Below are positions 1-64,000 of a stretch of DNA of 64,000 nucleotides, piece after piece. The notes below the pieces were generated by a model that had not been told where the DNA came from, ran no database searches, and saw only the letters and a program-made list of their open reading frames with translations. Location: positions 34,510-98,509 of IMG/VR virus record IMGVR_UViG_3300046368_000687; one strand, given 5' to 3'. Positions within the stretch are counted from its first letter, which is position 1. Every line of letters begins with the position of its first letter. The stretch comes from a virus. The position numbers and the translations under genes were made by a program.

Positions 1-2
1 AT

Positions 3-3000
3 CCAGGCGGCACTGGTATTGCACCAGGTACAACAAAAGCAAACGCAGGTAAAGTATATTTGATGAGTTCACAACGTGAATTGTCAGAAACTTTTGGCGA
101 TGCATTGTTTTATTCAGATGCAAGTAATAATATGATTCACGCAGGTGAACAAAACGAATACGGATTACAAGCAGCATATAGTTATCTTGGCGTAGCTAAT
201 CGAGCATATGTTGTAAGAGCCGATGCAGACCTTAGCGAACTAACAGGCAGTGCAACCGAAGTTGCTGGAGATCCTGCTGATGGTTCTTGGTGGTTTGACA
301 CAGACGATACAAGCTACGGCATTTTTGAATGGAACGGCGAAGCTGCTAGTGTTACTAACGGACAAAGTTTTGTAAACAAAGTTCCAACAGTAATTACTGA
401 CACTTCAAAAGTTGTTAATTATGCTGGATCAGATTTTACTCCAAAAACTAGCGTAGGCGCAGTAGGCGATTATGCTATTGTTGCTGTAACAAATACAAAT
501 CGCCTATGGTATAAAAATTCAACAGGTGCATGGGTAGAAGTAGGTTCTAATGCTTGGATTGCAAGTTGGGCATTTGTTTCAGGTACAGCAGGTTCAACAC
601 CTAGTGGAACAGGTAACATTGTATTTACAATCGACGGAACACCAACAACAGTTACAACTACAGGTACAACATTAAACCAAGTAGTAAGCGATATTAATGG
701 CGATGCTGGTGCCCAAGGCGAAGGCATTAGTGCTACCGCAACAGGTAACAAACTAAACTTGTTTTATAACGGTTCAGCAGGCTCACAAAGTGTTGTACTA
801 AGTGAAACAGCTAGTGTGCTAACCGATTTTGGAATTACACCAGGCACATTTAGAGCACCAGAACATACTATTGCTGCACACACAAGCGTACCAGAATGGA
901 AAAGTAGAGATACAACACCACGTCCAACAGGAAGTGTCTGGCTAAAATCAACTAATCCAAACCTAGGCGCAGCGTACAGTGTAAAACAGTATAGTGCATC
1001 ATCAGATAGTTGGACAACAGTTTCAGCACCATTACACGCAACTAATCACGCAGCAATTGCATCAATTGATACAACTGGCGGCGGAGCAAATATTGCTGCT
1101 GGTGCAGTATATGCAAGAACAAACGTAGCCGAAGATACTCGTCCGCGTGGTTCAGTACAACTTATGGTAAGACAAGCAACAGGCGCAACTAGTATTACAA
1201 GTGCTGCAATTACAGCAAGTACATATACAGCAGCATCGCATGATTTTACAATTAGTGAATCGATTACTGGTAGTGCAACTATGTCAACACCAGTAACTAT
1301 TACATTTACTGCAACAGCAGCAACTACAGATGCTGATGTAATGGCAGGCGCAATTAACGGCGCTGGATTAACAAATGTAAGTGCTACAGTAAATAGTAAA
1401 AATCAATTAGTTATGTCACACGCAAATGGCGGTGAGATCCGTTTAGTTGAAGGTACAAATACTCCACTAGATAATATCTTTACACCGTTTGTATCAACTA
1501 ATCCAGCTTCGACTGCAAATTTCTATTTTAGACCAGGTACTGATGTAAGTACAAGTCCAAAAGAGTTTATGGCATCGAATTGGAACGTACTAACATACAC
1601 AGCAAAAGCAACTGCTCCAACTGCAACACCAGCAACTGGTGCGCTATGGTATAGTAGTGTAGTTGACGAAGTTGACATTATGATTCACAATGGTACAACA
1701 TGGGTTGGCTATAATAACTTTGATCACCAAGGTGACGGAAACGTTGGCGCAAGTAGTGTACTAGACGAAAACGGTCCAATTGTATCAGCAGCAGCTCCAA
1801 CAAAACAGAGCGATAATGCAACATTAATTCAAAATGGAGACATTTGGATTAGTACAGCAGATTTAGAAAATTATCCACAAGTATACAAATACAACGGTGA
1901 TACTTCTAAATGGGTACTGCTAGACAACACTGATCAAACAACTGAAGCAGGTGTACTATTTGCTGATGCTCGTTATAACACAACTGGTGCAAATAGTGCT
2001 ACAGCAGGAGCCATTTCAGAAATGGTTACTAGCGACTTCTTAGATCCAGACGCTCCAGATCCAGCATTATATCCAAAAGGTATGATTTTATGGAACACAC
2101 GTAGAAGCGGCTTTAATGTTAAACGTTACGAGCGTGACTGGATTGATACTACAGCACTTAACGGTAGACAAAGTGACGCTTCAATGAGCGGTTACTATGC
2201 CAATCGTTGGGTAACTGAGTCTGCAAACAACGTAGACGGCAGTGGCGCATTTGGACGTAAAGCACAACGTAAAGTTATTATTCAAGCTCTACAAGCAGCA
2301 GTTAACAATAATGACGATATACGTGATGACGAATCAAGAGTGTTTAACTTAATTGCATCACCTGGTTATCCAGAACTAATTGGAGAAATGAATACTCTAA
2401 ACAATGACAGAGGTTTAACTGCATTTGTTGTTGGAGACTCACCATTTAGATTAGCGTCTAAAACAACTGATTTACAAAACTGGGCAAGCAATGCTAACCT
2501 AGCAGTTGAAGACAACGATAACGGTCTAGTAAGTAGAGATGAATACTTAGGTGTTTATTATCCAAGTGGATTTACAAGTGACAATGCAGGTAACAATGTT
2601 GTTGTTCCAAGTTCGCACATGGCACTACGCACTATTGCATTAAATGACCAAGTTGCTTATCCATGGTTTGCACCAGCAGGTACAAGACGTGGTAGCGTAA
2701 CTAACGCAACAGCAAGTGGATTTGTTAATGCAGAAGGTGAATTCCAGAGTATTGCACTTAACGAAGGACAGCGTGATACGTTGTATTCAAACAATGTAAA
2801 TCCAATTACATTCATTAACGGTGCAGGACTTGTTGTATTTGGTCAAAAAACTAGAGCAGCAAACGCAAGTGCATTGGATAGAGTAAACGTAGCACGTTTA
2901 ACTGTATACTTACGTAGTCAGCTTAAGAAACTTGCAAAACCATATATCTTTGAACCAAATGATAAAATCACCCGTGATGAAATCAAACAGCAGGTTGAAA

Positions 3001-3194
3001 GTTTAATGGTAGAACTAATTGGACTTAGAGCAATCTTTGACTACTTGGTTGTGTGTGATGAAACTAACAACACACCAGCAAGAATTGATAGAAACGAACT
3101 GTATGTAGATATTGCTATTGAACCAGTAAAAGCAGTAGAATTTATTTACATCCCGCTACGTCTTAAAAATACAGGAGAAATTTCCGGGTTATAA
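3..3194 (+). CDS. gp18: Contractile tail sheath protein (gp18-like), N-terminus outside window
   Basis: The frame is open from the first bases of the window with no start codon, so the N-terminus is missing. The beginning (VYLMSSQRELSETFGDA, then ANRAYVVRADADL) and the C-terminal 400 residues have the look of T4-type sheath proteins, the outer polymer that contracts during DNA injection. At more than 1060 residues it is much longer than T4 gp18 (659). The extra length is a Thr/Ser/Ala-rich middle with about five modules built on a G-x-x-W start and a closing W. It is followed by the tail tube gene, the usual T4 order. A late gene, judging from context. Confidence 0.85.
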   Translation, partial: PGGTGIAPGTTKANAGKVYLMSSQRELSETFGDALFYSDASNNMIHAGEQNEYGLQAAYSYLGVANRAYVVRADADLSELTGSATEVAGDPADGSWWFDTDDTSYGIFEWNGEAASVTNGQSFVNKVPTVITDTSKVVNYAGSDFTPKTSVGAVGDYAIVAVTNTNRLWYKNSTGAWVEVGSNAWIASWAFVSGTAGSTPSGTGNIVFTIDGTPTTVTTTGTTLNQVVSDINGDAGAQGEGISATATGNKLNLFYNGSAGSQSVVLSETASVLTDFGITPGTFRAPEHTIAAHTSVPEWKSRDTTPRPTGSVWLKSTNPNLGAAYSVKQYSASSDSWTTVSAPLHATNHAAIASIDTTGGGANIAAGAVYARTNVAEDTRPRGSVQLMVRQATGATSITSAAITASTYTAASHDFTISESITGSATMSTPVTITFTATAATTDADVMAGAINGAGLTNVSATVNSKNQLVMSHANGGEIRLVEGTNTPLDNIFTPFVSTNPASTANFYFRPGTDVSTSPKEFMASNWNVLTYTAKATAPTATPATGALWYSSVVDEVDIMIHNGTTWVGYNNFDHQGDGNVGASSVLDENGPIVSAAAPTKQSDNATLIQNGDIWISTADLENYPQVYKYNGDTSKWVLLDNTDQTTEAGVLFADARYNTTGANSATAGAISEMVTSDFLDPDAPDPALYPKGMILWNTRRSGFNVKRYERDWIDTTALNGRQSDASMSGYYANRWVTESANNVDGSGAFGRKAQRKVIIQALQAAVNNNDDIRDDESRVFNLIASPGYPELIGEMNTLNNDRGLTAFVVGDSPFRLASKTTDLQNWASNANLAVEDNDNGLVSRDEYLGVYYPSGFTSDNAGNNVVVPSSHMALRTIALNDQVAYPWFAPAGTRRGSVTNATASGFVNAEGEFQSIALNEGQRDTLYSNNVNPITFINGAGLVVFGQKTRAANASALDRVNVARLTVYLRSQLKKLAKPYIFEPNDKITRDEIKQQVESLMVELIGLRAIFDYLVVCDETNNTPARIDRNELYVDIAIEPVKAVEFIYIPLRLKNTGEISGL

Positions 3195-3203
3195 TATCAT
3201 AAA

Positions 3204-3229
3204 GTAGGGGGTTAATAATAATCCCCTAC
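3204..3229 (+). terminator. Hairpin after sheath gene
   Basis: GTAGGGG (3204-3210) pairs with CCCCTAC (3223-3229) around an AT-rich loop. There is no clear U-tract, so it may be an mRNA 3'-end stabiliser or a weak terminator between sheath and tube. Confidence 0.5.
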
Positions 3230-3233
3230 AAAT

Positions 3234-3242
3234 GATAAATAC
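3234..3242 (+). promoter_or_regulatory. T4-type late promoter element (GATAAATAC)
   Basis: A TAAATA core resembling the T4 late promoter TATAAATA lies 20 bp upstream of the tail tube ATG, leaving room for a leader with the AGGAG ribosome site seen at 3251-3255. Confidence 0.6.
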
Positions 3243-3261
3243 TTGTGAATAGGAGTAATAA

Positions 3262-3885
3262 ATGGCAATCTCATCATTATCAAAATTAACAGTTCCGTTA
3301 GCAACAAACGACAGCGCAAGCAGTCAAGGTTTGCTGATGCCGAAGCTGCAATACCGTTTCCGTGTAACATTAGAAAACTTCGGCGTCTCGACTCCGACAA
3401 CAGAACTTACAAAACAAGTTATGGACATCACTCGTCCAACAGTTTCTTTTGATCCAATGGAAATACCAATTTATAACAGTAAAGTTTACCTTGCAGGTAA
3501 GCATACATGGGCACCAATTACGTTAAACTTACGTGAAGATGTTAACAATAACGTACAAAAATTAGTAGGTGAACAACTACAGAAGCAATTCGACTTTATG
3601 GAGCAAGCAAGTGCTAACTCTGGACAAGACTATAAGTTTGTTACACGCATTGAAATCTTAGACGGCGGCAACGGCGCAACAGGTGTAAATGTTTTAGAAA
3701 CTTGGGAATGTTACGGTTGCTTTATAACAGAAGCAAACTACAACTCACTTGCATACGCAAACAATGAGCCAGTAAATATTACACTAAGTATGCAATACGA
3801 CAATGCTATCCAAACTCCAGAAAATACTGGTGTAGGAACAGCAGTTGGCAGAACACTAGGAACAAACGTAACTGGTGGCGGTTAA
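3262..3885 (+). CDS. gp19: Tail tube protein (gp19-like)
   Basis: A 207-residue protein directly after the sheath. Size and position fit the inner tail tube polymer of T4-type phages (T4 gp19 is 163 residues). Features include an N-terminal LMPKLQYRFRVTLENFG strand region, a DITRPTVSFDP turn, and a C-terminal section with WECYGCFITEANYNSL, which is typical of tube proteins. The ATG is preceded by AGGAG and a late promoter element. Function is assigned from family resemblance and gene order. Confidence 0.85.
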   Translation: MAISSLSKLTVPLATNDSASSQGLLMPKLQYRFRVTLENFGVSTPTTELTKQVMDITRPTVSFDPMEIPIYNSKVYLAGKHTWAPITLNLREDVNNNVQKLVGEQLQKQFDFMEQASANSGQDYKFVTRIEILDGGNGATGVNVLETWECYGCFITEANYNSLAYANNEPVNITLSMQYDNAIQTPENTGVGTAVGRTLGTNVTGGG

Positions 3886-3916
3886 TATTTAAAACACAGA
3901 TTGCTATTAGAATAGA

Positions 3917-3947
3917 GGGAGTATATTTTATACTCCCTTTTATTTTA
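3917..3947 (+). terminator. Intrinsic terminator after tail tube gene
   Basis: GGGAGTATA (3917-3925) and TATACTCCC (3929-3937) form a 9-bp stem with a 3-nt loop followed by TTTTATTTT. Confidence 0.85.
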
Positions 3948-3965
3948 TGCGTAGTTTACGAATAG

Positions 3966-3974
3966 GATAAATAC
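3966..3974 (+). promoter_or_regulatory. Late promoter element abutting a start codon
   Basis: GATAAATAC ends four bases before the ATG at 3978. A T4-type late start site would fall at or inside the start codon, so the mRNA would be leaderless or nearly so. Confidence 0.55.
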
Positions 3975-3977
3975 AAT

Positions 3978-5060
3978 ATGGCTAATCCTTTTAATGGTTT
4001 CTTTGATAATTTGTTTAGCGGCGCACTTAGCCCGAAAGGCAATCTTGGCGACTACCAACACGCTTCAAAAACCTTTGTAGATGGAAATTTTAGACTTGCT
4101 CCAAAATTTGACCATCTTTATCATGTTGTGCTTAATGTTAATCCAGAAATTGATTTAGTTAATTTTGGTGCATTTAATAATCTTATAAAACGTGAAATAA
4201 ATTTATTGTGTTCCGCAGTTGATTTACCGTCCTATAATGTTAATACTGCTACTATAAATCAATATAATAGAAAAAAAGTTACACAAACTAGTGTTGATTA
4301 TCAACCTGCAAATATGACGTGGATTGACGATAACGCAGGCATTAGTAACTTTTTATGGCAAAGTTATTTTAACTATTATTATAGTGATGCATCGCATGTG
4401 TCAAGCAATGGCACAGCACCTAATATCAAAGACCCAGCTTACGATCGTGAAGGCAACAAAAATACAGGATACGGCACAGGAGCAGTATTTAATAATAGGT
4501 TTGGATTAGACAGACCAGGCAAAACTGCAAACTTTTTTACAAGTATACAAGTATTTCAATTGCATCCGCAAGATGGCAAACCTACAAACACAAGTTTTAC
4601 CTATATTAATCCTTTGATTGATAGCTGGGATCACAACAGTGTAGAAAGGTCTGCTACTAGCTTTAGCGAGAATAGAATGCGTTTTAGTTACGAATCAGTT
4701 ATTATGGATCGTAACTTTACAAAAGTTGGCGTTACACCTAACACATTTGGAGAAGGGCGCTACGATACTGCTCCGAGTCCTAACAGTATAGCAGGTGGCG
4801 GAGCTAGTAGCTTTTTTGGCACCGGTGGTGTATTAGCCGGAACAAGTGCTACTGTGCAAAACTTACAAAATGGTAATGTGCTAGGTGCATTAATTACTGG
4901 CGCAAATACTTTTAGAAATGCAAAGAATTTATCGTTTAATAATTTAGCTAGTGAATTGATAGGCGCTGGAGAAGATATCATAGTTGATGCAATTGGTAAT
5001 AATCAATTTCCGTCAAATGGAAATAAAAATGTAACTAATGCAAATCCAAAGGAATTTTAA
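3978..5060 (+). CDS. Tail tube-related baseplate or tube-initiator protein
   Basis: A 360-residue protein. Its first half (FDHLYHVVLNVNPEI, DLPSYNVNTATINQYNRKK, VDYQPANMTWIDD, LWQSYFNYYYSD) follows the pattern of T4-type tube and tube-initiator proteins such as gp19 and gp54. The C-terminal third is Gly/Asn/Ser-rich and probably extended. It sits between a terminator and a 125-residue gene, within the tail and packaging block. The exact role (tube initiator, baseplate ring or second tube protein) cannot be settled from sequence alone. Confidence 0.5.
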   Translation: MANPFNGFFDNLFSGALSPKGNLGDYQHASKTFVDGNFRLAPKFDHLYHVVLNVNPEIDLVNFGAFNNLIKREINLLCSAVDLPSYNVNTATINQYNRKKVTQTSVDYQPANMTWIDDNAGISNFLWQSYFNYYYSDASHVSSNGTAPNIKDPAYDREGNKNTGYGTGAVFNNRFGLDRPGKTANFFTSIQVFQLHPQDGKPTNTSFTYINPLIDSWDHNSVERSATSFSENRMRFSYESVIMDRNFTKVGVTPNTFGEGRYDTAPSPNSIAGGGASSFFGTGGVLAGTSATVQNLQNGNVLGALITGANTFRNAKNLSFNNLASELIGAGEDIIVDAIGNNQFPSNGNKNVTNANPKEF

Positions 5061-5438
5061 ATGAGTGACTTTTCAACCACAGACATAAATTTACAAGATT
5101 CAATATCATTATCAAAAGAAAAATTTCTCAATACAAAAAAAGAAAGTTTAAGTTTTCCAAGCAATCAAGTTGATGCAGTAGTTGGATTTTTTGAAAACAG
5201 AGGTTTTGATACACTAGCTTCAACTAGTGTAGCTAGTGTGCTACTAACGCAAGCAAAAGTTGACAATGCAAACGTAATGGAATTACTTGAACAATTAAAG
5301 GGATATGACAAAGTTAAGTTAACAAGTTTAATAGTTGCTATCTTAAATGCTAATAGAAGTAATATAAGCAAATTAGGATATAAGGCAATTGAAGCAGAAA
5401 ACACTGATAACTTAGTAAGTAGAAATATCATGGTATAA
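5061..5438 (+). CDS. Unrecognised late-block protein
   Basis: A 125-residue protein that starts immediately after the previous stop and shares one base with the next gene. It is Ser/Asn-rich at the N-terminus and predicted mainly helical after residue 60. No family motif was recognised. Its place between a tube-like protein and gp4 suggests a virion or assembly role. Confidence 0.7.
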   Translation: MSDFSTTDINLQDSISLSKEKFLNTKKESLSFPSNQVDAVVGFFENRGFDTLASTSVASVLLTQAKVDNANVMELLEQLKGYDKVKLTSLIVAILNANRSNISKLGYKAIEAENTDNLVSRNIMV

Positions 5439-5875
5439 TGGCCAAGTATGCACAAGGCAAATATACGCTAAAAAATCCAGAAAAATATATGGCAAATAGA
5501 CAACCGACTTATCGTAGTAGTTGGGAGTTTGCTTTTATGCGCTTCTGTGATGAACATCCTAGTGTAGAAAAATGGGCAAGCGAAGCTGTAAAAATACCTT
5601 ACAGAAATCCATTCACAGGAAAACAAACAATATATGTACCAGACTTTTTTATGGTGTACACTGATGCAAAAGGTAAAAAACATGTAGAATTAATCGAGGT
5701 TAAACCTTTTAGTCAAACAAGTATGAAAGAAGCAAAACGTAATAAACGTGATCAAGCACATGTTGTATTAAATCAAGCAAAATGGGCAGCAGCATATGCG
5801 TACTGTAAACAACAAGGTATTACATTTAGAATTGTAACAGAAAACGATATTTTTCATACAGGCCGCAGAGGTTAA
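5438..5875 (+). CDS. gp4: Head completion protein, gp4-like PD-(D/E)XK nuclease fold
   Basis: A 145-residue protein close in length to T4 gp4 (150), which is needed to finish filled heads before tail joining. Typical landmarks are YRSSWEFAFMRFCDEH near residue 25, VPDFFMVY (the PD of a PD-(D/E)XK site) near 66-73, the ELIEVKPF strand near 84-91 (the E-x-K part), and QAKWAAAYAYCKQQG near the end. The order PD...ExK suggests the nuclease core is intact. It overlaps the upstream gene by one base (TAATG type), suggesting coupled translation. Confidence 0.85.
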   Translation: MAKYAQGKYTLKNPEKYMANRQPTYRSSWEFAFMRFCDEHPSVEKWASEAVKIPYRNPFTGKQTIYVPDFFMVYTDAKGKKHVELIEVKPFSQTSMKEAKRNKRDQAHVVLNQAKWAAAYAYCKQQGITFRIVTENDIFHTGRRG

Positions 5876-5883
5876 TATTATTG

Positions 5884-5892
5884 CATAAATAA
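5884..5892 (+). promoter_or_regulatory. Late promoter element upstream of gp16-like gene
   Basis: CATAAATAA lies about 25 bp upstream of the ATG at 5917 in an otherwise empty spacer. Confidence 0.5.
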
Positions 5893-5916
5893 TACTAGCA
5901 TATTACGGATAATAAC

Positions 5917-6408
5917 ATGACTAAAAAATTAGAAGATTTACTAAACTTACCAGATGCAAAAGAATTCATTCAAGAAGCTGAGGATAAAAAGTCCCAAGCT
6001 GTTGCAGCACAAGAAGCATCGTTTAGAGACATTGAAGACTTAGATAAAATTGCAGCCGCATTACCTAGTGTAAAAGGATTGGGCGATGCAGCAGATGCAG
6101 AATTAAATGAAGTAGCTGACAAAGCAATGCAAGCATACGACGATTTAATGGACCTTGGCATGAATGTAGAATCACGCTATAGTGGTAGAGTTTTTGAAGT
6201 TGCAGGTACAATGTTAAAAACTAACCTTGATGCAAAAGTTGCAAAGATGGACAAAAAATTAAAGATGATCGAATTGCAGTTAAAGAAGCAAAAAGCAGAT
6301 GCTGATACATTTTCTTCTCCAGCAGGAATGTCAGAAGGAGACGGATATGTTGTTACTGATCGTAATAGCCTTTTAGAGAAGTTAAAAGGTATGAAAGACG
6401 ATAAATAA
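5917..6408 (+). CDS. gp16: Small terminase subunit (gp16-like)
   Basis: A 163-residue, highly helical protein, essentially the length of T4 gp16 (164), which recognises DNA and regulates the gp17 packaging motor. The region around residues 85-125 (SRYSGRVFEVAGTMLK, then LDAKVAKMDKKLKMIELQLK) is a long amphipathic coiled coil as in marine T4-type small terminases. It stands three genes ahead of gp17. Confidence comes from length, coiled-coil layout and proximity to gp17; catalytic motifs are not expected. Confidence 0.7.
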   Translation: MTKKLEDLLNLPDAKEFIQEAEDKKSQAVAAQEASFRDIEDLDKIAAALPSVKGLGDAADAELNEVADKAMQAYDDLMDLGMNVESRYSGRVFEVAGTMLKTNLDAKVAKMDKKLKMIELQLKKQKADADTFSSPAGMSEGDGYVVTDRNSLLEKLKGMKDDK

Positions 6409-6429
6409 CATATAGCCAGGAAAACAACG

Positions 6430-6978
6430 ATGAACACATTTAAAAATATTTTACTAGAAACACACAAAGTATATCCTTTCAAGATCGGTATTGCAGGCGA
6501 TCTTCCAGACGGTTGTGAAGAAAGTGTAAAATCTTGCTTACAAAAGTATGCTATAAAAAGCATGTCAGCAGGTAAGAAAACACCAATTCAAAAACGTCCG
6601 TTAGATTTTCCACAATTAGAAAATATTGATGTTCATTATTACGAAGTAGAACTACAGTATCCAACAACAGGCGATACACTACAAGAGTATATCGGACAGT
6701 GCTGCGGAATTGATGCAAGTCATATTATTGTTAGAAATCCGTTAGAACAACAAGAGCTATATCAAGAAGAAAAGGACGATGGTCCTTACGAAGCAAAACT
6801 AACACAAGAAGACATGGGAGGTGAGTCTGCACAAGAAGATGCTGGCGGTAACCGTGTAATGAACTTGTTAAAAGAATTAGAAACAGCACGTAAAGAAAGA
6901 GACGATGCTGATAGTGGCTACAAAATGGAACAGCCTCTAGAAGAGCCTACTAATGATAAAAGCGCAATAGGGAGTTAA
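6430..6978 (+). CDS. Unrecognised acidic protein of packaging block
   Basis: A 182-residue protein. The N-terminal 110 residues look folded (FKIGIAGDLPDGCEESV, then VHYYEVELQYPTTGDTLQEYIG), while the C-terminal third is Glu/Asp/Lys-rich and probably disordered. The start has an AGGAAAAC ribosome site. It lies between gp16 and gp17, so a capsid assembly or packaging role is possible, but no motif proves one. Confidence 0.7.
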   Translation: MNTFKNILLETHKVYPFKIGIAGDLPDGCEESVKSCLQKYAIKSMSAGKKTPIQKRPLDFPQLENIDVHYYEVELQYPTTGDTLQEYIGQCCGIDASHIIVRNPLEQQELYQEEKDDGPYEAKLTQEDMGGESAQEDAGGNRVMNLLKELETARKERDDADSGYKMEQPLEEPTNDKSAIGS

Positions 6979-6981
6979 ACA

Positions 6982-7479
6982 ATGAGTAGCATGGCAGATA
7001 TATTAAGAGCAATGGATGCAGCTGATAAGCCAGTTGCAGAATGTCCACCTGAAATGGGTGAAATGGATCAAGGCGGATCAATCAATATTCAAATGAACGA
7101 TGCAGGCCAAATGGCACAATTATTGCAAGCGTTGCAATCAGTACAGCAAGGCGAAGCACAAGAAGAAGAAGTTGAAGAATACGATAACGAACCAGAAGAG
7201 GAATACATGGGTGTAGACGCAGTACTTCCAAGTGGTGACGATTTACACAAAAGTAAGAAATCATATCCAGCAACAGCAGGCGGCGATAACCCAATGAATG
7301 TTGAAAGTATTAAGGATCGTTTATGGGCAGCACTTAACGAAAAGAAAAAGCCAGATGCTGACGGCGACGGTGTTCCAGACTGGGCAGACAAGAAGCCTGG
7401 CAAAGACGATAACGAAGGTAAGAAAAAAGGTAGCAAGCCTAAAAAAGGCGAAGTGCCTCCACAGTTTAAAAAGAAATAA
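6982..7479 (+). CDS. Low-complexity charged protein with a calcium-loop-like motif
   Basis: A 165-residue protein with a Gln/Glu-rich middle and a Lys-rich tail. Near residues 125-137 it carries DADGDGVPDWADKKPG, the DxDxDG pattern of thrombospondin type 3 or dockerin-like calcium-binding loops. This loop is seen in many phage and bacterial surface proteins. It lies three bases after the previous gene. Function unknown; a virion-associated, calcium-stabilised protein is one reading. Confidence 0.65.
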   Translation: MSSMADILRAMDAADKPVAECPPEMGEMDQGGSINIQMNDAGQMAQLLQALQSVQQGEAQEEEVEEYDNEPEEEYMGVDAVLPSGDDLHKSKKSYPATAGGDNPMNVESIKDRLWAALNEKKKPDADGDGVPDWADKKPGKDDNEGKKKGSKPKKGEVPPQFKKK

Positions 7480-7493
7480 AAATACAATAAGTC

Positions 7494-7521
7494 AATAGCG
7501 CCAAACGGCGCTATTTTCTTG
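7494..7521 (+). terminator. Intrinsic terminator before gp17
   Basis: AATAGCGCC (7494-7502) pairs with GGCGCTATT (7507-7515) around AAAC, followed by TTCTT. Confidence 0.75.
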
Positions 7522-7523
7522 AC

Positions 7524-7529
7524 TAAATA
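7524..7529 (+). promoter_or_regulatory. Late promoter element abutting gp17 start
   Basis: TAAATA ends five bases before the gp17 ATG at 7535 and follows directly on a terminator, so gp17 probably has its own late transcript with almost no leader. Confidence 0.55.
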
Positions 7530-7534
7530 TTAAC

Positions 7535-9121
7535 ATGGCAACTTCACTAGATGGCGTTTTAATTAAAAAAGCCAATAAACAAGAAACATATACAAACGAC
7601 CAAGTCGAAGACTTGATGGCATGCATGGATCCTGATACTGGATACTTGCATTTTGCACGTAAATTTGCACATATTCAACATCCTGTAAAAGGCAAACTCT
7701 TGTTTGATCCGTTTGAATATCAGTTAGGCTTACTGCACAGTTATCACAGCTACCGTTTTAATATTAACATGATGCCTAGACAAACAGGCAAAACTACGTG
7801 TGCTAGTATATACCTAGCGTGGTATGCAATGTTTAATCCAGATCAAACTATTCTTATTGCAGCACACAAATACACAGGTGCTCAAGAAATTATGCAACGT
7901 ATACGTTACGTATATGAACTTTGTCCTAATCATATTAGAGCAGGTGTTACAAGTTACAACAAAGGTAGTATTGAGTTTGAAAATGGTTCACGTATTATTA
8001 GTCAAACAACAACTGGTAACACAGGACGTGGTTTGAGTATTTCATTATTATACTGTGACGAGTTTGCATTTGTGCCTCCAAACATTGCTGAAGAATTTTG
8101 GACTTCAATTTCGCCAACACTAGCAACTGGTGGTAGAGCTATTATTACTAGCACTCCGAATAGTGACGAAGATACGTTTGCTATGATATGGAAACAAGCA
8201 GAAGAAAAGTTTGATGTACATGGCAATGAACAAGAAGTTGGCACAAATGGCTTTCATAGTTTTATTGCACATTGGAGCGAACATCCTGATAGAGACGAAG
8301 CATGGAAAGATGAAGAAATTGGACGTATTGGTGAAGAACGTTTTAGACGTGAATACGGATGTGAATTCTTAGTCTTTGACGAAACACTAATCAATTCATT
8401 ACACCTAACTGAAATGGAAGGTGTTGCACCTTCCTTACAAATGGGACAAACTCGTTTTTATACAAAAATTTCACCTGATAAGAATTACGCAATAGCACTT
8501 GATCCTAGTATGGGTACAGGTGGAGACTATAGTGCAATACAGGTAGTCGAACTTCCTACATACATACAAGTTGCTGAATGGCAACATAACACAACTAGTA
8601 TTCCAGGACAGATACGAGTACTAAAAGACATATGCGATTACATAGCAAAAGAACGTGGCGATGATAACGGTATATATTGGAGTGTTGAAAATAATGGTAT
8701 TGGCGAAGCATGCCTAATTGTAATCAACGATCACGGCGAAGAAAATATACCTGGTATGTTTATTAGTGAGCCAATGCGTAAAGGCCATGTACGTAAATTT
8801 AGAAAAGGCTTTAATACTACACATAGTGCAAAAGTAACTGCATGTAGTAGATTAAAGACAATGGTTGAAAATAAAAAATTAATTATTCATAGTAAACCTT
8901 TTATAAGTGAACTAAAAGCATTTGTTGCAACAGGCAGTAGTTATCAGGCAAAGCCAGGCGGTACTGATGACTTAATTAGTTCAATGTTGCTCGTACTTAG
9001 AATGATTACAGTAATGAAAGATTGGGATATTAATATCTATAATTCATTTACACAGATGGAATCGGGCGCAGAAGAAGACTACGAAATGCCCATGCCTATC
9101 TTTGTTAGTGGCAGTTATTGA
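7535..9121 (+). CDS. gp17: Large terminase subunit, packaging ATPase/nuclease (gp17-like)
   Basis: A 528-residue two-domain DNA packaging motor. The ATPase domain shows a Walker A-like PRQTGKTT at residues 81-88, the Walker B YCDEFAFV near 173-180 and coupling motif SISPTLATGGRAIITSTPN near 190-210. The nuclease domain begins near 318 with ALDPSMGTGGDYSA (first acidic residue about D323) and ends with KPGGTDDLISSMLL. T4 gp17 is 610 residues; this version is shorter, as in other marine T4-type phages. It is preceded by a terminator and late promoter element. Confidence 0.95.
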   Translation: MATSLDGVLIKKANKQETYTNDQVEDLMACMDPDTGYLHFARKFAHIQHPVKGKLLFDPFEYQLGLLHSYHSYRFNINMMPRQTGKTTCASIYLAWYAMFNPDQTILIAAHKYTGAQEIMQRIRYVYELCPNHIRAGVTSYNKGSIEFENGSRIISQTTTGNTGRGLSISLLYCDEFAFVPPNIAEEFWTSISPTLATGGRAIITSTPNSDEDTFAMIWKQAEEKFDVHGNEQEVGTNGFHSFIAHWSEHPDRDEAWKDEEIGRIGEERFRREYGCEFLVFDETLINSLHLTEMEGVAPSLQMGQTRFYTKISPDKNYAIALDPSMGTGGDYSAIQVVELPTYIQVAEWQHNTTSIPGQIRVLKDICDYIAKERGDDNGIYWSVENNGIGEACLIVINDHGEENIPGMFISEPMRKGHVRKFRKGFNTTHSAKVTACSRLKTMVENKKLIIHSKPFISELKAFVATGSSYQAKPGGTDDLISSMLLVLRMITVMKDWDINIYNSFTQMESGAEEDYEMPMPIFVSGSY

Positions 9122-9127
9122 TAAATA
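9122..9127 (+). promoter_or_regulatory. Late promoter element overlapping the end of gp17
   Basis: TAAATA follows the gp17 stop immediately and ends five bases before the ATG at 9133, favouring that ATG over the in-frame TTG at 9118. Confidence 0.5.
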
Positions 9128-9132
9128 TAAGT

Positions 9133-10890
9133 ATGAATAAGTTTAATAATTTTGCATCAGATATGTTTAATAAGATACGTGGACGTTTTACCGACGTAGA
9201 AATTGGTAACGAAAACGGTACTGTAACAAATGTACCCGAAGAAGCTCGCTTTTTTGAATTTGCCTACAAAACAAAAGGCATGGAACTAGGAAAAGTAAGT
9301 GTATCTCTTGATGAAGAAAATGGTGTTACTGTAATTGTTGCAAAAGACTTTGTAAATGGACAAGTAGAATCAATTCAAGACGATTGGTATAACTTTTTAA
9401 AAGAGCTTAGGGTGTTTGCAAAAAAACGCATGTTAAAGTTTGATGTTAGAGATATCAATAAAACAAACTTAGATAAAAGAGATTACGAATTTTTAGCAGT
9501 AAATCGTACCGGAGATAATATGGCAGAATCAGCAATGTATGGTAGCAATAGAATTAGTTACCAAAAAATTGGAAGTGCAAGAATAGCAATTAAGCATTCG
9601 GCTCCAATTAATGTAGAAAGTGCATCAAGTAGAAGAACAAAGATTGGTAGTATTTTTATTGAATCGCCAAGTGGTGAAAAATTTAAATACCCATACAAGC
9701 ATCTAAGTGGTGCAAGAGCTATGGCATTGCATGTTAGTGAAGGCGGTCATGCGTATGACGATTTTGGCAAGTATATTTCCGGCTTGTCAGAAGAGATGTC
9801 AAAACTACGCAAGTTCAATCAATATGTTGGACGTAGTACTGTAATGGCAGAAACACTCGAAGGTTATGGCGATGTTGTTAAAGGCCGTATTAAAGAAGTA
9901 AAACAAACAATTGCAAATTTACAAAAACCTGCATATTACAAAGAAGCTGCTGAAAACTTTGTAGTACCAGTAATTGAAGATGTACCAACTGATATTGCTG
10001 ATAGCTGGGTAGATCAATTAACTATTAAACAGTTCAATGAAGAATTAAAAGATGTATTTCCATACATTTATAACTTAGTAGGCGAAGCTGTAAAACCAAC
10101 AGAATTAGGTCCAGAAGATTTAGTCGCAGAAGCAGTTGAAATGTGCCCAGATGCATGTTGCGGCAAACCTGTAACAGAATGTGCATGTGGACCAGATTGC
10201 AAGCATTGCGACTGTCACGAAAAGAACAAGGCAACAAACGAAACAACAGTAAGCAGTATTGATTCTCTTATTGAAAAAGCAATTGATAAACTAATGGGAC
10301 AGTTTGCTGAAAGTACAGATACTTGTAAGCATTGTGGTTGCGAAGTAGGCAATCCTAAATCAGGATGCGATTGCGAAGAAGATTGTCATGCTGAAGCAGA
10401 CGATACAATGGATGTCAAAATTAACCAAAAAGGGCAACTAGCAAAAGCAGGCACACCAGAACCAGAAGAAGAGCAAAAGACACCAATTGGAGAGTTTATT
10501 CTATCTTATTTTGATAGAGAAAACGGAACTTTTCCTAAAGGCGAAACAGCAGTACTTACTATGGTAGAAAAAGATTATGGTCCTCAATATGTAGAACCAG
10601 CTGCTCAATTTATTGAAAAAGTAGAAGCTATGGTTGCAGAGCGTAACGCACAAAAAGCAGAGTATAGCAGATATCCAGAAACAGAAGTGGCTAAACAGCA
10701 AGGCGAAGGCGAATATAGAGATGCTCGTTTAGCAACTATTCGAAAAGATAGAACCGATCGTTTGAATGCTATTCAAAAAGGTAGAGACGATCGTCAAGCA
10801 GAACTTCAAAAGTCTAGAGATGAAAGATCAATTAAAAATCGAAAAGAAGCAGCAATAAACAGAATTAAGAATTTAGCAGGTTTAAAATAA
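9133..10890 (+). CDS. Cys-rich multidomain protein of unknown function
   Basis: About 585 residues. Three parts can be seen: a folded N-terminal 300 residues, two Cys clusters (about residues 338-366 with eight Cys and 397-418 with six, built on CKHC, CDC and CGC pairs), and a C-terminal Arg/Lys/Glu/Asp coiled coil with a repeating R-x-x-R-D-R pattern. The Cys clusters look like metal-binding knuckles or a metallothionein-like insert. It sits between the large terminase and early genes, and a late promoter element touches its start. No family was recognised; a virion or DNA-associated protein is possible. Confidence 0.7.
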   Translation: MNKFNNFASDMFNKIRGRFTDVEIGNENGTVTNVPEEARFFEFAYKTKGMELGKVSVSLDEENGVTVIVAKDFVNGQVESIQDDWYNFLKELRVFAKKRMLKFDVRDINKTNLDKRDYEFLAVNRTGDNMAESAMYGSNRISYQKIGSARIAIKHSAPINVESASSRRTKIGSIFIESPSGEKFKYPYKHLSGARAMALHVSEGGHAYDDFGKYISGLSEEMSKLRKFNQYVGRSTVMAETLEGYGDVVKGRIKEVKQTIANLQKPAYYKEAAENFVVPVIEDVPTDIADSWVDQLTIKQFNEELKDVFPYIYNLVGEAVKPTELGPEDLVAEAVEMCPDACCGKPVTECACGPDCKHCDCHEKNKATNETTVSSIDSLIEKAIDKLMGQFAESTDTCKHCGCEVGNPKSGCDCEEDCHAEADDTMDVKINQKGQLAKAGTPEPEEEQKTPIGEFILSYFDRENGTFPKGETAVLTMVEKDYGPQYVEPAAQFIEKVEAMVAERNAQKAEYSRYPETEVAKQQGEGEYRDARLATIRKDRTDRLNAIQKGRDDRQAELQKSRDERSIKNRKEAAINRIKNLAGLK

Positions 10891-10896
10891 TCACTA

Positions 10897-11640
10897 ATGA
10901 AAAAAGAAAAGTTGTGGATATTTGGAGATAGTCATTGCGATCCTACATATAGAAATGACTTAACCTATGTAGCATGGCCTGTAGCTATTAAGAAAACAAT
11001 AAAAGTAATAAATTACTCGGTAGCCGGTTCAGGCCCAGATTACCAACTGCAAAGATTTATAGACGCAGTTAAAAAATCAAAAAAAGAAAAACTTAAAAAT
11101 ATTAGTGTATTTTTTGTTATACCTAGTATATACAGATTTAATTTAAAATTTATAAATAATCAAACCCCAAGACACCAGTCTTACTCAGAAGTTTATGCTG
11201 TTCATCTTAATAACAACTGGGATCTAGAAACAAGAGAAGAAATGCTAAATCTTGTAGGCGAATCATTCGGTGAACGTTGTTCATTTCTTGATTTGTTTTT
11301 ACATGAATATGTTTTACACAGTACATATACTCAAACCGAAATGTTAAAAATTATTACAATCCTTAAAGAAATGAGCAAATATTTTAAAAAAATGTATGTA
11401 GTTTCTGCAGGATGCCCAGTTGATTTGGAATTTCGCAAGGGTTTCAGGCTCTCTATTGAAAATACTAAAAATTTTTATTGCTCTAAAGATACAGTATATA
11501 ACGTTTTTCCACCAACGTACGGTTTCGGCAATGATCCGCGTAACAATCATCTTCCTAAACACGCACATAAAAATTTACTTACAAAAATAGAAAATTGGTT
11601 GCATACTGGAAACACATTTGATTTTAAAGAAATAGACTAG
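10897..11640 (+). CDS. SGNH/GDSL hydrolase-like protein
   Basis: A 247-residue protein opening with WIFGDSHCDP, the GDS block I that carries the catalytic Ser of SGNH hydrolases, followed by a VAGSGPDYQ block near residue 45 that matches the block II Gly region. A C-terminal DPRNNHLPKHAH segment can supply the Asp-x-x-His pair. Such enzymes remove or move acyl groups on glycans and lipids. Two more SGNH-like proteins occur in this window (25046 and 39921), so acyl editing of surface glycan is a recurring theme. Confidence 0.65.
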   Translation: MKKEKLWIFGDSHCDPTYRNDLTYVAWPVAIKKTIKVINYSVAGSGPDYQLQRFIDAVKKSKKEKLKNISVFFVIPSIYRFNLKFINNQTPRHQSYSEVYAVHLNNNWDLETREEMLNLVGESFGERCSFLDLFLHEYVLHSTYTQTEMLKIITILKEMSKYFKKMYVVSAGCPVDLEFRKGFRLSIENTKNFYCSKDTVYNVFPPTYGFGNDPRNNHLPKHAHKNLLTKIENWLHTGNTFDFKEID

Positions 11641-11647
11641 AAAAGAC

Positions 11648-11676
11648 TTGACAAGGTAAATAAAACAGTGTAGTAT
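11648..11676 (+). promoter_or_regulatory. Sigma70-type promoter for gp32
   Basis: TTGACA (11648-11653), a 17-bp spacer and TAGTAT (11671-11676) stand 67 bp upstream of the gp32 start. Early or middle expression from host RNA polymerase is implied. Confidence 0.75.
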
Positions 11677-11743
11677 GTAATAGTACTGCACATTAAGGCA
11701 TACAACAACACAAGACATAGGCAACATTATAGGAGGCATAACT

Positions 11744-12739
11744 ATGGCATCATTAGCAGAAATTAGAGCAAAACTTAAAGAACAAGAAGCCGGCGCAGGC
11801 GGTCAACGCACAGGCGGTGGCGACAACGCAATTTACCCATTTTGGAATATGAAAGAAGGCGAACAAACTACTCTTCGCTTCTTACCTGATGGGGACGATT
11901 CAAACACTTTCTTCTGGAAAGAACGTTTGATGATTAAACTTCCATTTAGCGGTATTAAGGGCGACACAAGTTCACGCCCAGTACAAGTACAAGTTCCATG
12001 CATGGAAATGTACGGCGAATCCTGTGGCATTCTACAGGAAGTACGTGGTTGGTTTAAAGATCCAGCATTAGAAGATATGGGTCGTAAATATTGGAAGAAA
12101 CGTTCATATATCTTCCAAGGATTTGTTACAGATAATCCACTAGCAGAGGACTCTACACCAGAAAATCCTGTTAGACGTTTTATTATTGGTCCACAAATCT
12201 TTCAGTTAATTAAGGCAGCTCTTATGGATCCAGATATGGAAGAATTACCAACAGATTATACTGCTGGTGTAGACTTCCGTCTTGCAAAAGGTTCCAAAGG
12301 TGGATATGCAGATTACGGCGCAAGTAATTGGGCACGTAGAGAGCGTCCACTAAGTGACAGTGAGATGAATGCAGTTAATACACACGGACTGTTTAATCTC
12401 AACGACTTCCTTCCTAAAAAGCCAGACGAAGTGGCTGTTAAAGTTCTTGCAGAAATGTTTGAAGCAAGTGTAGATGGCGAAGCCTACGATCCAGATCGTT
12501 GGAGTCAATATTTCCGCCCAGCAGGCATGCAAGCACGTACAGGCGATCCGTCAAAGCCAGCATCACCACAAGCAACGGCTGTTAGTCAAAGTGCTCCAGC
12601 TCCTGCTCCAGCAGTAGACACACGTAATGATGATATTCCGTTTAAGTCTAATGAAGAAGTTGCAGCAGAAGCAGCACCAGCGCCAGCTGAAGGTGGAGCA
12701 CAAGATATCCTTGCAATGATTCGTTCACGTCAAGGTTGA
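11744..12739 (+). CDS. gp32: Single-stranded DNA-binding protein (gp32-like)
   Basis: A 331-residue T4 gp32 homologue (T4: 301) that coats ssDNA and organises replication and recombination proteins. Visible parts are a short basic N-terminal cooperativity arm (LAEIRAKLKEQE), the OB-fold core with PFWNMKEGEQTTLRFLPDGD near residue 30 and aromatic-rich strands, and an acidic/Ala-Pro-rich C-terminal tail that in T4 recruits partner proteins. The ribosome site is TAGGAGG. It is flanked by its own promoter and terminator, so it is a single-gene unit. Confidence 0.93.
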   Translation: MASLAEIRAKLKEQEAGAGGQRTGGGDNAIYPFWNMKEGEQTTLRFLPDGDDSNTFFWKERLMIKLPFSGIKGDTSSRPVQVQVPCMEMYGESCGILQEVRGWFKDPALEDMGRKYWKKRSYIFQGFVTDNPLAEDSTPENPVRRFIIGPQIFQLIKAALMDPDMEELPTDYTAGVDFRLAKGSKGGYADYGASNWARRERPLSDSEMNAVNTHGLFNLNDFLPKKPDEVAVKVLAEMFEASVDGEAYDPDRWSQYFRPAGMQARTGDPSKPASPQATAVSQSAPAPAPAVDTRNDDIPFKSNEEVAAEAAPAPAEGGAQDILAMIRSRQG

Positions 12740-12749
12740 TAAACTATAG

Positions 12750-12778
12750 TGGGGGAGCAATCCCCCATTACGCTTTTT
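12750..12778 (+). terminator. Intrinsic terminator after gp32
   Basis: TGGGGGA-GCAA-TCCCCCA (12750-12767) is a perfect 7-bp stem with a GNRA-type tetraloop, followed within 9 bases by a T-run. Confidence 0.9.
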
Positions 12779-12792
12779 AGATAGGAGAAACA

Positions 12793-13932
12793 ATGGTCAG
12801 TAAAACATTCGATCCAACGAAATTCCGTAATTCGTTGACAAAATCTATTACGGGTATGAGTGCAGGTTTCAACGATCCAACTGATTGGATTAGTACAGGT
12901 AACTTTGCACTTAACTATTTGCTAAGTGGTGACTTTCAAAAAGGTATTCCGCTAGGCAAGGTGTCGGTATTTGCAGGCGAATCAGGTGCAGGCAAATCTT
13001 ATATTGTGTCAGGTAATATTGTAAAATACGCACAAGACCAAGGTATCTTTGTTGTCCTTATTGACAGTGAAAATGCACTTGACGAAACTTGGCTACAAGC
13101 ACTAAAGGTAGACACAGACGAAAGTAAATTACTTAAACTTAATATGGCAATGATTGATGATGTTGCTAAAACAGTTAGTACATTTATGGAAGACTACAAA
13201 GCAATGAACGAAGAAGATCGTCCAAAAGTATTGTTTGTAGTTGACTCACTTGGTATGCTTATGTCGCCTACTGAAATGGACCAGTTCCAAAAAGGTGATA
13301 TGAAGGGCGACTTTGGTCGTAAGGCAAAAGCACTTAAAGCACTTGTAACTAACTGTGTTAACATGTTTGGTAGTTACAATGTAGGCATGTGTGTAACTAA
13401 CCACACGTATGCATCGCAAGATATGTTTGATCCAGATGACAAGATCTCAGGTGGTTCGGGTTTTGTGTATGCAAGTAGTATGGTTGTTGCTATGAAGAAA
13501 CTTAAACTTAAAGTGGATGCAGACGGCAACAAAACATCACAAGTACATGGTATTAGAGCAGCGTGTAAAGTAATGAAAACACGTTACAACAAACCGTTTG
13601 AAAGTGTACAAGTTGAGATTCCATATGAAACAGGTATGGATCCATATTCAGGTATGTTTGACTTGATGGATGCAAAAGGACTACTAGAAAAGAAAGGTAA
13701 TCGTTACGAGTATGTTATGAGTAACGGCGAACCTATTCTAGAATTCCGCAAGCGTTGGACAGGCGAATTACTCGATAAGGTTATGGCAGATTTGCCAGCT
13801 AAAGAAGCACAAGTTGCAGCCGATGAAGCAGAAGCTGAACGGTTGGCAAGAGAAGCAGAACTAGCTGAATTAGAAGCCGAATTGGTAAATACCGATGATA
13901 ACTTAATCGAGGAAACTGCTGAAAATGGATGA
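12793..13932 (+). CDS. uvsX: RecA-like recombinase UvsX
   Basis: A 379-residue strand-exchange protein (T4 UvsX: 391). Walker A is GESGAGKS at residues 62-69, and the Walker B strand is VLFVVDSLGML near 147-157. Loop regions and IRAACKVMKTRYNKPF follow the UvsX pattern. The C-terminus is acidic (repeated E-A-E), as in T4 UvsX, where the tail modulates DNA binding. Ribosome site ATAGGAG. The next three genes overlap or abut it, forming a recombination operon with uvsY. Confidence 0.95.
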   Translation: MVSKTFDPTKFRNSLTKSITGMSAGFNDPTDWISTGNFALNYLLSGDFQKGIPLGKVSVFAGESGAGKSYIVSGNIVKYAQDQGIFVVLIDSENALDETWLQALKVDTDESKLLKLNMAMIDDVAKTVSTFMEDYKAMNEEDRPKVLFVVDSLGMLMSPTEMDQFQKGDMKGDFGRKAKALKALVTNCVNMFGSYNVGMCVTNHTYASQDMFDPDDKISGGSGFVYASSMVVAMKKLKLKVDADGNKTSQVHGIRAACKVMKTRYNKPFESVQVEIPYETGMDPYSGMFDLMDAKGLLEKKGNRYEYVMSNGEPILEFRKRWTGELLDKVMADLPAKEAQVAADEAEAERLAREAELAELEAELVNTDDNLIEETAENG

Positions 13933-14149
13933 AGACCAAATTGCTGACATCTGGAACTTATTTAAAAACTATCTAGATAAGAAACAGCCAGAACTTGTAG
14001 CTGAAAAATTTGTTGATTTACTAGTTGATTATGGTGTTGACGACTTGACATTAAAATCTTCACTTGGCAATGATAAACTTTTAGATGCTGCAATTCAATA
14101 CTACTTAGAAGATGAAGACGACGAAGACGAACAAGAGTGGGATGAGTAA
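13925..14149 (+). CDS. Small acidic protein between uvsX and uvsY
   Basis: 74 residues, overlapping uvsX by 8 bases and the next start by one. The last 15 residues are nearly all Asp or Glu. No family recognised. The acidic tail resembles the C-terminus of gp32 and UvsX, so a role as a partner or DNA mimic in recombination is possible but unproven. Confidence 0.7.
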   Translation: MDEDQIADIWNLFKNYLDKKQPELVAEKFVDLLVDYGVDDLTLKSSLGNDKLLDAAIQYYLEDEDDEDEQEWDE

Positions 14150-14604
14150 TGGGATGGTATTCAGATGTATCACGTGATATCTCTAAAATTCCAAGTGCTA
14201 TACAATATTTTGAAACTGAACTTGTAGAAGCAAAACGTGAAGTTAGACTCAAAGGTAATGTTGAAAAAGCAGCAGCTGAGATGCCAGGAATTGTTGAACA
14301 GCGGTTTAACCAACTTCAAGAAATAGAAGCAATTCTAAACTATTTAAATATTGAACTACGTAGATTGCGTAGTTCATTTTTTAAGAAATATCTTGAGAAC
14401 TATCAACGAGCTCTGTCAAGCCGTGACGTTGAAAAATACGTAGACGGTGAGGCAGACGTTGTTGACTACGAAAAGATTATCAACGAGTTTGCACTAATGC
14501 GTAACAAATGGTTAGGCGTACTTAAAGCACTTGATCAAAAGCAATGGCAAATTACTAATGTTGTAAAACTTAGAGTTGCTGGCATGGAGGATGCATCACT
14601 ATAA
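14149..14604 (+). CDS. uvsY: Recombination mediator UvsY-like
   Basis: A 151-residue helical protein (T4 UvsY: 137). The C-terminal half (MRNKWLGVLKAL near residue 118, QWQITNVVKLRVAGMEDA at the end) matches the pattern of marine T4-type UvsY proteins, which load UvsX onto gp32-covered ssDNA. Being in the same operon as uvsX supports the call. The overlap with both neighbours suggests coupled translation. Confidence 0.72.
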   Translation: MGWYSDVSRDISKIPSAIQYFETELVEAKREVRLKGNVEKAAAEMPGIVEQRFNQLQEIEAILNYLNIELRRLRSSFFKKYLENYQRALSSRDVEKYVDGEADVVDYEKIINEFALMRNKWLGVLKALDQKQWQITNVVKLRVAGMEDASL

Positions 14605-15143
14605 TGGCACATAGCGCAGAATATTTAAAACAATTAAAAACTTTACACAGTAAGTCAGCGTTTGGAAGCGGCGCTGACATTCCTAAAATAGTTAAAGAAA
14701 TTCTTGATAGCGGCGAAGTAAATAGCTTTTTAGATTTTGGAAGTGGCAAAGGATATCTTTCACAAGCAATTTCCAAAGAGTATCCCGATATTAAGTTGTA
14801 CACATATGATCCAGTGACAAGCCCAATTGACTTGCCTGAGCAAGTTGACATGACTTATAGTAGTGATGTTCTTGAACATGTTGAAATAGATATGTTAGAA
14901 AAAACACTAGACGATTTATTTAATAGAACAACAAAGTATCAATATCATTTAATTGCCTGTCATCCAGCAAAGAAAAAACTAAGCGACGGACGCAATGCAC
15001 ATTTAATTATTGAAGATCCAAAATGGTGGAAAAGACAACTCGATAGATACAACTGGACAATTACATACAAGAATATCACTGAACGTTATGTACAAAAATT
15101 TAATATAAATGTTATTAAATATATTACGGTGCTCAAAAAATGA
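14604..15143 (+). CDS. Class I SAM-dependent methyltransferase
   Basis: 179 residues with a Rossmann methyltransferase motif I FLDFGSGKGYLS near residues 38-49, an acidic motif II (LYTYDP) and the post-motif SSDVLEHVE common in small-molecule and glycan O-methyltransferases. It is translationally coupled to uvsY upstream and to an FkbM-type methyltransferase downstream. The substrate is unknown; the location at the head of the glycan block suggests sugar methylation. Confidence 0.8.
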   Translation: MAHSAEYLKQLKTLHSKSAFGSGADIPKIVKEILDSGEVNSFLDFGSGKGYLSQAISKEYPDIKLYTYDPVTSPIDLPEQVDMTYSSDVLEHVEIDMLEKTLDDLFNRTTKYQYHLIACHPAKKKLSDGRNAHLIIEDPKWWKRQLDRYNWTITYKNITERYVQKFNINVIKYITVLKK

Positions 15144-15760
15144 AACTAGTACATAATTATTGGATGCCAACATCAGACGATCATTTTGAACGTCTAATTA
15201 ATAAAAGAATAAAAAAAGGCGGGCCGCCTGAATATCAAGATGATGTTAGAGACGAAGCATACAAATATGTAACTGATTTTAACATAGCAATTGATGTAGG
15301 TGCAAATGTAGGCTTGTGGGCAAAACCTCTTTCTAAAAAGTTTAATCGTGTATTTGCATACGAACCACTTGAACAAGTATATATTTGTTTAGAAAGAAAT
15401 GTTAATCCATCAAAAGTTTATATTAATAAATTTGCACTTGGTAGTACAAACAATAAAGTAAACATGGTATACGATCATATAAACACAGGCGGTAGCTATG
15501 TAAGCGAAGTTGGCACAGGATCAATTGATATAAAAAGAATGGACGATTTAAATCTTCCAAAGTTTGGCTTGTTAAAAATTGATTGCGAACGTCACGAACT
15601 TGAAGTTCTTAAAGGTGCAATTGAAACGATACTAAAATATAAACCAATTATTGTTTGTGAACAACAAGCCGATACAGACGAATGCGCAGGGTTATTTTTA
15701 AAGTCTTACGGTGCAAGAGAAATTACTAATGTCAGAAAAGACTATATCTTCGGCTGGTAG
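15140..15760 (+). CDS. FkbM-family methyltransferase
   Basis: 206 residues. AIDVGANVGLWAKPL (near 52-66), FAYEPLEQ and LLKIDCERHELEVLKGA (near 148-164) are the standard blocks of FkbM O-methyltransferases, which often act on polysaccharides. It overlaps the previous methyltransferase by 4 bases (ATGA), so the two are made together. Confidence 0.85.
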   Translation: MKLVHNYWMPTSDDHFERLINKRIKKGGPPEYQDDVRDEAYKYVTDFNIAIDVGANVGLWAKPLSKKFNRVFAYEPLEQVYICLERNVNPSKVYINKFALGSTNNKVNMVYDHINTGGSYVSEVGTGSIDIKRMDDLNLPKFGLLKIDCERHELEVLKGAIETILKYKPIIVCEQQADTDECAGLFLKSYGAREITNVRKDYIFGW

Positions 15761-15764
15761 TAAG

Positions 15765-15770
15765 TAAATA
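15765..15770 (+). promoter_or_regulatory. Late promoter element before cytidylyltransferase-cupin gene
   Basis: TAAATA ends five bases before the ATG at 15776. Confidence 0.45.
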
Positions 15771-15775
15771 CCTAC

Positions 15776-16540
15776 ATGAATACAGTATTAGTAACTGGTG
15801 GATTTGATCCACTACACTCTGGACATATTGAATATTTTAAATCAGCAAAGCAATTAGGCAATAGACTAGTTGTTGGACTTAACAGCGATACATGGTTAGA
15901 GAATAAAAAAGGCAAAGCCTTTATGCCGTTTGAAGAACGTGCAAATATTGTTAGACATCTTGAAATGGTTGACGATGTTATATTAGTTGAAGACGATGAC
16001 ACCGGCGGCACAACAAAAGCAATTGGGTATCTTTTACAAACAACAACTGGTAAACTTATTGTTGCAAACGGCGGCGATAGAGTTGAAGGTGAAATTCCTG
16101 AACAAATAATGTATGGCAACAATAGAGATGTAGAATTTGTTTTTGGTATTGGCGGCGAAGACAAAAAGAATTCAAGTAGCTGGATACTTAGTAACTGGGA
16201 AAAGCCAGTTACTGAACGTGCATGGGGATCATATAAAATATTAGATCGCAACGGCGAATGGCAAGTAAAAGAATTGTCGTTTGAAGAAGGTCGTGCGCTT
16301 AGTGATCAACGACATTTTAGTCGTAGTGAACACTGGCATGTTGTTGACGGTGTAATTGTTATGATGCTAGAAGACCGCGAAGGACGAAAGACAACTCGTA
16401 CACTAATACCTGGCGATAGTATAGATATACCAACTGCGTATTGGCACAAAGCTATTAATATTGGAAACAATACAGCTAAAGTAATTGAAGTTTGGCTTGG
16501 AAAAGAATTAACGGAGAACGACATTGAAAGAAGAGATTGA
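15776..16540 (+). CDS. Cytidylyltransferase-like domain fused to mannose-6-phosphate isomerase-type cupin
   Basis: 254 residues in two domains. Residues 1-135 are a nucleotidyltransferase of the HxGH class (HSGH at 14-17, preceded by VTGGFDPL), as in glycerol-3-phosphate cytidylyltransferases and RfaE/HldE C-termini. Residues 145-254 start with ERAWGSYKIL and contain SEHWHVVDG and PTAYWHKAIN, the blocks of the type II mannose-6-phosphate isomerase cupin normally attached to GDP-mannose pyrophosphorylase. A nucleotide-sugar or nucleotide-polyol synthetic role is likely; the exact sugar cannot be read. Confidence 0.8.
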   Translation: MNTVLVTGGFDPLHSGHIEYFKSAKQLGNRLVVGLNSDTWLENKKGKAFMPFEERANIVRHLEMVDDVILVEDDDTGGTTKAIGYLLQTTTGKLIVANGGDRVEGEIPEQIMYGNNRDVEFVFGIGGEDKKNSSSWILSNWEKPVTERAWGSYKILDRNGEWQVKELSFEEGRALSDQRHFSRSEHWHVVDGVIVMMLEDREGRKTTRTLIPGDSIDIPTAYWHKAINIGNNTAKVIEVWLGKELTENDIERRD

Positions 16541-18227
16541 AGATAAGTTAAGAGTTTTTGTAGGATGGGACAGTCGTGAAGACATTGCGTTTCAAGTATG
16601 CAAACAAACTATTTTAGATAAAGCTACTGTGCCAGTACATGTCGAGCCGCTAAAACAACGAGACCTAAGAAAAGCACAGATCTATACAAGAGAAACAGAT
16701 GCACTAGCATCAACTGAATTTACTTTTACAAGATTTTTAATTCCTCACTTGATGAATTACAAAGGATGGGCATTATTTGTAGATTGTGATTTTGTATTTC
16801 TAGAAGACATTGCTAAGTTGTTTGATCAGTGTGACGACAAGTATGCGGTAATGTGTGCTCACCACGACTATACACCTAAAGAAGGACTAAAAATGGATGG
16901 TAAGCAACAGCATAATTATCCAAGAAAAAACTGGTCTAGTTGTATGCTAATCAACTGTGGACACCCAAGCAATGAAAGATTAACTGCTGAGTTAGTAAAC
17001 AAAGAATCAACTACAGGTGCATTTTTACATCGATTTAGTTGGTTAAGTGATGACGAAGTAGGCGAAATTAGTCACAAATGGAATTGGTTAGTTGGATGGT
17101 ATAAGGAACCAGAAGACGGTAAACCAAAAGCATTACACTATACAGAAGGCGGTCCTTGGTTTAAACAATATCAAGATTGCGAATATGCACTTGACTGGTA
17201 TAGAGGAAAAATTAGATATCTAGAAACTCAAGTAGAGAATTCAAAAAAAAAATTAGAACGCAGTAAAGACAAGATGAAACTTACAATGGATTTAGATTTG
17301 CCCGCCAAAACTAAAACCTATTTTCATAATTTATTAAACAGCTGGATAGACCCTAACGAGCATGTTTATAAATCTAAAGAAAGTATAAAAAAGTTTGAGG
17401 AGAGAAACGTGGGTATTAAAGTTGCAGCAATTGCACCGGCCGAAGACGATGGATTTAATCTTCGTAAGAAAAACGCATTATACGATCCGTACTTAGAAGA
17501 TTTTATTATCGGATGTAACGGAACTATTAGTGAGTTTGACAGAGAGAAAAAATCAGACAACACACTAATAATTCGCGGCCTGGGCGGCGGCGGACAGAAA
17601 GCTCTAAAACATTGTATTGAAAACGATCGTAATTATTATGCTATCGACACTGGCTACTTACAACCAGGAACAAAAAAAGAATATCATCGAATTACGTACA
17701 ACAATCTACAACAACAAGGCCCGATTATTGAACGCCCGTTTGATAGGCTTGAAAGATTAAAATATAAATTACCAAAATATAGAGAAGGCGAGCATATATT
17801 ACTATGTCCTCCAAGTTTAAAAGTTATGAAATTTTATGGCGAAGATCTCGACAAATGGATTGCTCGTACAACAACCGAAATTAGAAAATACACTGATAGA
17901 AGAATTATAGTTAGGCAAAAACCAATACGTAGAGACAGAGTTACTAATGATACAATTTGGAAAGCCCTTGATAATGCATATTGTCTAGTTACATATAATA
18001 GTATTGCAGCAACTGAAGCTCTACTACATCGTCGTCCAGCAATAGCACTTGCACCTAATGCAGCAACAGCATTATGTAATACACAAATATCTGATATTGA
18101 AGGTAATTTAAATCGCTATGGCGAAGACGAAACATATGCATTTGCAGCACACCTTTCATATTGCCAATTTACTGCACAAGAAATGCGTAATGGAAAAGCG
18201 TGGCAAATTTTAAATGAAAGTCGTTAG
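16524..18227 (+). CDS. Two-domain glycosyltransferase
   Basis: 567 residues starting at a TTG behind ACGGAG and overlapping the previous gene by 17 bases. The N-terminal 220 residues resemble GT-A enzymes of the GT8 type (RVFVGWDSREDIAF, then the metal-binding DCD at 87-89 in FVDCDFVFLED). A short coiled coil follows (about 230-260). The C-terminal 250 residues contain HILLCPPS and RRIIVRQKP and are related to the whole of the proteins at 18214 and 19984, a capsule-synthesis-like GT-B domain. Probably transfers two residues or couples polymerisation steps. Confidence 0.7.
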   Translation: MKEEIEDKLRVFVGWDSREDIAFQVCKQTILDKATVPVHVEPLKQRDLRKAQIYTRETDALASTEFTFTRFLIPHLMNYKGWALFVDCDFVFLEDIAKLFDQCDDKYAVMCAHHDYTPKEGLKMDGKQQHNYPRKNWSSCMLINCGHPSNERLTAELVNKESTTGAFLHRFSWLSDDEVGEISHKWNWLVGWYKEPEDGKPKALHYTEGGPWFKQYQDCEYALDWYRGKIRYLETQVENSKKKLERSKDKMKLTMDLDLPAKTKTYFHNLLNSWIDPNEHVYKSKESIKKFEERNVGIKVAAIAPAEDDGFNLRKKNALYDPYLEDFIIGCNGTISEFDREKKSDNTLIIRGLGGGGQKALKHCIENDRNYYAIDTGYLQPGTKKEYHRITYNNLQQQGPIIERPFDRLERLKYKLPKYREGEHILLCPPSLKVMKFYGEDLDKWIARTTTEIRKYTDRRIIVRQKPIRRDRVTNDTIWKALDNAYCLVTYNSIAATEALLHRRPAIALAPNAATALCNTQISDIEGNLNRYGEDETYAFAAHLSYCQFTAQEMRNGKAWQILNESR

Positions 18228-19140
18228 TTACTATAATGTTGTTCCAACAGTAAACAATAACAAAGAAAAGTATCTACTATTACAAAATTTTGTTAATGGA
18301 GTAAACGCTGCGGGAGATACTGGTATATTACATAAAGGATATAATCTACTAGATTGCGATGTAGGACTTATACAAGGCTGGCAACACGAAGTTGGAAAAA
18401 ATGCTCCTCACTTAAAACTAAGACAAAGTGTAATTGATAGAACACAGAACAAACATGTTGTTACTGCTGATAGTAATTTGTTTTTATACCAAACAAAAAC
18501 AAACCAGCCACATTGTTATCTAAGATATAGTTTTAATGGAATCTTTCCAAACACTGGAAACTACTGTGATACTATTATCGATCCAAACAGATGGACTCAA
18601 ATACAACGAGATACAGGTGCTAGGATTGAAAATGCTCGCAGGGGCAATCATATTGTATTATGTTGTCAACGTAACAAAGGCTGGAGTATGGGAGGTTACG
18701 ATGTTGTAAATTGGATACACAACACTGTAAAAGAAATACGTAAATTTAGCCCAAGACATATTGTAGTTAGAGCACACCCAGGCGATAAAAAAGCAAGAGT
18801 ATATCTTGACCCAAGACGCAGTCCTGTACGTAACATACCAAACTTAACAATTAGTCCATTAGGCACTCCGTTAGAAACAGATTTACAAAACGCATGGTGT
18901 GTTGTTAACCATAACAGTAGTAGTATTGTAGGTCCTATTATTAAAGGGTATCCTGCATTCATTACTGATCCTAGTAAAAGTCAGTGTGCCGAAGTTGCAC
19001 ACCACGGATTTAAAAGATTAGAAAAGCCAAAAGAGTTTGACAGAGAAGCATGGCTACAACGTATTAGTATGTTTCATTGGAAATTAAGTGAATTAAATGA
19101 CGGCACTTGTTGGAGACATATGCGTCAGTTTGTCCAATAA
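18214..19140 (+). CDS. Capsule-synthesis-like glycosyltransferase, paralogue 2
   Basis: 308 residues, overlapping the previous gene by 14 bases. HIVLCCQRNKGWSMGG and RHIVVRAHPGD align with the C-terminal domain of the upstream protein and with the gene at 19984. The RAHPG element is typical of KpsS/CDP-glycerol-type GT-B folds. CVVNHNSSSIVGPIIKGYPAF near residue 230 fits the sugar-nucleotide side of that fold. Member of a tandem family of three. Confidence 0.65.
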   Translation: MKVVSYYNVVPTVNNNKEKYLLLQNFVNGVNAAGDTGILHKGYNLLDCDVGLIQGWQHEVGKNAPHLKLRQSVIDRTQNKHVVTADSNLFLYQTKTNQPHCYLRYSFNGIFPNTGNYCDTIIDPNRWTQIQRDTGARIENARRGNHIVLCCQRNKGWSMGGYDVVNWIHNTVKEIRKFSPRHIVVRAHPGDKKARVYLDPRRSPVRNIPNLTISPLGTPLETDLQNAWCVVNHNSSSIVGPIIKGYPAFITDPSKSQCAEVAHHGFKRLEKPKEFDREAWLQRISMFHWKLSELNDGTCWRHMRQFVQ

Positions 19141-19949
19141 CTTTCGTTACGTGGCTTGATTAAATCTTTAGGTTTGTTACTTTTACCTACTGACTTTCGA
19201 TCGCCTTTTAGATGATCAATATAAGCACCTAGCCCACTATTAATAATCGGGTGCCCTTCACCATTAACCAAGTTGCCACTAATGTTATTAATAGGTTCGT
19301 TAGGATATTTACGTTTAATCTTTTTTAGTACTTCGTCAAATACATAACTATCGTGCCATTCTTCCATACGGAATATTCCATACTCTGCATGTTCGTACAC
19401 ATGCTCAAATTCTTTTAAGAATTCTAAGCCAACTGGATTTTTTAAATTAATTCCGTAAAATCCGCACTCTGGCCATTTGCGTCCTCTGCCCATATAAGCA
19501 AGCCAAGAACGTTCAGGTAAAAAACTTTTAAATGCTGCATAGTCAAATTTACTATGTACAAATGTATCAGCATCCATCCATACAATCCAATCAGTGTTAC
19601 AATGCTGTGCTGCATCAAATACAGCATATACTTTATTAGCAAAGCGTACAGCGTCCCATTTAAATTCTTTATGCCAATCTTTTGGACGACGAGCTTTTAT
19701 CTCTGGCGGACATTTGCCATTTGCTTTAGGTACATTTCCCCAAGTTGATTTAAATGCATTTAATTTTGGAAGTTTTTGTTTTGCATCTAAAATTTGTATA
19801 CGTGGATCTTTGGTTACTGGATTGCAGTCTTCGGCATATAATCTTAATTTAATATCAGAGTCAATGTTTTCACTAAAACTGTTTACAAAACGTTGCCCAT
19901 ATAAACTCAAAACTGGTGCGTGAAATGTAGATACTACTGTAATTGTCAT
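19125..19949 (-). CDS. GT-A type glycosyltransferase, leftward
   Basis: 274 residues; the only leftward gene in this block, and it overlaps the gene at 18214 tail-to-tail by 16 bases. DWIVWMDADTF (DxD at 126-128) is the metal/sugar-nucleotide motif. It resembles the + strand protein at 24339 in overall layout. The start is preceded by AAGGAAAAGTC. Its opposite orientation suggests independent acquisition or regulation. Confidence 0.75.
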   Translation of the reverse strand: MTITVVSTFHAPVLSLYGQRFVNSFSENIDSDIKLRLYAEDCNPVTKDPRIQILDAKQKLPKLNAFKSTWGNVPKANGKCPPEIKARRPKDWHKEFKWDAVRFANKVYAVFDAAQHCNTDWIVWMDADTFVHSKFDYAAFKSFLPERSWLAYMGRGRKWPECGFYGINLKNPVGLEFLKEFEHVYEHAEYGIFRMEEWHDSYVFDEVLKKIKRKYPNEPINNISGNLVNGEGHPIINSGLGAYIDHLKGDRKSVGKSNKPKDLIKPRNESYWTN

Positions 19950-19962
19950 TGACTTTTCCTTA

Positions 19963-19970
19963 TAAATATG
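19963..19970 (+). promoter_or_regulatory. Late promoter element (TATAAATA)
   Basis: An exact TATAAATA lies in the 34-bp space between divergent genes, about 14 bp before the ATG at 19984. Confidence 0.5.
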
Positions 19971-19983
19971 TTACTATTTAACT

Positions 19984-20841
19984 ATGAAATTTAAATTATG
20001 GAAAGAATACGGTGCCCTTAATTCCAAAGATGTTTTTTCTGCTTTTGAGCGGAGTTGTATTACTAATGGGCATAACATTAGTAATAGTGATAATATTAAT
20101 GATGCCGATTGCCATGTTATTTGGAGTGTGCTTTTTCACGGTAGAATGGCTCGTAACAAAGATATTTGGACCCGTTGTCGTGAACTTCGTAAACCAGTTA
20201 TCGTCCTCGAAGTTGGCGGCATCAAAAGAGGTACGACGTGGAAGGTGGGGCTAAATGGAATTAATCGAGATGCTTATTTTGGGGATAGTAATAACGATGA
20301 TAGCCGTAAGCGTTTACTGGGACTCGAAGTAAAACCATGGCGTACTAGCAGCAAATATATTTTGTTATGTGGGCAGCATGATAAAAGTTTACAATGGCAA
20401 GACATGCCACGTATGAGTAATTGGTTCTTAAATACATACGAAGAAATACGTAAACACACAGACCGTCCTATAATATTTCGACCTCATCCACGCTGTAGAC
20501 TAGAACATATAGAACGCGGACTTACACACGTAACAAGACAGGAGCCTCGACATGTTAACGGCACTTATGATTCTTTTGATATGGGCTTTAATGATATACA
20601 TTGCACTATCAGTTACAGTAGCAATCCTGGGATACATTCTATCATCGAAGGCGTTCCTGCTTTTGTTAGTACTCATAGTCTTGCTTATGATGTGGCCAAC
20701 GATATAGACTTTTTACACGATATTGAACAACCATTAATGACAGATAGAACACAATGGCTTAACGACTATGCCCATACTGAATATACTGTAGATGAAATAT
20801 CACAAGGTATTCCACTAAAAAGATTGACAGATTATCTATAA
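19984..20841 (+). CDS. Capsule-synthesis-like glycosyltransferase, paralogue 3
   Basis: 285 residues. YILLCGQHDKS followed by RPIIFRPHPR near residue 160-170 and a C-terminal CTISYSSNPGIHSIIEGVPAFV segment match the family at 16524 (C-terminal half) and 18214. The conserved HP pair lies in the putative phosphate-binding loop. Acceptor and donor are unknown. Confidence 0.65.
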   Translation: MKFKLWKEYGALNSKDVFSAFERSCITNGHNISNSDNINDADCHVIWSVLFHGRMARNKDIWTRCRELRKPVIVLEVGGIKRGTTWKVGLNGINRDAYFGDSNNDDSRKRLLGLEVKPWRTSSKYILLCGQHDKSLQWQDMPRMSNWFLNTYEEIRKHTDRPIIFRPHPRCRLEHIERGLTHVTRQEPRHVNGTYDSFDMGFNDIHCTISYSSNPGIHSIIEGVPAFVSTHSLAYDVANDIDFLHDIEQPLMTDRTQWLNDYAHTEYTVDEISQGIPLKRLTDYL

Positions 20842-20858
20842 TCTGTTATTATAATATT

Positions 20859-22037
20859 ATGAGCAATTATTTACATACTATTGAAGATTGTCTTGAAACT
20901 ATAGCAGGGCTGTCTCGCGATTCCAGCATTGAAATTGATAAAAGCGATAAGACTATCATGTATAGTATTGCTAGACAAGTTTATAAAGGAAGTGCGTTAA
21001 CTGATAAACAGTATGCACTTATGAAAATAAAACTTGCTACATACAAAAATCAATTTTTAGAAAATAAGTTTGATAATTTTGATATAGCATTAGAATCATT
21101 ACGATTGCCATTAAGAAAAATTGATCGTAGAAAGTACATCAAGATAGTTAAAATTGAAAATGTTGAATGGATTAAAATTAGATTTCCGTTTAGTAAAAAA
21201 GATATTATGAAAATTAATGCTATTCCTAAATTTAGTTATCAGCATGATAAAGGTTCGCACGAACATTACTTTCAGTTAACTGAAAAGTCAATTGACAATA
21301 TTTGCTCTCAATTTATTAATACTCAATTTGAGATAGATAAAAAATTAGTAGATTGGTATGAAGAAATAAAAGTTATCAAATCTAACCCTTCAAAATATGT
21401 ACCAGGGTTGTGGAACGATGCATTATCAAACTTACCTGAAAAAGCTAATATGTATACTAAAAATTTTAGTCGTTTGCAATTGTTAGATCGTAAGCGTCAA
21501 CTAGGCATTGAATACATTACTTGCGATAAAGATAATACAATAGAAAATTTAATTGCACAACGTTCGCATCCAGAAATATGTCTTACTCCAAAAGAATTTT
21601 ATTTAGACGAAATAATTTTAGGATTAAAAAAACTAGAACGGTTTCCGTTGCTAGTAATAATTTCACCTGACAATCCGTTAACTGAACTTGCTGCTTTTGT
21701 TGAATCATTTGAACAACACAATTTTAATACTCAAAAACAAACAGTATTATTTAGATCTAAATCATCCGACGAATATAATGTAAACAATTATATTAAAGAT
21801 AAAAAATTAAATAATTGGCTTGACAATAGTACAGAAGTTGTATATATTAGTAAAGATAAACTACCTAAATTATTATTTAAAAATAACTGGCAGCCTCAAG
21901 CAACTATATCAATAAGCAGTATAAGAAACAATCATAAAGTTCAAAATTATATTGATTCATTATGCGATCTTATTATATATAACGACGATAGCCCAAGTAT
22001 TTTTAAAAACAAATGGAGACTAAATGGCTACGTGTAG
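20859..22037 (+). CDS. Unknown protein preceding uvsW, possible HARP-like region
   Basis: 392 residues, overlapping uvsW by 14 bases. No Walker A is visible. Residues 95-150 (WIKIRFPFSKKDI...IPKFSYQHDKG...YFQLTE) resemble the strand-helix pattern of the HARP/UvsW N-terminal substrate-recognition domain. The C-terminal half (PLLVIISPDNPLTELAAFV, then TEVVYISKDKLPKLLF) could be a degraded helicase-like fold. That reading is inference. Coupled to uvsW, so a UvsW partner is plausible. Confidence 0.6.
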   Translation: MSNYLHTIEDCLETIAGLSRDSSIEIDKSDKTIMYSIARQVYKGSALTDKQYALMKIKLATYKNQFLENKFDNFDIALESLRLPLRKIDRRKYIKIVKIENVEWIKIRFPFSKKDIMKINAIPKFSYQHDKGSHEHYFQLTEKSIDNICSQFINTQFEIDKKLVDWYEEIKVIKSNPSKYVPGLWNDALSNLPEKANMYTKNFSRLQLLDRKRQLGIEYITCDKDNTIENLIAQRSHPEICLTPKEFYLDEIILGLKKLERFPLLVIISPDNPLTELAAFVESFEQHNFNTQKQTVLFRSKSSDEYNVNNYIKDKKLNNWLDNSTEVVYISKDKLPKLLFKNNWQPQATISISSIRNNHKVQNYIDSLCDLIIYNDDSPSIFKNKWRLNGYV

Positions 22038-23487
22038 ATTGATAATTGAAGACGAAGTAAACATTAAACTAGAAGGACTAGACGTTGATGTACGGAGAAA
22101 GTTATCGAATGCTCTCAAGTTTGAAGTGCCTTACGCACGATATATGCCACAGTATAAACTTGGTCGCTGGGATGGAAAAGTTGCTTTTTTTGGTATTGGC
22201 GGTACTGGCTATGTTAATCATCTTGACACTGTTAGTCAAGTGCTACAAAAAAATAATGTTGAAATAGTTGATATTCAAGACAATAGACATCCTATACAAT
22301 TAGACTTTACACCAGTAACAGAAAACTACTGGAAGGATCAAGGCGTAGTATGGCCAGAAGGTCATCCAGCAGAAGGCGAAGATATTATTCTACGTGACTA
22401 TCAAGTAGAAGCAATTAATAACTTTTTGAATAACCCACAGAGCTTGCAACAGATTGCTACTGGCGCAGGTAAAACTATTACCACAGCAACGCTGTCACAC
22501 ATAACTGAGCCGTATGGTAGAAGTCTTGTGATTGTTCCTAACAAGTCGTTAGTAGAACAAACAGAAGAGGACTATATTAACTGCGGTCTCGATGTAGGGG
22601 TGTACTTCGGAGACAGGAAGATGTTAGGTAAGACTCACACTATTTGCACTTGGCAGAGTTTAAATATTCTAGACAAGAAGCAAAAAGACGGCTCAGCAGT
22701 GTTATCACTTGCAGAGTTTCTAGAAGGTGTAAGCACTATTATTGTCGACGAAGTACACCAAGCCAAAGCAGAAGTTCTTAAAAACCTGCTCACTCGCAAC
22801 CTACGTAATGCACCTATACGTTGGGGACTAACTGGTACAGTACCTAAAGAAAAGTTTGAGTTTGAAAGTATTCATGCTAGTCTTGGTCCTGTAATTGGCA
22901 ACATCTCGGCAAAAGAATTACAAGACAAAGGTGTACTGTCAGAATGTCATGTTAATGTAGTACAATTGATTGACACAGTAGCACACAGCGGTTACCAAGA
23001 AGAATTAAAATATCTTGTTAACAATCCAGCAAGAATAGAATATATAGGCAAATTATTAAACACAGTAAAAGAATCAGGCAATACATTAATACTAGTAGAT
23101 AGAATTAGCGCAGGCGAAATGCTTGCTGAACTTATACCAGGCAGCACATTTGTAAGCGGTGCTGTTAAAAACAAAGACAGGAAAGAAACATATGATACAA
23201 TCCGTGAAGGAACTAATGAGGTTATTATCGCGACCTATGGAGTTGCTGCCGTGGGTCTTAACATTCCTCGTATTTTTAACTTGGTTCTTTTGGAGCCTGG
23301 CAAGTCCTTTGTAAGAGTAATTCAATCTATTGGTAGAGGTGTAAGAAAGGCAAAGGACAAAGACTTCGTGCAAATATGGGACTTGACATCTACATGCAAG
23401 TTTGCGAAGCGGCACCTTACCCAACGTAAAAAGTTTTACAAAGAGGCGCAGTACCCATTCACTATCGAAAAAGTTGATTGGAATTAA
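22024..23487 (+). CDS. uvsW: UvsW-type SF2 helicase
   Basis: 487 residues (T4 UvsW: 503). The N-terminal domain shows PQYKLGRWDGKVAFF, as in T4 UvsW. Motif I ATGAGKT lies near residues 145-151, motif II DEVH at 242-245, and motif VI QSIGRGVRKAKD near 455. UvsW unwinds R-loops and branched recombination intermediates and drives the switch from origin- to recombination-dependent replication. Overlaps the upstream 392-residue gene. Confidence 0.93.
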   Translation: MATCRLIIEDEVNIKLEGLDVDVRRKLSNALKFEVPYARYMPQYKLGRWDGKVAFFGIGGTGYVNHLDTVSQVLQKNNVEIVDIQDNRHPIQLDFTPVTENYWKDQGVVWPEGHPAEGEDIILRDYQVEAINNFLNNPQSLQQIATGAGKTITTATLSHITEPYGRSLVIVPNKSLVEQTEEDYINCGLDVGVYFGDRKMLGKTHTICTWQSLNILDKKQKDGSAVLSLAEFLEGVSTIIVDEVHQAKAEVLKNLLTRNLRNAPIRWGLTGTVPKEKFEFESIHASLGPVIGNISAKELQDKGVLSECHVNVVQLIDTVAHSGYQEELKYLVNNPARIEYIGKLLNTVKESGNTLILVDRISAGEMLAELIPGSTFVSGAVKNKDRKETYDTIREGTNEVIIATYGVAAVGLNIPRIFNLVLLEPGKSFVRVIQSIGRGVRKAKDKDFVQIWDLTSTCKFAKRHLTQRKKFYKEAQYPFTIEKVDWN

Positions 23488-23488
23488 C

Positions 23489-23995
23489 ATGCGAATAATG
23501 ACACTTGAAAACGAAAGTTTTCTATTAAATTCCTTGCCTGAAGTAATCGAAGATGATTTACGATTTGCAGTGCTTGATAACAGTAACCCACAAGATCCGG
23601 ATTTTTTCTTTAATCCGTTGATCTTTTTAGAAAGTTTTAATTCGCCAGCCATAGTAATGGAAATTGGCGGTAATGAAATTACTATGCCATTAGATTGGTG
23701 CCTTGCTGTAGGATGCAGCCAAAGCGGCAGTGACTTAGAAGTACTACCATTAACAAGTTTAAACGAAAGAGGCTTTGAAGCATTTTTGTTTAATCCGTTA
23801 ACTGGTACACATCCACGCTTTGCTAAGATCGAAATTACAAATTTTTACAATGATGTAAAATGGTTTTTTCCAAAGATGCGTAACGGACATTTACTAAGCG
23901 TTCCTATCTTTGATGGAGAAAATCCTGATTGTGCATATTTTGTAAAAGATATTAATCGACAAAGTGAAATTGTTGATTACGGAAAATTATTATAG
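23489..23995 (+). CDS. Unrecognised protein downstream of uvsW
   Basis: 168 residues from the ATG at 23489, directly after the uvsW stop; an upstream in-frame start at 23402 would overlap uvsW by 86 bases and has no advantage. The sequence is mixed alpha/beta with many aromatic residues (PDFFFNPLIFLESF; NDVKWFFPKMRNG). No family recognised. Confidence 0.7.
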   Translation: MRIMTLENESFLLNSLPEVIEDDLRFAVLDNSNPQDPDFFFNPLIFLESFNSPAIVMEIGGNEITMPLDWCLAVGCSQSGSDLEVLPLTSLNERGFEAFLFNPLTGTHPRFAKIEITNFYNDVKWFFPKMRNGHLLSVPIFDGENPDCAYFVKDINRQSEIVDYGKLL

Positions 23996-24004
23996 GAGAA
24001 TAAA

Positions 24005-24355
24005 ATGGGAATTAAAGCAGGAAAAATTTGGGGTAACACAGAGTTAATTCATGCAAATGGAGCACTTGAGTTCCATCGTATTGAATTCAATAAAGGTTAC
24101 AAATGCAGTGAACACGAACATCAGTTTAAATGGAACGGCTTCTTTGTTGAGTCAGGACAAATGCTTGTACGTGTATGGCAAGATGATCAAGGACTAGTTG
24201 ACGAAACTATTCTTAACGCAGGCGACTTTACACAAGTTAAGCCAGGCAAGATACACCAGTTCGAAGGCCTTGAAGACGGCGTTGCATTTGAATTGTATTG
24301 GGCAGAGTTCAATCACGATGATATTGTAAGACGCACAAGTGGCACTGAAGTTTGA
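24005..24355 (+). CDS. Cupin-domain protein
   Basis: 116 residues with cupin motif 1 (SEHEHQFKWNGFFVESG near 37-53) and motif 2 (PGKIHQFEG near 80-88). The His-x-His metal ligands are visible. Small cupins of this kind occur as sugar isomerases or epimerases or as sensors in glycan clusters. The ribosome site is TAGGAG. Neighbouring glycosyltransferase and epimerase genes suggest sugar-nucleotide chemistry. Confidence 0.78.
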   Translation: MGIKAGKIWGNTELIHANGALEFHRIEFNKGYKCSEHEHQFKWNGFFVESGQMLVRVWQDDQGLVDETILNAGDFTQVKPGKIHQFEGLEDGVAFELYWAEFNHDDIVRRTSGTEV

Positions 24356-25049
24356 ATATGTAACAACTATGGACCAGCATTATTATGATAATGTTGGTCG
24401 ATATATGCTGAACAGTTTTTTAAAATATTCGCCAAGTAATTGTAGGATAAATCTTTATGCTGAAAATGTAAACTCAAAGTTTACAGAAACAGATAAACTT
24501 AAAGTATACGACTGGAATCATGTAGTATATCCACAGTGGAAACAATTTAAATCATCTGTGCAAAAAGAAATAAAATTTGCAAAGAAAGGTTTAACATTTA
24601 TACACGCATTAGAAAATATAGATACTGATTATTTAATTTGGTCTGATGCTGATATAATGTATCGTAAAGAATTTGCAACAAAATTAATTACAGAACTATG
24701 TCCTAAAAAATATTGTGTTGCATTATTCAGTCATGATTATCTAGGTGAAAAATATAGTGCAGAATCAGGATTTGTAATTGTAAATAAAAATCACAAACAC
24801 TTTTTTCAATTTTTAGAAACATACAAGAAAGCATATGTTAATAAGCCTAAAGAAATTACAAAATGGTATGACGGGCAGGTTTGCATGTTTGCAGCAAGTA
24901 AATTAAAATACAAAGACTTATCTGAACTAAGCATAGACAAAAATACACATACACCGCTGAATAAATGTTTTTTAAGTGAATATATGTTACACGAAAAAGG
25001 TCCAACTAAAAAACGTTTACCGCCTGCATACTTTGAAAGTTTTAAATGA
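24339..25049 (+). CDS. GT-A type glycosyltransferase
   Basis: 236 residues with a GTG start inside the end of the cupin gene. YLIWSDADIMY carries the DxD (103-105). The layout (N-terminal MTxxxxYYxNxxRYMLNSF-like helix, C-terminal KNTHTPLNKCFLSEYMLH) resembles the leftward enzyme at 19125. Ends 4 bases into the following SGNH gene. Confidence 0.72.
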   Translation: MALKFEYVTTMDQHYYDNVGRYMLNSFLKYSPSNCRINLYAENVNSKFTETDKLKVYDWNHVVYPQWKQFKSSVQKEIKFAKKGLTFIHALENIDTDYLIWSDADIMYRKEFATKLITELCPKKYCVALFSHDYLGEKYSAESGFVIVNKNHKHFFQFLETYKKAYVNKPKEITKWYDGQVCMFAASKLKYKDLSELSIDKNTHTPLNKCFLSEYMLHEKGPTKKRLPPAYFESFK

Positions 25050-25711
25050 CAATAGCAATATTTGGAGATAGTTATGGACTTGGATACGGCAATGGCTGGC
25101 CATCTCTGATAGGTGATGTAACTAATTATAGTATTGGTGGTAGTAGTTTTGATTATTCTTATTTTCAATTTTTAAACAATCATCATAAGCATGATACTAT
25201 TATATTTGTAGTTACTAGTACTACACGAGGTAGTATTTTTACTACTAAAAATAATACCCCAAAGCATTTGGCATTTTATCAAAATACTAATTATCCAGAT
25301 CTAAAAGATATGAATAAAGATGCAAACTGTTTATTCGATTCTCGTTTAACAAAAACAATAAAAAACGAAGTACAAAAAAATATGCATTACGATAGCAATA
25401 TCATTTATCATACAGCATACTTAGATAGTATTAAATATCAGCGCCCTGATACACATATTATTTTTGCATTTGATTTTCTTGATCGTACTAATGGTAGTAT
25501 GATTAATATAAGCAAACTTGACTGGCAAGCATTGGGATTAAAAGAAGACGATGATCATCGTTATTGCCACATGAGCCCTCAACAGAATAAAGAATTTGCT
25601 AATTACATGCAACACCATATAAATGGCGAAATTGATATTCACACTACAATGGCATTGCCACAAGAGTATTATACAACTAGCAATAGTAAGGAAGAAGCAG
25701 GTTGGAAGTAA
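25046..25711 (+). CDS. SGNH/GDSL hydrolase-like protein
   Basis: 221 residues. AIFGDSYGLGYGNGWPSL at the start is a block I GDSY motif with the nucleophile Ser, and a YSIGGSSFDYSY block follows near residue 30. A C-terminal HCHMSP-like section (YCHMSPQQNKEF) may supply His. Overlaps its neighbours by 4 and 10 bases. Likely acts on acyl groups of a glycan. Confidence 0.68.
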   Translation: MTIAIFGDSYGLGYGNGWPSLIGDVTNYSIGGSSFDYSYFQFLNNHHKHDTIIFVVTSTTRGSIFTTKNNTPKHLAFYQNTNYPDLKDMNKDANCLFDSRLTKTIKNEVQKNMHYDSNIIYHTAYLDSIKYQRPDTHIIFAFDFLDRTNGSMINISKLDWQALGLKEDDDHRYCHMSPQQNKEFANYMQHHINGEIDIHTTMALPQEYYTTSNSKEEAGWK

Positions 25712-26565
25712 TAGTAACTGGACATAAAGGATTCATAGGTAATCACTTTTATAATTATATAAAAGATACGTACAACGTAACGGGCTATGATCAAAAAGAT
25801 AATAATAGTAAAAATCTAAGATACTCGGATGTAACTAGTTCAATGCCCGATACAGATGTTGTAGTACACTTAGCAGCAACTAATGGTACAAGACTTTTTT
25901 ATCAAAATCCTACAGATGTTTGTATCAACAACACACTGCCTACTATTAACTTGATCGAACGTTATAGAAACACTGATACAAAGTTTGTATTTGCTAGTAC
26001 ATGCGAAATATTCAACAGCACAATAGACAACGGTTACTACCATGTACCTACTGACGAAGCAGTACCAGTTATGTACAACGACATTACTAATCCACGTTGG
26101 AGTTATAGTATACCAAAAGCATTAGGCGAAAACCTAGTTGCTAATAGCGGACTTGAGTATCTTATCATACGCTACTTTAATGTATACGGTCCTGGACAAA
26201 TTGACCACTTTATAAATGAGTTTGTAGAACGTTGTAAACAAGGCGAGTACTATATCAAAGGCAACGACACACGTAGTTTTTGTTATGTTGACGATGCTGT
26301 GCGTATGACAGACATACTAATACAAACTGCTAGTAACCAAACAGTAAATGTAGGACAGGACGTTGAGACACGTATAAGTGTTGTAGCAAAATTAATTATG
26401 GGATACATGGGTATCAATCCTGATAGATTAGAAATACGTCCTGGTCCAGTTGGAAGTGCTACACGTAGATGTCCTGATACTACGCTAGTACAAACACTTA
26501 CAGGATTTACAGATTATACACCTTTAGAAATAGGGTTAAGAAAAACAGTAGAGAGTTTATTATGA
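25702..26565 (+). CDS. NAD-dependent sugar epimerase/dehydratase (SDR family)
   Basis: 287 residues. The nucleotide-binding TGHKGFIG lies at residues 6-13 and the catalytic YSIPK (Y135, K139) follows a Ser/Thr-rich ASTCEIF strand. RYFNVYGPGQ is the standard substrate-side motif of UDP-glucose 4-epimerase-like enzymes. The start is a TTG with AGGAAG upstream. Together with the following dehydrogenase it would supply a modified nucleotide sugar. Confidence 0.88.
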   Translation: MEVIVTGHKGFIGNHFYNYIKDTYNVTGYDQKDNNSKNLRYSDVTSSMPDTDVVVHLAATNGTRLFYQNPTDVCINNTLPTINLIERYRNTDTKFVFASTCEIFNSTIDNGYYHVPTDEAVPVMYNDITNPRWSYSIPKALGENLVANSGLEYLIIRYFNVYGPGQIDHFINEFVERCKQGEYYIKGNDTRSFCYVDDAVRMTDILIQTASNQTVNVGQDVETRISVVAKLIMGYMGINPDRLEIRPGPVGSATRRCPDTTLVQTLTGFTDYTPLEIGLRKTVESLL

Positions 26566-27353
26566 AACTAGGAATTATCGGAATGGGCGTTGTTGGAAAC
26601 GCAAATGCAACAGGATTTAGATTACTAGAACACGAAGTTGCAGAACACGATATCAAGTTTGATACTGAAATAACAGATTTAACAGATACCGAAGTTGTAT
26701 TCATGTGCTTACCAACACCTGAAACAAACGGTGCTTGCGATACATCGGTTATTGAAAATGTATTACAAGAACTTGTTGATATTAACTATCAAGGTGTAGC
26801 ATGTATACGTAGCACAGTCGAACCAGGCTTTACCGAACGTATGATAGACAAACATGAAACATTAACGATTTGTTGTGCTCCAGAGTTTTTGCGTGAACGT
26901 GCAGCAGCAGATGACTTTATTAATAATCATGAGCTACTTGCAATTGGTACTGATGATCCTTACGTATACAAAAAAATTGTAGAAGCACACGGACATTTAC
27001 CTAAGGCTGTAAAGCAATTAGCACCTACTGAAGCAGAAATACTCAAGTACTTTAATAATTCGTATGCAGCATTGCGTATTGTATTTGCAAACGTATTCTA
27101 TGAACTCTGTGAAAAGTTTGAGTGCGATTATTCGCAAGTTAAAGATGCATATGTACAAACTGGTAAAACAAAGAACTTCTATCTTGATGTAAATAATAGA
27201 TTGCGTGGATACGGTGGCATGTGCTTGCCTAAAGATGTTGCAGCACTTGCCCATACACTACAGGAAAATGAATTAAACTTTGATCTTATCGAGAGTCTTA
27301 AAAATGATAATGAAAAGTTTAAAACAACAACTTTTAGTGGTATGCGTAAATGA
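26562..27353 (+). CDS. UDP-glucose/GDP-mannose dehydrogenase-like, short form
   Basis: 263 residues. It has the N-terminal Rossmann motif (GIIGMGVVGNA), the STVEPGFTE and APEFLRE blocks, a central YFNNSYAALRI helix, and the catalytic Cys C221 in GYGGMCLPKD. Normal enzymes are about 430 residues; the C-terminal nucleotide-sugar binding domain is missing. Either it dimerises differently or oxidises an atypical substrate. Overlaps the epimerase by 4 bases. Confidence 0.82.
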   Translation: MKLGIIGMGVVGNANATGFRLLEHEVAEHDIKFDTEITDLTDTEVVFMCLPTPETNGACDTSVIENVLQELVDINYQGVACIRSTVEPGFTERMIDKHETLTICCAPEFLRERAAADDFINNHELLAIGTDDPYVYKKIVEAHGHLPKAVKQLAPTEAEILKYFNNSYAALRIVFANVFYELCEKFECDYSQVKDAYVQTGKTKNFYLDVNNRLRGYGGMCLPKDVAALAHTLQENELNFDLIESLKNDNEKFKTTTFSGMRK

Positions 27354-27634
27354 TAATTGATACACCTGAAAAAACTGAACTAGCACATGAAGCATTGATA
27401 TATGAAAATGCTAATGGTGTAATATATGCTAGATTTAGAGATGAGCCAAAGAAATCAAAATTTGAAGGACGTTGGATAATTGGCGGAGAATTAGAAGCTG
27501 TTAACGAAGCTATGGGAATAGTAAGTTACGACCAATGGAAAAATTTATTTGCATTAGCCGACAAGTATCCTACACTAAGAAAACAACTTGACAAAACTTT
27601 AGATGTGTATTATATTGTAAAGGATAAGGAATAA
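27350..27634 (+). CDS. Small unrecognised protein before kdsA
   Basis: 94 residues, ATGA overlap with the dehydrogenase and one base from kdsA. Contains VIYARFRDEPKKSKFEGRW. No motif recognised. Its conserved coupling to kdsA implies a linked function, but there is no direct evidence. Confidence 0.65.
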   Translation: MIIDTPEKTELAHEALIYENANGVIYARFRDEPKKSKFEGRWIIGGELEAVNEAMGIVSYDQWKNLFALADKYPTLRKQLDKTLDVYYIVKDKE

Positions 27635-27635
27635 A

Positions 27636-28409
27636 ATGAGAATTATAGCAGGCCCGTGTCAACACGAATCATTGCCGCAAAGTTTAGAGATTGCTCGCGA
27701 GTGTAAACGTGTATGCGATAAGTATGGTATTGAGTATTACTTCAAAGCAAGTTACGACAAAGCCAATCGTTCGAGTATTAAAGGCAAACGTGGTATGGGT
27801 ATGGAAGCAACACTAACTGACTTCCTAGCACTAAAAGTAGAACTAGGTGTAAAGACACTTACTGATGTACACGACTATGTACAGGTCGCACGTATTGAAA
27901 GAGAATTTAAAGATGCAGTTGATGTCTATCAGATACCTGCATTCTTGTGTAGACAGACTGACTTGATCCAAGCAGCTTGTGCTACAGATAAAATTGTTAA
28001 TATTAAAAAAGGACAGTTTATGGCACCCTGGGATATGAAAGGTGTACTAAGTAAAACAGAAGGCGCTAAAGACGTCTGGATAACTGAAAGGGGAACAAGT
28101 TTTGGTTACAATAATCTTGTCGTTGACTTTACTGGTTTGCAGTATATGCTTGACACTTATAACACTCCAATTGTGTACGATATTAGCCACTCGTGCCAAA
28201 AGCCCGGAGGCAATGGGGAATCTAGTGGCGGCAACAGGGATTATATTCCTGGTTTGGCTAGGGCAAGCAGTGCTCTTGGGATTACAGATTTTTTCATAGA
28301 AGTTCATCCTGATCCTGATAATGCACCAAGCGATGGGCCTAACATGCTACGCTTAGATAACTTCGAGGAGGTAGTACGTGACATCATCAGTTATTCTTAT
28401 TCCCGCTAG
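27636..28409 (+). CDS. kdsA: 3-deoxy-D-manno-octulosonate 8-phosphate synthase
   Basis: 257 residues (bacterial KdsA about 280). It condenses phosphoenolpyruvate with arabinose 5-phosphate to give Kdo-8-P, the first committed step to Kdo of LPS and some capsules. Diagnostic blocks are GPCQHE at residues 5-10, FKASYDKANRSS near 34-45, GVKTLTDVHD, PAFLCRQTDL and DISHSCQKPGG. The operon continues with kdsB, overlapping by 32 bases. No kdsC or kdsD was seen, so the host must provide those steps. Confidence 0.95.
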   Translation: MRIIAGPCQHESLPQSLEIARECKRVCDKYGIEYYFKASYDKANRSSIKGKRGMGMEATLTDFLALKVELGVKTLTDVHDYVQVARIEREFKDAVDVYQIPAFLCRQTDLIQAACATDKIVNIKKGQFMAPWDMKGVLSKTEGAKDVWITERGTSFGYNNLVVDFTGLQYMLDTYNTPIVYDISHSCQKPGGNGESSGGNRDYIPGLARASSALGITDFFIEVHPDPDNAPSDGPNMLRLDNFEEVVRDIISYSYSR

Positions 28410-29052
28410 GTACGGTAGCACACGCTTCCCTGGAAAACCTTTGGCACTGTTAGATGGTGTTCCTATGATAAAGCGTGTGTATGACGCTTGTACAGCGTCT
28501 AAGATACCAACATATGTGCTTACTGATGACCAAAACATATACAATGTAATAGGTGCAAATTGCCTATTAGATCACCGCGATTACGAAAACGGAACTGAAA
28601 GATGTGCAGGTGCTGTTGCTAAGTTTGATATATTAGATCAATACAAAAACTTTATAAACGTACAAGGTGATATGCCTGATGTAACACTAGAGATGATTGA
28701 AAAGGCACAATGGCACTTACAACACTATCCTGTTACCACAGTGTTTACTCAAATGCAAGAAGACAAACAGAACGACCCTAACTCAGTTAAGATGGTACGT
28801 GCTGGCGACCAAGCCCTATGGTTTGGAAGAGGTATGACCGGCTACGGTGACTGGCACTTAGGAGTATACGGATATAAGCGTAATGCGTTAGAAATGTATA
28901 CTACTTTGCCTGTAGAACGTGAAGAAGAAGTTGAAAAATTAGAACAACTACGCTGGCTAAAAAGTGGTTGGCAAATTGGTTGTTTGAGTGTACAATACAA
29001 TGGAGTAGAGATTAATTCGCCAAGTGATGTAGAGGAATGGCATGCCAAATAA
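28378..29052 (+). CDS. kdsB: CMP-Kdo synthetase (3-deoxy-manno-octulosonate cytidylyltransferase)
   Basis: 224 residues (KdsB about 245). It activates Kdo with CTP. The GTG start is preceded by GAGGAGG. IPARYGSTRFPGKPL at the start is the CTP-binding loop. Blocks NCLLDHRDYENGTERCAGAV, VNVQGDMPD-like (INVQGDMPDV) and GVYGYKRNALEMY match the family. The enzyme is shortened, mainly near the C-terminus, but keeps the catalytic blocks. Confidence 0.93.
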   Translation: MTSSVILIPARYGSTRFPGKPLALLDGVPMIKRVYDACTASKIPTYVLTDDQNIYNVIGANCLLDHRDYENGTERCAGAVAKFDILDQYKNFINVQGDMPDVTLEMIEKAQWHLQHYPVTTVFTQMQEDKQNDPNSVKMVRAGDQALWFGRGMTGYGDWHLGVYGYKRNALEMYTTLPVEREEEVEKLEQLRWLKSGWQIGCLSVQYNGVEINSPSDVEEWHAK

Positions 29053-29512
29053 AGAACTAGACTTATTTAAAGAACTTATTCCAAGTATTGATATGGGCAT
29101 CAAAGAGCTGTATGATGCAGCAAGTGATGTTGGTAAGAAAGATATCAAAGGTGACTTATGGAATCTCAATCGTTACATCAGTAGTGTTAAAGGCAAGTTC
29201 GAAGACCAAGCATTAGCAGTATTCAAAGTAAATGAATACTACAATAAAAACTGGAATGATATTGGTGGAACAAATCACATCAAACTACAATGGCAGTTAT
29301 TGTGTGTTGCTGGCAAAACTGGAAAGAAAATGTTTCATCCGTGGATTGGTCTTAAAAAGAAAAAAGATGAAAGCAGTAAAGCAGCAAAATTGCTATCACA
29401 AATATATCCTGAAATGAAATTAGACGAGGTTGAATTACTTGCTAGAATATCTACAAAAAAAGAAATCAAGCAGTTTGCCAAAGAGCATGGTTACGACAAA
29501 GTTGACATCTAA
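29042..29512 (+). CDS. Unknown protein, possible gp62-like clamp-loader small subunit
   Basis: 156 residues. The order LWNLNRYISSVKG, VNEYYNKNW, LQWQLLC, FHPWIGLKKKK and VELLARI resembles the layout of marine T4-type gp62 proteins, the small subunit of the sliding-clamp loader. Neither gp44 nor gp45 is in this window, which weakens the call. Overlaps both kdsB and the following gene by short stretches. Confidence 0.4.
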   Translation: MPNKELDLFKELIPSIDMGIKELYDAASDVGKKDIKGDLWNLNRYISSVKGKFEDQALAVFKVNEYYNKNWNDIGGTNHIKLQWQLLCVAGKTGKKMFHPWIGLKKKKDESSKAAKLLSQIYPEMKLDEVELLARISTKKEIKQFAKEHGYDKVDI

Positions 29513-30182
29513 ACACACATGCGAATATTGTAATAAGAGTTATGTTAAAGAAAGCACACTCTTAGCGCATATGTGTGAGCCCAAAAGACGCTGGCTACAA
29601 AAAGATGAAAAACGTGTTACGTTGGGCTTTTATGCATTCCAACGATTCTATACTTTAAGTGCAGGACACAAAAAAGAAAAAACGTATGAAGAGTTTTCAA
29701 AGAGTAGTTTTTATAATGCCTTTGTTAAGTTTGGAAGTTTTGTATCTAATGTGCGTCCTCTTTATCCTGACAAGTATATCGATTATGTTGTTACTAGTAA
29801 TGTAAAACTCGACCATTGGTGCCGAGAAGAAATGTACGAAGCATATGCTGTAGAGCTTATACGTAAAGAAGGCGTTGAAACTGCACTTGAACGTAGTATT
29901 GCAACAATGACAAAATGGGCTGAAGAGAAAAATAGTCGATTCAACGATTACTTTAGATATGTAAATGAAAACAGACTCACATGGGATATCAAAGACGGTA
30001 AAGTATCTCCGTGGCTAGTACTAAATTGTAGTTCAGGCAAACAAGCATTAAGTAGTTTATCTGGGGAACAGTTAGGAATGTTAAGCAATGTTTTAGATCC
30101 AAGTCACTGGGCAATGCGATTTAAAAGACAACCAAAGGATATTGAACTTATTAAAAATATTGCAAAAAAGGCGATGCTCTAA
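29487..30182 (+). CDS. Zinc-finger-containing protein of unknown function
   Basis: About 231 residues from the ATG at 29487 (an upstream start at 29430 would overlap the previous gene by 83 bases). HTCEYCNKSYVKESTLLAHMC near residue 10-30 is a C2H2-like finger: Cys-x2-Cys, then a helix with His and a fourth ligand. The rest is helical with RFKRQPKD near the end. A replication or DNA-binding role is possible. It is coupled to the preceding gp62-like candidate. Confidence 0.6.
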   Translation: MVTTKLTSKHTCEYCNKSYVKESTLLAHMCEPKRRWLQKDEKRVTLGFYAFQRFYTLSAGHKKEKTYEEFSKSSFYNAFVKFGSFVSNVRPLYPDKYIDYVVTSNVKLDHWCREEMYEAYAVELIRKEGVETALERSIATMTKWAEEKNSRFNDYFRYVNENRLTWDIKDGKVSPWLVLNCSSGKQALSSLSGEQLGMLSNVLDPSHWAMRFKRQPKDIELIKNIAKKAML

Positions 30183-30820
30183 TGACTGTGTATTCTTTAA
30201 AAACAATCGACGATTTAGAATACGCAAAAAGAGATTTAAATTTTGTTGTACACAAAACATCTTCTTTTGAGTTCTATAAAAATATTGTTAAACACGCATC
30301 GCCACAATACAATCGATGGAATCAATTAGTTATAAGATATTTTAAAAATAAAAGTAAACAATCATATACAAATCGAGACTTTATACATAACCCAATAGAT
30401 AATTATAATTCACTTCTTGATGTATATTTTATTTTAATAAAAGATAGATTCATTAGAGATCCAATTACCATACACGACGATGGACAACGAATTGAAATAC
30501 AACCTGGATTAAAACGTTCTTTATTCATTCCTTATTTGCCTAACCAAGAAATAATATATTTTAAATTTAGAAAATTTGGGCGTACTGACGACAGTATTCG
30601 ATTTCTTAGTGATAATATAGTAATAGAAACATTATGGGGCGAAAATATTACTACACAAGTACGTCCGTATGATAGACAACAAAGCTATAAAAATTTAGTA
30701 ACCCAAGAAGATATTGAGATTTATTTAAAAGACGATACTGTATATTTTAATGATATCGAAGTCTTTAAAAAAGACCACGACTGGAAAATTTGTTTACCTA
30801 ATTTAATGGAGGAAAAATGA
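30182..30820 (+). CDS. Unknown protein, paralogue of the gene at 31925
   Basis: 212 residues. The middle (DPITIHDDGQRIEIQPG, then RSLFIPYLPNQEI) aligns with DPISINYLNNKYFCHPG and LSFFQFFPDKEI in the protein at 31925, so the two are related by duplication. Both flank the CysC-like kinase/nucleotidyltransferase pair. No known family recognised. Confidence 0.6.
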   Translation: MTVYSLKTIDDLEYAKRDLNFVVHKTSSFEFYKNIVKHASPQYNRWNQLVIRYFKNKSKQSYTNRDFIHNPIDNYNSLLDVYFILIKDRFIRDPITIHDDGQRIEIQPGLKRSLFIPYLPNQEIIYFKFRKFGRTDDSIRFLSDNIVIETLWGENITTQVRPYDRQQSYKNLVTQEDIEIYLKDDTVYFNDIEVFKKDHDWKICLPNLMEEK

Positions 30821-31242
30821 AGATATTAATTTTTGGGTTGCCTGGTAGCGGCAAGACTACATTAGCAAAACCTTTTGCAGAACTAATTGGCGGCGTCCAT
30901 CTAAACGCAGACGTAGTACGCACAAGTTACGATGATTGGGACTTTACACCAGAAGGACGTATGCGCCAAGCACAACGTATGAAACATCTAGCAGACGGTG
31001 TTGTAATGGCAGGCAAGATTGCTGTTGCTGACTTTGTTTGCCCAACTCCAGAAGCACGGTTAGAATTTAATCCAGATTATACAGTGTGGATGGATACTAT
31101 TTCTCGTGGCCGTTTTGAAGACACAAATGATATGTTTGAAACGCCAGAGCTTGTAGACTACCATGTAGAGAAATGGTTTGACAATGCACACGAACAACTA
31201 ATGCCAGTAGTACAACGTTGGATGGGTATTAATCGTGTTTGA
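30817..31242 (+). CDS. Adenylylsulfate kinase-like P-loop kinase
   Basis: 141 residues with Walker A GLPGSGKTT at residues 7-15, HLNADVVR near 28-35 and TISRGRFEDTNDMFE near 94-108. This order matches CysC (APS kinase)-like enzymes, somewhat shortened. The gene overlaps the nucleotidyltransferase that follows by 8 bases. A kinase plus nucleotidyltransferase pair may activate a sulfate or small metabolite for decoration of a glycan. The substrate is not certain. Confidence 0.7.
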   Translation: MKILIFGLPGSGKTTLAKPFAELIGGVHLNADVVRTSYDDWDFTPEGRMRQAQRMKHLADGVVMAGKIAVADFVCPTPEARLEFNPDYTVWMDTISRGRFEDTNDMFETPELVDYHVEKWFDNAHEQLMPVVQRWMGINRV

Positions 31243-31642
31243 TAGATTTAAACCTACAACGCAAATGCTAGGACGCTGGCAACCTTGGCATGCTGGTCAT
31301 ACTGAACTATTTAAGCGGGCTCTTGCTGAAACAGGACAAGTATGTATACAGATTAGAACTGTGCCACAAGACACTGATGCATCAGGTGGACGTACAGCAA
31401 CACAAGATGATAATCCATTTATTGTTACAGATGTTATGGGAAATATTAAAAAAGAACTAGCAAAAGAAGGTTTTACATATGACAAAGAATATGTTATTAT
31501 GATTGTTCCTAATATTGTAGATATTAGTTATGGCAGAGGTGTAGGATATACCTTGACAGAACACGATTTGGGTGCTACAATACATAACATAAGTGCAACA
31601 AAAATTCGTGCAGAAATGAGACGTAATGGCAAACTTGATTAA
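31235..31642 (+). CDS. HxGH nucleotidyltransferase
   Basis: 135 residues, GTG start. GRWQPWHAGH (HAGH at 19-22) and C-terminal ISATKIRAEMR are the two nucleotide-binding signatures of the cytidylyltransferase/ATP-sulfurylase/NMNAT superfamily. Compact like a stand-alone catalytic domain. Its coupling to the CysC-like kinase suggests the two act in sequence. Confidence 0.78.
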   Translation: MFDRFKPTTQMLGRWQPWHAGHTELFKRALAETGQVCIQIRTVPQDTDASGGRTATQDDNPFIVTDVMGNIKKELAKEGFTYDKEYVIMIVPNIVDISYGRGVGYTLTEHDLGATIHNISATKIRAEMRRNGKLD

Positions 31643-31916
31643 ATATATTGTAGACTTTTGCAAAGAAAGTTATAGGCTGTCACCTATTGCATTTTATTGC
31701 GAAATGGTCGAAACAACATTATTGATTGTTGCAAGTGCTATTCTAACATTTACAGTATTAGACCCAGCAACAAAGATTTTTATTCCTTTGTATTTGCTAG
31801 GCAGTATACTCGGAGTTATAAGTACAGTAATACGTAAAGCAGCATTTGCAATAGTCTTGTGTGCATGGTTTGTTGTAATGAACAGCATTGCTATGGTGCA
31901 ACTGTTTATACTATAG
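31626..31916 (+). CDS. Small integral membrane protein
   Basis: 96 residues with three likely membrane spans (about 30-48, 51-66 and 71-95). Strongly resembles the SemiSWEET or small multi-span layout but has no clear PQ-loop. Overlaps the nucleotidyltransferase by 17 bases. Confidence 0.6.
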   Translation: MANLIKYIVDFCKESYRLSPIAFYCEMVETTLLIVASAILTFTVLDPATKIFIPLYLLGSILGVISTVIRKAAFAIVLCAWFVVMNSIAMVQLFIL

Positions 31917-31924
31917 GATAGAAC

Positions 31925-32629
31925 ATGCCTAATCTCGAAAAAAAAGTAAACGGAAATGTATGTGATCAAACTAGCAACATTATCAAAACAAAAGAACATT
32001 TTTTACTAGCAAAAGAAAAATATAATTTTCGTATTTGTAAAGTTACACTTGGAAATCTTGTAAAGATTACAAATCTTATAGGACTTGATACACATAGAAG
32101 AACATGTGAAAGATTAAATGTGTTAGAACAAAAATTGTATGACATACATTTTGTTCGTAATGAAGCATTATTTAGATCTCTACTTATAACTTATGAACTA
32201 GCAAATTCTAAATGGAAAGATCCAATTAGTATTAATTATCTTAACAATAAATATTTTTGTCATCCAGGAACAACTAGACTTTCTTTTTTTCAATTTTTTC
32301 CAGACAAAGAAATAAATGTTATGCTTTGGGGAGACGAATGTGAACTAGACAAATATACAATTGATTATGTCTTTGACAACCGGCCGTTTGAATTGCTGCA
32401 TCAAAAAATGTACCAACATATACACAAAGGTTATGTAAACAATTTACAATGGCTTCCACGTAGAAAAAGTAATGTTTCTCATTCAGGATTTTTTTCTAAT
32501 AATTATGAATGTGAAATAACAAAAAATAATATATTCTTAGATAACAAATGCATTTACAAAATCATAGACAATAGATGGCATATAAGAGTGCCATCGGGTT
32601 GGTTTAGTTTTGATAGCACGAAAGTATAA
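31925..32629 (+). CDS. Unknown protein, paralogue of the gene at 30182
   Basis: 234 residues, related in the middle to the protein at 30182. Aromatic-rich with C-terminal RWHIRVPSGW. Starts 8 bases after the membrane protein, with TAGGATAG as ribosome site. Function unknown. Confidence 0.6.
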   Translation: MPNLEKKVNGNVCDQTSNIIKTKEHFLLAKEKYNFRICKVTLGNLVKITNLIGLDTHRRTCERLNVLEQKLYDIHFVRNEALFRSLLITYELANSKWKDPISINYLNNKYFCHPGTTRLSFFQFFPDKEINVMLWGDECELDKYTIDYVFDNRPFELLHQKMYQHIHKGYVNNLQWLPRRKSNVSHSGFFSNNYECEITKNNIFLDNKCIYKIIDNRWHIRVPSGWFSFDSTKV

Positions 32630-32631
32630 AA

Positions 32632-33192
32632 ATGCCAGATATTGATATTGACTTTGCCGATCGTAATCTTATACTAGATAAGATAGAACATCGTGTGGCA
32701 AAATTAGATACAGGTAAAAAACACAACACTGGTGTATATGTTACAGAGTGTCCTCATAATCCTATAGACAATCTATCTACTATTGAACACAAGACCGCAG
32801 AAGAACGTGGATACTTTAAACTAGACTTTCTTAACGTAAGCATATACAAAGACGTTAAGAACGAAGCACACTTAAACACACTAATGGAGAAGGAACCGTT
32901 ATGGCAACTATTGGAACACAAAGACTTTTCAGATCAAGTCTTTCATCTAAACGGGCACAGCGAACTATTGCAGCAATTGAAACCTACTTCGGTAGAACAG
33001 TTAGCAGCGACACTAGCGATAATTCGGCCTGCCAAGAGGCATCTTGCCAACGAAACATGGCAAACGATATTCAAAGAAGTTTGGAAGAAGCCTGAAGACG
33101 GCAGTTACTATTTTAAGAAAGCACATGCTGTAGCATATGCATTATCTTGTGTTGTACATGTAAATTTAATCTGTGAAAGTCTTACGTACTAG
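32632..33192 (+). CDS. Miniature DnaE-like (C-family DNA polymerase) protein
   Basis: 186 residues. It opens with PDIDIDFADR (D3, D5, D7), the counterpart of the PDFDVDF metal-binding motif of bacterial Pol III alpha (E. coli D401/D403). YFKLDFLN (D65) matches the KFDFLGL block with the third catalytic Asp (D555). VFHLNGHSELLQQLKPTSVEQLAATLAIIRP follows the FQLES...KPxSFEDLVALxALYRPGP block, and KKAHAVAYAL matches the FNKSHAAAYAL block. The PHP domain, thumb, beta-binding and OB domains are absent. Whether it polymerises is unknown. Confidence 0.7.
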   Translation: MPDIDIDFADRNLILDKIEHRVAKLDTGKKHNTGVYVTECPHNPIDNLSTIEHKTAEERGYFKLDFLNVSIYKDVKNEAHLNTLMEKEPLWQLLEHKDFSDQVFHLNGHSELLQQLKPTSVEQLAATLAIIRPAKRHLANETWQTIFKEVWKKPEDGSYYFKKAHAVAYALSCVVHVNLICESLTY

Positions 33193-33556
33193 CAGATCGT
33201 TTTATAAGTTGAACACTTTTGCGTTTAACACGTTTGATTGACAAGTTGTTGATATTAACACACGGACCAATTACTACTTTAACGTTTTTACTATTCATTG
33301 TAAGCAAACTATAATTAAATCTTTCCATTTCTCTTTTAAGGAAAATATTAATTGGTATCATTCTGTTTGATTCCCACCACCAAATATCTCCAAGGTCTAA
33401 TAATAATTCCTTTTCATCAATAGTTTTTAATGAGGTGTATATAAACATACTTGTTACAAATGCATCTTGATTTGATATGATGCCCACGTATTCGTTGCCG
33501 CCGTAAGCGACAACACTAATATATGGATACTGATTCTCTATTTCTTTTAATAACAT
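33182..33556 (-). CDS. Leftward unknown protein
   Basis: 124 residues, ending inside the DnaE-like gene (11-base tail-to-tail overlap). WWWESNRMIPINIFL is a distinctive centre, and the C-terminus is basic (KRVKRKSVQLIKRS). Its start lies back to back with the rightward gene at 33590. No family recognised. Confidence 0.6.
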   Translation of the reverse strand: MLLKEIENQYPYISVVAYGGNEYVGIISNQDAFVTSMFIYTSLKTIDEKELLLDLGDIWWWESNRMIPINIFLKREMERFNYSLLTMNSKNVKVVIGPCVNINNLSIKRVKRKSVQLIKRSAST

Positions 33557-33561
33557 GCCGA

Positions 33562-33567
33562 TAAATA
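33562..33567 (+). promoter_or_regulatory. Late promoter element with leader
   Basis: TAAATA inside GATAAATAC stands 22 bp before the ATG at 33590; AAGAAGGA is the likely ribosome site. Confidence 0.5.
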
Positions 33568-33589
33568 CTTATACAAGAAGGATCCTTTA

Positions 33590-34378
33590 ATGCAACTAAT
33601 ACCTAGATATTTAGTCGAAAACAAAATAGACGTTGTATCAAACGATACTGGATTTGTTGTGGAGTATAGACCAGTGTATAGTAGACAATTAAAAATTTAT
33701 AGAGGCATCGATAACGCTATTCAATTTAGATTTATCAATGCGGATCAAAAGCCAGTATGGATAACAGATACTCCGTACATAGTAATATTTGATGAAAACA
33801 ATTCAAAGATAATCGAAAGAGCTTGTACGGTTACAGACGACGGTAGTACAACTTCAACCAAAGGCATGTTTAATGTATCGCTTACTGAAAACGATTTATT
33901 AAATGTAAAACAGCAATATTTAAAATATAATATCTATATGTCAAACGGCTCCACAAATACTGTTACATATGCAAATAGAGATTTTGAAAGTGCTGGCGTA
34001 ATTATGCTAGACAGTGTTGCATACCCAGGTCCAAAATTAAGTAAAGAAATAATTAATTTTAAAGAAGAAAATTCGCAATGGTATGCAGGCAGCGATGACT
34101 CAACTAAGATTACAGCCGAGCCTGGGCTTAATGGCAACGAAGCATTACATACACTTGCAATATACACAGATTCATATGTTGGCGATATTGAGATACAAGG
34201 GACACTTGATAATCAAATTACAGGACTAAACAACTGGACGACATTGTCAACTATCACATTTACTGGCAATGAGTCTCAGCCTGTACCAACTAATATAAAC
34301 GGTGTGTTTAGTTATCTAAGATTAAAAGCAACTGCTGATCCAACAGACAAAGTAACAAAGGTTCTAATTAGAAATTAA
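33590..34378 (+). CDS. Probable virion structural protein (fibre or baseplate type)
   Basis: 262 residues, beta-rich. The N-terminal half alternates hydrophobic strands (FVVEYRPVYSRQLKIYRG), and the C-terminal third (DIEIQGTLDNQITGLNNWTTL, then FSYLRLKATADP) resembles the small beta-sandwich repeat of the next gene. Preceded by a late promoter element. A tail fibre, collar or whisker component is possible. Similarity is structural impression only. Confidence 0.55.
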   Translation: MQLIPRYLVENKIDVVSNDTGFVVEYRPVYSRQLKIYRGIDNAIQFRFINADQKPVWITDTPYIVIFDENNSKIIERACTVTDDGSTTSTKGMFNVSLTENDLLNVKQQYLKYNIYMSNGSTNTVTYANRDFESAGVIMLDSVAYPGPKLSKEIINFKEENSQWYAGSDDSTKITAEPGLNGNEALHTLAIYTDSYVGDIEIQGTLDNQITGLNNWTTLSTITFTGNESQPVPTNINGVFSYLRLKATADPTDKVTKVLIRN

Positions 34379-34380
34379 GG

Positions 34381-34386
34381 TAAATA
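34381..34386 (+). promoter_or_regulatory. Late promoter element abutting start codon
   Basis: TAAATA ends four bases before the ATG at 34391. Confidence 0.5.
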
Positions 34387-34390
34387 CAGC

Positions 34391-34741
34391 ATGACAAATA
34401 GTGAAACAATTTTATCAGCATCGTCTCATGTAGGAGATAGCTCTACTCAAACTGCAACTGGAGACAAATACAAAGGTGACGGTTACTATAGTCGTGCAGA
34501 CGGATTTCATACTGTACAATATAATCTAGCAAATGAATTCCGTGGCAGAGTAGTTATACAAGCTACACTAGCAACAACCCCTGTAGAAGCAGATTGGTTT
34601 GATGTAGCTGATACAGAAAATACATACACCGGAAGTACTGGATCGTTTATGTATAACTTTACAGGCAACTATGTATGGGTAAGAGCATATGTTGATACAT
34701 GGACTGCTGGAACAATTAATTCAATTACATTAAATCATTGA
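34391..34741 (+). CDS. Small beta-rich probable structural protein
   Basis: 116 residues. FRGRVVIQATLATTPVEADWFDVAD and YVWVRAYVDTWTAGTI parallel the end of the previous protein (IQGTLDN...WTTL, LRLKATADP), suggesting the same fold duplicated. Late promoter immediately upstream. Probably a virion decoration or fibre part. Confidence 0.55.
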   Translation: MTNSETILSASSHVGDSSTQTATGDKYKGDGYYSRADGFHTVQYNLANEFRGRVVIQATLATTPVEADWFDVADTENTYTGSTGSFMYNFTGNYVWVRAYVDTWTAGTINSITLNH

Positions 34742-34772
34742 CAACTAATTAATACAATGCTATAATAATATT

Positions 34773-35750
34773 ATGAGCATCGTATCTGATCTATTGACAG
34801 CCTATCTGCCTTCGAAGCGTAAAACTACACCTAGTGGTTGGACTAGCTTCAATGCACCTTGCTGTCATAACAATGGCAACACTACTGATACCAGAGGTCG
34901 CGGTGGACTTATCAGTGAAGGCGATGTTATAAGCTATCACTGTTTCAACTGTGGATACAAAGCTAGTTGGCAACCAGGACGTAGTCTTAGTTACAAGTTT
35001 AAAAAGTTACTAGAATGGTGCAATACACCCGATAGCGAAATTAATAAACTTGCACTAGATGTAATGCGTATAAACGAAGGTGTTGAAGTAGCAGAGCGCA
35101 AGATAGAACTGCCTACGTTTGAAACTGTACCACTACCACCAGATGCTGTAAAAATTGCAGATATAAAAGACTTCAACAAGTTTAGTATAGCTATACTAGA
35201 ATATATAGCTGCTCGTAACTTAAACTTAGATGATACAGATTACTACTGGAGCCCTAGCTTAGGGTATCGTGACAGGCTTATTATTCCATTTTATTATGAG
35301 AAACGTATTGTAGGATGGACTGCTAGAACTATTACAGAAGATAAAAAGCCCAAGTATCTTACAGAAACACAGCCAGGCTTTGTATATGGACTTGACGAAC
35401 AAGGCTACAACAAAGTGTTTGCTATTGTATGTGAAGGACAGGTAGATGCTATTCACATAGATGGATGTGCGCTAGGCGGTAGTGAAATCAATGACCAACA
35501 AGCAATGCTATTAAATAGACTTGCAAAAGATGTTATAGTTGTGCCTGACAGAGATAGTGCAGGTAGTAAGTTAGTTGAGCAAGCTATTGAACTAGGATGG
35601 AGTGTTAGTCTACCACTTTGGGATTCAGACATTAACGATGTAGGAGATGCTGTGAGTAAATACGGTAGACTATATACATTGTATAGTATTGCAAATGCTG
35701 CCGAAAGCAGCCCACTTAAAATTAGATTGAGAGCAAAGAAATGGTTTTAA
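34773..35750 (+). CDS. gp61: DNA primase (gp61-like)
   Basis: 325 residues (T4 gp61: 342). The zinc-binding domain has the CCH pair near residue 25 and CFNCGY near 52. The TOPRIM domain shows IVCEGQVDAI near 218-227 and VPDRDSAG near 256-263. It makes RNA primers for lagging-strand synthesis with the gp41 helicase, which lies five genes downstream. Confidence 0.9.
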   Translation: MSIVSDLLTAYLPSKRKTTPSGWTSFNAPCCHNNGNTTDTRGRGGLISEGDVISYHCFNCGYKASWQPGRSLSYKFKKLLEWCNTPDSEINKLALDVMRINEGVEVAERKIELPTFETVPLPPDAVKIADIKDFNKFSIAILEYIAARNLNLDDTDYYWSPSLGYRDRLIIPFYYEKRIVGWTARTITEDKKPKYLTETQPGFVYGLDEQGYNKVFAIVCEGQVDAIHIDGCALGGSEINDQQAMLLNRLAKDVIVVPDRDSAGSKLVEQAIELGWSVSLPLWDSDINDVGDAVSKYGRLYTLYSIANAAESSPLKIRLRAKKWF

Positions 35751-35863
35751 TTAAGAAAGTTTGGCGAATTATTATTTGGCCATACACACGTATCAAGGAA
35801 GAAATTACTTGGCGCAAGCGACTAAAAGAACTTAGAAAACGTGATCCGTTTATTTACAAATGA
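35741..35863 (+). CDS. Small basic peptide overlapping primase end
   Basis: 40 residues from the ATG at 35741, out of frame with the primase end (10-base overlap) and ending 4 bases into the next gene. The sequence ends with RKRLKELRKRDPFIYK. A hydrophobic N-terminus (VWRIIIWPY) followed by a basic helix suggests a membrane-peripheral or nucleic-acid-binding peptide. The tight overlaps on both sides support a real gene. Confidence 0.6.
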   Translation: MVLIKKVWRIIIWPYTRIKEEITWRKRLKELRKRDPFIYK

Positions 35864-36138
35864 GTGAAATTAAACAAGCATTACAAGCAAGCCAGTACGG
35901 GCATCCTAATGTGTATCCTAACAGTGAACATATTAAACCGCCGATGGAAAAAGAACGTATTCGAGTTGTAGAAGCAGCTACACGATCAGATCTTAAATTA
36001 GATCAAACTAGACAAGTAGAAGAGCGTATGAAAGAAATACAAGCACTAAGAGATCAAGCTGCTACTAGATATGATCAACATGGCAAAACAGTAAGCCCAG
36101 GCGAAACACAAGGACAATATATCGACATTGAAGTATAG
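35860..36138 (+). CDS. Small helical protein
   Basis: 92 residues, very Gln/Glu/Arg-rich in the middle (QTRQVEERMKEIQALRDQAATR), probably a coiled coil. Overlaps neighbours by 4 and 11 bases. Function unknown. Confidence 0.65.
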   Translation: MSEIKQALQASQYGHPNVYPNSEHIKPPMEKERIRVVEAATRSDLKLDQTRQVEERMKEIQALRDQAATRYDQHGKTVSPGETQGQYIDIEV

Positions 36139-36694
36139 AATATTATTAGTTGCTCTTGAAGCAGAACTACCATACAAGCAGGCACCCAATGATTACAAAG
36201 TAGTATACACTGGTGTAGGCAAAGTTAATGCAGCATTTGCAGCAACACAAGCTATTGCAGAAGCACACAGTCTAGGCTTTCATCCTGAAGTATACAACTA
36301 CGGTACAGTCGGAAGTTGTCAAGCAGAGCTAAATGGTATACATCGTATTACAAAGTTTGTACAGCGTGACATGAACGCAGAGCCACAAGCACCAAGAGGC
36401 GTTACACCTTTTGAAGCAGGACTGCCTTACTTAGACTTCTCTCCTGATATGACATCTAGTCTTACACTAGGCACAGGAGATCAGTTTGTACACGAACTTG
36501 AAACATGGTTAATAGAAAACAAAATTGACATAGTTGATATGGAAGCGTATGCTATTGCCAGTGTATGCAAACGTATGAATGTGCAATTCACCTGCTACAA
36601 GTATATAACTGATTATGTAGGCACACCGCATCAAGCAGACACGTGGCAAACAAATGTAGCCAACGGCGTACAAGAGGTATTACAGTTACTATGA
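36128..36694 (+). CDS. MTA/SAH nucleosidase-like phosphorylase-superfamily enzyme
   Basis: 188 residues from a TTG start. YTGVGKVNAA near residue 27-36, IVDMEAYAIASV near 138-149 and KYITDYVG near 158-165 match the glycine loop, substrate-binding Met-Glu and catalytic Asp of nucleoside phosphorylases/MTA-SAH nucleosidases. Several methyltransferases and a radical SAM protein in this genome produce the by-products such an enzyme removes. Overlaps the carbamoyltransferase gene by 4 bases. Confidence 0.78.
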   Translation: MKYRILLVALEAELPYKQAPNDYKVVYTGVGKVNAAFAATQAIAEAHSLGFHPEVYNYGTVGSCQAELNGIHRITKFVQRDMNAEPQAPRGVTPFEAGLPYLDFSPDMTSSLTLGTGDQFVHELETWLIENKIDIVDMEAYAIASVCKRMNVQFTCYKYITDYVGTPHQADTWQTNVANGVQEVLQLL

Positions 36695-38160
36695 TTACTT
36701 GGGGGATAAGTGCAAACAGTCATGATGCTGCTCTAGCAGTATTTTCAAATGACGGACTAGAATTTGCTAGTCATAGTGAACGTTTCAGCGGTGTAAAAAA
36801 CGATGCTCACTTAAATAAAGAACTAATCAATTATGCAAGAAAGTGGGGAGAACCTGATGAAATTATTTGGTACGAAAGACCCTTTAGAAAAACTATTAGA
36901 CAACTTCGAGCAGGACAAGGATTCAACTTTAGGGAAAACAATATCAATCGTTATCTTCGATCTTATGGGATATCTGCTCCTGTTAGTTATATTTCTCATC
37001 ACCGTTCCCATGCTGCTGCCGGTTATTATACTACGTCTTTTACAGATGCCACTGTTGTTTGTATTGACAGTATTGGAGAATTTGAAACGTTAACTGTATG
37101 GCACGGCAAAGGAGATACACTCGAAAAGAAATATGTACAAAGTTATCCGCATAGTGTAGGACTATGGTATAGTGCTATGACACAGCGTATCGGTTTAAAG
37201 CCACAAGAAGACGAGTATATTCTTATGGGTATGGCAGCTTATGGCGACCCGGATAGATTATATCAAACAATTTACAATGATTTTATTGACGCTATAGGCA
37301 AGCCTGTAACATTTAACAACAACTTACATCGAGGGTGTATGGACTGGATGCCCGAGTTACAGTCAGAACAAGACTACTTTGACATAGCGGCAGCTACACA
37401 GAAGGTATACGTAGAACTACTTAACCAAATTTTAGCATGGGCAGCAAGTCAAGGTTGGAGTTCTAATCTGGTACTCATGGGAGGGTGCGCATTAAATTGT
37501 TCGGCTAATCACCTAGCCTATAAGTATTTTGATGACGTATGGATTATGCCTAATCCGGGTGATGCAGGAAGTGCTATAGGGTGTGTGTTGGCACACAAAA
37601 ATAAAACTATGCTTATGGATCATGCGTTCTTAGGATATGATATAGAAGGAGAATATCCAGTTGAAGAAACAATCAAAGAACTTGCCCAAACTGGCATCTG
37701 CGGAGTCGCGTCGGGTAGGGCAGAATTTGGCCCGAGGGCTTTTGGTAATCGGTCTTTGCTTGCTGATCCTCGTGGCAATGACATCAAAGACAGAGTCAAT
37801 GTCATCAAACAAAGGCAACAGTTTAGACCATTTGCACCAGTAGTGCTTGAAGAACATGCAAGTGATAACTTTGAAGGATACTACAACAATTATATGCAGT
37901 ATACCTCAACCTGTAAACATCCAGAATTGTACCCTGCAATCTGTCACGCAGACGGAACAAGCAGAGTACAAACAGTACCAAACAACAATAGCGGAATTAG
38001 AAAACTGTTAGAAGCATGGTATGCAAAAACAGGTTGTCCGATGTTACTAAATACCTCGCTTAATATCAAAGGCAAACCTATTGTAAATACTACAGAAGAT
38101 GCACTAGCATTTGAAAAGCATTATGGAGTAAAGGTATGCACGGCTGCTGCAACAACGTAA
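36691..38160 (+). CDS. NodU/CmcH-type carbamoyltransferase
   Basis: 489 residues from the ATG at 36691 (ATGA overlap; the in-frame start at 36643 lies inside the previous gene). ISANSHDAALAVF at the start and HHRSHAAAGYYTT near residue 100 are metal/phosphate-binding blocks of the N-terminal Kae1-like domain, and GRAEFGPRAFGNRSLLADPR near 337 is the hallmark of the C-terminal domain. Such enzymes O-carbamoylate sugars. Likely modifies the glycan built by the surrounding genes. Confidence 0.92.
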   Translation: MITWGISANSHDAALAVFSNDGLEFASHSERFSGVKNDAHLNKELINYARKWGEPDEIIWYERPFRKTIRQLRAGQGFNFRENNINRYLRSYGISAPVSYISHHRSHAAAGYYTTSFTDATVVCIDSIGEFETLTVWHGKGDTLEKKYVQSYPHSVGLWYSAMTQRIGLKPQEDEYILMGMAAYGDPDRLYQTIYNDFIDAIGKPVTFNNNLHRGCMDWMPELQSEQDYFDIAAATQKVYVELLNQILAWAASQGWSSNLVLMGGCALNCSANHLAYKYFDDVWIMPNPGDAGSAIGCVLAHKNKTMLMDHAFLGYDIEGEYPVEETIKELAQTGICGVASGRAEFGPRAFGNRSLLADPRGNDIKDRVNVIKQRQQFRPFAPVVLEEHASDNFEGYYNNYMQYTSTCKHPELYPAICHADGTSRVQTVPNNNSGIRKLLEAWYAKTGCPMLLNTSLNIKGKPIVNTTEDALAFEKHYGVKVCTAAATT

Positions 38161-38288
38161 TACAATCTCAGCATTCAGAAGTAATTGAAGTTGACAACCA
38201 CAAGTTTTGTGTTATAATAAGATATTGTAAAACGTGCGGACAAGTAAAATCGCAATCACATATAACGGAAGCAAAGAATGGCAACTAG
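38136..38288 (+). CDS. Short zinc-ribbon-like protein bridging two genes
   Basis: 50 residues. It starts inside the end of the carbamoyltransferase gene and ends 11 bases into the helicase gene. Paired cysteines (CC near residue 4 and CKTCG near 31) suit a small zinc ribbon. It fills the only gap between the two large genes with suitable overlaps. Confidence 0.6.
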   Translation: MHGCCNNVIQSQHSEVIEVDNHKFCVIIRYCKTCGQVKSQSHITEAKNGN

Positions 38289-39690
38289 ACAAAACACAGA
38301 CTATGGATATGATATACAGAAAGTATATCTTGAAATGATGATGAGCGATGCCGAGAGCTTTGTACGTTGTCAGGCTGTGTTTGATCCAGATAGTTTTGAT
38401 AGAAGACTAAAGGCACCAGCAGAGTTTTTAAACAATTATGTTAGTGAACACAATGCATTGCCTACGTTTGATATGATTAATGCAGCAACTGATATTAATT
38501 TAAAAGATCCAGGGCAGCTACAAGAAAATCACTATGACTGGCTGATGCAAGAGTTTGAAACGTTTAGTAAACACAAGGCACTAGAAGCAGCAATCCTAAA
38601 GAGTGCCGACTTGTTAGAGAACGGTGACTATGGGCAGTGCGAGGATCTAGTTAAGAAGGCTGTACAGATTGGTTTGCAAAAAGACTTGGGTACAGACTAC
38701 TATGCTGATCCAAGAGCTAGACTAGAAGGCATCAAGAGTACTAACGGACAGGTAAGCACAGGCTGGCCAGCTATGGATAAGAAACTGTTTGGCGGCTTCA
38801 ACAGAGGCGAGCTGAATATCTTTGCAGGTGGTTCGGGTGCAGGTAAGAGTTTGTTCCTTGCTAACATTGGCGTTAACATGGCTGAGAAAGGCTTGAATGT
38901 AATCTACTTGACACTAGAGCTTGCAGAGAGTCTAGTTAGTATGAGACTTGATAGTATGACCACAGGCATTCCAAGTCGTGATGTGTTTAAGAGCATTGAC
39001 GATGTTGAAATGAAGGTTAAGATTATTGGCAAGAAGTCGGGTGCATTCCAAGTCAAGTATATGCCAAGTGGCAAGACAGCAAACGATGTACGTAGCTACA
39101 TTAAAGAGTATGAGATTAAAACAGGCAAGAAGGTAGACGTACTGCTGATTGACTACTTGGACTTGTTGATGCCAGCAAGCACAAAGGTAAGTGCAGAGAA
39201 CTTGTTTATCAAAGACAAGTACGTAAGTGAAGAACTACGTAACCTAGCAATGGAATTGAACACAGTGTTTGTAACAGCAGCACAGTTAAACAGAGGTGCT
39301 GTGGAAGAGATTGAATTTGATCACTCGCACATCAGTGGTGGACTTAGTAAGATCCAGACTGCGGACAACGTGTTTGGTATCTTTACAAGTAGAGCTATGC
39401 GTGAACGTGGACGCTATCAGCTACAGTTGATGAAAACACGTAACTCAAGTGGAGTAGGACAAAAGATTGATCTAGGCTTTAACTTAGACACACTGCGCAT
39501 TGAAGACTTGGGCGATGATGATGACGATGGTGCAACTAGTACAACTACAGGCAGCAACATCTTAGACAATATTAAACGTAGCAATGCACCAGTACAAGAT
39601 CCAGTTAGTGGATCAAGTGCGCCAAAGCTCAAAGCAGATGCTGATAGTACGCAACTACGTAACTTTATTAATAACTTGGGTACTGAATGA
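38278..39690 (+). CDS. gp41: Replicative DNA helicase (gp41/DnaB family)
   Basis: 470 residues (T4 gp41: 475). An N-terminal helical domain is followed by a RecA-like ATPase with GGSGAGKS near residues 184-191, the Walker B strand VDVLLIDYLDLL near 285-296, and the conserved Arg/Gln region AAQLNRG. It unwinds DNA at the fork and recruits the gp61 primase. The C-terminus is Asp/Ser/Thr-rich and probably flexible. Confidence 0.95.
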   Translation: MATRQNTDYGYDIQKVYLEMMMSDAESFVRCQAVFDPDSFDRRLKAPAEFLNNYVSEHNALPTFDMINAATDINLKDPGQLQENHYDWLMQEFETFSKHKALEAAILKSADLLENGDYGQCEDLVKKAVQIGLQKDLGTDYYADPRARLEGIKSTNGQVSTGWPAMDKKLFGGFNRGELNIFAGGSGAGKSLFLANIGVNMAEKGLNVIYLTLELAESLVSMRLDSMTTGIPSRDVFKSIDDVEMKVKIIGKKSGAFQVKYMPSGKTANDVRSYIKEYEIKTGKKVDVLLIDYLDLLMPASTKVSAENLFIKDKYVSEELRNLAMELNTVFVTAAQLNRGAVEEIEFDHSHISGGLSKIQTADNVFGIFTSRAMRERGRYQLQLMKTRNSSGVGQKIDLGFNLDTLRIEDLGDDDDDGATSTTTGSNILDNIKRSNAPVQDPVSGSSAPKLKADADSTQLRNFINNLGTE

Positions 39691-39920
39691 AGGTATGTAT
39701 TGCTAGTTCAAACACGCCAGACTTTCTTGAGCTTAGTCCGTGGGATCCGTTTGCACATCAAGTTGGTGAAACGGTTGCAGATGAAATTAAAAAATACAGC
39801 AGTCGTATGTGGGTCGAGTATACACCTGACAAGATGTATTATTATGCTGAACTATCACAAAAGCATTTTACGTTTTTAAAACTTAAACATTCAGAGCTAG
39901 ATTTTGTTGGAGAGAAATAA
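39687..39920 (+). CDS. Small unknown protein after helicase
   Basis: 77 residues, ATGA overlap with the helicase and adjoining the next gene directly. Sequence includes LSPWDPFAHQVGETVADEIKK. No motif recognised. Confidence 0.65.
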   Translation: MKVCIASSNTPDFLELSPWDPFAHQVGETVADEIKKYSSRMWVEYTPDKMYYYAELSQKHFTFLKLKHSELDFVGEK

Positions 39921-40607
39921 ATGGAGATGGATAATTCAGCATATCCTGAATTAATAAATCAAGAAATCAATTGGTTGCCTGGGGATACCAAGCAACTGTA
40001 CAAATACAATCTCAAACAAAATGCACAAGAACTTTCTCCATGGATCAACAATTCTTTTACATACAAGTTCAACAGCAAAGGGTTTAGATGCAAAGAGTTT
40101 GATGTAGAAGATAATGCGGTATTCTTAGGTTGCAGTTACACCATAGGCATAGGGTTGCCTATACAAAACACCTGGGCAACATTGGTAGCACAAGAGCTAG
40201 ATTTAGCCTGTTATAACTTAGGACTAGGTGGCGGTTCGTGGGATAGCATATACAGGATTAGTTCGTATTGGATTGAAAAATTAAATCCTAAATTTGTTTT
40301 TATACTGGAGCCGCCTAGTATTCGATATGAAGTTATTCCTTATGGCAACGTGAGCATACATGAACATCATGTATTTGAAAACACACCTTGGGGAAATCTT
40401 TTTCAGCATAAACAAAACTACAAATTAAACAAACAAAAAAATGTTACTGCATTGAAAACATTTCACAACAACATGTTTATTATTGACAATGACAGAGATT
40501 GGTTTATGGACAATCATGTGGATACTGCTAGAGACTTAGCACATCCTGGTATACAAACAAATCAAAGACTAAAAGAGAAAGTACTAGCTGTACTTGATAA
40601 TAAGTAG
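39921..40607 (+). CDS. SGNH/GDSL-like hydrolase, Cys-type block I
   Basis: 228 residues. VFLGCSYTIGIGLP near residues 67-80 is a GDSL-like block in which the Asp is replaced by Cys, followed by YNLGLGGGSWDSIYRIS near 98-114 and a C-terminal DLAHPG segment with His. This GCSxTxG variant is common in phage SGNH-like proteins. A glycan acyltransferase or esterase role is plausible. Confidence 0.65.
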   Translation: MEMDNSAYPELINQEINWLPGDTKQLYKYNLKQNAQELSPWINNSFTYKFNSKGFRCKEFDVEDNAVFLGCSYTIGIGLPIQNTWATLVAQELDLACYNLGLGGGSWDSIYRISSYWIEKLNPKFVFILEPPSIRYEVIPYGNVSIHEHHVFENTPWGNLFQHKQNYKLNKQKNVTALKTFHNNMFIIDNDRDWFMDNHVDTARDLAHPGIQTNQRLKEKVLAVLDNK

Positions 40608-40612
40608 TTATA

Positions 40613-41680
40613 ATGAAAACTTCTTGTTCAGCAGTATGGAGTAACGTACACATTACCCCACAGGGAAATCAAACACCCTGTTGCTTCTGGCCATCTAGTC
40701 TAGAGTTTGATCGAGAAGATACAAAAAAACAAATGATGCAAGGAAAATCTATTGAAGGCTGTAGTGGCTGTGATAATTTTTCTAAACACAAACAGCCTAA
40801 TCTACGTGATCGCTTCAATCAATATTTACCCTACAGCGACAATATAACCAGTGTTGATCTCAGTGTAGATAATATATGCAACTTTGAATGTGTGATGTGC
40901 AGCAGTGAATACTCTCATCTAGCAGCAAAACGTGAAAGCAAGTTCCTAGGCAATACTGTTGCTGAAGCCAAATACCTACACAATACAAAATACAAACAGT
41001 TGCCATGGGAAACTATTACTAGAGTAAAGATGTTTGGAGGTGAGCCTTTGGTCAGCAGCGGCTTCAAACAGTTTGTAGAGTGGAGCAAGGAACGTATCAA
41101 CTGGAGTACAATTGACTTAGAAATTATAACCAACAACAGCGTAAGCATACCTGAGTTGTATCACGAGATGTTGAGTACAGCAAAAAGTCTAAGAGTTATA
41201 ATCAGCAGGGACGGACTAGACGGTGTTAATCAAATGGTGAGACAAGGCGCAGAGCCGTTGGCAAAAGAAATAGCCAGATTTGATGCATGGAAAAAATACA
41301 CCACTGACGTTACTATACACAGTGCTGTTGGCATATACAATGCAATGGATCAAACCAGTATGCGTAATTGGTTTGCCAAACACTACCCACAGTGGAACTG
41401 TACTATGGAAATGATACAGTCTCCAGCGTACTTGGACTTGCGCAATATGCCCAAAGAGCTTAAAGATATATATGCACAGGCTATCACAGAACCGCAAATA
41501 CTCACGTGGTTGGAGATACCAGGAACAGACCATTTTGATGCATTTGTTGCAGTACATCGTGCTTGTGAACAACTGTATAGTATGGACACTCGGCACAACA
41601 ATCCAATACTACACGACCATATAGAACAATACACAGGCAGTGTAGCAGACTTCGAAAACATTGGAGCTAGATATGCGTAA
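40613..41680 (+). CDS. Radical SAM protein with extra Cys clusters
   Basis: 355 residues. CNFECVMC (C89, C93, C96) is the CX3CX2C motif that holds the catalytic 4Fe-4S cluster, and VKMFGGEPL near residue 140 is the SAM-contacting GGE motif. N-terminal Cys residues (TPCCFW near 22-27 and CSGC at 50-53) may bind a further cluster, as in twitch/SPASM-type proteins. Possible roles include sugar or peptide modification. It is the second gene after a helicase-linked SGNH protein. Confidence 0.85.
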   Translation: MKTSCSAVWSNVHITPQGNQTPCCFWPSSLEFDREDTKKQMMQGKSIEGCSGCDNFSKHKQPNLRDRFNQYLPYSDNITSVDLSVDNICNFECVMCSSEYSHLAAKRESKFLGNTVAEAKYLHNTKYKQLPWETITRVKMFGGEPLVSSGFKQFVEWSKERINWSTIDLEIITNNSVSIPELYHEMLSTAKSLRVIISRDGLDGVNQMVRQGAEPLAKEIARFDAWKKYTTDVTIHSAVGIYNAMDQTSMRNWFAKHYPQWNCTMEMIQSPAYLDLRNMPKELKDIYAQAITEPQILTWLEIPGTDHFDAFVAVHRACEQLYSMDTRHNNPILHDHIEQYTGSVADFENIGARYA

Positions 41681-42032
41681 GCAACTGCATCTAAACACTG
41701 CTTATGCAAATCCAAAGCTATGGCTGTATAGACTAAAGTGGCATCATTATCTACCAAGACATCACAGTCGACCTTATGCCAGCGGCAGTTTGTTTGTGTA
41801 TGATGCCAATGAAATAAGCACTGGAATACCCACTGCACACTACATATGGGACAAGCACATGAGCATCGTTAGACAATGGAGTACTGCACTGGTGTTACTA
41901 GAATTGCCCAGCTGGAGTAACAGACAAACACTGGAACTATACACCAATCTGCAGGACAATATTCCTATGACACAAGTAATAGTTTGGGGTAAGAGTAGCA
42001 GTGTTCTAGAGGAATGGTGCAGTCATGAATAA
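41673..42032 (+). CDS. Unknown protein coupled to radical SAM gene
   Basis: 119 residues from the ATG at 41673 (overlaps the previous stop by 8 bases; GGAG upstream). Trp-rich near the N-terminus (PKLWLYRLKWHHYLPRH). No motif recognised. Overlaps the following gene by 8 bases, so all three are probably translated together. Confidence 0.65.
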   Translation: MRKQLHLNTAYANPKLWLYRLKWHHYLPRHHSRPYASGSLFVYDANEISTGIPTAHYIWDKHMSIVRQWSTALVLLELPSWSNRQTLELYTNLQDNIPMTQVIVWGKSSSVLEEWCSHE

Positions 42033-43158
42033 ACAGTATGCATTTACTCCTCACTACGAAGAACTTGCAAGAGAACTAATGTGTGTAAACCTACTGCCTC
42101 TAGTGGACAACACTGAAAACCATCTGTGTGTAATTGACTACGAAACACTAGCAGACAATGCACGTCCACTGCCTTCAAGTGTGTACGCTAGTGAAGCTGT
42201 AATAGTATACTGTGGCACAGAAGCTATTGGCTGGCCCAGTGTACCCGCAGGTCTACGCAAAATGCTAGTAAAACTTAGCAAAGCCACTCGAGTGTACTAT
42301 GCACTGATTAGCCCTGCTCAAGTGCGCAGTTGTGATTTACCTGGTGAAGGCGGGTTTGTGTACAACAGCTGGGAACATCAAACTGTAAAATCCTGCAGTA
42401 CATGGTGGCGCTATCAAGAACTCAAACCCACTAGAGATATACTGTGGATGAGCAGACGAATTGCACCTGAACGAATGGTGATATATCATCACTTGACACA
42501 CCAAACACAGCACAGTGTGTACGCTAGTATGGGCAACACCAACTACTGGGCCACTGTCGCAAACGAAACCTGGAGAAATCATTTTGTACCTGAGCTGTAT
42601 GCAGACCCTGATCACGCTCTTAGATTCTACCGTAGAGTGGGCAACCATCGAGAAATACAGCTTCTTCCTAGAGCTTTCACACACCGCCAAGGTCCGTGGA
42701 ACATGCGAGAACATGATATAATGGGCAAAGGAGGAATTGGAATTGCTATAGCTAATGCACACACTGTTTGGGTTGGTGATAGCCATGCACTAAATCCCAC
42801 TGAAGGAATTATACACACTGAAAAACTATTCAAAGTGTTTGCAGTTGGTAGAAGTGTGCATCCATTTGGAGCTCAACACTATATCAGAGATCTAGTAGAG
42901 CTTGGCTATGACTTTGAAATACCTGAATACGACACTATAGCAGACGGTGCCGCTAGACTCGCACAGTATCTACACAGTGACCCACCACGCCAAGATAGTA
43001 TACACAATAGAAGTGTACTGCACACTAGAACACAGCACAACCCACTGCCACCAGAGTTTGAATGTACTAGAACCGACCCTAGTGTAGAAAGACCAGAAAC
43101 AAGCAATTGGTTGTGGCACATGGCTAAAAAAACTGCACTTCGCCAACAAGCCACGTAG
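42025..43158 (+). CDS. Glycosyltransferase-like protein, paralogue A
   Basis: 377 residues. The C-terminal third has GIIHTEKLFKVFAVGRSVHPFG, followed by YIRDLVELGYDFEIPEYD. This follows the TEK-x-(5-7)-P...LG(Y/F) pattern found in fucosyltransferase-like and viral GT proteins. The same pattern appears at 53332 and 54308, so three family members flank the early module on both sides. Donor sugar unknown. Confidence 0.6.
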   Translation: MNKQYAFTPHYEELARELMCVNLLPLVDNTENHLCVIDYETLADNARPLPSSVYASEAVIVYCGTEAIGWPSVPAGLRKMLVKLSKATRVYYALISPAQVRSCDLPGEGGFVYNSWEHQTVKSCSTWWRYQELKPTRDILWMSRRIAPERMVIYHHLTHQTQHSVYASMGNTNYWATVANETWRNHFVPELYADPDHALRFYRRVGNHREIQLLPRAFTHRQGPWNMREHDIMGKGGIGIAIANAHTVWVGDSHALNPTEGIIHTEKLFKVFAVGRSVHPFGAQHYIRDLVELGYDFEIPEYDTIADGAARLAQYLHSDPPRQDSIHNRSVLHTRTQHNPLPPEFECTRTDPSVERPETSNWLWHMAKKTALRQQAT

Positions 43159-43176
43159 TGGTTTAGCGCCGCAAAT

Positions 43177-43191
43177 AGCTGCGAAGCAGCT
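43177..43191 (+). terminator. Hairpin after glycosyltransferase-like gene
   Basis: AGCTGC-GAA-GCAGCT forms a 6-bp stem with a 3-nt loop; a short A-rich stretch follows rather than a T-run, so termination is unproven. Confidence 0.45.
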
Positions 43192-43257
43192 TGCAGCAAA
43201 AAATTCTAGTACCATACTAGTGGACCATATACACTATAAAAAACATACACACCATAC

Positions 43258-43299
43258 TCATACGGCCCCGTACGACATGCCGTTAGCTACCGTACGACA
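43258..43299 (-). repeat. Iteron cluster, left end of the early module
   Basis: Two copies of CCGTACGACA lie exactly 22 bp apart (43268 and 43290). A facing TCATACGG (43258-43265) is separated by two bases from the first. Read on the minus strand this is two direct copies of TGTCGTACGG, then GG, then an inverted half site. The same arrangement occurs in the opposite direction at 51862-51945. Confidence 0.8.
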
Positions 43300-43302
43300 A
43301 GG

Positions 43303-43557
43303 TTATACAAAAGAAGTCATTTTATCATAAGAGAACGGTATGCAATCGTGATATTTCATAGCTACATATGTTATGCGACTATCACATTCATGTAGTGCAA
43401 TAAACCTAGCACGATGACTACCGGGATAGTCAGGATGCTCTAGTATACTAAAACGATGATGCATTAGCTCTACCTTGAAGTATTGTACTTTACCCAAATA
43501 AGGATAATTGAACGGATCTTCACTTGACCTATGTACAGTAACAAACCATTGAGCCAT
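43303..43557 (-). CDS. Small leftward protein with its own late promoter
   Basis: 84 residues, rich in Phe, Tyr and His. A TATAAATA element ends four bases before the start codon on the minus strand. Sequence includes HPDYPGSHRARFIALHECDS. No family recognised. It stands alone between the iteron cluster and the early genes. Confidence 0.6.
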   Translation of the reverse strand: MAQWFVTVHRSSEDPFNYPYLGKVQYFKVELMHHRFSILEHPDYPGSHRARFIALHECDSRITYVAMKYHDCIPFSYDKMTSFV

Positions 43558-43565
43558 ACAGTATT

Positions 43566-43571
43566 TATAGT
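43566..43571 (-). promoter_or_regulatory. Leftward late promoter element
   Basis: On the minus strand, TATAAATA ends four bases before the ATG of the 84-residue gene, the same geometry as several + strand genes. Confidence 0.5.
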
Positions 43572-43950
43572 GAATATCTCGTATACTCGATAACTTCGCT
43601 GCACTACGTGTCGTCTATTGACTCACTTCGTGTTGCTCGATATAGTCGAGAACGTTATAGTCCTAAAAGATACATCCATACGGGTATTAGTATAAAGTGT
43701 AGAAACACACATAGACCAATCATTAGTACAACTATCTTAGGATTTCCTCTATCACCGTGCATACAGTTATATATCCGAAATGGGTCCTGCAGGGTAAAAA
43801 TTTTGCTGCGCAGTTTTTTATAGAGAAGTACTTATGCTTTCACGGTGGTGATTTTGCAACCCCACTACTAGCTAAGTGCTTGTATTAATTGTATAATATA
43901 CTAAGCGACCGACCTCTCAAAATTTTTTTTTTTTCGTTAGTGACCGACCA
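43572..43950. other. Non-coding spacer left of the early genes
   Basis: No convincing gene. It contains several CGATA/TCGAGA-type short inverted repeats near 43590-43660, a CTGCGCAG palindrome, two copies of GACCGACC near 43910-43950 and a run of 12 T (43923-43934). A short + strand reading frame at 43608-43823 has no ribosome site and is judged spurious. Confidence 0.5.
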
Positions 43951-43983
43951 AAGAAAAAGAGACAACCATTTCTGATTGCCTCT
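43951..43983 (-). terminator. Leftward terminator of the early module
   Basis: On the minus strand AGAGGCAA pairs with TTGTCTCT (one G-U pair) around a 10-nt loop, followed by a T-rich TTTTTCTTT stretch. It lies 60 bases after the last early gene. Confidence 0.7.
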
Positions 43984-44043
43984 CCGTCTAGTGTAGTCTA
44001 GGATAGTCTAACTCCCTACGAGTCTCAACAGGCTCCTAGCTGC

Positions 44044-44328
44044 CTATTCTCCTACGTGCAATGGTGTTAGAAGCGTAGCTGTAACCTTCCATGTAGTAGC
44101 ACTAGCCCTGTCCTTTACTAGCACAGTCTTAGGATTGATCTTGCGCACACTACCAGTAACAGTCGCACCACCTCTGCCTTCAAAGGTGACTACATCACCT
44201 ACCCTCAGCTTGCGTGTCATGTTGCGAGCAATGTATGTTCGCTGACTCTTGACTGCTGCAATAACTCTATTGAGTTCGTCGTTGTCCATGCGTTGGATTT
44301 GATCTAGTACTGTATTAATCATAGTCAT
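44044..44328 (-). CDS. Small SH3/KOW-like early protein
   Basis: 94 residues. After a helical start, RKLRVGDVVTFEGRGG near residue 40 opens a small beta-barrel-like segment (VTGSVRKINPKTVLVKD) resembling KOW or SH3-like domains that bind RNA or protein. The start has GAGGG seven bases upstream and its own early promoter. Function unknown. Confidence 0.65.
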   Translation of the reverse strand: MTMINTVLDQIQRMDNDELNRVIAAVKSQRTYIARNMTRKLRVGDVVTFEGRGGATVTGSVRKINPKTVLVKDRASATTWKVTATLLTPLHVGE

Positions 44329-44365
44329 TGTGATACCCTCATATCTTGTTTGTTAATATACATAC

Positions 44366-44394
44366 AGTATACGACACATGCCGTATACTGTCAA
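44366..44394 (-). promoter_or_regulatory. Early promoter P12
   Basis: Minus strand TTGACA, 17-bp spacer, TATACT, upstream of the gene ending at 44044. Confidence 0.85.
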
Positions 44395-44398
44395 CCTC

Positions 44399-44821
44399 TT
44401 ATACTATGTAGGCTGCCTTAGTTGCATCCACCTTTAGTTCGTTTGGAATGCTGTTGGGCATGTAGGTGTAAGGCTTGTTCCACGCTGTACCAATAGTGAT
44501 ATCAGTGTAGTGGCTGCGGTGGAAGTAGTCTGTCATCGCATCATCATTGTTGAAGTAGTTAGGACCTTTCATTGCGTCCAATAGTTCGTTTAGGAAGTTG
44601 CGAGCAATGCCTGAATAGTGTTGATCGATCCAATACTCGTTGACATCAATGTAGGCTTCTCCACGCATGTAGTCTGAGAAGTCAATGCCACCACTCTTAA
44701 CTGTTACACACAGTGTTGAATGATTGCGCACACGGATTGAACCTTTCATACCATACTTGTTGAGCACTGCCTTGATAGCTGGTGCTAATGATTTTTTGTC
44801 TGCTTGTGATACATATGCCAT
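44399..44821 (-). CDS. Unknown early protein
   Basis: 140 residues, start preceded by GAGGGC. Sequence includes GMKGSIRVRNHSTLCVTVKSG, which resembles a small ssDNA- or RNA-binding beta segment common in phage and plasmid proteins of unknown function. Transcribed from its own promoter (44860-44888). Confidence 0.7.
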   Translation of the reverse strand: MAYVSQADKKSLAPAIKAVLNKYGMKGSIRVRNHSTLCVTVKSGGIDFSDYMRGEAYIDVNEYWIDQHYSGIARNFLNELLDAMKGPNYFNNDDAMTDYFHRSHYTDITIGTAWNKPYTYMPNSIPNELKVDATKAAYIV

Positions 44822-44859
44822 TGTGTTTTGCCCTCTTACAATGTTTAACTTATAGTAAC

Positions 44860-44888
44860 AGTATACGACATCTACCGTATACTGTCAA
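44860..44888 (-). promoter_or_regulatory. Early promoter P11
   Basis: Minus strand TTGACA, 17-bp spacer, TATACT. Confidence 0.85.
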
Positions 44889-44896
44889 CCATTTAA

Positions 44897-45169
44897 TTAA
44901 TAATATTCTTCTACCACAGGAGAGTTCAACCAGTTGTTGAGACAATAGTTCTCAAGCTCGCGGATCACCCGACCATAGAACTGATACTTGCGCTCTGCTT
45001 CAGCGTGGCTTATCTCTCCATCACAGTGTAGGTTCTCAGGTGACAAATCTCTGTCCAGTCTACGTGCAATAGTGTCCACACTCTTCTGGCTAAGTGGAAA
45101 GGTGATGTTGGTGCCATAAAAGCCACCGAACATCAAGTTTTCGTTTATATAGTTGTTGAGGTTTTTCAT
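44897..45169 (-). CDS. Unknown early protein
   Basis: 90 residues from the ATG at 45169, chosen over a GTG at 45181 because GAGG sits correctly before the ATG. It begins inside the last bases before the upstream gene's stop, so translation is coupled. No motif recognised. Confidence 0.65.
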   Translation of the reverse strand: MKNLNNYINENLMFGGFYGTNITFPLSQKSVDTIARRLDRDLSPENLHCDGEISHAEAERKYQFYGRVIRELENYCLNNWLNSPVVEEYY

Positions 45170-45170
45170 A

Positions 45171-45440
45171 TTAGGCCTCACACACTGCTAGGACACCTGG
45201 ATTGATCCATTCGGCATACAAGCCCAGTGGATCCAGTATATCATTGATACGGTTGCTTACGCCCATGATGTAGCCAGTGCAATCACCGTCTGTCATCATA
45301 TAGTAGTCAGCCCATGTGTGGTGCTCATCACCACTCTCTGCACTGATGCGAAAGCTGTCTTCGCCGTAGTATCCACCTTCAATAGTTGGACAACCAATCT
45401 TGTTCAATTGATTGTATGCTGTTCTTAAATTGCGTTTCAT
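45171..45440 (-). CDS. Unknown early protein
   Basis: 89 residues; leader GAGGGCATTTAC. The sequence (YNQLNKIGCPTIEGGYYGEDSF, then DGDCTGYIMGVSNRINDIL) is acidic and looks folded. First gene of a two-gene operon from promoter 45476-45504. No family recognised. Confidence 0.65.
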   Translation of the reverse strand: MKRNLRTAYNQLNKIGCPTIEGGYYGEDSFRISAESGDEHHTWADYYMMTDGDCTGYIMGVSNRINDILDPLGLYAEWINPGVLAVCEA

Positions 45441-45475
45441 GTAAATGCCCTCTACATTGTTTTGTTTATACTAAT

Positions 45476-45504
45476 ATTATACGACAGGATTGGTATGCTG
45501 TCAA
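45476..45504 (-). promoter_or_regulatory. Early promoter P10, perfect -10
   Basis: Minus strand TTGACA, 17-bp spacer, TATAAT. The TGA stop of the 42-residue upstream gene lies inside the -35 hexamer. Confidence 0.9.
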
Positions 45505-45629
45505 CCAAAAAATTGAATTAAATTCCACCAAGTAAGACTAGGTCCTTGTCCAAAGTCAATCCATCCAAATGCGAATATTGCGATAACAGCGTAACCAAAC
45601 AGTTCGCCTACCCATTCCTTGCGAGTCAT
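45501..45629 (-). CDS. 42-residue membrane micropeptide
   Basis: Starts with TAATG coupling to the gene at 45629-45847. One membrane span (about residues 11-24, FGYAVIAIFAFGW) and a Trp pair near the end. Its stop codon is built into the next promoter. Too short for motif assignment; superinfection or membrane effects are possible for such peptides. Confidence 0.6.
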   Translation of the reverse strand: MTRKEWVGELFGYAVIAIFAFGWIDFGQGPSLTWWNLIQFFG

Positions 45630-45847
45630 TACAATTCCTCCGATTGATCTTCTGCGAAGCGGAACAAGTCTAGTGCTAATGACCTAGCTTCGTCTTTGCT
45701 GAGCTGTATGCTTTGGAAGAACTTGTCTGCTGTAGTCAGCGGACCTAAGTTGGCAGCACGAGGTGTAGTGACTTGAACTTTAAGTTCTCCTCCCCAGAAG
45801 CGTGTAAGGCTTACATCTTTGGTGTTGCTTTTTAATTCTGTTGACAT
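45629..45847 (-). CDS. Unknown early protein
   Basis: 72 residues; leader has AGGAGGGC. KVQVTTPRAANLGPLTTADKFF resembles small phage proteins of unknown role; the C-terminus is acidic. Shares one base with the following micropeptide gene. Confidence 0.65.
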   Translation of the reverse strand: MSTELKSNTKDVSLTRFWGGELKVQVTTPRAANLGPLTTADKFFQSIQLSKDEARSLALDLFRFAEDQSEEL

Positions 45848-45877
45848 GGAGCCCTCCTAATGTCTGTTTATATTAAT

Positions 45878-45906
45878 AGTATACGACAGGTTGTACTAGT
45901 TGTCAA
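45878..45906 (-). promoter_or_regulatory. Early promoter P9
   Basis: Minus strand TTGACA, 17-bp spacer, TATACT. Confidence 0.85.
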
Positions 45907-46181
45907 CCATAAATATTATGTTTCTTGGTATACCATTTCTCTACTACAGGAAGACCAAACTCGTCTTCGTCTACACACACTACCACACGAGTCTTCATCA
46001 CGTGAGCATAACGATATCCTTGATCGCCACACACGCCTGCACCACCAGTCCAAACCTTGTGTGGAAAGTCTTCGTTGATGTTATTGAGCACATCGTTGTT
46101 GATGCTCCATTCAAACCAGTTGCCAGTGTCCTTCTCTTGGAATGCACCAACTGGATCCTTTGTGTGAGTGTAGTATGCCAT
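45903..46181 (-). CDS. Unknown early protein
   Basis: 92 residues, leader GGAGGGC. Aromatic and acidic; contains DFPHKVWTGGAGVCGDQG. The last codons overlap the next promoter's -35 region. No family recognised. Confidence 0.65.
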   Translation of the reverse strand: MAYYTHTKDPVGAFQEKDTGNWFEWSINNDVLNNINEDFPHKVWTGGAGVCGDQGYRYAHVMKTRVVVCVDEDEFGLPVVEKWYTKKHNIYG

Positions 46182-46213
46182 TGGAGCCCTCCGTTGTGTC
46201 TAACTATACATAT

Positions 46214-46242
46214 AATATAGCATGAGAATACTCAGTTGTCAA
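46214..46242 (-). promoter_or_regulatory. Early promoter P8
   Basis: Minus strand TTGACA, 17-bp spacer, TATATT. Confidence 0.85.
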
Positions 46243-46260
46243 CCACTATTTTAAAAGAAT

Positions 46261-46366
46261 TGTAGCAGCAGGATGAGGGCGGTCCTGCTGCTACATGGTT
46301 GGAAGCGCAGCGTGAGGGCATTGCATTGCTTCCTATGTGCTGCTAAGGGAGGGCACCTTTAGCAGC
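46261..46366. ncRNA. Three consecutive hairpins with a shared loop motif (candidate structured RNA)
   Basis: Hairpin 1: 13-bp perfect stem (46261-46273 with 46283-46295). Hairpin 2: GGAAGC with GCTTCC (46301-46333). Hairpin 3: GCTGCTAAGG with CCTTTAGCAGC, one T bulged (46339-46366). Each loop contains GAGGGC on the + strand (GCCCTC on the minus strand). The minus-strand early genes use GAGGGC-type ribosome sites. Hairpin 1 is followed leftward by a T-rich tract and may also end the ATPase transcript. Confidence 0.5.
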
Positions 46367-46387
46367 GTTTGTACGATGTGCGGAGCT

Positions 46388-47389
46388 CTATGCTCGACGC
46401 ATCACCGTATTCTCTGCAAAGGCTTCCCAATCGTCTGGGAATGCCACTGCTAGATCCGCTACCTTGAGCACTGTACGCAATGACAGCTCACGTAGTCGGT
46501 TCTTATTAATATCAACGAAGTCTACGATCTCGTCCTTGATCTCTTGATCTAGCTTGTATGCATTGAGCATACCGTCCATCACAACCTGCTTGATACGCAG
46601 CATCTTGTCACGGTCTGTGTCAATTGTAAGGTCCATATAGTGGCAACGTGACTCTAGTGCTTCTAGGTGCTCCTTTAGCTTGCCTTTGACTTTGTCAAAC
46701 TTCATGTTGGTAATAAAGATAGCAGATGCTTTAAACTCAAACGAGTCTGGCACACCTTCGTTGCGCAGCTTGAATGAATCAGTGTTCCAATGGATCATTC
46801 TACGACCCTTGCTGTCTAGTGCAGCTTTTAGAATGTTAAGGCTTAGATCGTCTTGGAAGATGCTGTCACAGTCATCAAATACCACAACGTTACCTTTGTC
46901 TGCCATGCCATAGAGCTTGCAGTACAATCCAATAGGTGACATAGCACCTTTGATCACTTCATACTTGCGTGTACCTCCTAAGGCTTCTAGAGTCTTGTAG
47001 CGGTCTAGTACTTCTTCAACACCATGCGACTTGCCTACACCTGGAGGGCCACTTACGATCATTGCACGTACATCACCCTTCTTGACTGCCTTAGTCATGT
47101 CGCCTAGCATGTTAAAACGTTTGCGCAAGCGTTCTACAATTGCAGCATCACTCTCGTCTTCAGGAGCAGCGACGGCTACGGAGTCATCAACTTCAACGAA
47201 GTCTTGCTCACTGTCTACATAGACTTTGATATTGCGATCTGGATAACCAGACACTGCACTACCGTCTACTGTTACGTAGCCGCCGCGAACACCTATCTTG
47301 AATCCTTGTGATAATGGAAGTACTTTATCTGCCACTTCGATGTTTCTACCCTTAAAGCTAAAATAGCCACTGTTGAATCTAACGTTCAT
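46388..47389 (-). CDS. AAA+ ATPase
   Basis: 333 residues from the ATG at 47389 (GAGGGTAAG upstream). Walker A is GPPGVGKSHG, and NVVVFDDCDSIFQ is the Walker B with DD. AIFITNMKF is a sensor 1-like strand. The N-terminal 90 residues are a separate beta domain. Related AAA ATPases are common in marine T4-type phages; the substrate is unknown. Single-gene unit behind promoter 47420-47448. Confidence 0.8.
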   Translation of the reverse strand: MNVRFNSGYFSFKGRNIEVADKVLPLSQGFKIGVRGGYVTVDGSAVSGYPDRNIKVYVDSEQDFVEVDDSVAVAAPEDESDAAIVERLRKRFNMLGDMTKAVKKGDVRAMIVSGPPGVGKSHGVEEVLDRYKTLEALGGTRKYEVIKGAMSPIGLYCKLYGMADKGNVVVFDDCDSIFQDDLSLNILKAALDSKGRRMIHWNTDSFKLRNEGVPDSFEFKASAIFITNMKFDKVKGKLKEHLEALESRCHYMDLTIDTDRDKMLRIKQVVMDGMLNAYKLDQEIKDEIVDFVDINKNRLRELSLRTVLKVADLAVAFPDDWEAFAENTVMRRA

Positions 47390-47419
47390 CTTACCCTCAT
47401 AAGTTGTTTTGTTACGTAT

Positions 47420-47448
47420 ACTATACGACATAGTCATTCGCTTGTCAA
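47420..47448 (-). promoter_or_regulatory. Early promoter P7
   Basis: Minus strand TTGACA, 17-bp spacer, TATAGT. Confidence 0.85.
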
Positions 47449-47452
47449 CCCC

Positions 47453-47614
47453 TTATTGTGATAATTGATAAAAGAAAAGCATCCAACCTAGAACGCCAAT
47501 GGTTGCTGCTGCTACTACAGGAACGTTCATAGCACGGATAATCATAGTGACTACACCTACCGCAGCAAGTACAGCGACGAACGCAATTAGGATTTCAACT
47601 GAACCTTCAAACAT
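47453..47614 (-). CDS. 53-residue membrane protein
   Basis: TAATG coupling to the upstream gene. Two likely spans (about residues 7-25 and 31-49). No motif. Short intrinsic membrane proteins recur in this early region (45501 and 48403). Confidence 0.6.
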   Translation of the reverse strand: MFEGSVEILIAFVAVLAAVGVVTMIIRAMNVPVVAAATIGVLGWMLFFYQLSQ

Positions 47615-47931
47615 TATATCGCCTCCTCTAGTGGTGACACATCTTTGGCTGTTGACCTAATGAAGTCAGCATATTCAACGCTCTCCTTGTCCAACTCTGT
47701 CTCCCACTCATCATAGCTGCGGAACGCTACTGGATACTCCTTCTGGGAGATATCATTAGTGCCGAACTTGGCCATTACGAATGCAATCGCATCCTGAACA
47801 CGCTCTAAGTCGGACACGATGTAATCAGTGCCGCCCTTCATCTTCCAGTATGCATTACCGCTGGAGAACTTACCGTCCTCACAGTGTGCGCCATAGTTTT
47901 CTAAATACTGTGTTGAGATAACAAATTTCAT
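47614..47931 (-). CDS. Unknown early protein, conserved phage type
   Basis: 105 residues from the ATG at 47931; the longer frame to 47976 would run into the promoter. MKFVISTQYLENYGAHCEDG, then NAYWKMKGGTDYIV, is a layout familiar from other phage proteins. Acidic. First gene of a two-gene operon. Confidence 0.65.
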   Translation of the reverse strand: MKFVISTQYLENYGAHCEDGKFSSGNAYWKMKGGTDYIVSDLERVQDAIAFVMAKFGTNDISQKEYPVAFRSYDEWETELDKESVEYADFIRSTAKDVSPLEEAI

Positions 47932-47966
47932 AATCTTTAGCCCTTGTCTGTTTGCCCTATACATAT

Positions 47967-47995
47967 AATATAGCATGAGAGCAGCACATTGTCAA
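47967..47995 (-). promoter_or_regulatory. Early promoter P6
   Basis: Minus strand TTGACA, 17-bp spacer, TATATT, just downstream of the tRNA-Arg gene. Confidence 0.85.
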
Positions 47996-48015
47996 CCTCT
48001 TATTTCAAATACTTT

Positions 48016-48092
48016 TGGCGATCTCTGCAGGATTCGAACCTGCGACCTAGTGCTTAGAAGGCACTTGCTCTATCCAGCTGAGCTAAGAGACC
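48016..48092 (-). tRNA. tRNA-Arg (anticodon TCT)
   Basis: A complete cloverleaf: acceptor GGTCTCT pairs with AGAGATC (one G-U), the T-loop is TTCGAAT, and the anticodon loop is CTTCTAA. The CCA end is encoded. It reads AGA codons, which are frequent in these AT-rich genes. Confidence 0.95.
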
Positions 48093-48104
48093 AGCAGAAG
48101 TATT

Positions 48105-48188
48105 TGGTACTCGCACCCGGATTCGAACCGGGACGCCTTGCGGCAACAGATTTTAAGTCTGTAGTGTCTACCATTCCACCATGCGAGC
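48105..48188 (-). tRNA. tRNA-Leu (anticodon TAA)
   Basis: 84 nt with acceptor GCTCGCA pairing TGCGAGT, a long variable arm typical of tRNA-Leu, anticodon loop CTTAAAA and encoded CCA. It reads TTA, a common leucine codon here. Separated by 12 bases from tRNA-Arg. Confidence 0.95.
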
Positions 48189-48196
48189 AGTTCTAT

Positions 48197-48406
48197 CTAT
48201 GCTCCGTCATCCATTTCAAATGTTTCATAACGTTTGTCAAGTATCTTAGCGACTCCTGCAAACATTTCATATTGACGATCCGCTTCATGTTCAGCTTCTA
48301 CCAAACGAGCTTGCCACTTCACAAGGATGTCTTCGAACGCTGTGGTATCGCTACCAAAGGTGTCAATGTCCTTAAGGTCTTCTACGATTTCAATTAAGTC
48401 GTTCAT
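48197..48406 (-). CDS. Unknown acidic helical early protein
   Basis: 69 residues from the ATG at 48406 (ATGA overlap with the upstream micropeptide). Strongly acidic coiled-coil character. Located just upstream of the tRNAs in one transcript. No family recognised. Confidence 0.6.
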   Translation of the reverse strand: MNDLIEIVEDLKDIDTFGSDTTAFEDILVKWQARLVEAEHEADRQYEMFAGVAKILDKRYETFEMDDGA

Positions 48407-48531
48407 CCTACCATCCAATATGTTAAGCCTACAACGAGTGTCAAGTTCATTGCGAAGCTGGTTGCATTGATAAGCATTGCAGCGATCCAGCTGCGCTCTT
48501 CTACATCGTCTTCAAAATAATCGATTTCCAT
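48403..48531 (-). CDS. 42-residue membrane micropeptide
   Basis: Acidic N-terminus (EIDYFEDDVEER) then a single span (about 16-36). ATGA overlap with the downstream gene. First gene after promoter 48561-48589, in front of the tRNA operon. Confidence 0.6.
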   Translation of the reverse strand: MEIDYFEDDVEERSWIAAMLINATSFAMNLTLVVGLTYWMVG

Positions 48532-48550
48532 ATTACCCTCTTTGCCCTTA

Positions 48551-48796
48551 TTACTCTACTACTATAGCATGACGAGCGCCGGGTGTCAACCGATATTTGT
48601 TTCTTTTTCCGATAGCATAACGAACAAGCTCTTGGCGCTTCTCGTTCATTGTGTTGGTGTCGAATGGCACCTTAACAGTTTCAAGTTCATACGCCAGCTG
48701 CGATGCACAGTTGGAGATCACATCTTCTGGATCAACTTCTGCTACATTGCGTAGAAGACCCATTAGCTTCTGAAGTTCTCTTGCATTAAGTTTCAT
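48551..48796 (-). CDS. Unknown early protein
   Basis: 81 residues, start preceded by AGGAGATAGAAT. Helical; contains QKLMGLLRNVAEVDPEDVI. Its stop lies in the -10 region of the next promoter. No family recognised. Confidence 0.6.
   Translation of the reverse strand: MKLNARELQKLMGLLRNVAEVDPEDVISNCASQLAYELETVKVPFDTNTMNEKRQELVRYAIGKRNKYRLTPGARHAIVVE
48561..48589 (-). promoter_or_regulatory. Early promoter P5
   Basis: Minus strand TTGACA, 17-bp spacer, TATAGT; overlaps the end of the 81-residue gene. Confidence 0.85.
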
Positions 48797-48809
48797 ATTC
48801 TATCTCCTA

Positions 48810-49007
48810 TTAATCTAAATCACAGTACCAGTTGCCGTCTTTGAAGTCTGCACGTAATCCGCCTAGTGGAAAGTCTGTGTGCTCAAACAGCATGTAAGGA
48901 CGGTTGTCGTAGTCCATTTTCATTGTTACTACACGCACATCGTCTACTGAGATCCAACGCTTTTCGCTGTCACGGTATGCTGAGTTAAAAATGCAAATGT
49001 CTGCCAT
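48810..49007 (-). CDS. Unknown early protein
   Basis: 65 residues; start preceded by GGGAACTT. Basic/acidic mixed with several aromatic residues (GNWYCDLD at the end). First of two genes from promoter 49046-49074. Confidence 0.6.
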   Translation of the reverse strand: MADICIFNSAYRDSEKRWISVDDVRVVTMKMDYDNRPYMLFEHTDFPLGGLRADFKDGNWYCDLD

Positions 49008-49045
49008 TTTGTAAGTTCCCTCTTACTGTGTTGCCCTATACATAT

Positions 49046-49074
49046 AATATAGCATAGGGCACACTAGTTGTCAA
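49046..49074 (-). promoter_or_regulatory. Early promoter P4
   Basis: Minus strand TTGACA, 17-bp spacer, TATATT; contains the TGA stop of the upstream 40-residue gene. Confidence 0.85.
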
Positions 49075-49193
49075 CCTACTTTTTCAATAAATCTACGAAT
49101 TTGTTTTCCAACAGTTTGGCACATAGCTTCTGCATCTTCTAGTCGACTACAGATAGCAACTATTTCGCCTGAGGCATCCTTTACCTTATACAT
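49071..49193 (-). CDS. 40-residue early peptide
   Basis: Starts 8 bases inside the end of the gene at 49186 (ATGTATAA overlap), with GAGGAAGAG upstream. Includes IVAICSRLEDAEAMC and ends RRFIEKVG. Its stop sits in the -35 of the next promoter. Amphipathic helix; function unknown. Confidence 0.6.
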   Translation of the reverse strand: MYKVKDASGEIVAICSRLEDAEAMCQTVGKQIRRFIEKVG

Positions 49194-49329
49194 CCTCTTC
49201 CTCCTTAAGGCCTGCACTCACTGTGAACACTGCTCCGCCATCGCTGAAGTCAACATCCATAATCTCCCAATCGCTTCCGCTATACTTCTTGAGCACAGCT
49301 TCGATATCGTCTAGTAGAGCATCAAGCAT
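49186..49329 (-). CDS. 47-residue early peptide
   Basis: Overlaps both neighbours by 8 bases. Acidic; SDWEIMDVDFSDGGAVFTV suggests a small beta hairpin. No family recognised. Confidence 0.6.
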   Translation of the reverse strand: MLDALLDDIEAVLKKYSGSDWEIMDVDFSDGGAVFTVSAGLKEEEDV

Positions 49330-49846
49330 CCTGCAACTCCTCTTCTTCATACTCAGCTAACCGTTCGTCTAGTGCGAACTCCTCTACTAGGTACTTGGGA
49401 ACGATGTCGGTGATGGTCTTGCTGTCAGCTTCTGAATAGTCGTAGTAGTCATCGCCACCTTCACTATCCCAACAGCCTACGAAGCACATACCGCCTTCTT
49501 CATAGAAGAGTTCAATGTAGCACGAGTCCCAGTCTTGTGACAAGGTGTGCATTGCCGCAATAGGTGGAGCCCATGCAGTTTCAAAGAATCCTGTGATAGT
49601 AGCAGTGCCATCACCATTGTCGATGAACTCTAGGTTCAGCTCTGGATCCCACTTGGTGCCCCAGTTCTCGTGACACCAGTCATACCAGTTGGGTTCATCA
49701 CTAGGAGCCACAGTGCCTTCTAGTTCCTTAGGCATAGGTGCGATTGCTTGAAGCAAGCCTTCGCCTGCTTCTACTACAGGTTTCAGTTGGACGAGTGTAT
49801 CGTAATCGCCAGTGATTGTGATTGTGTTGTTGCACCAGTTAGGCAT
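49322..49846 (-). CDS. Api92-like (ferredoxin-fold) early protein
   Basis: 174 residues. MPNWCNNTITITG at the start is the signature of the Api92/DUF1281 family, found in many phages and integrative elements. The middle has WYDWCHENWGTKWDPEL, also characteristic, and the C-terminus is very acidic. TAATG coupling to the upstream gene. Biological role of the family is unclear. Confidence 0.8.
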   Translation of the reverse strand: MPNWCNNTITITGDYDTLVQLKPVVEAGEGLLQAIAPMPKELEGTVAPSDEPNWYDWCHENWGTKWDPELNLEFIDNGDGTATITGFFETAWAPPIAAMHTLSQDWDSCYIELFYEEGGMCFVGCWDSEGGDDYYDYSEADSKTITDIVPKYLVEEFALDERLAEYEEEELQDA

Positions 49847-50322
49847 TACACTACCTCCTGATCAATCATGCGTTGCATACGAGCCTTGGCAGTGCGGATT
49901 GAATCCTCCGCATCATGCAAGACTTCTTTGGTATACACTGCAATCTGTGTCCATGTACCGTCTAAGCGCAAGACATAAGCATACTCTTCACCACAGGGTG
50001 TGTTGCGCTGGAAGCACTTTTCAAACACTTCATAGGAAGCATAAGCCTTAGGACCTACATCTGTTTCGCCACGGTCACGTCCGTAGTAGACATTCTGTGC
50101 GTAATAGTTATCGTCACGGCAGTCAAAGTCTGTCTTGCTACCAATAGTGTCTGCCCAATGCGATGCGTCACCTAACTGAATAGCGGCACCAAGCAAATCT
50201 TCGTCTGCCCAGTTGTTGACTAGGTTGAAACCCAAGCCTGCTGGGTAACCGTCCCAGTGATGATATGAAGTTAAGATTGAACCGTCTGCGTTTTCGATTC
50301 CGATACGAGCTCTAGTTGCCAT
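49846..50322 (-). CDS. Conserved phage protein of unknown function
   Basis: 158 residues from the ATG at 50322 with GGAGGGC upstream. MATRARIGIENADGSI, then SYHHWDGYPAGLG, is a widely shared phage sequence pattern. The fold is unknown. First of four genes from promoter 50358-50386. Confidence 0.75.
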   Translation of the reverse strand: MATRARIGIENADGSILTSYHHWDGYPAGLGFNLVNNWADEDLLGAAIQLGDASHWADTIGSKTDFDCRDDNYYAQNVYYGRDRGETDVGPKAYASYEVFEKCFQRNTPCGEEYAYVLRLDGTWTQIAVYTKEVLHDAEDSIRTAKARMQRMIDQEVV

Positions 50323-50357
50323 TGTGGATGCCCTCCGTTTAGCGTTTCTATACAATT

Positions 50358-50386
50358 AATATAACACAGCCTTGCGGCTGTGTCAA
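50358..50386 (-). promoter_or_regulatory. Early promoter P3
   Basis: Minus strand TTGACA, 17-bp spacer, TATATT. The spacer holds a small inverted repeat (CAGCC...GGCTG). Confidence 0.85.
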
Positions 50387-50394
50387 CCTCTTTT

Positions 50395-50739
50395 TTACAT
50401 GCTCCAATAAGATTCTCTGCTGGGCGACATGTAACCTGGAGTGTTCACAGTCTCAGTGATTGGGTTTTCCTTAGCCTCATCAAAGATGCTGTACACTGTA
50501 CGCTTCTTCTCAATAGTGTCGTGGAAGTAGTTGGCCCTTGCGATGCCATAACGGAAGTGAGGATTGTTGTTTGCACTGTCGCCGTTGATACCTTCTTCAC
50601 GCCACCACTGATGGCTCCACTTGGTTAATGCTGCTCTAGCACTAGCCATAGTCTTATAGCTCTTGCGGTGATCCGGACGAACTTTGCCGTTTTTGTATCC
50701 CATAATATAAGTACTTGATTTTTCGTAAATGTAAAACAT
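50395..50739 (-). CDS. Unknown early protein
   Basis: 114 residues from the ATG at 50739 (GAGGGC upstream). KSSTYIMGYKNGKVRPDHRK, then a SARAALTKWSHQWW helix. No family recognised. Confidence 0.65.
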   Translation of the reverse strand: MFYIYEKSSTYIMGYKNGKVRPDHRKSYKTMASARAALTKWSHQWWREEGINGDSANNNPHFRYGIARANYFHDTIEKKRTVYSIFDEAKENPITETVNTPGYMSPSRESYWSM

Positions 50740-50769
50740 TGATTGCCCTCTATGTTTGTTTATACTAAC

Positions 50770-50798
50770 ACTATAGCACAAGTGCGCTATAGTGTCAA
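50770..50798 (-). promoter_or_regulatory. Early promoter P2
   Basis: Minus strand TTGACA, 17-bp spacer, TATAGT. Confidence 0.85.
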
Positions 50799-50810
50799 GT
50801 CTTTTTTTTG

Positions 50811-51098
50811 CTATACTAGCAAGTCGTCTGCTTGTGCAGTCAAGCCACTTGTTTCAAGTGCAGCTTCTAGCAGCTCATGTGCAGCGGAATCTGTAGCAAA
50901 GCCTTCTTCACTAGCAAAGTCCATGTCGCTGCTAAACATAATTCTGTCTGTTGCACGAACGTCTGCACGTAGCAGCAGCTCAACAAGTGCGTCTACACTG
51001 TCAGCAGCGCCAACAACAGCGTCTTCTACTGTTAGCTGCACTTGTGCGTCAACAGCGTTAAAAAATACAAATTTGTCATTTTGTGTATAGTGTAGCAT
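50811..51098 (-). CDS. Unknown acidic early protein
   Basis: 95 residues from the ATG at 51098 (GAGGG upstream). Repeats of D-A-V and A-A-D make it a strongly acidic, Ala-rich helical protein. It is the first gene read from the early module, so it is probably among the first phage proteins made. An inhibitor or DNA mimic role is speculative. Confidence 0.65.
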   Translation of the reverse strand: MLHYTQNDKFVFFNAVDAQVQLTVEDAVVGAADSVDALVELLLRADVRATDRIMFSSDMDFASEEGFATDSAAHELLEAALETSGLTAQADDLLV

Positions 51099-51133
51099 AA
51101 TATTTCCCTCTATGCTTGTTAACTTATACATAT

Positions 51134-51162
51134 AATATAGCACATGTATACAACGTTGTCAA
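51134..51162 (-). promoter_or_regulatory. Early promoter P1 (leftmost-reading start of early module)
   Basis: Minus strand TTGACA, 17-bp spacer, TATATT. It lies next to the 1.2-kb control region. Confidence 0.88.
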
Positions 51163-51307
51163 CCAAAAAAATAAAATAAATTTATTTTATAACCTATTGA
51201 TTTTATTAGATTCTTTCTGGTTGCAAACCTCTAGGAGTCATGTTATATTATATGTGAGGCCGGGAAAGAATGTACCGTACGGGAGGGCACGGAGCTCTGA
51301 ACCTATG

Positions 51308-51443
51308 GTTTAACGTTAAACTATCTCCTGGTCTCAAAATGGTTTAATACTAAACCTTCTCGCCAAAATGGTTTAATGTTAAACTACCTGCCTCGAGATA
51401 GTTTAATACTAAACTAGTTAGAAAATATAGTTTAATATTAAAC
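51308..51443. repeat. Array of five 14-bp palindromes
   Basis: GTTTAACGTTAAAC (51308), GTTTAATACTAAAC (51342), GTTTAATGTTAAAC (51371), GTTTAATACTAAAC (51401), GTTTAATATTAAAC (51430). Start-to-start spacing is 34, 29, 30 and 29 bp, close to three helical turns, so all sites face the same side of the helix. Two are perfect palindromes. This suits cooperative binding of a dimeric protein. Confidence 0.9.
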
Positions 51444-51861
51444 CATTCTCTCGCGGGGTCTCTAAGCTGCACACACTCCTAGCGGCGCCCCTCACATTAT
51501 CCAATGATCTCAATGACTTACAGTGTAGTATTTCTCTAATGGCCTCAAACACTTACACACAGCACATGGCCCCTCGGAACAACACTAGCTAACCTATTGA
51601 TTTAAAAGAGGATTTGATTTTGTCAACAAAAACAAAGACTTAGCAGACGAAGTTGCTATAGTATATAGTATAGTATACTAAGAGGTTGAAGTATATACTA
51701 TAAGTGTGTATAGTATAGTAGTAGACTATAGTGGAGGAAAAAGGATAATAAAATCAACTGCTTATACTATACACTTAGTGCTGAGCCTTTGTCAAGCAAG
51801 TCAAGTTCTCAAAAGTGAATATTCGCTTAAAGATCAATAGCTTACATCGTCAAGTTAACCT

Positions 51862-51946
51862 TCATACGGTGCTTATCGACACGTCATACGGTGGCTATCG
51901 ACGTGTCATACGGTGGTTAACGACAAGTCATACGGGGTCGTATGAC
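51862..51946 (+). repeat. 22-bp-period iterons, right end of the early module
   Basis: TCATACGG starts at 51862, 51884, 51906 and 51928, exactly 22 bp apart; the units are related across their whole length (TCATACGGTG, then a variable TATCGAC core). The last copy is followed by GG and the inverted TCGTATGA (51938-51945). The left cluster at 43258-43299 has the same plan in the other orientation. Confidence 0.9.
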
Positions 51947-52325
51947 ACGGTCACAGTGATATTCTCTAAGTTTTTCAACGATTTACTAGAGTATTTTAAA
52001 CCATTGACCAAGGTAGAAGGAGGCATAGTTCAAATACTTTTGCCAATAAATCCACGAGTGTACACTGTGACTCTAACCTACTACTATAGTCTCTCTCAAC
52101 TATACTCGATGCGTATACACTACAGTTCAAACTCTATACTATACTATACACACAGTGTGAGAACTCTACTCGACTATCTTCTTGACTATTGTTCTCGACT
52201 ATACTATAGTCTATACTAGGATAAATATGTTTGTCGTTGGCTGTTGGAGAGTAGAGAATTGGTGAAATAAAATTGTCCAAGTCCATCACAATAGTCAACG
52301 GCACTCTTCACAAATATCTTAGATG

Positions 52326-52376
52326 CTAACAGCGGGGCCTTTTATACTAATATGTGCTTCACTAACAGCGGGGCCT
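52326..52376 (+). repeat. Two copies of a GC-rich 15-mer
   Basis: CTAACAGCGGGGCCT at 52326-52340 and 52362-52376, 36 bp apart, unusual in composition for the surrounding AT-rich DNA and just before the gene at 52402. Confidence 0.8.
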
Positions 52377-52391
52377 ATACGTATAGTATAT

Positions 52392-52397
52392 TAAATA
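52392..52397 (+). promoter_or_regulatory. Late promoter element abutting start codon
   Basis: TAAATA ends four bases before the ATG at 52402. Confidence 0.5.
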
Positions 52398-52401
52398 GTA
52401 T

Positions 52402-53049
52402 ATGCAGTTTGAAACACCAGAACCTCGTGGACACATCATACACCACAAAGATAGAAGTTTACGACTAGGTGTACCTGTGACTATAGTAGTGGATAAGCCT
52501 AAGTTTAGCACCAACCACAATATACTATCTCCTAGACTATTGTGTAGGGCAATGTTGGACTTGGAACCTAGTACGGATACTATCAGTGTGTGGATAAACT
52601 CAGACTTTAGTGAAGCTGTATACGAACTCTATACTAAAACCTGTACCACTATGGGCGCAGACTATATAGGTTATACAGGAGATACACCAAAATTTTTGCG
52701 CGAAACCACTTGGTGGCCTGTTGCTAGATCGGACACTTCACGTACTGTGATTGGATCGAGTAGTTGGGTATGGCCTTCACGTAGTGTAGAAACTTGTGTA
52801 GCTTGGTTGATTGATCCTAGTGTAGATCCTATAAGTGGATTGACTATAGCTCCTCAGTGGCGGAGAAGGGATAGTGCGAGCATACTAGAAAGACTTAGGG
52901 CTTGGGCGGAGTTGGATTCGACTCGTGTGCTAGGAGAGAACCGTCGCGAAGTTTTTGAAGTCGTGCGTCTTTGCCAGAGGGTACTTGGTTTGCCCACTCA
53001 CGAATTTGAGTATCGTCTGGAGCGGCTCTCAAGAGAAGATCAACTATAG
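52402..53049 (+). CDS. Unknown protein right of the control region
   Basis: 215 residues. Trp- and Arg-rich (TTWWPVARSDTSRTV; SSSWVWPSRSVETC). The C-terminal quarter is a basic/acidic helix whose coding DNA is shared, antiparallel, with the gene at 52895 for 155 bases. No family recognised. Confidence 0.6.
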   Translation: MQFETPEPRGHIIHHKDRSLRLGVPVTIVVDKPKFSTNHNILSPRLLCRAMLDLEPSTDTISVWINSDFSEAVYELYTKTCTTMGADYIGYTGDTPKFLRETTWWPVARSDTSRTVIGSSSWVWPSRSVETCVAWLIDPSVDPISGLTIAPQWRRRDSASILERLRAWAELDSTRVLGENRREVFEVVRLCQRVLGLPTHEFEYRLERLSREDQL

Positions 53050-53293
53050 CACCGTTGGTGTTTACTCCAGTGTTGTGCAGTAAGAATGTGGCTTCTTTGA
53101 GTGCAGCCAGTAGTTCAGGAGCGGCTGCTATACAGTGTGCATTGGCCAGTCTTTGTTCTACAGGAATTGCTCTATTGTCTTTGACCACAGCAATAGTTCT
53201 GTCCAGTGGATCTACTATGGTTAGTCTGTGTTGATTTTGTATACGCCAAGGACCTTCTGAGAGTTCTAGCTGTTTGGTGTAGATGTTGCTCAT
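52895..53293 (-). CDS. Unknown leftward phage protein overlapping its neighbour
   Basis: 132 residues. ANAHCIAAAPELLAALKEA is a frequent pattern in small phage proteins of unknown role. It overlaps the convergent gene at 52402 by 155 bases, long for a compact genome, so one of the two C-termini may be shorter than drawn. Confidence 0.55.
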   Translation of the reverse strand: MSNIYTKQLELSEGPWRIQNQHRLTIVDPLDRTIAVVKDNRAIPVEQRLANAHCIAAAPELLAALKEATFLLHNTGVNTNGAIVDLLLRAAPDDTQIREWANQVPSGKDARLQKLRDGSLLAHESNPTPPKP

Positions 53294-53318
53294 AACACTA
53301 TTTATCGTTAACTACGCA

Positions 53319-53326
53319 TATAAATA
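53319..53326 (+). promoter_or_regulatory. Late promoter element (TATAAATA)
   Basis: Exact TATAAATA ending five bases before the ATG at 53332; it overlaps the alternative ATG at 53326, favouring 53332. Confidence 0.55.
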
Positions 53327-53331
53327 TGTGT

Positions 53332-54333
53332 ATGCACACCTACTTCATCAAGTACCAAGAACTCTATTCAAACAGTGCCAAACTTTGGTACAGCACCGAC
53401 TGTGAAGAGCTGCATGTGTTTGGCTGGCAAGAGAACTGCAACAACTGGATGGAGTGGAGCAAGGGATTTTATCCAAGTGTTGCTAGAGATGCTAGACAGC
53501 TTTGGCAAGATGGAAGGCTGAAGATACACAGTTGTTATAGTCCAATACCTCAAGTGCAGATTTGGCAGGGATTTGATAAAATGTTGGCCTATACCAGTAA
53601 AACTGTACCTGAGGCAACACCTACACATCACTATGTGTGTATGAATCTTACTATGCGTCCACACAGAGCATATCTAATACAAGCATTGGCAAGCAACGGA
53701 GCGTTTGAGTGTGGCAGGATCAGTTGGGGAGATAGAGAACCTCCAATGGATCCAGGTATTCTAAATCAACTACAGCGAAAAACACACAAACAGTATCGTA
53801 CCGAAAAGCCCTGGATAGAACTAGATCAAGTTGAACAGTGGCAGTTGCCTGCAGTATGGGACATGCCTTCACCGCCTGTGAGAGTGTGGGCAGACACTGC
53901 TTTTAATCTAGTAACAGAAACACATCACAACAAAGAAGGCAGCATAGTAACAGAAAAGATATGGCAGCCCATGTGGCATGCTAGACCTGTGCTGTGCAAC
54001 GGACCTGTAGGAGTGCATCAACATCTTATAGACAACGGATATCGTCTTATGGAGGACATAGACTACAGCTTTGACAGTATCCGTGATGAACGAGCCAGAG
54101 TAGAAAGACTAGCACAACAGGTAGCCGAACTCTGCAAACGATTTACACCCGAGGAGCTAGTACTACGCAACAGAGAAGTTGCACTACACAATCAACGTAG
54201 AATACAAGAACAAGTACTAGAAGAAGGAATGCCTTGGGTTGTGACAGCACCTGGACACTGTTCGCCTGGAGCAGCAGGCATGCGAGAACATCTTATAGGA
54301 GTTTGGTATGCAATTCGCAACAGTCGCCGCTAG
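53332..54333 (+). CDS. Glycosyltransferase-like protein, paralogue B
   Basis: 333 residues from the ATG at 53332. NLVTETHHNKEGSIVTEKIW followed by ARPVLCNGPVGVHQHLIDNGY is the same TEK...P...LxxxGY pattern as in genes 42025 and 54308. The N-terminal half begins with an aromatic-rich domain. Overlaps paralogue C by 26 bases. Probably acts on glycan or nucleotide-sugar; not proven. Confidence 0.6.
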   Translation: MHTYFIKYQELYSNSAKLWYSTDCEELHVFGWQENCNNWMEWSKGFYPSVARDARQLWQDGRLKIHSCYSPIPQVQIWQGFDKMLAYTSKTVPEATPTHHYVCMNLTMRPHRAYLIQALASNGAFECGRISWGDREPPMDPGILNQLQRKTHKQYRTEKPWIELDQVEQWQLPAVWDMPSPPVRVWADTAFNLVTETHHNKEGSIVTEKIWQPMWHARPVLCNGPVGVHQHLIDNGYRLMEDIDYSFDSIRDERARVERLAQQVAELCKRFTPEELVLRNREVALHNQRRIQEQVLEEGMPWVVTAPGHCSPGAAGMREHLIGVWYAIRNSRR

Positions 54334-55360
54334 AGAAGATCTAGCAACCAATCCACATTTGTTGCACTCAAGTCAAGCACTTGTATACTTTGATGTAGGT
54401 GAAGAAGCAACTACTCCACAAGACCTTGTGAGATATGAACTGGCAGTGGGTAAAGATCGTCATAGGCCACGATTCTTGCTTGATCAGTTGCGCAACAAAA
54501 TACGCAGCAGAACATTTGAATACTGGCACAACAGCTCAAATCCTAGTATGTCCTCTGAAGAGTTTTACAGACACAGTTGGAGTGCATACGACTGGTATAT
54601 AGGATATCAAACTCCTCATCCGTTGAGCGAGCCTAAAATACACTATCACAGTCAGAATAGAATAGCAAAGCCACATAGAACACAGTTGGTAAAAGCATTG
54701 TGGAGCATGGACAGGTTTGCTCACGGCACTGTTAGCTACACACAGGATAGAACAGCAGAATGGAAAGACTATGCGGATCCTCAACCACCAGGCGGAGATA
54801 CTTGGCAAGAGAATGTACTAGGATGGCTACCCAGTGCAGACTTGGACATGGATCTAGTACCAGAGATGTGCAACAACCCGCCGCCGCCACTAGACTATTG
54901 GGCAAACGCAGCCTTTAACATAACCACAGAAACTATTATAAAGTATGCTAACCTAACAGAAAAGACCTGGAGTAATACTATTTGGGCTAGGCCGTGGATA
55001 GGTGTTGGAGGCGCAGGACTGCATGAATTGTATAGTTCACAGGGCTATGAACTATTGCCGCATATAGACTATGCATTTGATGCACTGCCATTTACAATGG
55101 ATAGAGTACGTGGTGTTGTAGATAATGTTAAAAACCTGCTTGACAATGACCCTGTAGAAGTGTACAATAGTTTTAAACCCACAGTAGAAAGAAACAGACT
55201 AGAATTACTCAAAAAGATAGCACTAACTCCGCTACCTGATCTACTGCACAAAGATGGATATCAATGGATGCCAGCAGCAGAACTTATGAGACAAACAGTT
55301 TTTAAAGCACGTGGGCAAGCACAACAGCTTTTGGAAGACTACCCAAATATAGGCTGGTAA
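54308..55360 (+). CDS. Glycosyltransferase-like protein, paralogue C
   Basis: 350 residues. FNITTETIIKYANLTEKTWS, then ARPWIGVGGAGLHELYSSQGY and HIDYAFDALPF, parallels paralogue B closely (HLIDNGYRLMEDIDYSFDSI), so B and C are a tandem duplication. The N-terminal halves also share WxxxxPSxxxxY-type aromatic spacing. Confidence 0.62.
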   Translation: MQFATVAAREDLATNPHLLHSSQALVYFDVGEEATTPQDLVRYELAVGKDRHRPRFLLDQLRNKIRSRTFEYWHNSSNPSMSSEEFYRHSWSAYDWYIGYQTPHPLSEPKIHYHSQNRIAKPHRTQLVKALWSMDRFAHGTVSYTQDRTAEWKDYADPQPPGGDTWQENVLGWLPSADLDMDLVPEMCNNPPPPLDYWANAAFNITTETIIKYANLTEKTWSNTIWARPWIGVGGAGLHELYSSQGYELLPHIDYAFDALPFTMDRVRGVVDNVKNLLDNDPVEVYNSFKPTVERNRLELLKKIALTPLPDLLHKDGYQWMPAAELMRQTVFKARGQAQQLLEDYPNIGW

Positions 55361-55384
55361 ATATTATTCAATAAGGAGTTTCCA

Positions 55385-55570
55385 ATGAGTAATCTTACAA
55401 AACTTACAGTTGACTTAGAAGTAGGTCAAACCATATTAGTCGGTAAAAACAGAGAACCGGCACAAATTACAAAGATAGAATATTTTGAAAGAACAGGTGA
55501 GATTAGTTTAGGAACTACCAAAGGAAAACGAAAAGCCTTGACCTTTAGTATACCTACCAAAGAAATATAA
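55385..55570 (+). CDS. Small beta-rich protein
   Basis: 61 residues, ribosome site AAGGAG. Short alternation of strand-like segments (LEVGQTILVGKNREP, ITKIEYF) suggests a small OB or SH3-like fold. Followed by a late promoter element. Function unknown. Confidence 0.6.
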   Translation: MSNLTKLTVDLEVGQTILVGKNREPAQITKIEYFERTGEISLGTTKGKRKALTFSIPTKEI

Positions 55571-55573
55571 ATA
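55566..55573 (+). promoter_or_regulatory. Late promoter element (TATAAATA)
   Basis: Exact TATAAATA ending four bases before the ATG at 55578. Confidence 0.55.
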
Positions 55574-55577
55574 CAGT

Positions 55578-55823
55578 ATGAAGATTGAACACCTATTAGA
55601 AGACGAAGAACTTGCTGAATGGAAAGCCAGCAAAGAACTATGCAAAAGCTCAAAACCTGATAGTGCTATTGGTGCTAGTGCGTTGAGCAGTTGCAAGAGT
55701 CAAGGTTTGCGTGGTCGAGATAGTAAAGTAAAAGCACGTTACGGCGGCAGTAAGAAACGCAGGAAAATCAAAGGCAAGGTTAAAGGTGCAGCACACGGCG
55801 GTCCATTACCAGACTATTCATAG
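55578..55823 (+). CDS. Small basic protein
   Basis: 81 residues. ASALSSCKSQGLRGRDSKVK is a recognisable short pattern shared among small phage proteins; the C-terminus is Lys/Gly-rich (GSKKRRKIKGKVKGAAHGG). Possible nucleic-acid-binding or virion-core protein. Late promoter immediately upstream. Confidence 0.6.
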   Translation: MKIEHLLEDEELAEWKASKELCKSSKPDSAIGASALSSCKSQGLRGRDSKVKARYGGSKKRRKIKGKVKGAAHGGPLPDYS

Positions 55824-55832
55824 GAGTCTACA

Positions 55833-56360
55833 TTGAAACGCACAGGAAAGTTCCTAGTATCATCACCTACTCTCAAAGGATTCTTTAACAACACAGTAGT
55901 TTTTATATTTGAAGAAACACCTGCAGGTGCAACAGGTCTAGTGATCAATCGAATGAGTGGAAAGTATCTTAGCGATTTACTTCAACAACACGGCATCAAC
56001 TATCCAAACAACATTGATCCAATACACATAGGTGGACCTGTAAATCCTATGAGTATAATGATGATGCACACAGAAGACTTTGTCAGTTCTAATACACTGT
56101 TTCTTGACAAGGGTGTAAATATCTCTAGTGATGATTTGATGTTTGAAAAACTTGTAAGTCAACAACGTCCAGATGCCTTTAAAATTTGTGCAGGATTAAC
56201 ACAATGGTCACCTGGGCAGCTTGAGAAAGAAATTAAAGTAGACAAAGCATGGCTAGTAACTGACCTGCCTCCTAGACTAATATGGGATACAAAAGCAGGT
56301 AGTGTATGGCAAGCATCAATGGATCACATTAGCAAGTCAATGTTTGATCAGTATATATGA
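55833..56360 (+). CDS. YqgE/AlgH-family (UPF0301) protein
   Basis: 175 residues, TTG start behind AGGAGTCT. LVSSPTLKGFFNNTVVFIFEE, then GATGLVINRMSG and HIGGPVNP, match the three blocks of YqgE/AlgH. The family is usually chromosomal in proteobacteria and its molecular role is unsettled (AlgH was linked to alginate regulation in Pseudomonas). A host-derived copy in a phage is unusual. Confidence 0.85.
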   Translation: MKRTGKFLVSSPTLKGFFNNTVVFIFEETPAGATGLVINRMSGKYLSDLLQQHGINYPNNIDPIHIGGPVNPMSIMMMHTEDFVSSNTLFLDKGVNISSDDLMFEKLVSQQRPDAFKICAGLTQWSPGQLEKEIKVDKAWLVTDLPPRLIWDTKAGSVWQASMDHISKSMFDQYI

Positions 56361-56917
56361 AATCAGCAACTAATATTGGTGTAATGGACACAGTAGATTG
56401 GCAGGAGTTCTGTTCAAGCCTGCTTGAACAAGTGCCTGCTACAATTGCTCCGCACACAGGACTAGGGTATGTAGACGGCGAGCTAGAAACAGTAACCAAG
56501 CCCGAAGATCTAGAAGCTACTCTATCAACTTGGGACGCAGCTGGCTATAAAAAAGTAAGCGAAGGTGGTAGTGCAGAATGGTATATGTTCTATCCAGGAA
56601 TAAACTTTGATCAAAGTGTGCAGGAACGTCTTATGGATTTTATGGGCGTACAAGATGCTAACGCCTGTTGGGTAAGTATGATCAAGCCAGGCTTCTGTTG
56701 TCCGTGGCATATAGATCAGCATGAGCTTCGCAGCTTTGGTTTAGGACGCTATCATGTCCACATCAACCCCCCAGAGATGGGTCACGTCTTTATGATAGAA
56801 GATGATTACTATATCAATCAACCAGTTGGTACAGTATACAAATGGCGTGACCCATTCATTTGGCATGCAGGCTTCAATGGCGGACGCACACCAAAACTAT
56901 TACTTAATTTTGTATAA
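56357..56917 (+). CDS. 2-oxoglutarate/Fe(II) oxygenase-like protein
   Basis: 186 residues. WHIDQHE (H118, D120), a distal IWHAGFNGG (H170) and R177 give the HxD...H plus Arg set of the double-stranded beta-helix oxygenases; the layout is close to aspartyl/asparaginyl beta-hydroxylase-like proteins. Overlaps the YqgE-like gene by 4 bases. A hydroxylase of protein or glycan is possible. Confidence 0.78.
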   Translation: MKSATNIGVMDTVDWQEFCSSLLEQVPATIAPHTGLGYVDGELETVTKPEDLEATLSTWDAAGYKKVSEGGSAEWYMFYPGINFDQSVQERLMDFMGVQDANACWVSMIKPGFCCPWHIDQHELRSFGLGRYHVHINPPEMGHVFMIEDDYYINQPVGTVYKWRDPFIWHAGFNGGRTPKLLLNFV

Positions 56918-56979
56918 AAAGGTTGACAATACCTAAATAGTATAGTAGTCTTAATAAATACTACATAAAGGATAGAAAG

Positions 56980-57345
56980 ATGCTAAGATTAATCGCCTTG
57001 GCATTTATATTGTGCCTAACCGCTCCAATTGTAAGTGCCCAAGACCAACAAGCCAAAACATTTTATACAAAACAACCTTGCGCTCCGTTTGCAGAGATGT
57101 TGAAGACACCTGCCAAGTACGGAGAGTCGATGCTGTTCACAGGTACCGGACTACAATTTGGTATGCAAGGCAACCAACCGTTTACAGGAGGTATGTTCTT
57201 CTTTACAAATCAAGACACAGGCACTTGGACAATGTTACAAGTATACGGCGATGGCTATGCTTGTATGGTAGCAAACGGTAGAGACTTTGCACCTTATGTA
57301 GGCGGGCAACCAGACTTTAAAAATACAGAGAAGGACGGATTGTAA
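56980..57345 (+). CDS. Secreted or periplasmic small protein
   Basis: 121 residues with a clear signal peptide (positively charged start, hydrophobic core, IVSA before Gln21). The mature part has Cys at about 33 and 94, which could form a disulphide, and MLFTGTGLQFGMQGNQPF. Preceded by a TAAATA element (56956) and GGATAGAAAG. Function unknown; the coupling to the next gene suggests a shared envelope role. Confidence 0.7.
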   Translation: MLRLIALAFILCLTAPIVSAQDQQAKTFYTKQPCAPFAEMLKTPAKYGESMLFTGTGLQFGMQGNQPFTGGMFFFTNQDTGTWTMLQVYGDGYACMVANGRDFAPYVGGQPDFKNTEKDGL

Positions 57346-57536
57346 TGTGGGCATTGGTTTTTATATACTTTTATGATACAACTCCTTATATTGAAGCAGT
57401 GACAGTACATACTAGTATGGTAGAATGTTTCCATGCACGTGAAGCACTTAGTGACGAAGTAGGTAAAGGCGCCGGTTATTTCAAAGCAGGACAGCAAGCA
57501 CTCTGTATTAACCTCAACGAAGATACCAGTACATAA
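57345..57536 (+). CDS. Small protein with N-terminal membrane segment
   Basis: 63 residues, one-base overlap with the secreted protein. First 10 residues (MWALVFIYFY) are hydrophobic. Two Cys at about 28 and 54. Function unknown. Confidence 0.6.
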   Translation: MWALVFIYFYDTTPYIEAVTVHTSMVECFHAREALSDEVGKGAGYFKAGQQALCINLNEDTST

Positions 57537-57539
57537 ATA
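57534..57539 (+). promoter_or_regulatory. Late promoter element abutting start codon
   Basis: TAAATA ends five bases before the ATG at 57545. Confidence 0.5.
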
Positions 57540-57544
57540 TCTTT

Positions 57545-58057
57545 ATGAGCGACACCTTAGTTATTAATGCAGACGGACAGCCTGTAAGTTATCTACCACT
57601 TAGTGCAGTACAATGGCGAGAAGCTATTCTTTACATGTATCACGACAAGTGTACAGTATTAGATTGGTACGACGATTGGATCGTACGGAGCCCCCGGTGG
57701 GAAACGAGAGTGCCGGCGGTTATAATGCTAAAAGATTTCCTCCGGCGCACCAGGAACCCTAGATTTAGCAAAAACAACCTTTACTTACGTGACCAATACA
57801 CTTGCCAATATTGTAACAACCCATTTCCCAAAGCTCAACTAACTGTAGACCATGTACTTCCTATCAGTCATGGTGGTAAAACAAGTTGGACTAATTGTGT
57901 TTGTGCATGTGGTCCTTGTAATAGTAGAAAGAGCAATAAGCTAAACATTAGTCCTATCAACAAGCCTTACAAGCCAGGATACTACGAACTTGCTAGGAAA
58001 CGAAAGTTAATGGATATTCAAGTAAAACATCCAAGTTGGGAACAGTGGCTTGTTTAG
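57545..58057 (+). CDS. HNH endonuclease
   Basis: 170 residues. CQYC (87-90) and CGPC (122-125) are the zinc-binding pairs; DH (102-103), N117 and N126 complete the HNH active site. Similar stand-alone HNH proteins are common in phages and bacteria. Late promoter at the start implies late expression, and a role in packaging or DNA processing is possible. Confidence 0.88.
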   Translation: MSDTLVINADGQPVSYLPLSAVQWREAILYMYHDKCTVLDWYDDWIVRSPRWETRVPAVIMLKDFLRRTRNPRFSKNNLYLRDQYTCQYCNNPFPKAQLTVDHVLPISHGGKTSWTNCVCACGPCNSRKSNKLNISPINKPYKPGYYELARKRKLMDIQVKHPSWEQWLV

Positions 58058-58275
58058 ATACGTCTAACAACTATTACTCCGTAGCGATCCATTGCTACTT
58101 CTTCACAGTCTATTCTTTTAATTACAGTTTCAACTAAACTAATCATAGCAGGACTGTTACCGCAAATAATTGTAAGCGGTAACAGCTTTTGATTCATTAG
58201 TATAAAGTTTTCTACCTTGTAGTCAACTTCGTAGTGCCTAACTCCGTGTAGGTCTAATTTATTTGAACCAAGCAA
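58054..58275 (-). CDS. Smr-domain-like protein
   Basis: About 73 residues. [12 protein letters not shown] opens the domain and II-C-G-N-S and IVV strands follow, the layout of Smr (MutS2 C-terminal) nuclease-like domains. No ATG is available; a TTG at 58275 gives the shortest reading that keeps the LDLHG motif. Downstream member of the hemA transcript, ending 4 bases from the HNH gene tail-to-tail. Confidence 0.5.
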   Translation of the reverse strand: MLGSNKLDLHGVRHYEVDYKVENFILMNQKLLPLTIICGNSPAMISLVETVIKRIDCEEVAMDRYGVIVVRRI

Positions 58276-58675
58276 CCTTTTCGCCTGCTTTGACTCTGCG
58301 TTCCTGTTCTGCAACAGTACCTGGGTAGCGCCATGCCCATATAGCAACTAGTGCCATAAATCCTCCGCTCCACGCAACAGCTTTAATATTCTCTGTTGTA
58401 AACCAAAGGAATGCAAGAGAACTTGCCATTACTATTACCATTAGGTATTTGCCTTTGGTCGGAAACACTTTCTTTTGTACCCAATTAGTTAGGAACGGTC
58501 CAAAGTATTTGTGATTGTATAACCAGTCATGCATCCGCTGACTACTTTTACTAAAGCAGTATGCAGCCATTACTAGGAAAATACTAAATGGTATTCCAGG
58601 TACTACTACACCTACATAAGCCATACCCAAGCAAAAGAAGCCTGCGATTAGCCATAACGTTTTACGTATATTCAT
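58259..58675 (-). CDS. DUF454 (YbaN-like) membrane protein
   Basis: 138 residues with several membrane spans. [20 protein letters not shown], then [17 protein letters not shown] and FGPFLTNWV, match the YbaN/DUF454 pattern, known in bacteria next to heme genes in some cases. Overlaps hemA by 14 bases and the Smr-like gene by 17, so it is a member of the hemA operon. Confidence 0.85.
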
Positions 58676-59864
58676 CTATAACCTTTCTTACTGCCATTAC
58701 ACAGTCACTTATCATAGCATCAGTGTGCAATGGTGTAGGAGCAAAACGTAACCTTTCCTCGCCTACTGGTACTGTTGGATAGTTAATAGGCTGTACATAC
58801 AGTCCATAGTCATCCAGCAATACATCACTGATACGTTTACATTTAACAGCATCTCTAATCATCACAGGCACAATGTGGGTAGTGGTTGTCTTTGCTACTT
58901 CGATGCCTTTTGCTTCAAAGCCACACTTCAAACGCTGTGCTTGCCGTTGATGCTGTTCTCTTAACTCAGGATGATCCTGTAACCATTTAATACTTGCTAA
59001 AGCACCTGCACATAGAACAGGCGATAAAGAAGTAGTGAATATAAAGCCTGATGCGATCAAGCGTATTGCATCAATAACACTTGCTTCACCTGCTATATAT
59101 CCACCAGTAACACCTATGGCTTTACCTAGTGTGCCATTTACAATGTCAACACGATCTTGAACACCTAGTTTTTCTAACTGCCCTGCTCCACGCTTACCAT
59201 ACAAACCTACTGCATGAACTTCATCGATATATGTGATGGCATTGTATTTTTCTGCTAAGTCACAAATTGCTTCAATTGGAGATACATCGCCGTCCATGCT
59301 ATACACAGACTCAAACACTATGCAAGGGGTGTGTCCGGAGGCTCGTGCCTGCTCCAATTGTTGCTCTAATTGCTTCATATCGTTGTGCTGCCATATAGAT
59401 TTGTCAGCACCACTATGTCGGATACCCTGTATGAGGCTTGCGTGATTTTTACTATCACTCAAAAACATAATGTTGGGAACGATCTTGTTTAGCGCAATTA
59501 GACTCCATTCATTTGCAACATAAGCACTAGAAAAGAGTAGAGCACTTTTTTTACTATGTAACACTGCAAGCTCTGCTTCTAGAGCAACATGATAATGACT
59601 TGTGCCACTTATATTCCGAGTGCCGCCTGAGCCTGCTCCGGTCTGTTCTAATGCAGTATGCATAGCATCAATCACTACCTTATGTTGTCCCATACCGAGG
59701 TAATCATTACTACACCAATTGACGATTTCTTTAATTGCGTACTTTCCATACCAAATATTTTTAGGAAATTTTCCACGTTCACGTAGTATATCGTTGAACA
59801 CACGATAGTTCCCGTCAGCTTTAAATTTTTCTATGATATCCTCGAAAGGTGTTAAATTAATCAT
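58662..59864 (-). CDS. hemA: 5-aminolevulinate synthase
   Basis: 400 residues, full family length (about 405). It condenses glycine and succinyl-CoA to 5-aminolevulinate (C4 pathway), typical of alphaproteobacteria. [11 protein letters not shown] (79-89), IDEVHAVG (213-220) and the PLP-binding NGTLGKAIG (K248) are intact, as is the C-terminal [11 protein letters not shown]. The gene reads leftward with DUF454 and Smr-like genes behind it. Likely host-derived metabolic gene. Confidence 0.96.
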
Positions 59865-59944
59865 TATATACTCACTTTATGGTAAAATTATTTATCAAAT
59901 CCAAAGTTAAGTGATGTTATAACTGTTTAGTTGGGTTATAATAC

Positions 59945-60010
59945 CGGGTCTCGGTATATTTAAATAACAGACGGACTTTATGTTCGTATAACAAGAAGGA
60001 GGTATTTCTT
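59945..60010 (+). promoter_or_regulatory. Leader of the 77-residue membrane protein gene
   Basis: A TACCG...CGGTA hairpin lies near 59943-59957, then TATTTAAATAAC near 59958-59969, and AAGGAGG at 59997-60003 before the ATG at 60011. The strong ribosome site suggests high expression. Confidence 0.45.
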
Positions 60011-60244
60011 ATGGAGATGCTTAATAAAGTAAAAGCGTGGGCAGGCGCACTAGCAGAAGTTGGTGTTAGTCTGGCAGCTTTAGTGATCATAGCTGAAGTT
60101 TTAGGGCTAGGCAATATGCCGTTTATGCCACAGGGTCTATCAGTAGTTGATAACGTATCAGGAATGATTGCGAGCTTAGGTTCGCAGGGCGTTATGGGCT
60201 TGATCGCAGTATGGGTACTATGGGCCATTTGGAACCGTAAGTAA
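60011..60244 (+). CDS. Small membrane protein
   Basis: 77 residues with two likely spans (about 14-36 and 50-72). Leader has a strong AAGGAGG. Ends at a terminator. The short, two-span layout and high-level signal would suit a holin-like or pore protein, but this is inference. Confidence 0.6.
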   Translation: MEMLNKVKAWAGALAEVGVSLAALVIIAEVLGLGNMPFMPQGLSVVDNVSGMIASLGSQGVMGLIAVWVLWAIWNRK

Positions 60245-60249
60245 ACTTA

Positions 60250-60426
60250 CTACTTGGCAGGGGGTTGATCATCCTCTGCCATTTTTTTGTTATGTCTTTC
60301 AAATGTCTCTCTATCAACATACTGAAACACAAGTCCGTGTGAACTATAACAATAGATTCCCTGATTTTGTAATTCTGTTTGTGTACTATTGTATTCTTTG
60401 AAAAACTTTATTATTGATTTTATCAT
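60250..60426 (-). CDS. 58-residue leftward protein
   Basis: Aromatic-rich, ends QPPAK. Overlaps the terminator of the convergent gene. Weak ribosome signal. Real-gene status is moderate. Confidence 0.5.
   Translation of the reverse strand: MIKSIIKFFKEYNSTQTELQNQGIYCYSSHGLVFQYVDRETFERHNKKMAEDDQPPAK
60254..60288 (+). terminator. Terminator after the 77-residue gene
   Basis: GGCAG-GGGG stem pairing with CC-CTGCC (60257-60280), followed by ATTTTTTT. Confidence 0.75.
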
Positions 60427-60454
60427 AACAGTACTTAGTTAAAGTCAAGATTAA

Positions 60455-60480
60455 CCCCTAGCTAAATTAATAACTAGGGG
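60455..60480 (-). terminator. Inverted repeat after the leftward gene at 60524
   Basis: CCCCTAG (60455-60461) pairs with CTAGGGG (60474-60480), located 44 bp downstream of the leftward gene's stop. Confidence 0.6.
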
Positions 60481-60523
60481 CTGCTTGTCTAATGTACTTG
60501 TAAGGACTATGTCCATTTAATCT

Positions 60524-60823
60524 TTATTTTTTAGTTCCACTCACAAACGCATAAAACTTATCAGCTGCTTCTAATACTGCATCTGCGCCAGGTACTTCTG
60601 GCATTGTAACTGTTGTTACAACTTCACCAGTATCTGTATCACGTTTTACGGTTTGTTCCCATCCTGCAAACTTTGCATGATAGTCATTCCATACATTACC
60701 TTGTGCCATCTCTAGCACCTTTGTACGGATTTCATAGCCATTCTTGTTGGCTTTTACTTGTGGCATTGCTGTCTTCATCATGTCAGCAAATGTTTCAAAT
60801 TGCTTTGTCAGTTGTTCATTCAT
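60524..60823 (-). CDS. Unknown leftward protein
   Basis: 99 residues; ribosome site TAACAAAATG region with AGGAGT. NKNGYEIRTKVLEMAQG, then GEVVTTVTMPEVPG, is a repeated theme in marine phage and cyanobacterial proteins of unknown function. Preceded by its own sigma70-type promoter. Confidence 0.65.
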   Translation of the reverse strand: MNEQLTKQFETFADMMKTAMPQVKANKNGYEIRTKVLEMAQGNVWNDYHAKFAGWEQTVKRDTDTGEVVTTVTMPEVPGADAVLEAADKFYAFVSGTKK

Positions 60824-60860
60824 TTTGTTACTCCTGTGTGTGTGAATGTGTAGTGTTATT

Positions 60861-60889
60861 AATATAACGTATTATTTAGTATTTGTCAA
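60861..60889 (-). promoter_or_regulatory. Early-type promoter outside the early module
   Basis: Minus strand TTGACA, 17-bp spacer, TATATT, identical in form to the early-module promoters. Confidence 0.85.
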
Positions 60890-60901
60890 GAACAAAGGCA
60901 A

Positions 60902-60964
60902 CTATTTGCCGCCCTTTTTCTTTTCGCCCTTGGGCTTTACGTATGTATGATCCGGATCTATCAT
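60902..60964 (-). CDS. Possible 20-residue peptide
   Basis: TAATG overlap with the gene at 60964. Lys/Gly-rich end. Too short to be certain. Confidence 0.3.
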   Translation of the reverse strand: MIDPDHTYVKPKGEKKKGGK

Positions 60965-61098
60965 TAGTAACTCGGATACATTTTACTTTTGAACTCAGAG
61001 ATCTCATCAGCTTTTTTATACATGCCTCTGTTTCTTAGTTCTCTAATTGCCATGCAGTATGAACGATATTCCATTGCTTTCATAAATCTCTTAAACAT
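60964..61098 (-). CDS. 44-residue basic peptide
   Basis: Strong GGAGGA ribosome site, TAATG-type arrangement with neighbours. YRSYCMAIRELRNRG and KKADEISEFKSKM form an amphipathic basic helix. Its position behind two host-like genes suggests a single leftward operon. Confidence 0.6.
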   Translation of the reverse strand: MFKRFMKAMEYRSYCMAIRELRNRGMYKKADEISEFKSKMYPSY

Positions 61099-61099
61099 A

Positions 61100-61300
61100 T
61101 TATTTGTCCTCCAACATCAAACGTTTTGCTTCTTCGTAAAAGCCTTGACGATGTAGTTCAGCGGCTGCTCTTGCTCTGCCTGCTGATTCACCAAAAGCCC
61201 ATACGCCCATTGCAAATGCTACTGCATACTTGCCAAGTGTTTTGATAAACTTTGGTGTTTCTACTGGTGTGTTACCTACCACTTCCATTGATTCTTGCAT
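61100..61300 (-). CDS. Small host-like protein
   Basis: 66 residues from the ATG at 61300. The end GRARAAAELHRQGFYEEAKRLMLE is a pattern common in alphaproteobacterial small proteins. TAATG overlap with the DUF1127 gene. Confidence 0.6.
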   Translation of the reverse strand: MQESMEVVGNTPVETPKFIKTLGKYAVAFAMGVWAFGESAGRARAAAELHRQGFYEEAKRLMLEDK

Positions 61301-61560
61301 TATACCCAACCTCTCAAGTTGCGGTTTGCTTCTACAGCTTCGCCACGTAATGCTTTTGGGTATGATTGATTTGCAATAAATTTAATATCGCCACGAGCAA
61401 TACCAATATCATTAAGTTCGTGGTTTGATAGTTCTGAAAGTGCTCTGTATGTTTGTTTGATGTTTCTGCGTCTGCGTAGTTCGGCACCTAAGTTTTTGAA
61501 AAAGTTAGCGATGCCGTTTAGTCCAACTATTTCGAATGTGTTTGCTACCAATGTAGTCAT
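61300..61560 (-). CDS. DUF1127 (YjiS-like) protein
   Basis: 86 residues from the ATG at 61560 (GAAGGAAACGG upstream); longer in-frame starts exist. RRRRNIKQTYRALSELSNHE, then LNDIGIARGDI, is the diagnostic Arg-rich/LNDIGI pattern of DUF1127. In alphaproteobacteria such small proteins bind RNA or affect phosphate and stress responses in a few studied cases. Host-derived in appearance. Confidence 0.85.
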   Translation of the reverse strand: MTTLVANTFEIVGLNGIANFFKNLGAELRRRRNIKQTYRALSELSNHELNDIGIARGDIKFIANQSYPKALRGEAVEANRNLRGWV

Positions 61561-61751
61561 TTTTCCGTTTCCTTCGTATATATATGTGTGTGATCCGAGT
61601 CTAACAACCGTTAGTTTTACTCCTTCTACAACTATATTTAACATGAAAAACCGGTGAGAACAACTGTTGTATGCGCAAAGACGATATGCGTACAGCGCAA
61701 CTGTGCAGATCTGCGCACCCAAAAGAATAGGGCAACTGTTAAAAAAAGAGG

Positions 61752-61780
61752 TTGACCTTTACTGTTTCTTTTGTTATGTT
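61752..61780 (+). promoter_or_regulatory. Promoter of the ParB-like gene
   Basis: TTGACC (61752-61757), 17-bp spacer, TATGTT (61775-61780). The start would fall near 61787, at the beginning of the first leader hairpin. Confidence 0.6.
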
Positions 61781-61786
61781 AGTATT

Positions 61787-61861
61787 GTTAAGTTAGAAAA
61801 CTTAACACAGATAGGCTTGTAAGCCTTTCTGTTCACTAGTTGGATATTTGTTAAAGTATCC
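61787..61861 (+). promoter_or_regulatory. Structured leader, three hairpins
   Basis: GTTAAGTT-AGAA-AACTTAAC (61787-61806) sits exactly where transcription should begin. AGGCTT-GT-AAGCCT (61812-61825) and GGATA...TATCC (about 61842-61861) follow before the AAAGGAGAAC ribosome site. 5' hairpins can protect mRNA; a control function is possible. Confidence 0.55.
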
Positions 61862-61893
61862 TGCTTTTTGTTGTTTGGCAAAAGGAGAACATT

Positions 61894-62808
61894 ATGGAAC
61901 AACACACACAGGCAATCAAGATGCCTAAAAAACTTGAACAATATATTGGTGCTATTCGTGGAGATATGGCTCCAGGCGAGCGTATTCCAGTTGATACAGA
62001 AATGGATGCGGCACAAAGAGATTTACAAATACCTAATATCTGGCGTTATGCTGAAAAGTCAAAAGGTGTAGATTGGAACCTTTTTGGATATGCCACAGCA
62101 GTTAGATATAAAGATGGCACATTAAAACTTATAAACGGTCAACATCGTATTGAACTAGTTAAATATTTCGCTCCAGAAATCACAGAAGTGCCTGCTCATA
62201 TCATTGATACAAACGATTCGAGATATGCGGCCCAACTATTTGCTAAAATGAATGGCACAGCGTCTCGAAGTCTTTCATCAGAACAACTGTTTTGGGCCGA
62301 AGTTATTGGCGAAGAAGCGGATGCTCTTTTCTATAAAAGTGTATTAGAACGCTCTAACTTAAAATGCGGTAAAGTTAATGAAGGCAATGGTCGTAAAAAA
62401 GTTAAGTTTGCTAACTTTGTAAAAGCAGTTAAAATGGGTGTTGATGAAACTATCCGTGCAGCCGAACTAATAGATTATGCCTATCCAAAGTATGGTATGA
62501 ATGATACACTACTGTCCGGAATGGCAAGACTGTTTAGCCACAGCAGTTATGAAGAACTAATGGATCCTGAAACAAAGATTTACAAAGAGTTCGAAGACTG
62601 GTTTGTAAATATTTTGCCTATGGTTATGACGATACAAGATTTATCATTTAGAGAGTATCGTAATACACATCAATGGCACGACGGCGTTGCTTATGGCTTA
62701 TATCAAAAGTTTGCTCATTATCAACGAATGAAAGGTCGTCATTGTATGCCTGTAGATGCTATTAAGTTGAACTACGAGAAAGGTATTAAAGTTGATGAAT
62801 ATGCCTGA
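61894..62808 (+). CDS. ParB-like nuclease/CTPase-domain protein
   Basis: 304 residues. GERIPVDTEMD, then LINGQHRIELVK near residue 80-92, is the ParB N-terminal box (the GxxHR element), used in ParB/KorB proteins and DGQHR-type nucleases. An HxH-rich C-terminus (QWHDGVAYGLYQKFAHYQ) follows. It sits behind a distinct promoter and leader and is ended by a strong terminator. Role unknown, possibly DNA binding. Confidence 0.75.
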   Translation: MEQHTQAIKMPKKLEQYIGAIRGDMAPGERIPVDTEMDAAQRDLQIPNIWRYAEKSKGVDWNLFGYATAVRYKDGTLKLINGQHRIELVKYFAPEITEVPAHIIDTNDSRYAAQLFAKMNGTASRSLSSEQLFWAEVIGEEADALFYKSVLERSNLKCGKVNEGNGRKKVKFANFVKAVKMGVDETIRAAELIDYAYPKYGMNDTLLSGMARLFSHSSYEELMDPETKIYKEFEDWFVNILPMVMTIQDLSFREYRNTHQWHDGVAYGLYQKFAHYQRMKGRHCMPVDAIKLNYEKGIKVDEYA

Positions 62809-62813
62809 TGAAT

Positions 62814-62841
62814 AAAAAAAGAGCCCTACGGGGCTCTTTTT
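62814..62841. terminator. Bidirectional terminator
   Basis: GAGCCC-TACG-GGGCTC (62821-62836) flanked by A7 on the left and T5 on the right, so it can end transcripts from both convergent genes. Confidence 0.92.
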
Positions 62842-62843
62842 CC

Positions 62844-63035
62844 TTATACTATGTTACGTCTGTCGAGAGTGTCTCCACGTAGCATACAGTCTAAGACGTA
62901 TGCCTGATCACCTTTGCTAAATTCTGTCTTAACATAAGTTTCAAGGTTATGATTGATGTGTATCAATCCTGTTTTTCTTCTTGGTAGTCTGACCGCAGTC
63001 ATTACACTACCAAGCATGTTTGCTATAGTTGTCAT
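62844..63035 (-). CDS. Small leftward basic protein
   Basis: 63 residues from the ATG at 63035 with GGAGAAAAC upstream (a TTG at 63047 is in frame but lacks a site). VRLPRRKTGLIHINHNLETY, then DQAYVLDCMLRGDTLDRRN. No family recognised. Confidence 0.6.
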   Translation of the reverse strand: MTTIANMLGSVMTAVRLPRRKTGLIHINHNLETYVKTEFSKGDQAYVLDCMLRGDTLDRRNIV

Positions 63036-63151
63036 TGTTTTCTCCAATATGTAATGCTGTTTTGTAAGGCGAACGCCACGTGTCTTTTCACGTTTGTCAG
63101 GTCGAAGGTGTGAATAACTTCTCTTTTCTGGCCGTTCTATTTATGATCAGG

Positions 63152-63180
63152 TTGACAAATGCTAATTAAAAGTGTAACGT
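63152..63180 (+). promoter_or_regulatory. Promoter of the transporter-like gene
   Basis: TTGACA (63152-63157), 17-bp spacer, TAACGT (63175-63180). A GACGG...CCGTC hairpin (63197-63213) is in the leader. Confidence 0.55.
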
Positions 63181-63230
63181 ACAGTTACTTGTGAGCGACG
63201 GGGTAAAGCCGTCAAGCAAAGGAGAAACTA

Positions 63231-64000
63231 ATGGACGCACTCACCTTATGGAGCCTAATTGGCTTCCTGCTTGCTGCCTATGCAGTGATAGCAAACGATT
63301 CAGTACAAACGCTCGGTACTTGGATGGCATCAAACAATGAGCGATTCAGTTATAAAATACTATGGGGAGCCGCAAGTGCAGTGTTACTTGCAACGCTATG
63401 GTATGGCTGGAGTGTAAATGGTGGAGACATCAGTTACGGAAGACTAAACAAGATACCCTGGCAAGAAGTGCAATGGTATCACGCAGCCGCACCTGCTATT
63501 CTTGTAGCACTTACAAGGATGGGCGTACCAGTTAGCACAAGTTTCTTGGTGCTGTCAGTGTTCGCAAGTACCTTTGTGCTTGAGAAGATGCTTATGAAAT
63601 CAATCATGGGATATGGTGTTGCAGCCGCATTTGCATATGTGATTTGGTTTGCAATACACAAGTACTTCGGTAGATGGTATGATGAAACTGAAAAGGTTGC
63701 TGAAAAGAACAAGAAGTTTTGGCGTGTAGCACAATGGGTAGCAACAGGAGGCTTGTGGTGGACTTGGTTGTCACATGACATGGCCAACATTGCAGTGTTC
63801 CTTCCACGTGAAGTTCCGCTGGACTTAATGTTCCTAGTCAGTGCAGTATTTGTTGTAGGCTTGTTCTTTATGTTTAGAGAACGTGGCGGTAAGATACAAC
63901 AGATTGTATTGGAGAAACACAACACAAGATACGTGCGTAGTGCAACGTTGATTGACTTGTTCTACTGGCTATGCTTATACTTCTTTAAAGAACTAAACGA
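63231..64000 (+). CDS. PiT-like inorganic phosphate transporter-type membrane protein, partial
   Basis: At least 256 residues; the frame is open to the window end, so the C-terminus is missing. Multiple hydrophobic spans. Near the start VIANDSVQTLGTWMASN has the ND-x-x-Q/N core of the PiT family signature, and WTWLSHDMANIAVFLPR (near residue 180) is the equivalent of its second, inverted copy. Clear AAAGGAG ribosome site. Family call is from these two motifs; sodium/phosphate transport is inference. Confidence 0.6.
   Translation, partial: MDALTLWSLIGFLLAAYAVIANDSVQTLGTWMASNNERFSYKILWGAASAVLLATLWYGWSVNGGDISYGRLNKIPWQEVQWYHAAAPAILVALTRMGVPVSTSFLVLSVFASTFVLEKMLMKSIMGYGVAAAFAYVIWFAIHKYFGRWYDETEKVAEKNKKFWRVAQWVATGGLWWTWLSHDMANIAVFLPREVPLDLMFLVSAVFVVGLFFMFRERGGKIQQIVLEKHNTRYVRSATLIDLFYWLCLYFFKELN

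Follow-up and report, generated by a model that had tools for sequence, protein, structure and literature searches.

The locus and its 186-residue gene

The window analysed in this study, a stretch of 64,000 nucleotides from a viral record of 98.5 kb that is itself a fragment, contains an open reading frame that opens with ATG, closes with TAG and encodes a protein beginning MPDIDIDF. We assigned it as the C-terminal half (C-half) of a split minimal DNA polymerase III alpha, and its coordinates are given in Table 1 with those of its active-site codons and recurring neighbours. The protein matched the "DNA polymerase" family PHROG 11778 with E = 3.5e-58, residues 3-183 aligning with positions 8-194 of the 197 in the profile. 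The match to the large DnaE family PHROG 405 was weak (E = 8e-9). No PHP, DNA_pol3_alpha or HHH domain was found above the curated cut-offs in the 186-residue protein; the Pfam finger model alone matched, with a sub-threshold score of 16.3 bits (cut-off 22), and NCBIfam TIGR00594 gave 14.5 bits as compared to a cut-off of 434. A single-sequence phmmer search against the PDB yielded marginal matches only (E 0.4), and therefore profile and fold comparisons were used for this protein.

Table 1. The C-half gene, its active-site codons and its recurring neighbours, with coordinates in the window. Neighbour counts are over loci with enough flanking DNA.
Feature	Coordinates	Strand	Occurrence or basis
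UvsW-type DNA helicase, T4-like replication region, upstream of the C-half gene	22024..23487	+	43/44 loci
PHROG 11058 protein, normally close upstream of the C-half gene	29430..30182	+	108/109 loci
C-terminal half of split minimal DNA polymerase III alpha (PHROG 11778), 186 aa	32632..33192	+	family profile, fold, conservation
Codons D3-I4-D5, DxD metal-binding pair of the palm	32638..32646	+	137/137; aligned with MPDIDIDF of solved Pol III alpha chains
Codons 31-34 (HNTG), KHAGG counterpart, directly after the missing thumb	32722..32733	+	H31 and G34 invariant; profile alignment to DnaE
Codons K63-L64-D65, third catalytic Asp block (KxD, cf. KFDFLGL)	32818..32826	+	K63 and D65 137/137; profile alignment to DnaE
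Codons 132-135, RPAK of the fingers	33025..33036	+	R132 and P133 invariant; K135 136/137
Codons 161-165, FKKAH of the fingers (cf. FNKSH of DnaE)	33112..33126	+	F161 and H165 invariant; aligned with solved Pol III alpha
Convergent small gene (PHROG 11637), overlapping the 3' end of the C-half gene	33182..33556	-	opposite strand in 132/133 loci
Virion structural protein (PHROG 14467)	33590..34378	+	112/121 loci
DNA primase (PHROG 47)	34773..35750	+	109/112 loci
DnaB-type replicative helicase (PHROG 19)	38278..39690	+	43/43 loci

The search for further examples that the original prediction had proposed was productive. tblastn matched the C-half to 63 cultured phage records, with query coverage of 80% or more in every case, and a scan confirmed it in at least 567 IMG/VR stretches. 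The cultured carriers include PA5oct-like phages, Phosso, Atu_ph07, 121Q/PBECO4, RaK2, GAP32, CBB, SCTP-2 and XacN1. The copies are intact and nearly constant in length where read. The window gene is about 48-53% identical to the versions of PA5oct-like phages, Atu_ph07 and Phosso and about 37% identical to those of the Rak2 type. It belongs to an abundant and apparently marine metagenome branch, the label "marine" resting on a remark in the original prediction and on abundance in metagenome contigs. Compared with its marine relatives, the window gene gave dN/dS values of 0.06-0.17 (median 0.11, 69 pairs). The reading frame is a genuine gene under strong purifying selection; a spurious frame or a chance resemblance is ruled out by the PHROG match, the structure and the dN/dS values.

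The C-half gene is located just upstream of the primase and DnaB-type helicase genes in nearly every locus, and the cultured phages keep the same gene order. The primase partner offered as one option in the original prediction may fit this position. All recurring neighbours share its strand with the exception of the PHROG 11637 gene, whose fixed opposite-strand overlap may regulate expression. The PHROG 11058 gene and the C-half gene are separated by about 2.4 kb (30182-32629) with a small kinase-like gene, an NMNAT-like gene and hypothetical genes, named by eye. Of 127 related loci, about 20 have the kinase-like and NMNAT-like genes, and the frame at 31925-32629 is present in none of 136; this rarity indicates a variable insertion spot. 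Elsewhere in the window, a large gene block (14604-29052 and 36643-43158) contains several lookalikes of sugar and surface-polysaccharide enzymes, which by eye are epimerase, KDO-8-P synthase-like, CMP-KDO synthetase-like, glycosyltransferase-like, carbamoyltransferase-like and radical SAM-like genes.

Predicted fold, active site and missing parts

The original prediction took the protein for a miniature relative of Pol III alpha, and our results agree with it. PDIDIDF (D3 and D5), YFKLDFLN (K63 and D65), KPTS...IRP and FKKAHAVAYAL were all found in the reading frame, so that the protein has the blocks of both palm and fingers as well as the full set of catalytic aspartates. An AlphaFold2 model of the C-half, made with 65 aligned homologues, had a mean pLDDT of 90.8, and its Foldseek matches at a probability above 0.1 were C-family polymerases without exception. 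In VIA-align, C-half residues 1-186 were placed on residues 461-838 of Thermus Pol III alpha (3e0d_A; Z 9.6, 184 aligned residues, 3.8 A, 22% identity) and on residues 400-781 of E. coli Pol III alpha (Z 8.9, 178 aligned). DnaE or PolC-type polymerases filled the top 14 rows, and the next, unrelated row reached only Z 3.2. Superposition on the Pol III palm had been suggested as a check, and the predicted fold matches the palm and fingers of Pol III alpha from end to end, minus the thumb and part of the fingers.

With bacterial DnaE (E. coli 2hnh, Thermus 2hpi and 4iqj, mycobacterial 5lew and 7pu7) the C-half shares the palm and finger fold and the catalytic DxD, KxDFL, KH..G, RP and FxKxH blocks. 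Unlike bacterial DnaE, it is devoid of the PHP, thumb, clamp-binding, OB and tau-binding parts, and its fingers are partly missing. PHP, thumb, clamp-binding and OB domains were recognised neither in this chain nor in that of the N-terminal half (N-half) described below. The full-length phage DnaE proteins of PHROG 405, such as those of Bacillus phage Bolokhovo and Gordonia phage Lambo, are distantly homologous to the C-half; they are single chains of about 1000-1200 residues, and the one scanned, that of Bolokhovo, has PHP and HHH domains.

Conservation was examined in alignments of 137 C-halves and 88 N-halves, which include the diverged pair of Alishewanella phage Slicko01. Residues D3, D5, D7, H31, G34, K63, D65, R132, P133, F161 and H165 are identical in 137 of 137 C-halves, many of which are close relatives and hence do not represent 137 independent events; the active-site conservation persists down to about 35% identity. 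W151, a non-catalytic residue, is nearly invariant. The possibility that a host dnaE was copied and that the C-half is its decaying remnant or serves as a decoy was considered, because the C-half is far shorter than DnaE and falls below the Pfam and NCBIfam cut-offs, and the CBB genome paper described the alpha subunit of a relative as "truncated" (PMC5259590). A remnant is difficult to reconcile with hundreds of intact copies of nearly constant length, strong purifying selection, an invariant active site and fixed synteny. The inactive decoy offered in the original prediction is unlikely, given that all 137 homologues, down to about 35% identity, retain D3, D5, K63 and D65. We rejected a pseudogene or decoy on this invariance, and give a remnant of host origin next to no credence.

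The first and third catalytic aspartates are separated by 62 residues in the 186-residue protein. The catalytic residues of E. coli Pol III alpha, which we take to be D401 and D555, are about 154 apart, and the earlier estimate of about 90 residues gone between the catalytic blocks is therefore correct. When the profiles of the C-half and of full-length phage DnaE are aligned, KHNTG falls on the KHAGG motif and YFKLDFLN on KFDFLGL. Because homology resumes at the KHAGG counterpart, the part absent between the catalytic blocks is the thumb, whose limits in Pol III alpha are general knowledge. From RP to FxKxH the C-half has 27 residues in place of about 105 in full-length DnaE, and thus about 78 finger residues have been lost. 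The lost stretch includes the invariant Arg-Lys pair of full-length phage DnaE (R708, K709), presumably the region of E. coli R709/R710, which contacts the incoming dNTP. With the thumb and about 78 finger residues gone, the Arg-Lys stretch among them, template-directed DNA synthesis cannot be taken for granted.

The loss of the thumb (from PDIDIDF to KHNTG) and of the finger residues with the Arg-Lys pair, together with the retention of all metal-binding residues and of the Gly-Ser (GS) motif in the N-half, would also suit an active nucleotidyltransferase in which the two halves add nucleotides to ends, primers or some other substrate and do not copy a template. However, the finger blocks KPTS...RP and FKKxH are still conserved, and the replication synteny fits a primed-template substrate. 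We regard such a transferase as unlikely, though deserving of some weight.

The partner gene and the split point

Iyer et al. (2021) described jumbo phages of group 2.2, which use a family B polymerase and also carry a minimal Pol III alpha as two proteins encoded by distant genes, the N-terminal part binding NTP and the C-terminal part binding Mg and template (PMC7824862). The split minimal Pol III alpha, predicted in 2021, is thus of a known kind, and the window gene is its C-part. The two agree in family, size and missing domains, in the two-gene split and in the T4-like replication setting, where relatives have a family B polymerase. They differ in that the window gene comes from the apparently marine metagenome branch and its own N-half is not in the sequenced record. 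In other published work, the Atu_ph07 genome paper contains alpha and epsilon annotations (PMC6102473), and in a survey of marine jumbo phages about half of the members of one group had the PF07733 domain (PMC9123017).

The N-half is PHROG 11127, with PF07733 and a GxGRGSS motif, and its residues G151, G153, R154, G155 and S156 are identical in 88 of 88 sequences. A PF07733 search detected it as a standalone gene of about 170-185 residues in Atu_ph07, Phosso, Paride, PBECO4 and two 236-kb marine contigs; N-halves were also found in two further large marine contigs with the C-half and in 12 Rak2-type genomes. Among the 60 listed cultured phages with the C-half, 59 have the N-half, and the exception is a 109-kb record. 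The two genes lie 14.7-224 kb apart in the cultured phages where both positions were compared, and adjacent or fused halves were not found among 229 loci. In the window's own 98.5-kb fragment the N-half was not found with PF07733, a single N-half protein or an N-half profile, so the pairing is seen in relatives only.

The original prediction also allowed for a minimal polymerase acting by itself. The C-half is predicted to fold confidently alone and carries the three aspartates, but it starts at PDIDIDF, without the GS motif and the N-terminal palm, and in nearly every complete relative a different gene supplies that missing part. The idea of a self-sufficient enzyme does not hold up against this separate gene for the N-terminal palm with its Gly-Ser nucleotide-binding motif, and we judge it very improbable.

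The N-half proteins end with ...EFL(R/K/E/N), which is equivalent to FERFL; the C-halves start at PDIDIDF or a few residues before it. A model of the N-half had modest confidence (pLDDT 68.5, with the first ~70 residues unassigned) and aligned with residues ~270-393 of E. coli Pol III alpha (Z ~10-11, 102-112 aligned). Placed on the 5lew sequence, the last N-half residue falls at 406 and the first C-half residue at 413. Because the N-half ends at E. coli residue 393 and the C-half starts at 400, the two chains together are predicted to make one palm, which in these models and alignments they cover with a gap of about 6 residues and zero overlap. This arrangement is unlike that of bacterial DnaE; here the palm is cut into two chains, and the GS motif lies in the N-half gene of the relatives.

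A cut at the same junction (...FERFLN / PDIDTDF...) is present in the dnaE of Cellulophaga phage phi13:1 (KC821625.1, 31606-35206). Unlike the window system, that dnaE consists of two adjacent genes with the full DnaE domain set and represents a separate lineage. Its cut is flanked by a 52-residue tail and a 17-residue head without DnaE match, which look like a short split intein, and intein-mediated fission at the FERFLN/PDIDTDF site might be the origin of such splits.

The diverged pair of Alishewanella phage Slicko01 (OQ508956.1) consists of a C-half at 67570-68181 (-) and an N-half at 79020-79532 (-), both annotated as hypothetical proteins only. The genome is circular and 141 kb in size, and it has a family B polymerase that reads as two open frames. 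The split enzyme is therefore not limited to phages above 200 kb.

A proposed role beside the family B polymerase

A family B polymerase was present in every large genome checked that has both halves. It was not found in the window's own record, the 98.5-kb fragment, and neither it nor the N-half was found in three other records (101, 167 and 262 kb). Because the N-half and family B polymerase genes are about 28-31 kb apart in the four marine contigs that hold them, a shared missing region is the simple reading of this double absence. The longest of the three, the marine IMG/VR contig G001 (261,806 bases, classed linear), has the C-half without a detected N-half or family B polymerase and is either an incomplete record or a real exception. 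A proofreading partner was also sought. A standalone RNase_T family exonuclease accompanies the C-half in only 4 of 10 records, and we rejected it as a constant companion.

The window gene encodes the C-half of a split Pol III alpha, and we consider it probable that the assembled pair has polymerase activity of low processivity and operates, probably at the primosome, alongside the phage's family B replicase. The C-half would be the metal- and template-binding part of a C-family polymerase in T4-like large phages, and the N-half, from its distant gene, would supply the N-terminal palm part with the GxGRGSS nucleotide-binding motif. The chains would meet in a short loop just before PDIDIDF and rebuild a Pol-beta-like palm with trimmed fingers. 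Possible tasks of the assembled pair are lagging-strand primer extension and gap filling. The homology, the fold, the active-site conservation, the partner gene in relatives, the split point, the synteny and the selection were all obtained by computation; mutual binding of the halves, DNA synthesis by the pair and its place of action are what we infer. A search of the literature yielded no published biochemical test of the split minimal Pol III alpha.

The constant position near the primase and DnaB-type helicase genes, the small size and nearly invariant non-catalytic residues such as W151 led us to consider that the C-half might be a non-catalytic primosome subunit whose Pol III fold has been retained for binding, such as one that connects the helicase, the primase and the family B polymerase. 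Inactive relatives usually lose their catalytic residues, whereas D3, D5, K63 and D65 are invariant in the 137 C-halves, and the N-half, encoded separately and with its GS motif intact, has been kept as well. Given this invariance of the active site, we hold a purely structural role to be improbable. Within the preferred reading of an active pair, we propose more tentatively that two pieces of about 185 residues form a working second polymerase, of the C family and linked to the primosome, which would extend primers in the manner of Pol alpha or act on the lagging strand in a phage that also has a family B replicase.

To the published system this study adds a large, apparently marine branch, a mapped split point, fixed synteny, near-perfect co-occurrence of the two halves, the invariance of the active site across 137 C-halves and 88 N-halves, and a pair in a 141-kb phage. 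The pair is more than an oddity of a few cultured jumbo phages, as C-halves are common in environmental viral contigs and the position of the cut is fixed within a single loop. If active, it would be, to our knowledge, the smallest C-family (Pol III) polymerase core, and it would raise the question of why a second polymerase is retained beside the primase in a phage that already has a family B replicase. Both halves are small enough for co-expression and direct assay. If the proposal is true, a replisome of mixed bacterial and archaeo-eukaryotic style would be widespread in large phages, including marine ones.

Follow-up and report, generated by a model that had tools for sequence, protein, structure and literature searches.

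Iteron origins with a separate control locus are exemplified by F (oriS/incC) and P1 (incC/incA). DnaA boxes are the standard bacterial replication-start sites and may also serve regulation or titration, and in lambda, CI binds the operator pair OL/OR and loops. To our knowledge, little has been described of the replication origins of T4-superfamily jumbo phages. In Vibrio cholerae, ori2 has iterons at the origin and inhibitory sites, as well as a locus for titration at a distance (PMC6090056); by analogy, this is the closest described logic to the pair of DNA arrays, A and B, reported here.

The two arrays lie in a 64,000-nucleotide stretch of viral DNA (the window), part of a 98.5-kb record, and bracket a leftward early module. 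As in the iteron systems, tandem helix-phased initiator sites would stand at a presumed origin, a second set lies elsewhere, and AT-rich DNA adjoins the presumed origin set. The likeness ends with the units, which are 20-bp dyads as opposed to simple direct repeats, with a Rep gene, which was not found among the protein families listed, and with the second set, which lies 8.6-17.4 kb off across a jumbo-phage early operon. Lambda OL/OR likewise presents multiple adjacent dyads at two sites flanking a regulatory segment; however, the phage operators are spaced by exactly 22 bp, the two sites are 8.6-17.4 kb apart, one of these stands where an operon ends, and neither repressor nor lysogeny genes were seen here. 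DnaA-box clusters, as in oriC-type origins (PMC4980987), occupy the region of the dyad array in G019 and G020 and, judged by position, in the relatives L048, L077, L114, and L117, whereas the B locus of the window has a single perfect TTATCCACA and no cluster. The closest cultured relatives were PA5oct-type and other T4-superfamily jumbo phages (DnaB 54%, NrdC.10-like AAA protein 45%). The array consensus gave no blastn match in the phage collection, and no description of these arrays was found in the literature.

Two phased dyad arrays around the early module

The leftward early module (43303..51143, minus strand) ends in an 84-aa gene (43303-43557) and contains an NrdC.10-like AAA ATPase gene (46388-47437) and two tRNAs (48016-48188), which were the only Rfam matches above threshold. 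Its first promoter, the outermost leftward sigma70-like one, is at 51766..51795 (minus strand; TTGACA-18-TATAGT). A sequence-only reading had described the block between the clusters as leftward, with two tRNAs and twelve promoters; direction and tRNAs held, and the promoter count rose to 13, all near-consensus sigma70 (TTGACA/TATAxT, 11-12 of 12 matches) and all leftward within the 8.5 kb of 43303-51795. The GC content of the bracketed module was 0.42-0.50 (42001-52000; 205-235 kb in the 330-kb relative G009), versus approximately 0.35 in most neighbouring late genes. On the other side of A, the DnaB-like helicase gene (38278..39690, plus strand) anchors the junction throughout the family. 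The related glycosyltransferase-like genes said to sit just outside both ends were only weakly related to one another (53326 versus 54308, 3e-21; 42025 versus 53326, 0.037), and a glycosyltransferase domain was not found in them.

Array A (43257..43298) lies 5 bp past the stop codon that closes the last leftward early gene and consists of two 20-bp dyads (43257-43276 and 43279-43298) with a 22-bp period. Array B (51861..51946), 66 bp upstream of the outermost leftward early promoter, has four such dyads (from 51861, 51883, 51905, and 51927) with the same period. In B, TCATACGG recurred at 51862, 51884, 51906, and 51928, spaced exactly 22 bp apart, and was followed by GG and TCGTATGA; the minus strand of A has TCGTACGG, one base different from TCATACGG, at 43290 and again 22 bp on at 43268, and after these come GG and CCGTATGA. 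Pairs of TCRTACGG spaced by 22 bp were never seen in 200 dinucleotide shuffles of the window, and a PWM of the dyad, run over the whole 98.5-kb record, returned exactly six sites, of which A contains two and B four, with no further dyad above shuffle background. Positions, shuffles, and PWM scan thus confirmed that the clusters first noticed exist as described, far beyond chance. Scattered copies and loss of the 22-bp phasing, the two outcomes that had been named in advance as contrary signs, did not occur; the whole-record search that had been proposed gave no copy outside A and B, and relatives' arrays also kept the exact spacing.

Alignment of the relatives' arrays resolved the 22-bp unit into an inverted dyad of 20 bp, GTCRTANGG-NN-CCNTAYGAC, and a spacer of 2 bp, with 9-bp half-sites alternating every 11 bp along the arrays. 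The commonest dyad joined a GTCATACGG half to a GTCGTTAGG half, and the GG with an inverted half-site that had been taken for a terminal unit was made of two GTCATACGG-type halves. As the unit is itself a dyad, this “inverted half-site” is merely a better dyad and the polarity of an array carries no meaning. Polarity was not constant among the relatives' A-type arrays, so that only symmetry is conserved. Both clusters are present, but because A-type polarity varies and symmetric patterns match both strands, the opposite orientation attributed to them is not a real property. The A-type arrays also shared a frame: ACC and GGT stand two bases beyond the dyads, T-tracts lie to either side, and on the DnaB side ATAGTA follows at a distance of about 35 bp. 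Each array is a symmetric, helically phased array on the DNA, unique to two conserved places.

Distribution among related phages

Exact-pattern scans of the viral collection yielded further contigs, and protein searches yielded about 200 loci of the wider family. A relaxed dyad pattern gave 36 array matches, and none in shuffled controls over 3.3 Mb. In G009, whose proteins are 68-75% identical to those of the window, arrays at 209,860 and 227,295 bracket the homologous leftward early module, and no arrays beyond that pair were found in its 330 kb; the distance from A to B is 17.4 kb there versus 8.6 kb in the window. A-type arrays (two dyads) occurred in 13 distinct phages at the junction of the DnaB-side genes and the leftward early module. 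B-type arrays (three to four dyads) occurred in three phages, namely that of the window (with the near-identical contig G003), G009, and L029, the last two with three clear dyads and a degenerate fourth. The proposal that the clusters would flank the module throughout the relatives was therefore upheld in G009, but the dyad pattern was absent from most of the wider family, as judged in chosen genomes.

The module-side neighbour of A belonged mostly to the 84-aa gene family, of which G009 has probable distant homologues (hhalign E 6e-5). On the DnaB side, A adjoined either an accessory gene that runs rightward or a CHAP/NlpC-like lipoprotein gene (TIGR02594) that runs leftward, and with two kinds of neighbour the junction at A is not always convergent. 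The leftward lipoprotein gene replaced the rightward accessory gene beside A in four phages (L123:4527-5063, TIGR02594; L022:3484-4206; L308:2743-3291; L124:985-1575). L029 (PKDU01000014.1), a contig in a Flavobacteriaceae MAG, was a fragment of this phage group and was probably misbinned or derived from an infecting phage.

Two-dyad arrays with the same sequence were also found in phages of an unrelated type, whose large terminase subunit is of the Terminase_6 family. This type is represented by L007/L014/L015 (one phage) and L026, where the arrays lie between convergent genes (L014:4417-4458; L026:1059-1100). Either these phages share the binder, or the arrays have moved, or they serve more than replication.

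The B locus as a candidate replication origin

The four 22-bp units of array B form tandem, helically phased repeats in a largely non-coding stretch of approximately 1.2 kb that separates the leftward early promoters from the rightward genes. Parts of this locus are common to three diverged phages, the window, G009, and L029. Inside it, a second palindrome (array C, 51305..51448; consensus ATGGTTTAAYRTTAAACCAT) is repeated 29-34 bp apart; copies of this palindrome (GGTTTAAYRTTAAACC) numbered five in the window, about three in G009, and one in L029. Between C and B, an AT-rich stretch of TATAGTATA-type repeats (51650..51780) is a possible unwinding element. About 75 bp to the right of array B, all three phages carry a core, GGCATAGTNNAAATACTYTY; in the window this core (GGCATAGTTCAAATACTTTT; 52022..52041, plus strand) is the single copy of the record. 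Farther right are two CTAACAGCGGGGCCT elements (52326..52376, plus strand), paired in the window and in L029. The same core marked the locus in the dyad-less relatives G019, G020, G184, and G186, and the core and GGGGCC elements together were common to dyad-less relatives. The core thus spans diverged jumbo phages with or without dyads, and its hairpin closed in some of them, not all.

Among the dyad-less relatives, at least two and as many as six had DnaA-box clusters at the B locus or in the matching place upstream of the early genes. Of the nine TTATCCACA in the 357 kb of G019, five fell within about 100 bp of one another near the core, and G020 had three perfect TTATCCACA and two TTATACACA near the core. 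In L048, L077, L114, and L117, the clusters lay upstream of the early AAA gene, adjoining GGGGCC elements in L048 and L114. Clusters of at least three TTATCCACA were found at six loci, versus a mean of 0.03 for permuted 9-mers. They were confined to dyad-less relatives and absent from the window and G009; the one perfect TTATCCACA of the window's B locus is at 52589, approximately 570 bp right of the core.

The compound non-coding region around B is probably the replication origin in this jumbo-phage family. Because DnaA-box clusters stand there or in the matching place in dyad-less relatives, we read the B locus as a probable origin whose recognition array may have been swapped in the window's clade. 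On this comparison of sequences, we tentatively favour A and B as arrays of one symmetric 20-bp operator, with B at the replication origin and A as a distal control. Dimers of a sequence-specific protein would sit side by side on both arrays along one helix face. B would be the initiator array, in which a phage-specific dimer site would have replaced DnaA boxes, and A would act at a distance, titrating the protein or looping to B (“handcuffing”), in the manner of iteron plasmids and Vibrio chromosome 2, in which inhibitory sites stand apart from the origin iterons. An initiator or origin-control protein specific to the phage would then have taken over in the window's clade, with four sites at B and two at A. 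The evolutionary step itself, in which origin recognition within a single jumbo-phage family passed from host-DnaA boxes to a phage dimer site and a paired distal array was gained, giving a lytic phage plasmid-like two-locus control of replication, is possible but doubtful. Several observations count against an origin at B. L044 and L224 have the core and neither a DnaA cluster nor dyads, DnaA boxes have the other possible uses mentioned above, and no origin is evident at the arrays between convergent genes in the Terminase_6 phages. GC skew tracked transcription and gave no origin signal at B in G009, an initiator gene was not found, and A and B were visible together only in G000/G003 and G009.

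The binding protein is probably encoded by the phage. A host protein was unsupported as the binder, as single-unit matches in the bacterial collection looked like chance save for one phage contig. The full array pattern, run on this one bacterial family, was likewise absent from 151 Flavobacteriaceae genomes save one phage contig, and this speaks against a binder encoded by hosts of the family. The 84-aa neighbour was rejected: although it accompanies A in many contigs, the arrays of L022 and L142 do not have it at their side. The AlphaFold model of the 84-aa protein was uninformative (pLDDT 45). Comparison of gene presence and absence between array-positive and array-negative genomes returned mostly shadow ORFs and no clear binder. 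Rep, HTH, and RHH families were found neither among the early-module proteins nor among the best 25 of the 46 Pfam families matched by 80 of the phage's own proteins.

If A and B do pair, a large phage genome would have a control circuit that links two sites over a long distance. The B locus offers a short candidate origin, traceable across a large uncultured family by its core and GGGGCC elements, and sister phages with DnaA boxes or dyads in the corresponding place provide a natural comparison.

Other roles for the arrays

Among the functions first suggested for the clusters, a replication-control pair or a looping or boundary pair survived, given the position of the arrays in G009 and the DnaA clusters. 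In the second of these, dimers of a phage transcription regulator at A and B would pair, loop out the early module, and silence or insulate it later in infection, with A at the end of the early operon and B between leftward and rightward promoters. This main alternative, which likens A and B to OL and OR under lambda CI, is a serious possibility, if a somewhat doubtful one, and it would explain the bracket as well as an origin would. In two diverged phages, the leftward module is exactly what the pair encloses, B shares a divergent control region with array C and stands 66 bp upstream of the promoter that is outermost in the early module, and T-tracts lie symmetrically on either side of A. However, A is away from the promoters of the early operon, sister phages can carry DnaA boxes in place of B, and a repressor-like gene was not found.

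We consider it unlikely that A is a bidirectional terminator or roadblock between convergent operons, of which B would be a diverged copy. A does have T-tracts to either side and a place between convergent genes in the window, L008, L013, L020, L021, L142, L014, and L026, but the DnaB-side gene beside it is leftward in L022, L019/L024, L123, and L124, and B sits at no convergent junction. The constraint on the arrays acts on DNA, not RNA: a consensus fold of 15 arrays (-0.25 kcal/mol) contained no conserved hairpin and no compensatory pairs, and flanks complemented their own partner no better than those of other phages (p = 0.43). An RNA hairpin or intrinsic terminator at A was rejected on the lack of a covarying stem and of own-flank complementarity; a pure protein roadblock at A is possible.

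Dyad arrays with two-turn spacing look like partition sites in general form, and the sequence-only reading had named the product of a ParB-like gene (61894) among the candidates for a binding test. That candidate was not supported, since the protein gave only sub-threshold domain matches and has no homologue in G009, which keeps both arrays. A ParA or actin/tubulin partner was also absent among the families listed, and centromere-like sites for a ParB- or ParR-type protein seem improbable.

Lastly, it is barely credible that A and B are transposon ends or recombinase sites at the borders of a mobile or invertible segment, or the scar of one as once suggested: 22-bp sites at both ends in unequal numbers recall Tn7 and Mu, whose ends both carry sites, more at one than at the other, and module GC is raised, but terminal inverted repeats are absent beyond the dyads, the outer flanks of A and B are unmatched, the module adjoins DnaB in the same place in array-less relatives and keeps one orientation in all A-type contigs and G009, and a transposase or recombinase was not found in it.

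Apart from the arrays, ACAGCGGGGCC(T) was strongly conserved on the strand opposite the early genes and was often multicopy around the B locus, occurring at 52326-52376 in the window and in L048, L077, L079, L114, L224, G009, and others.
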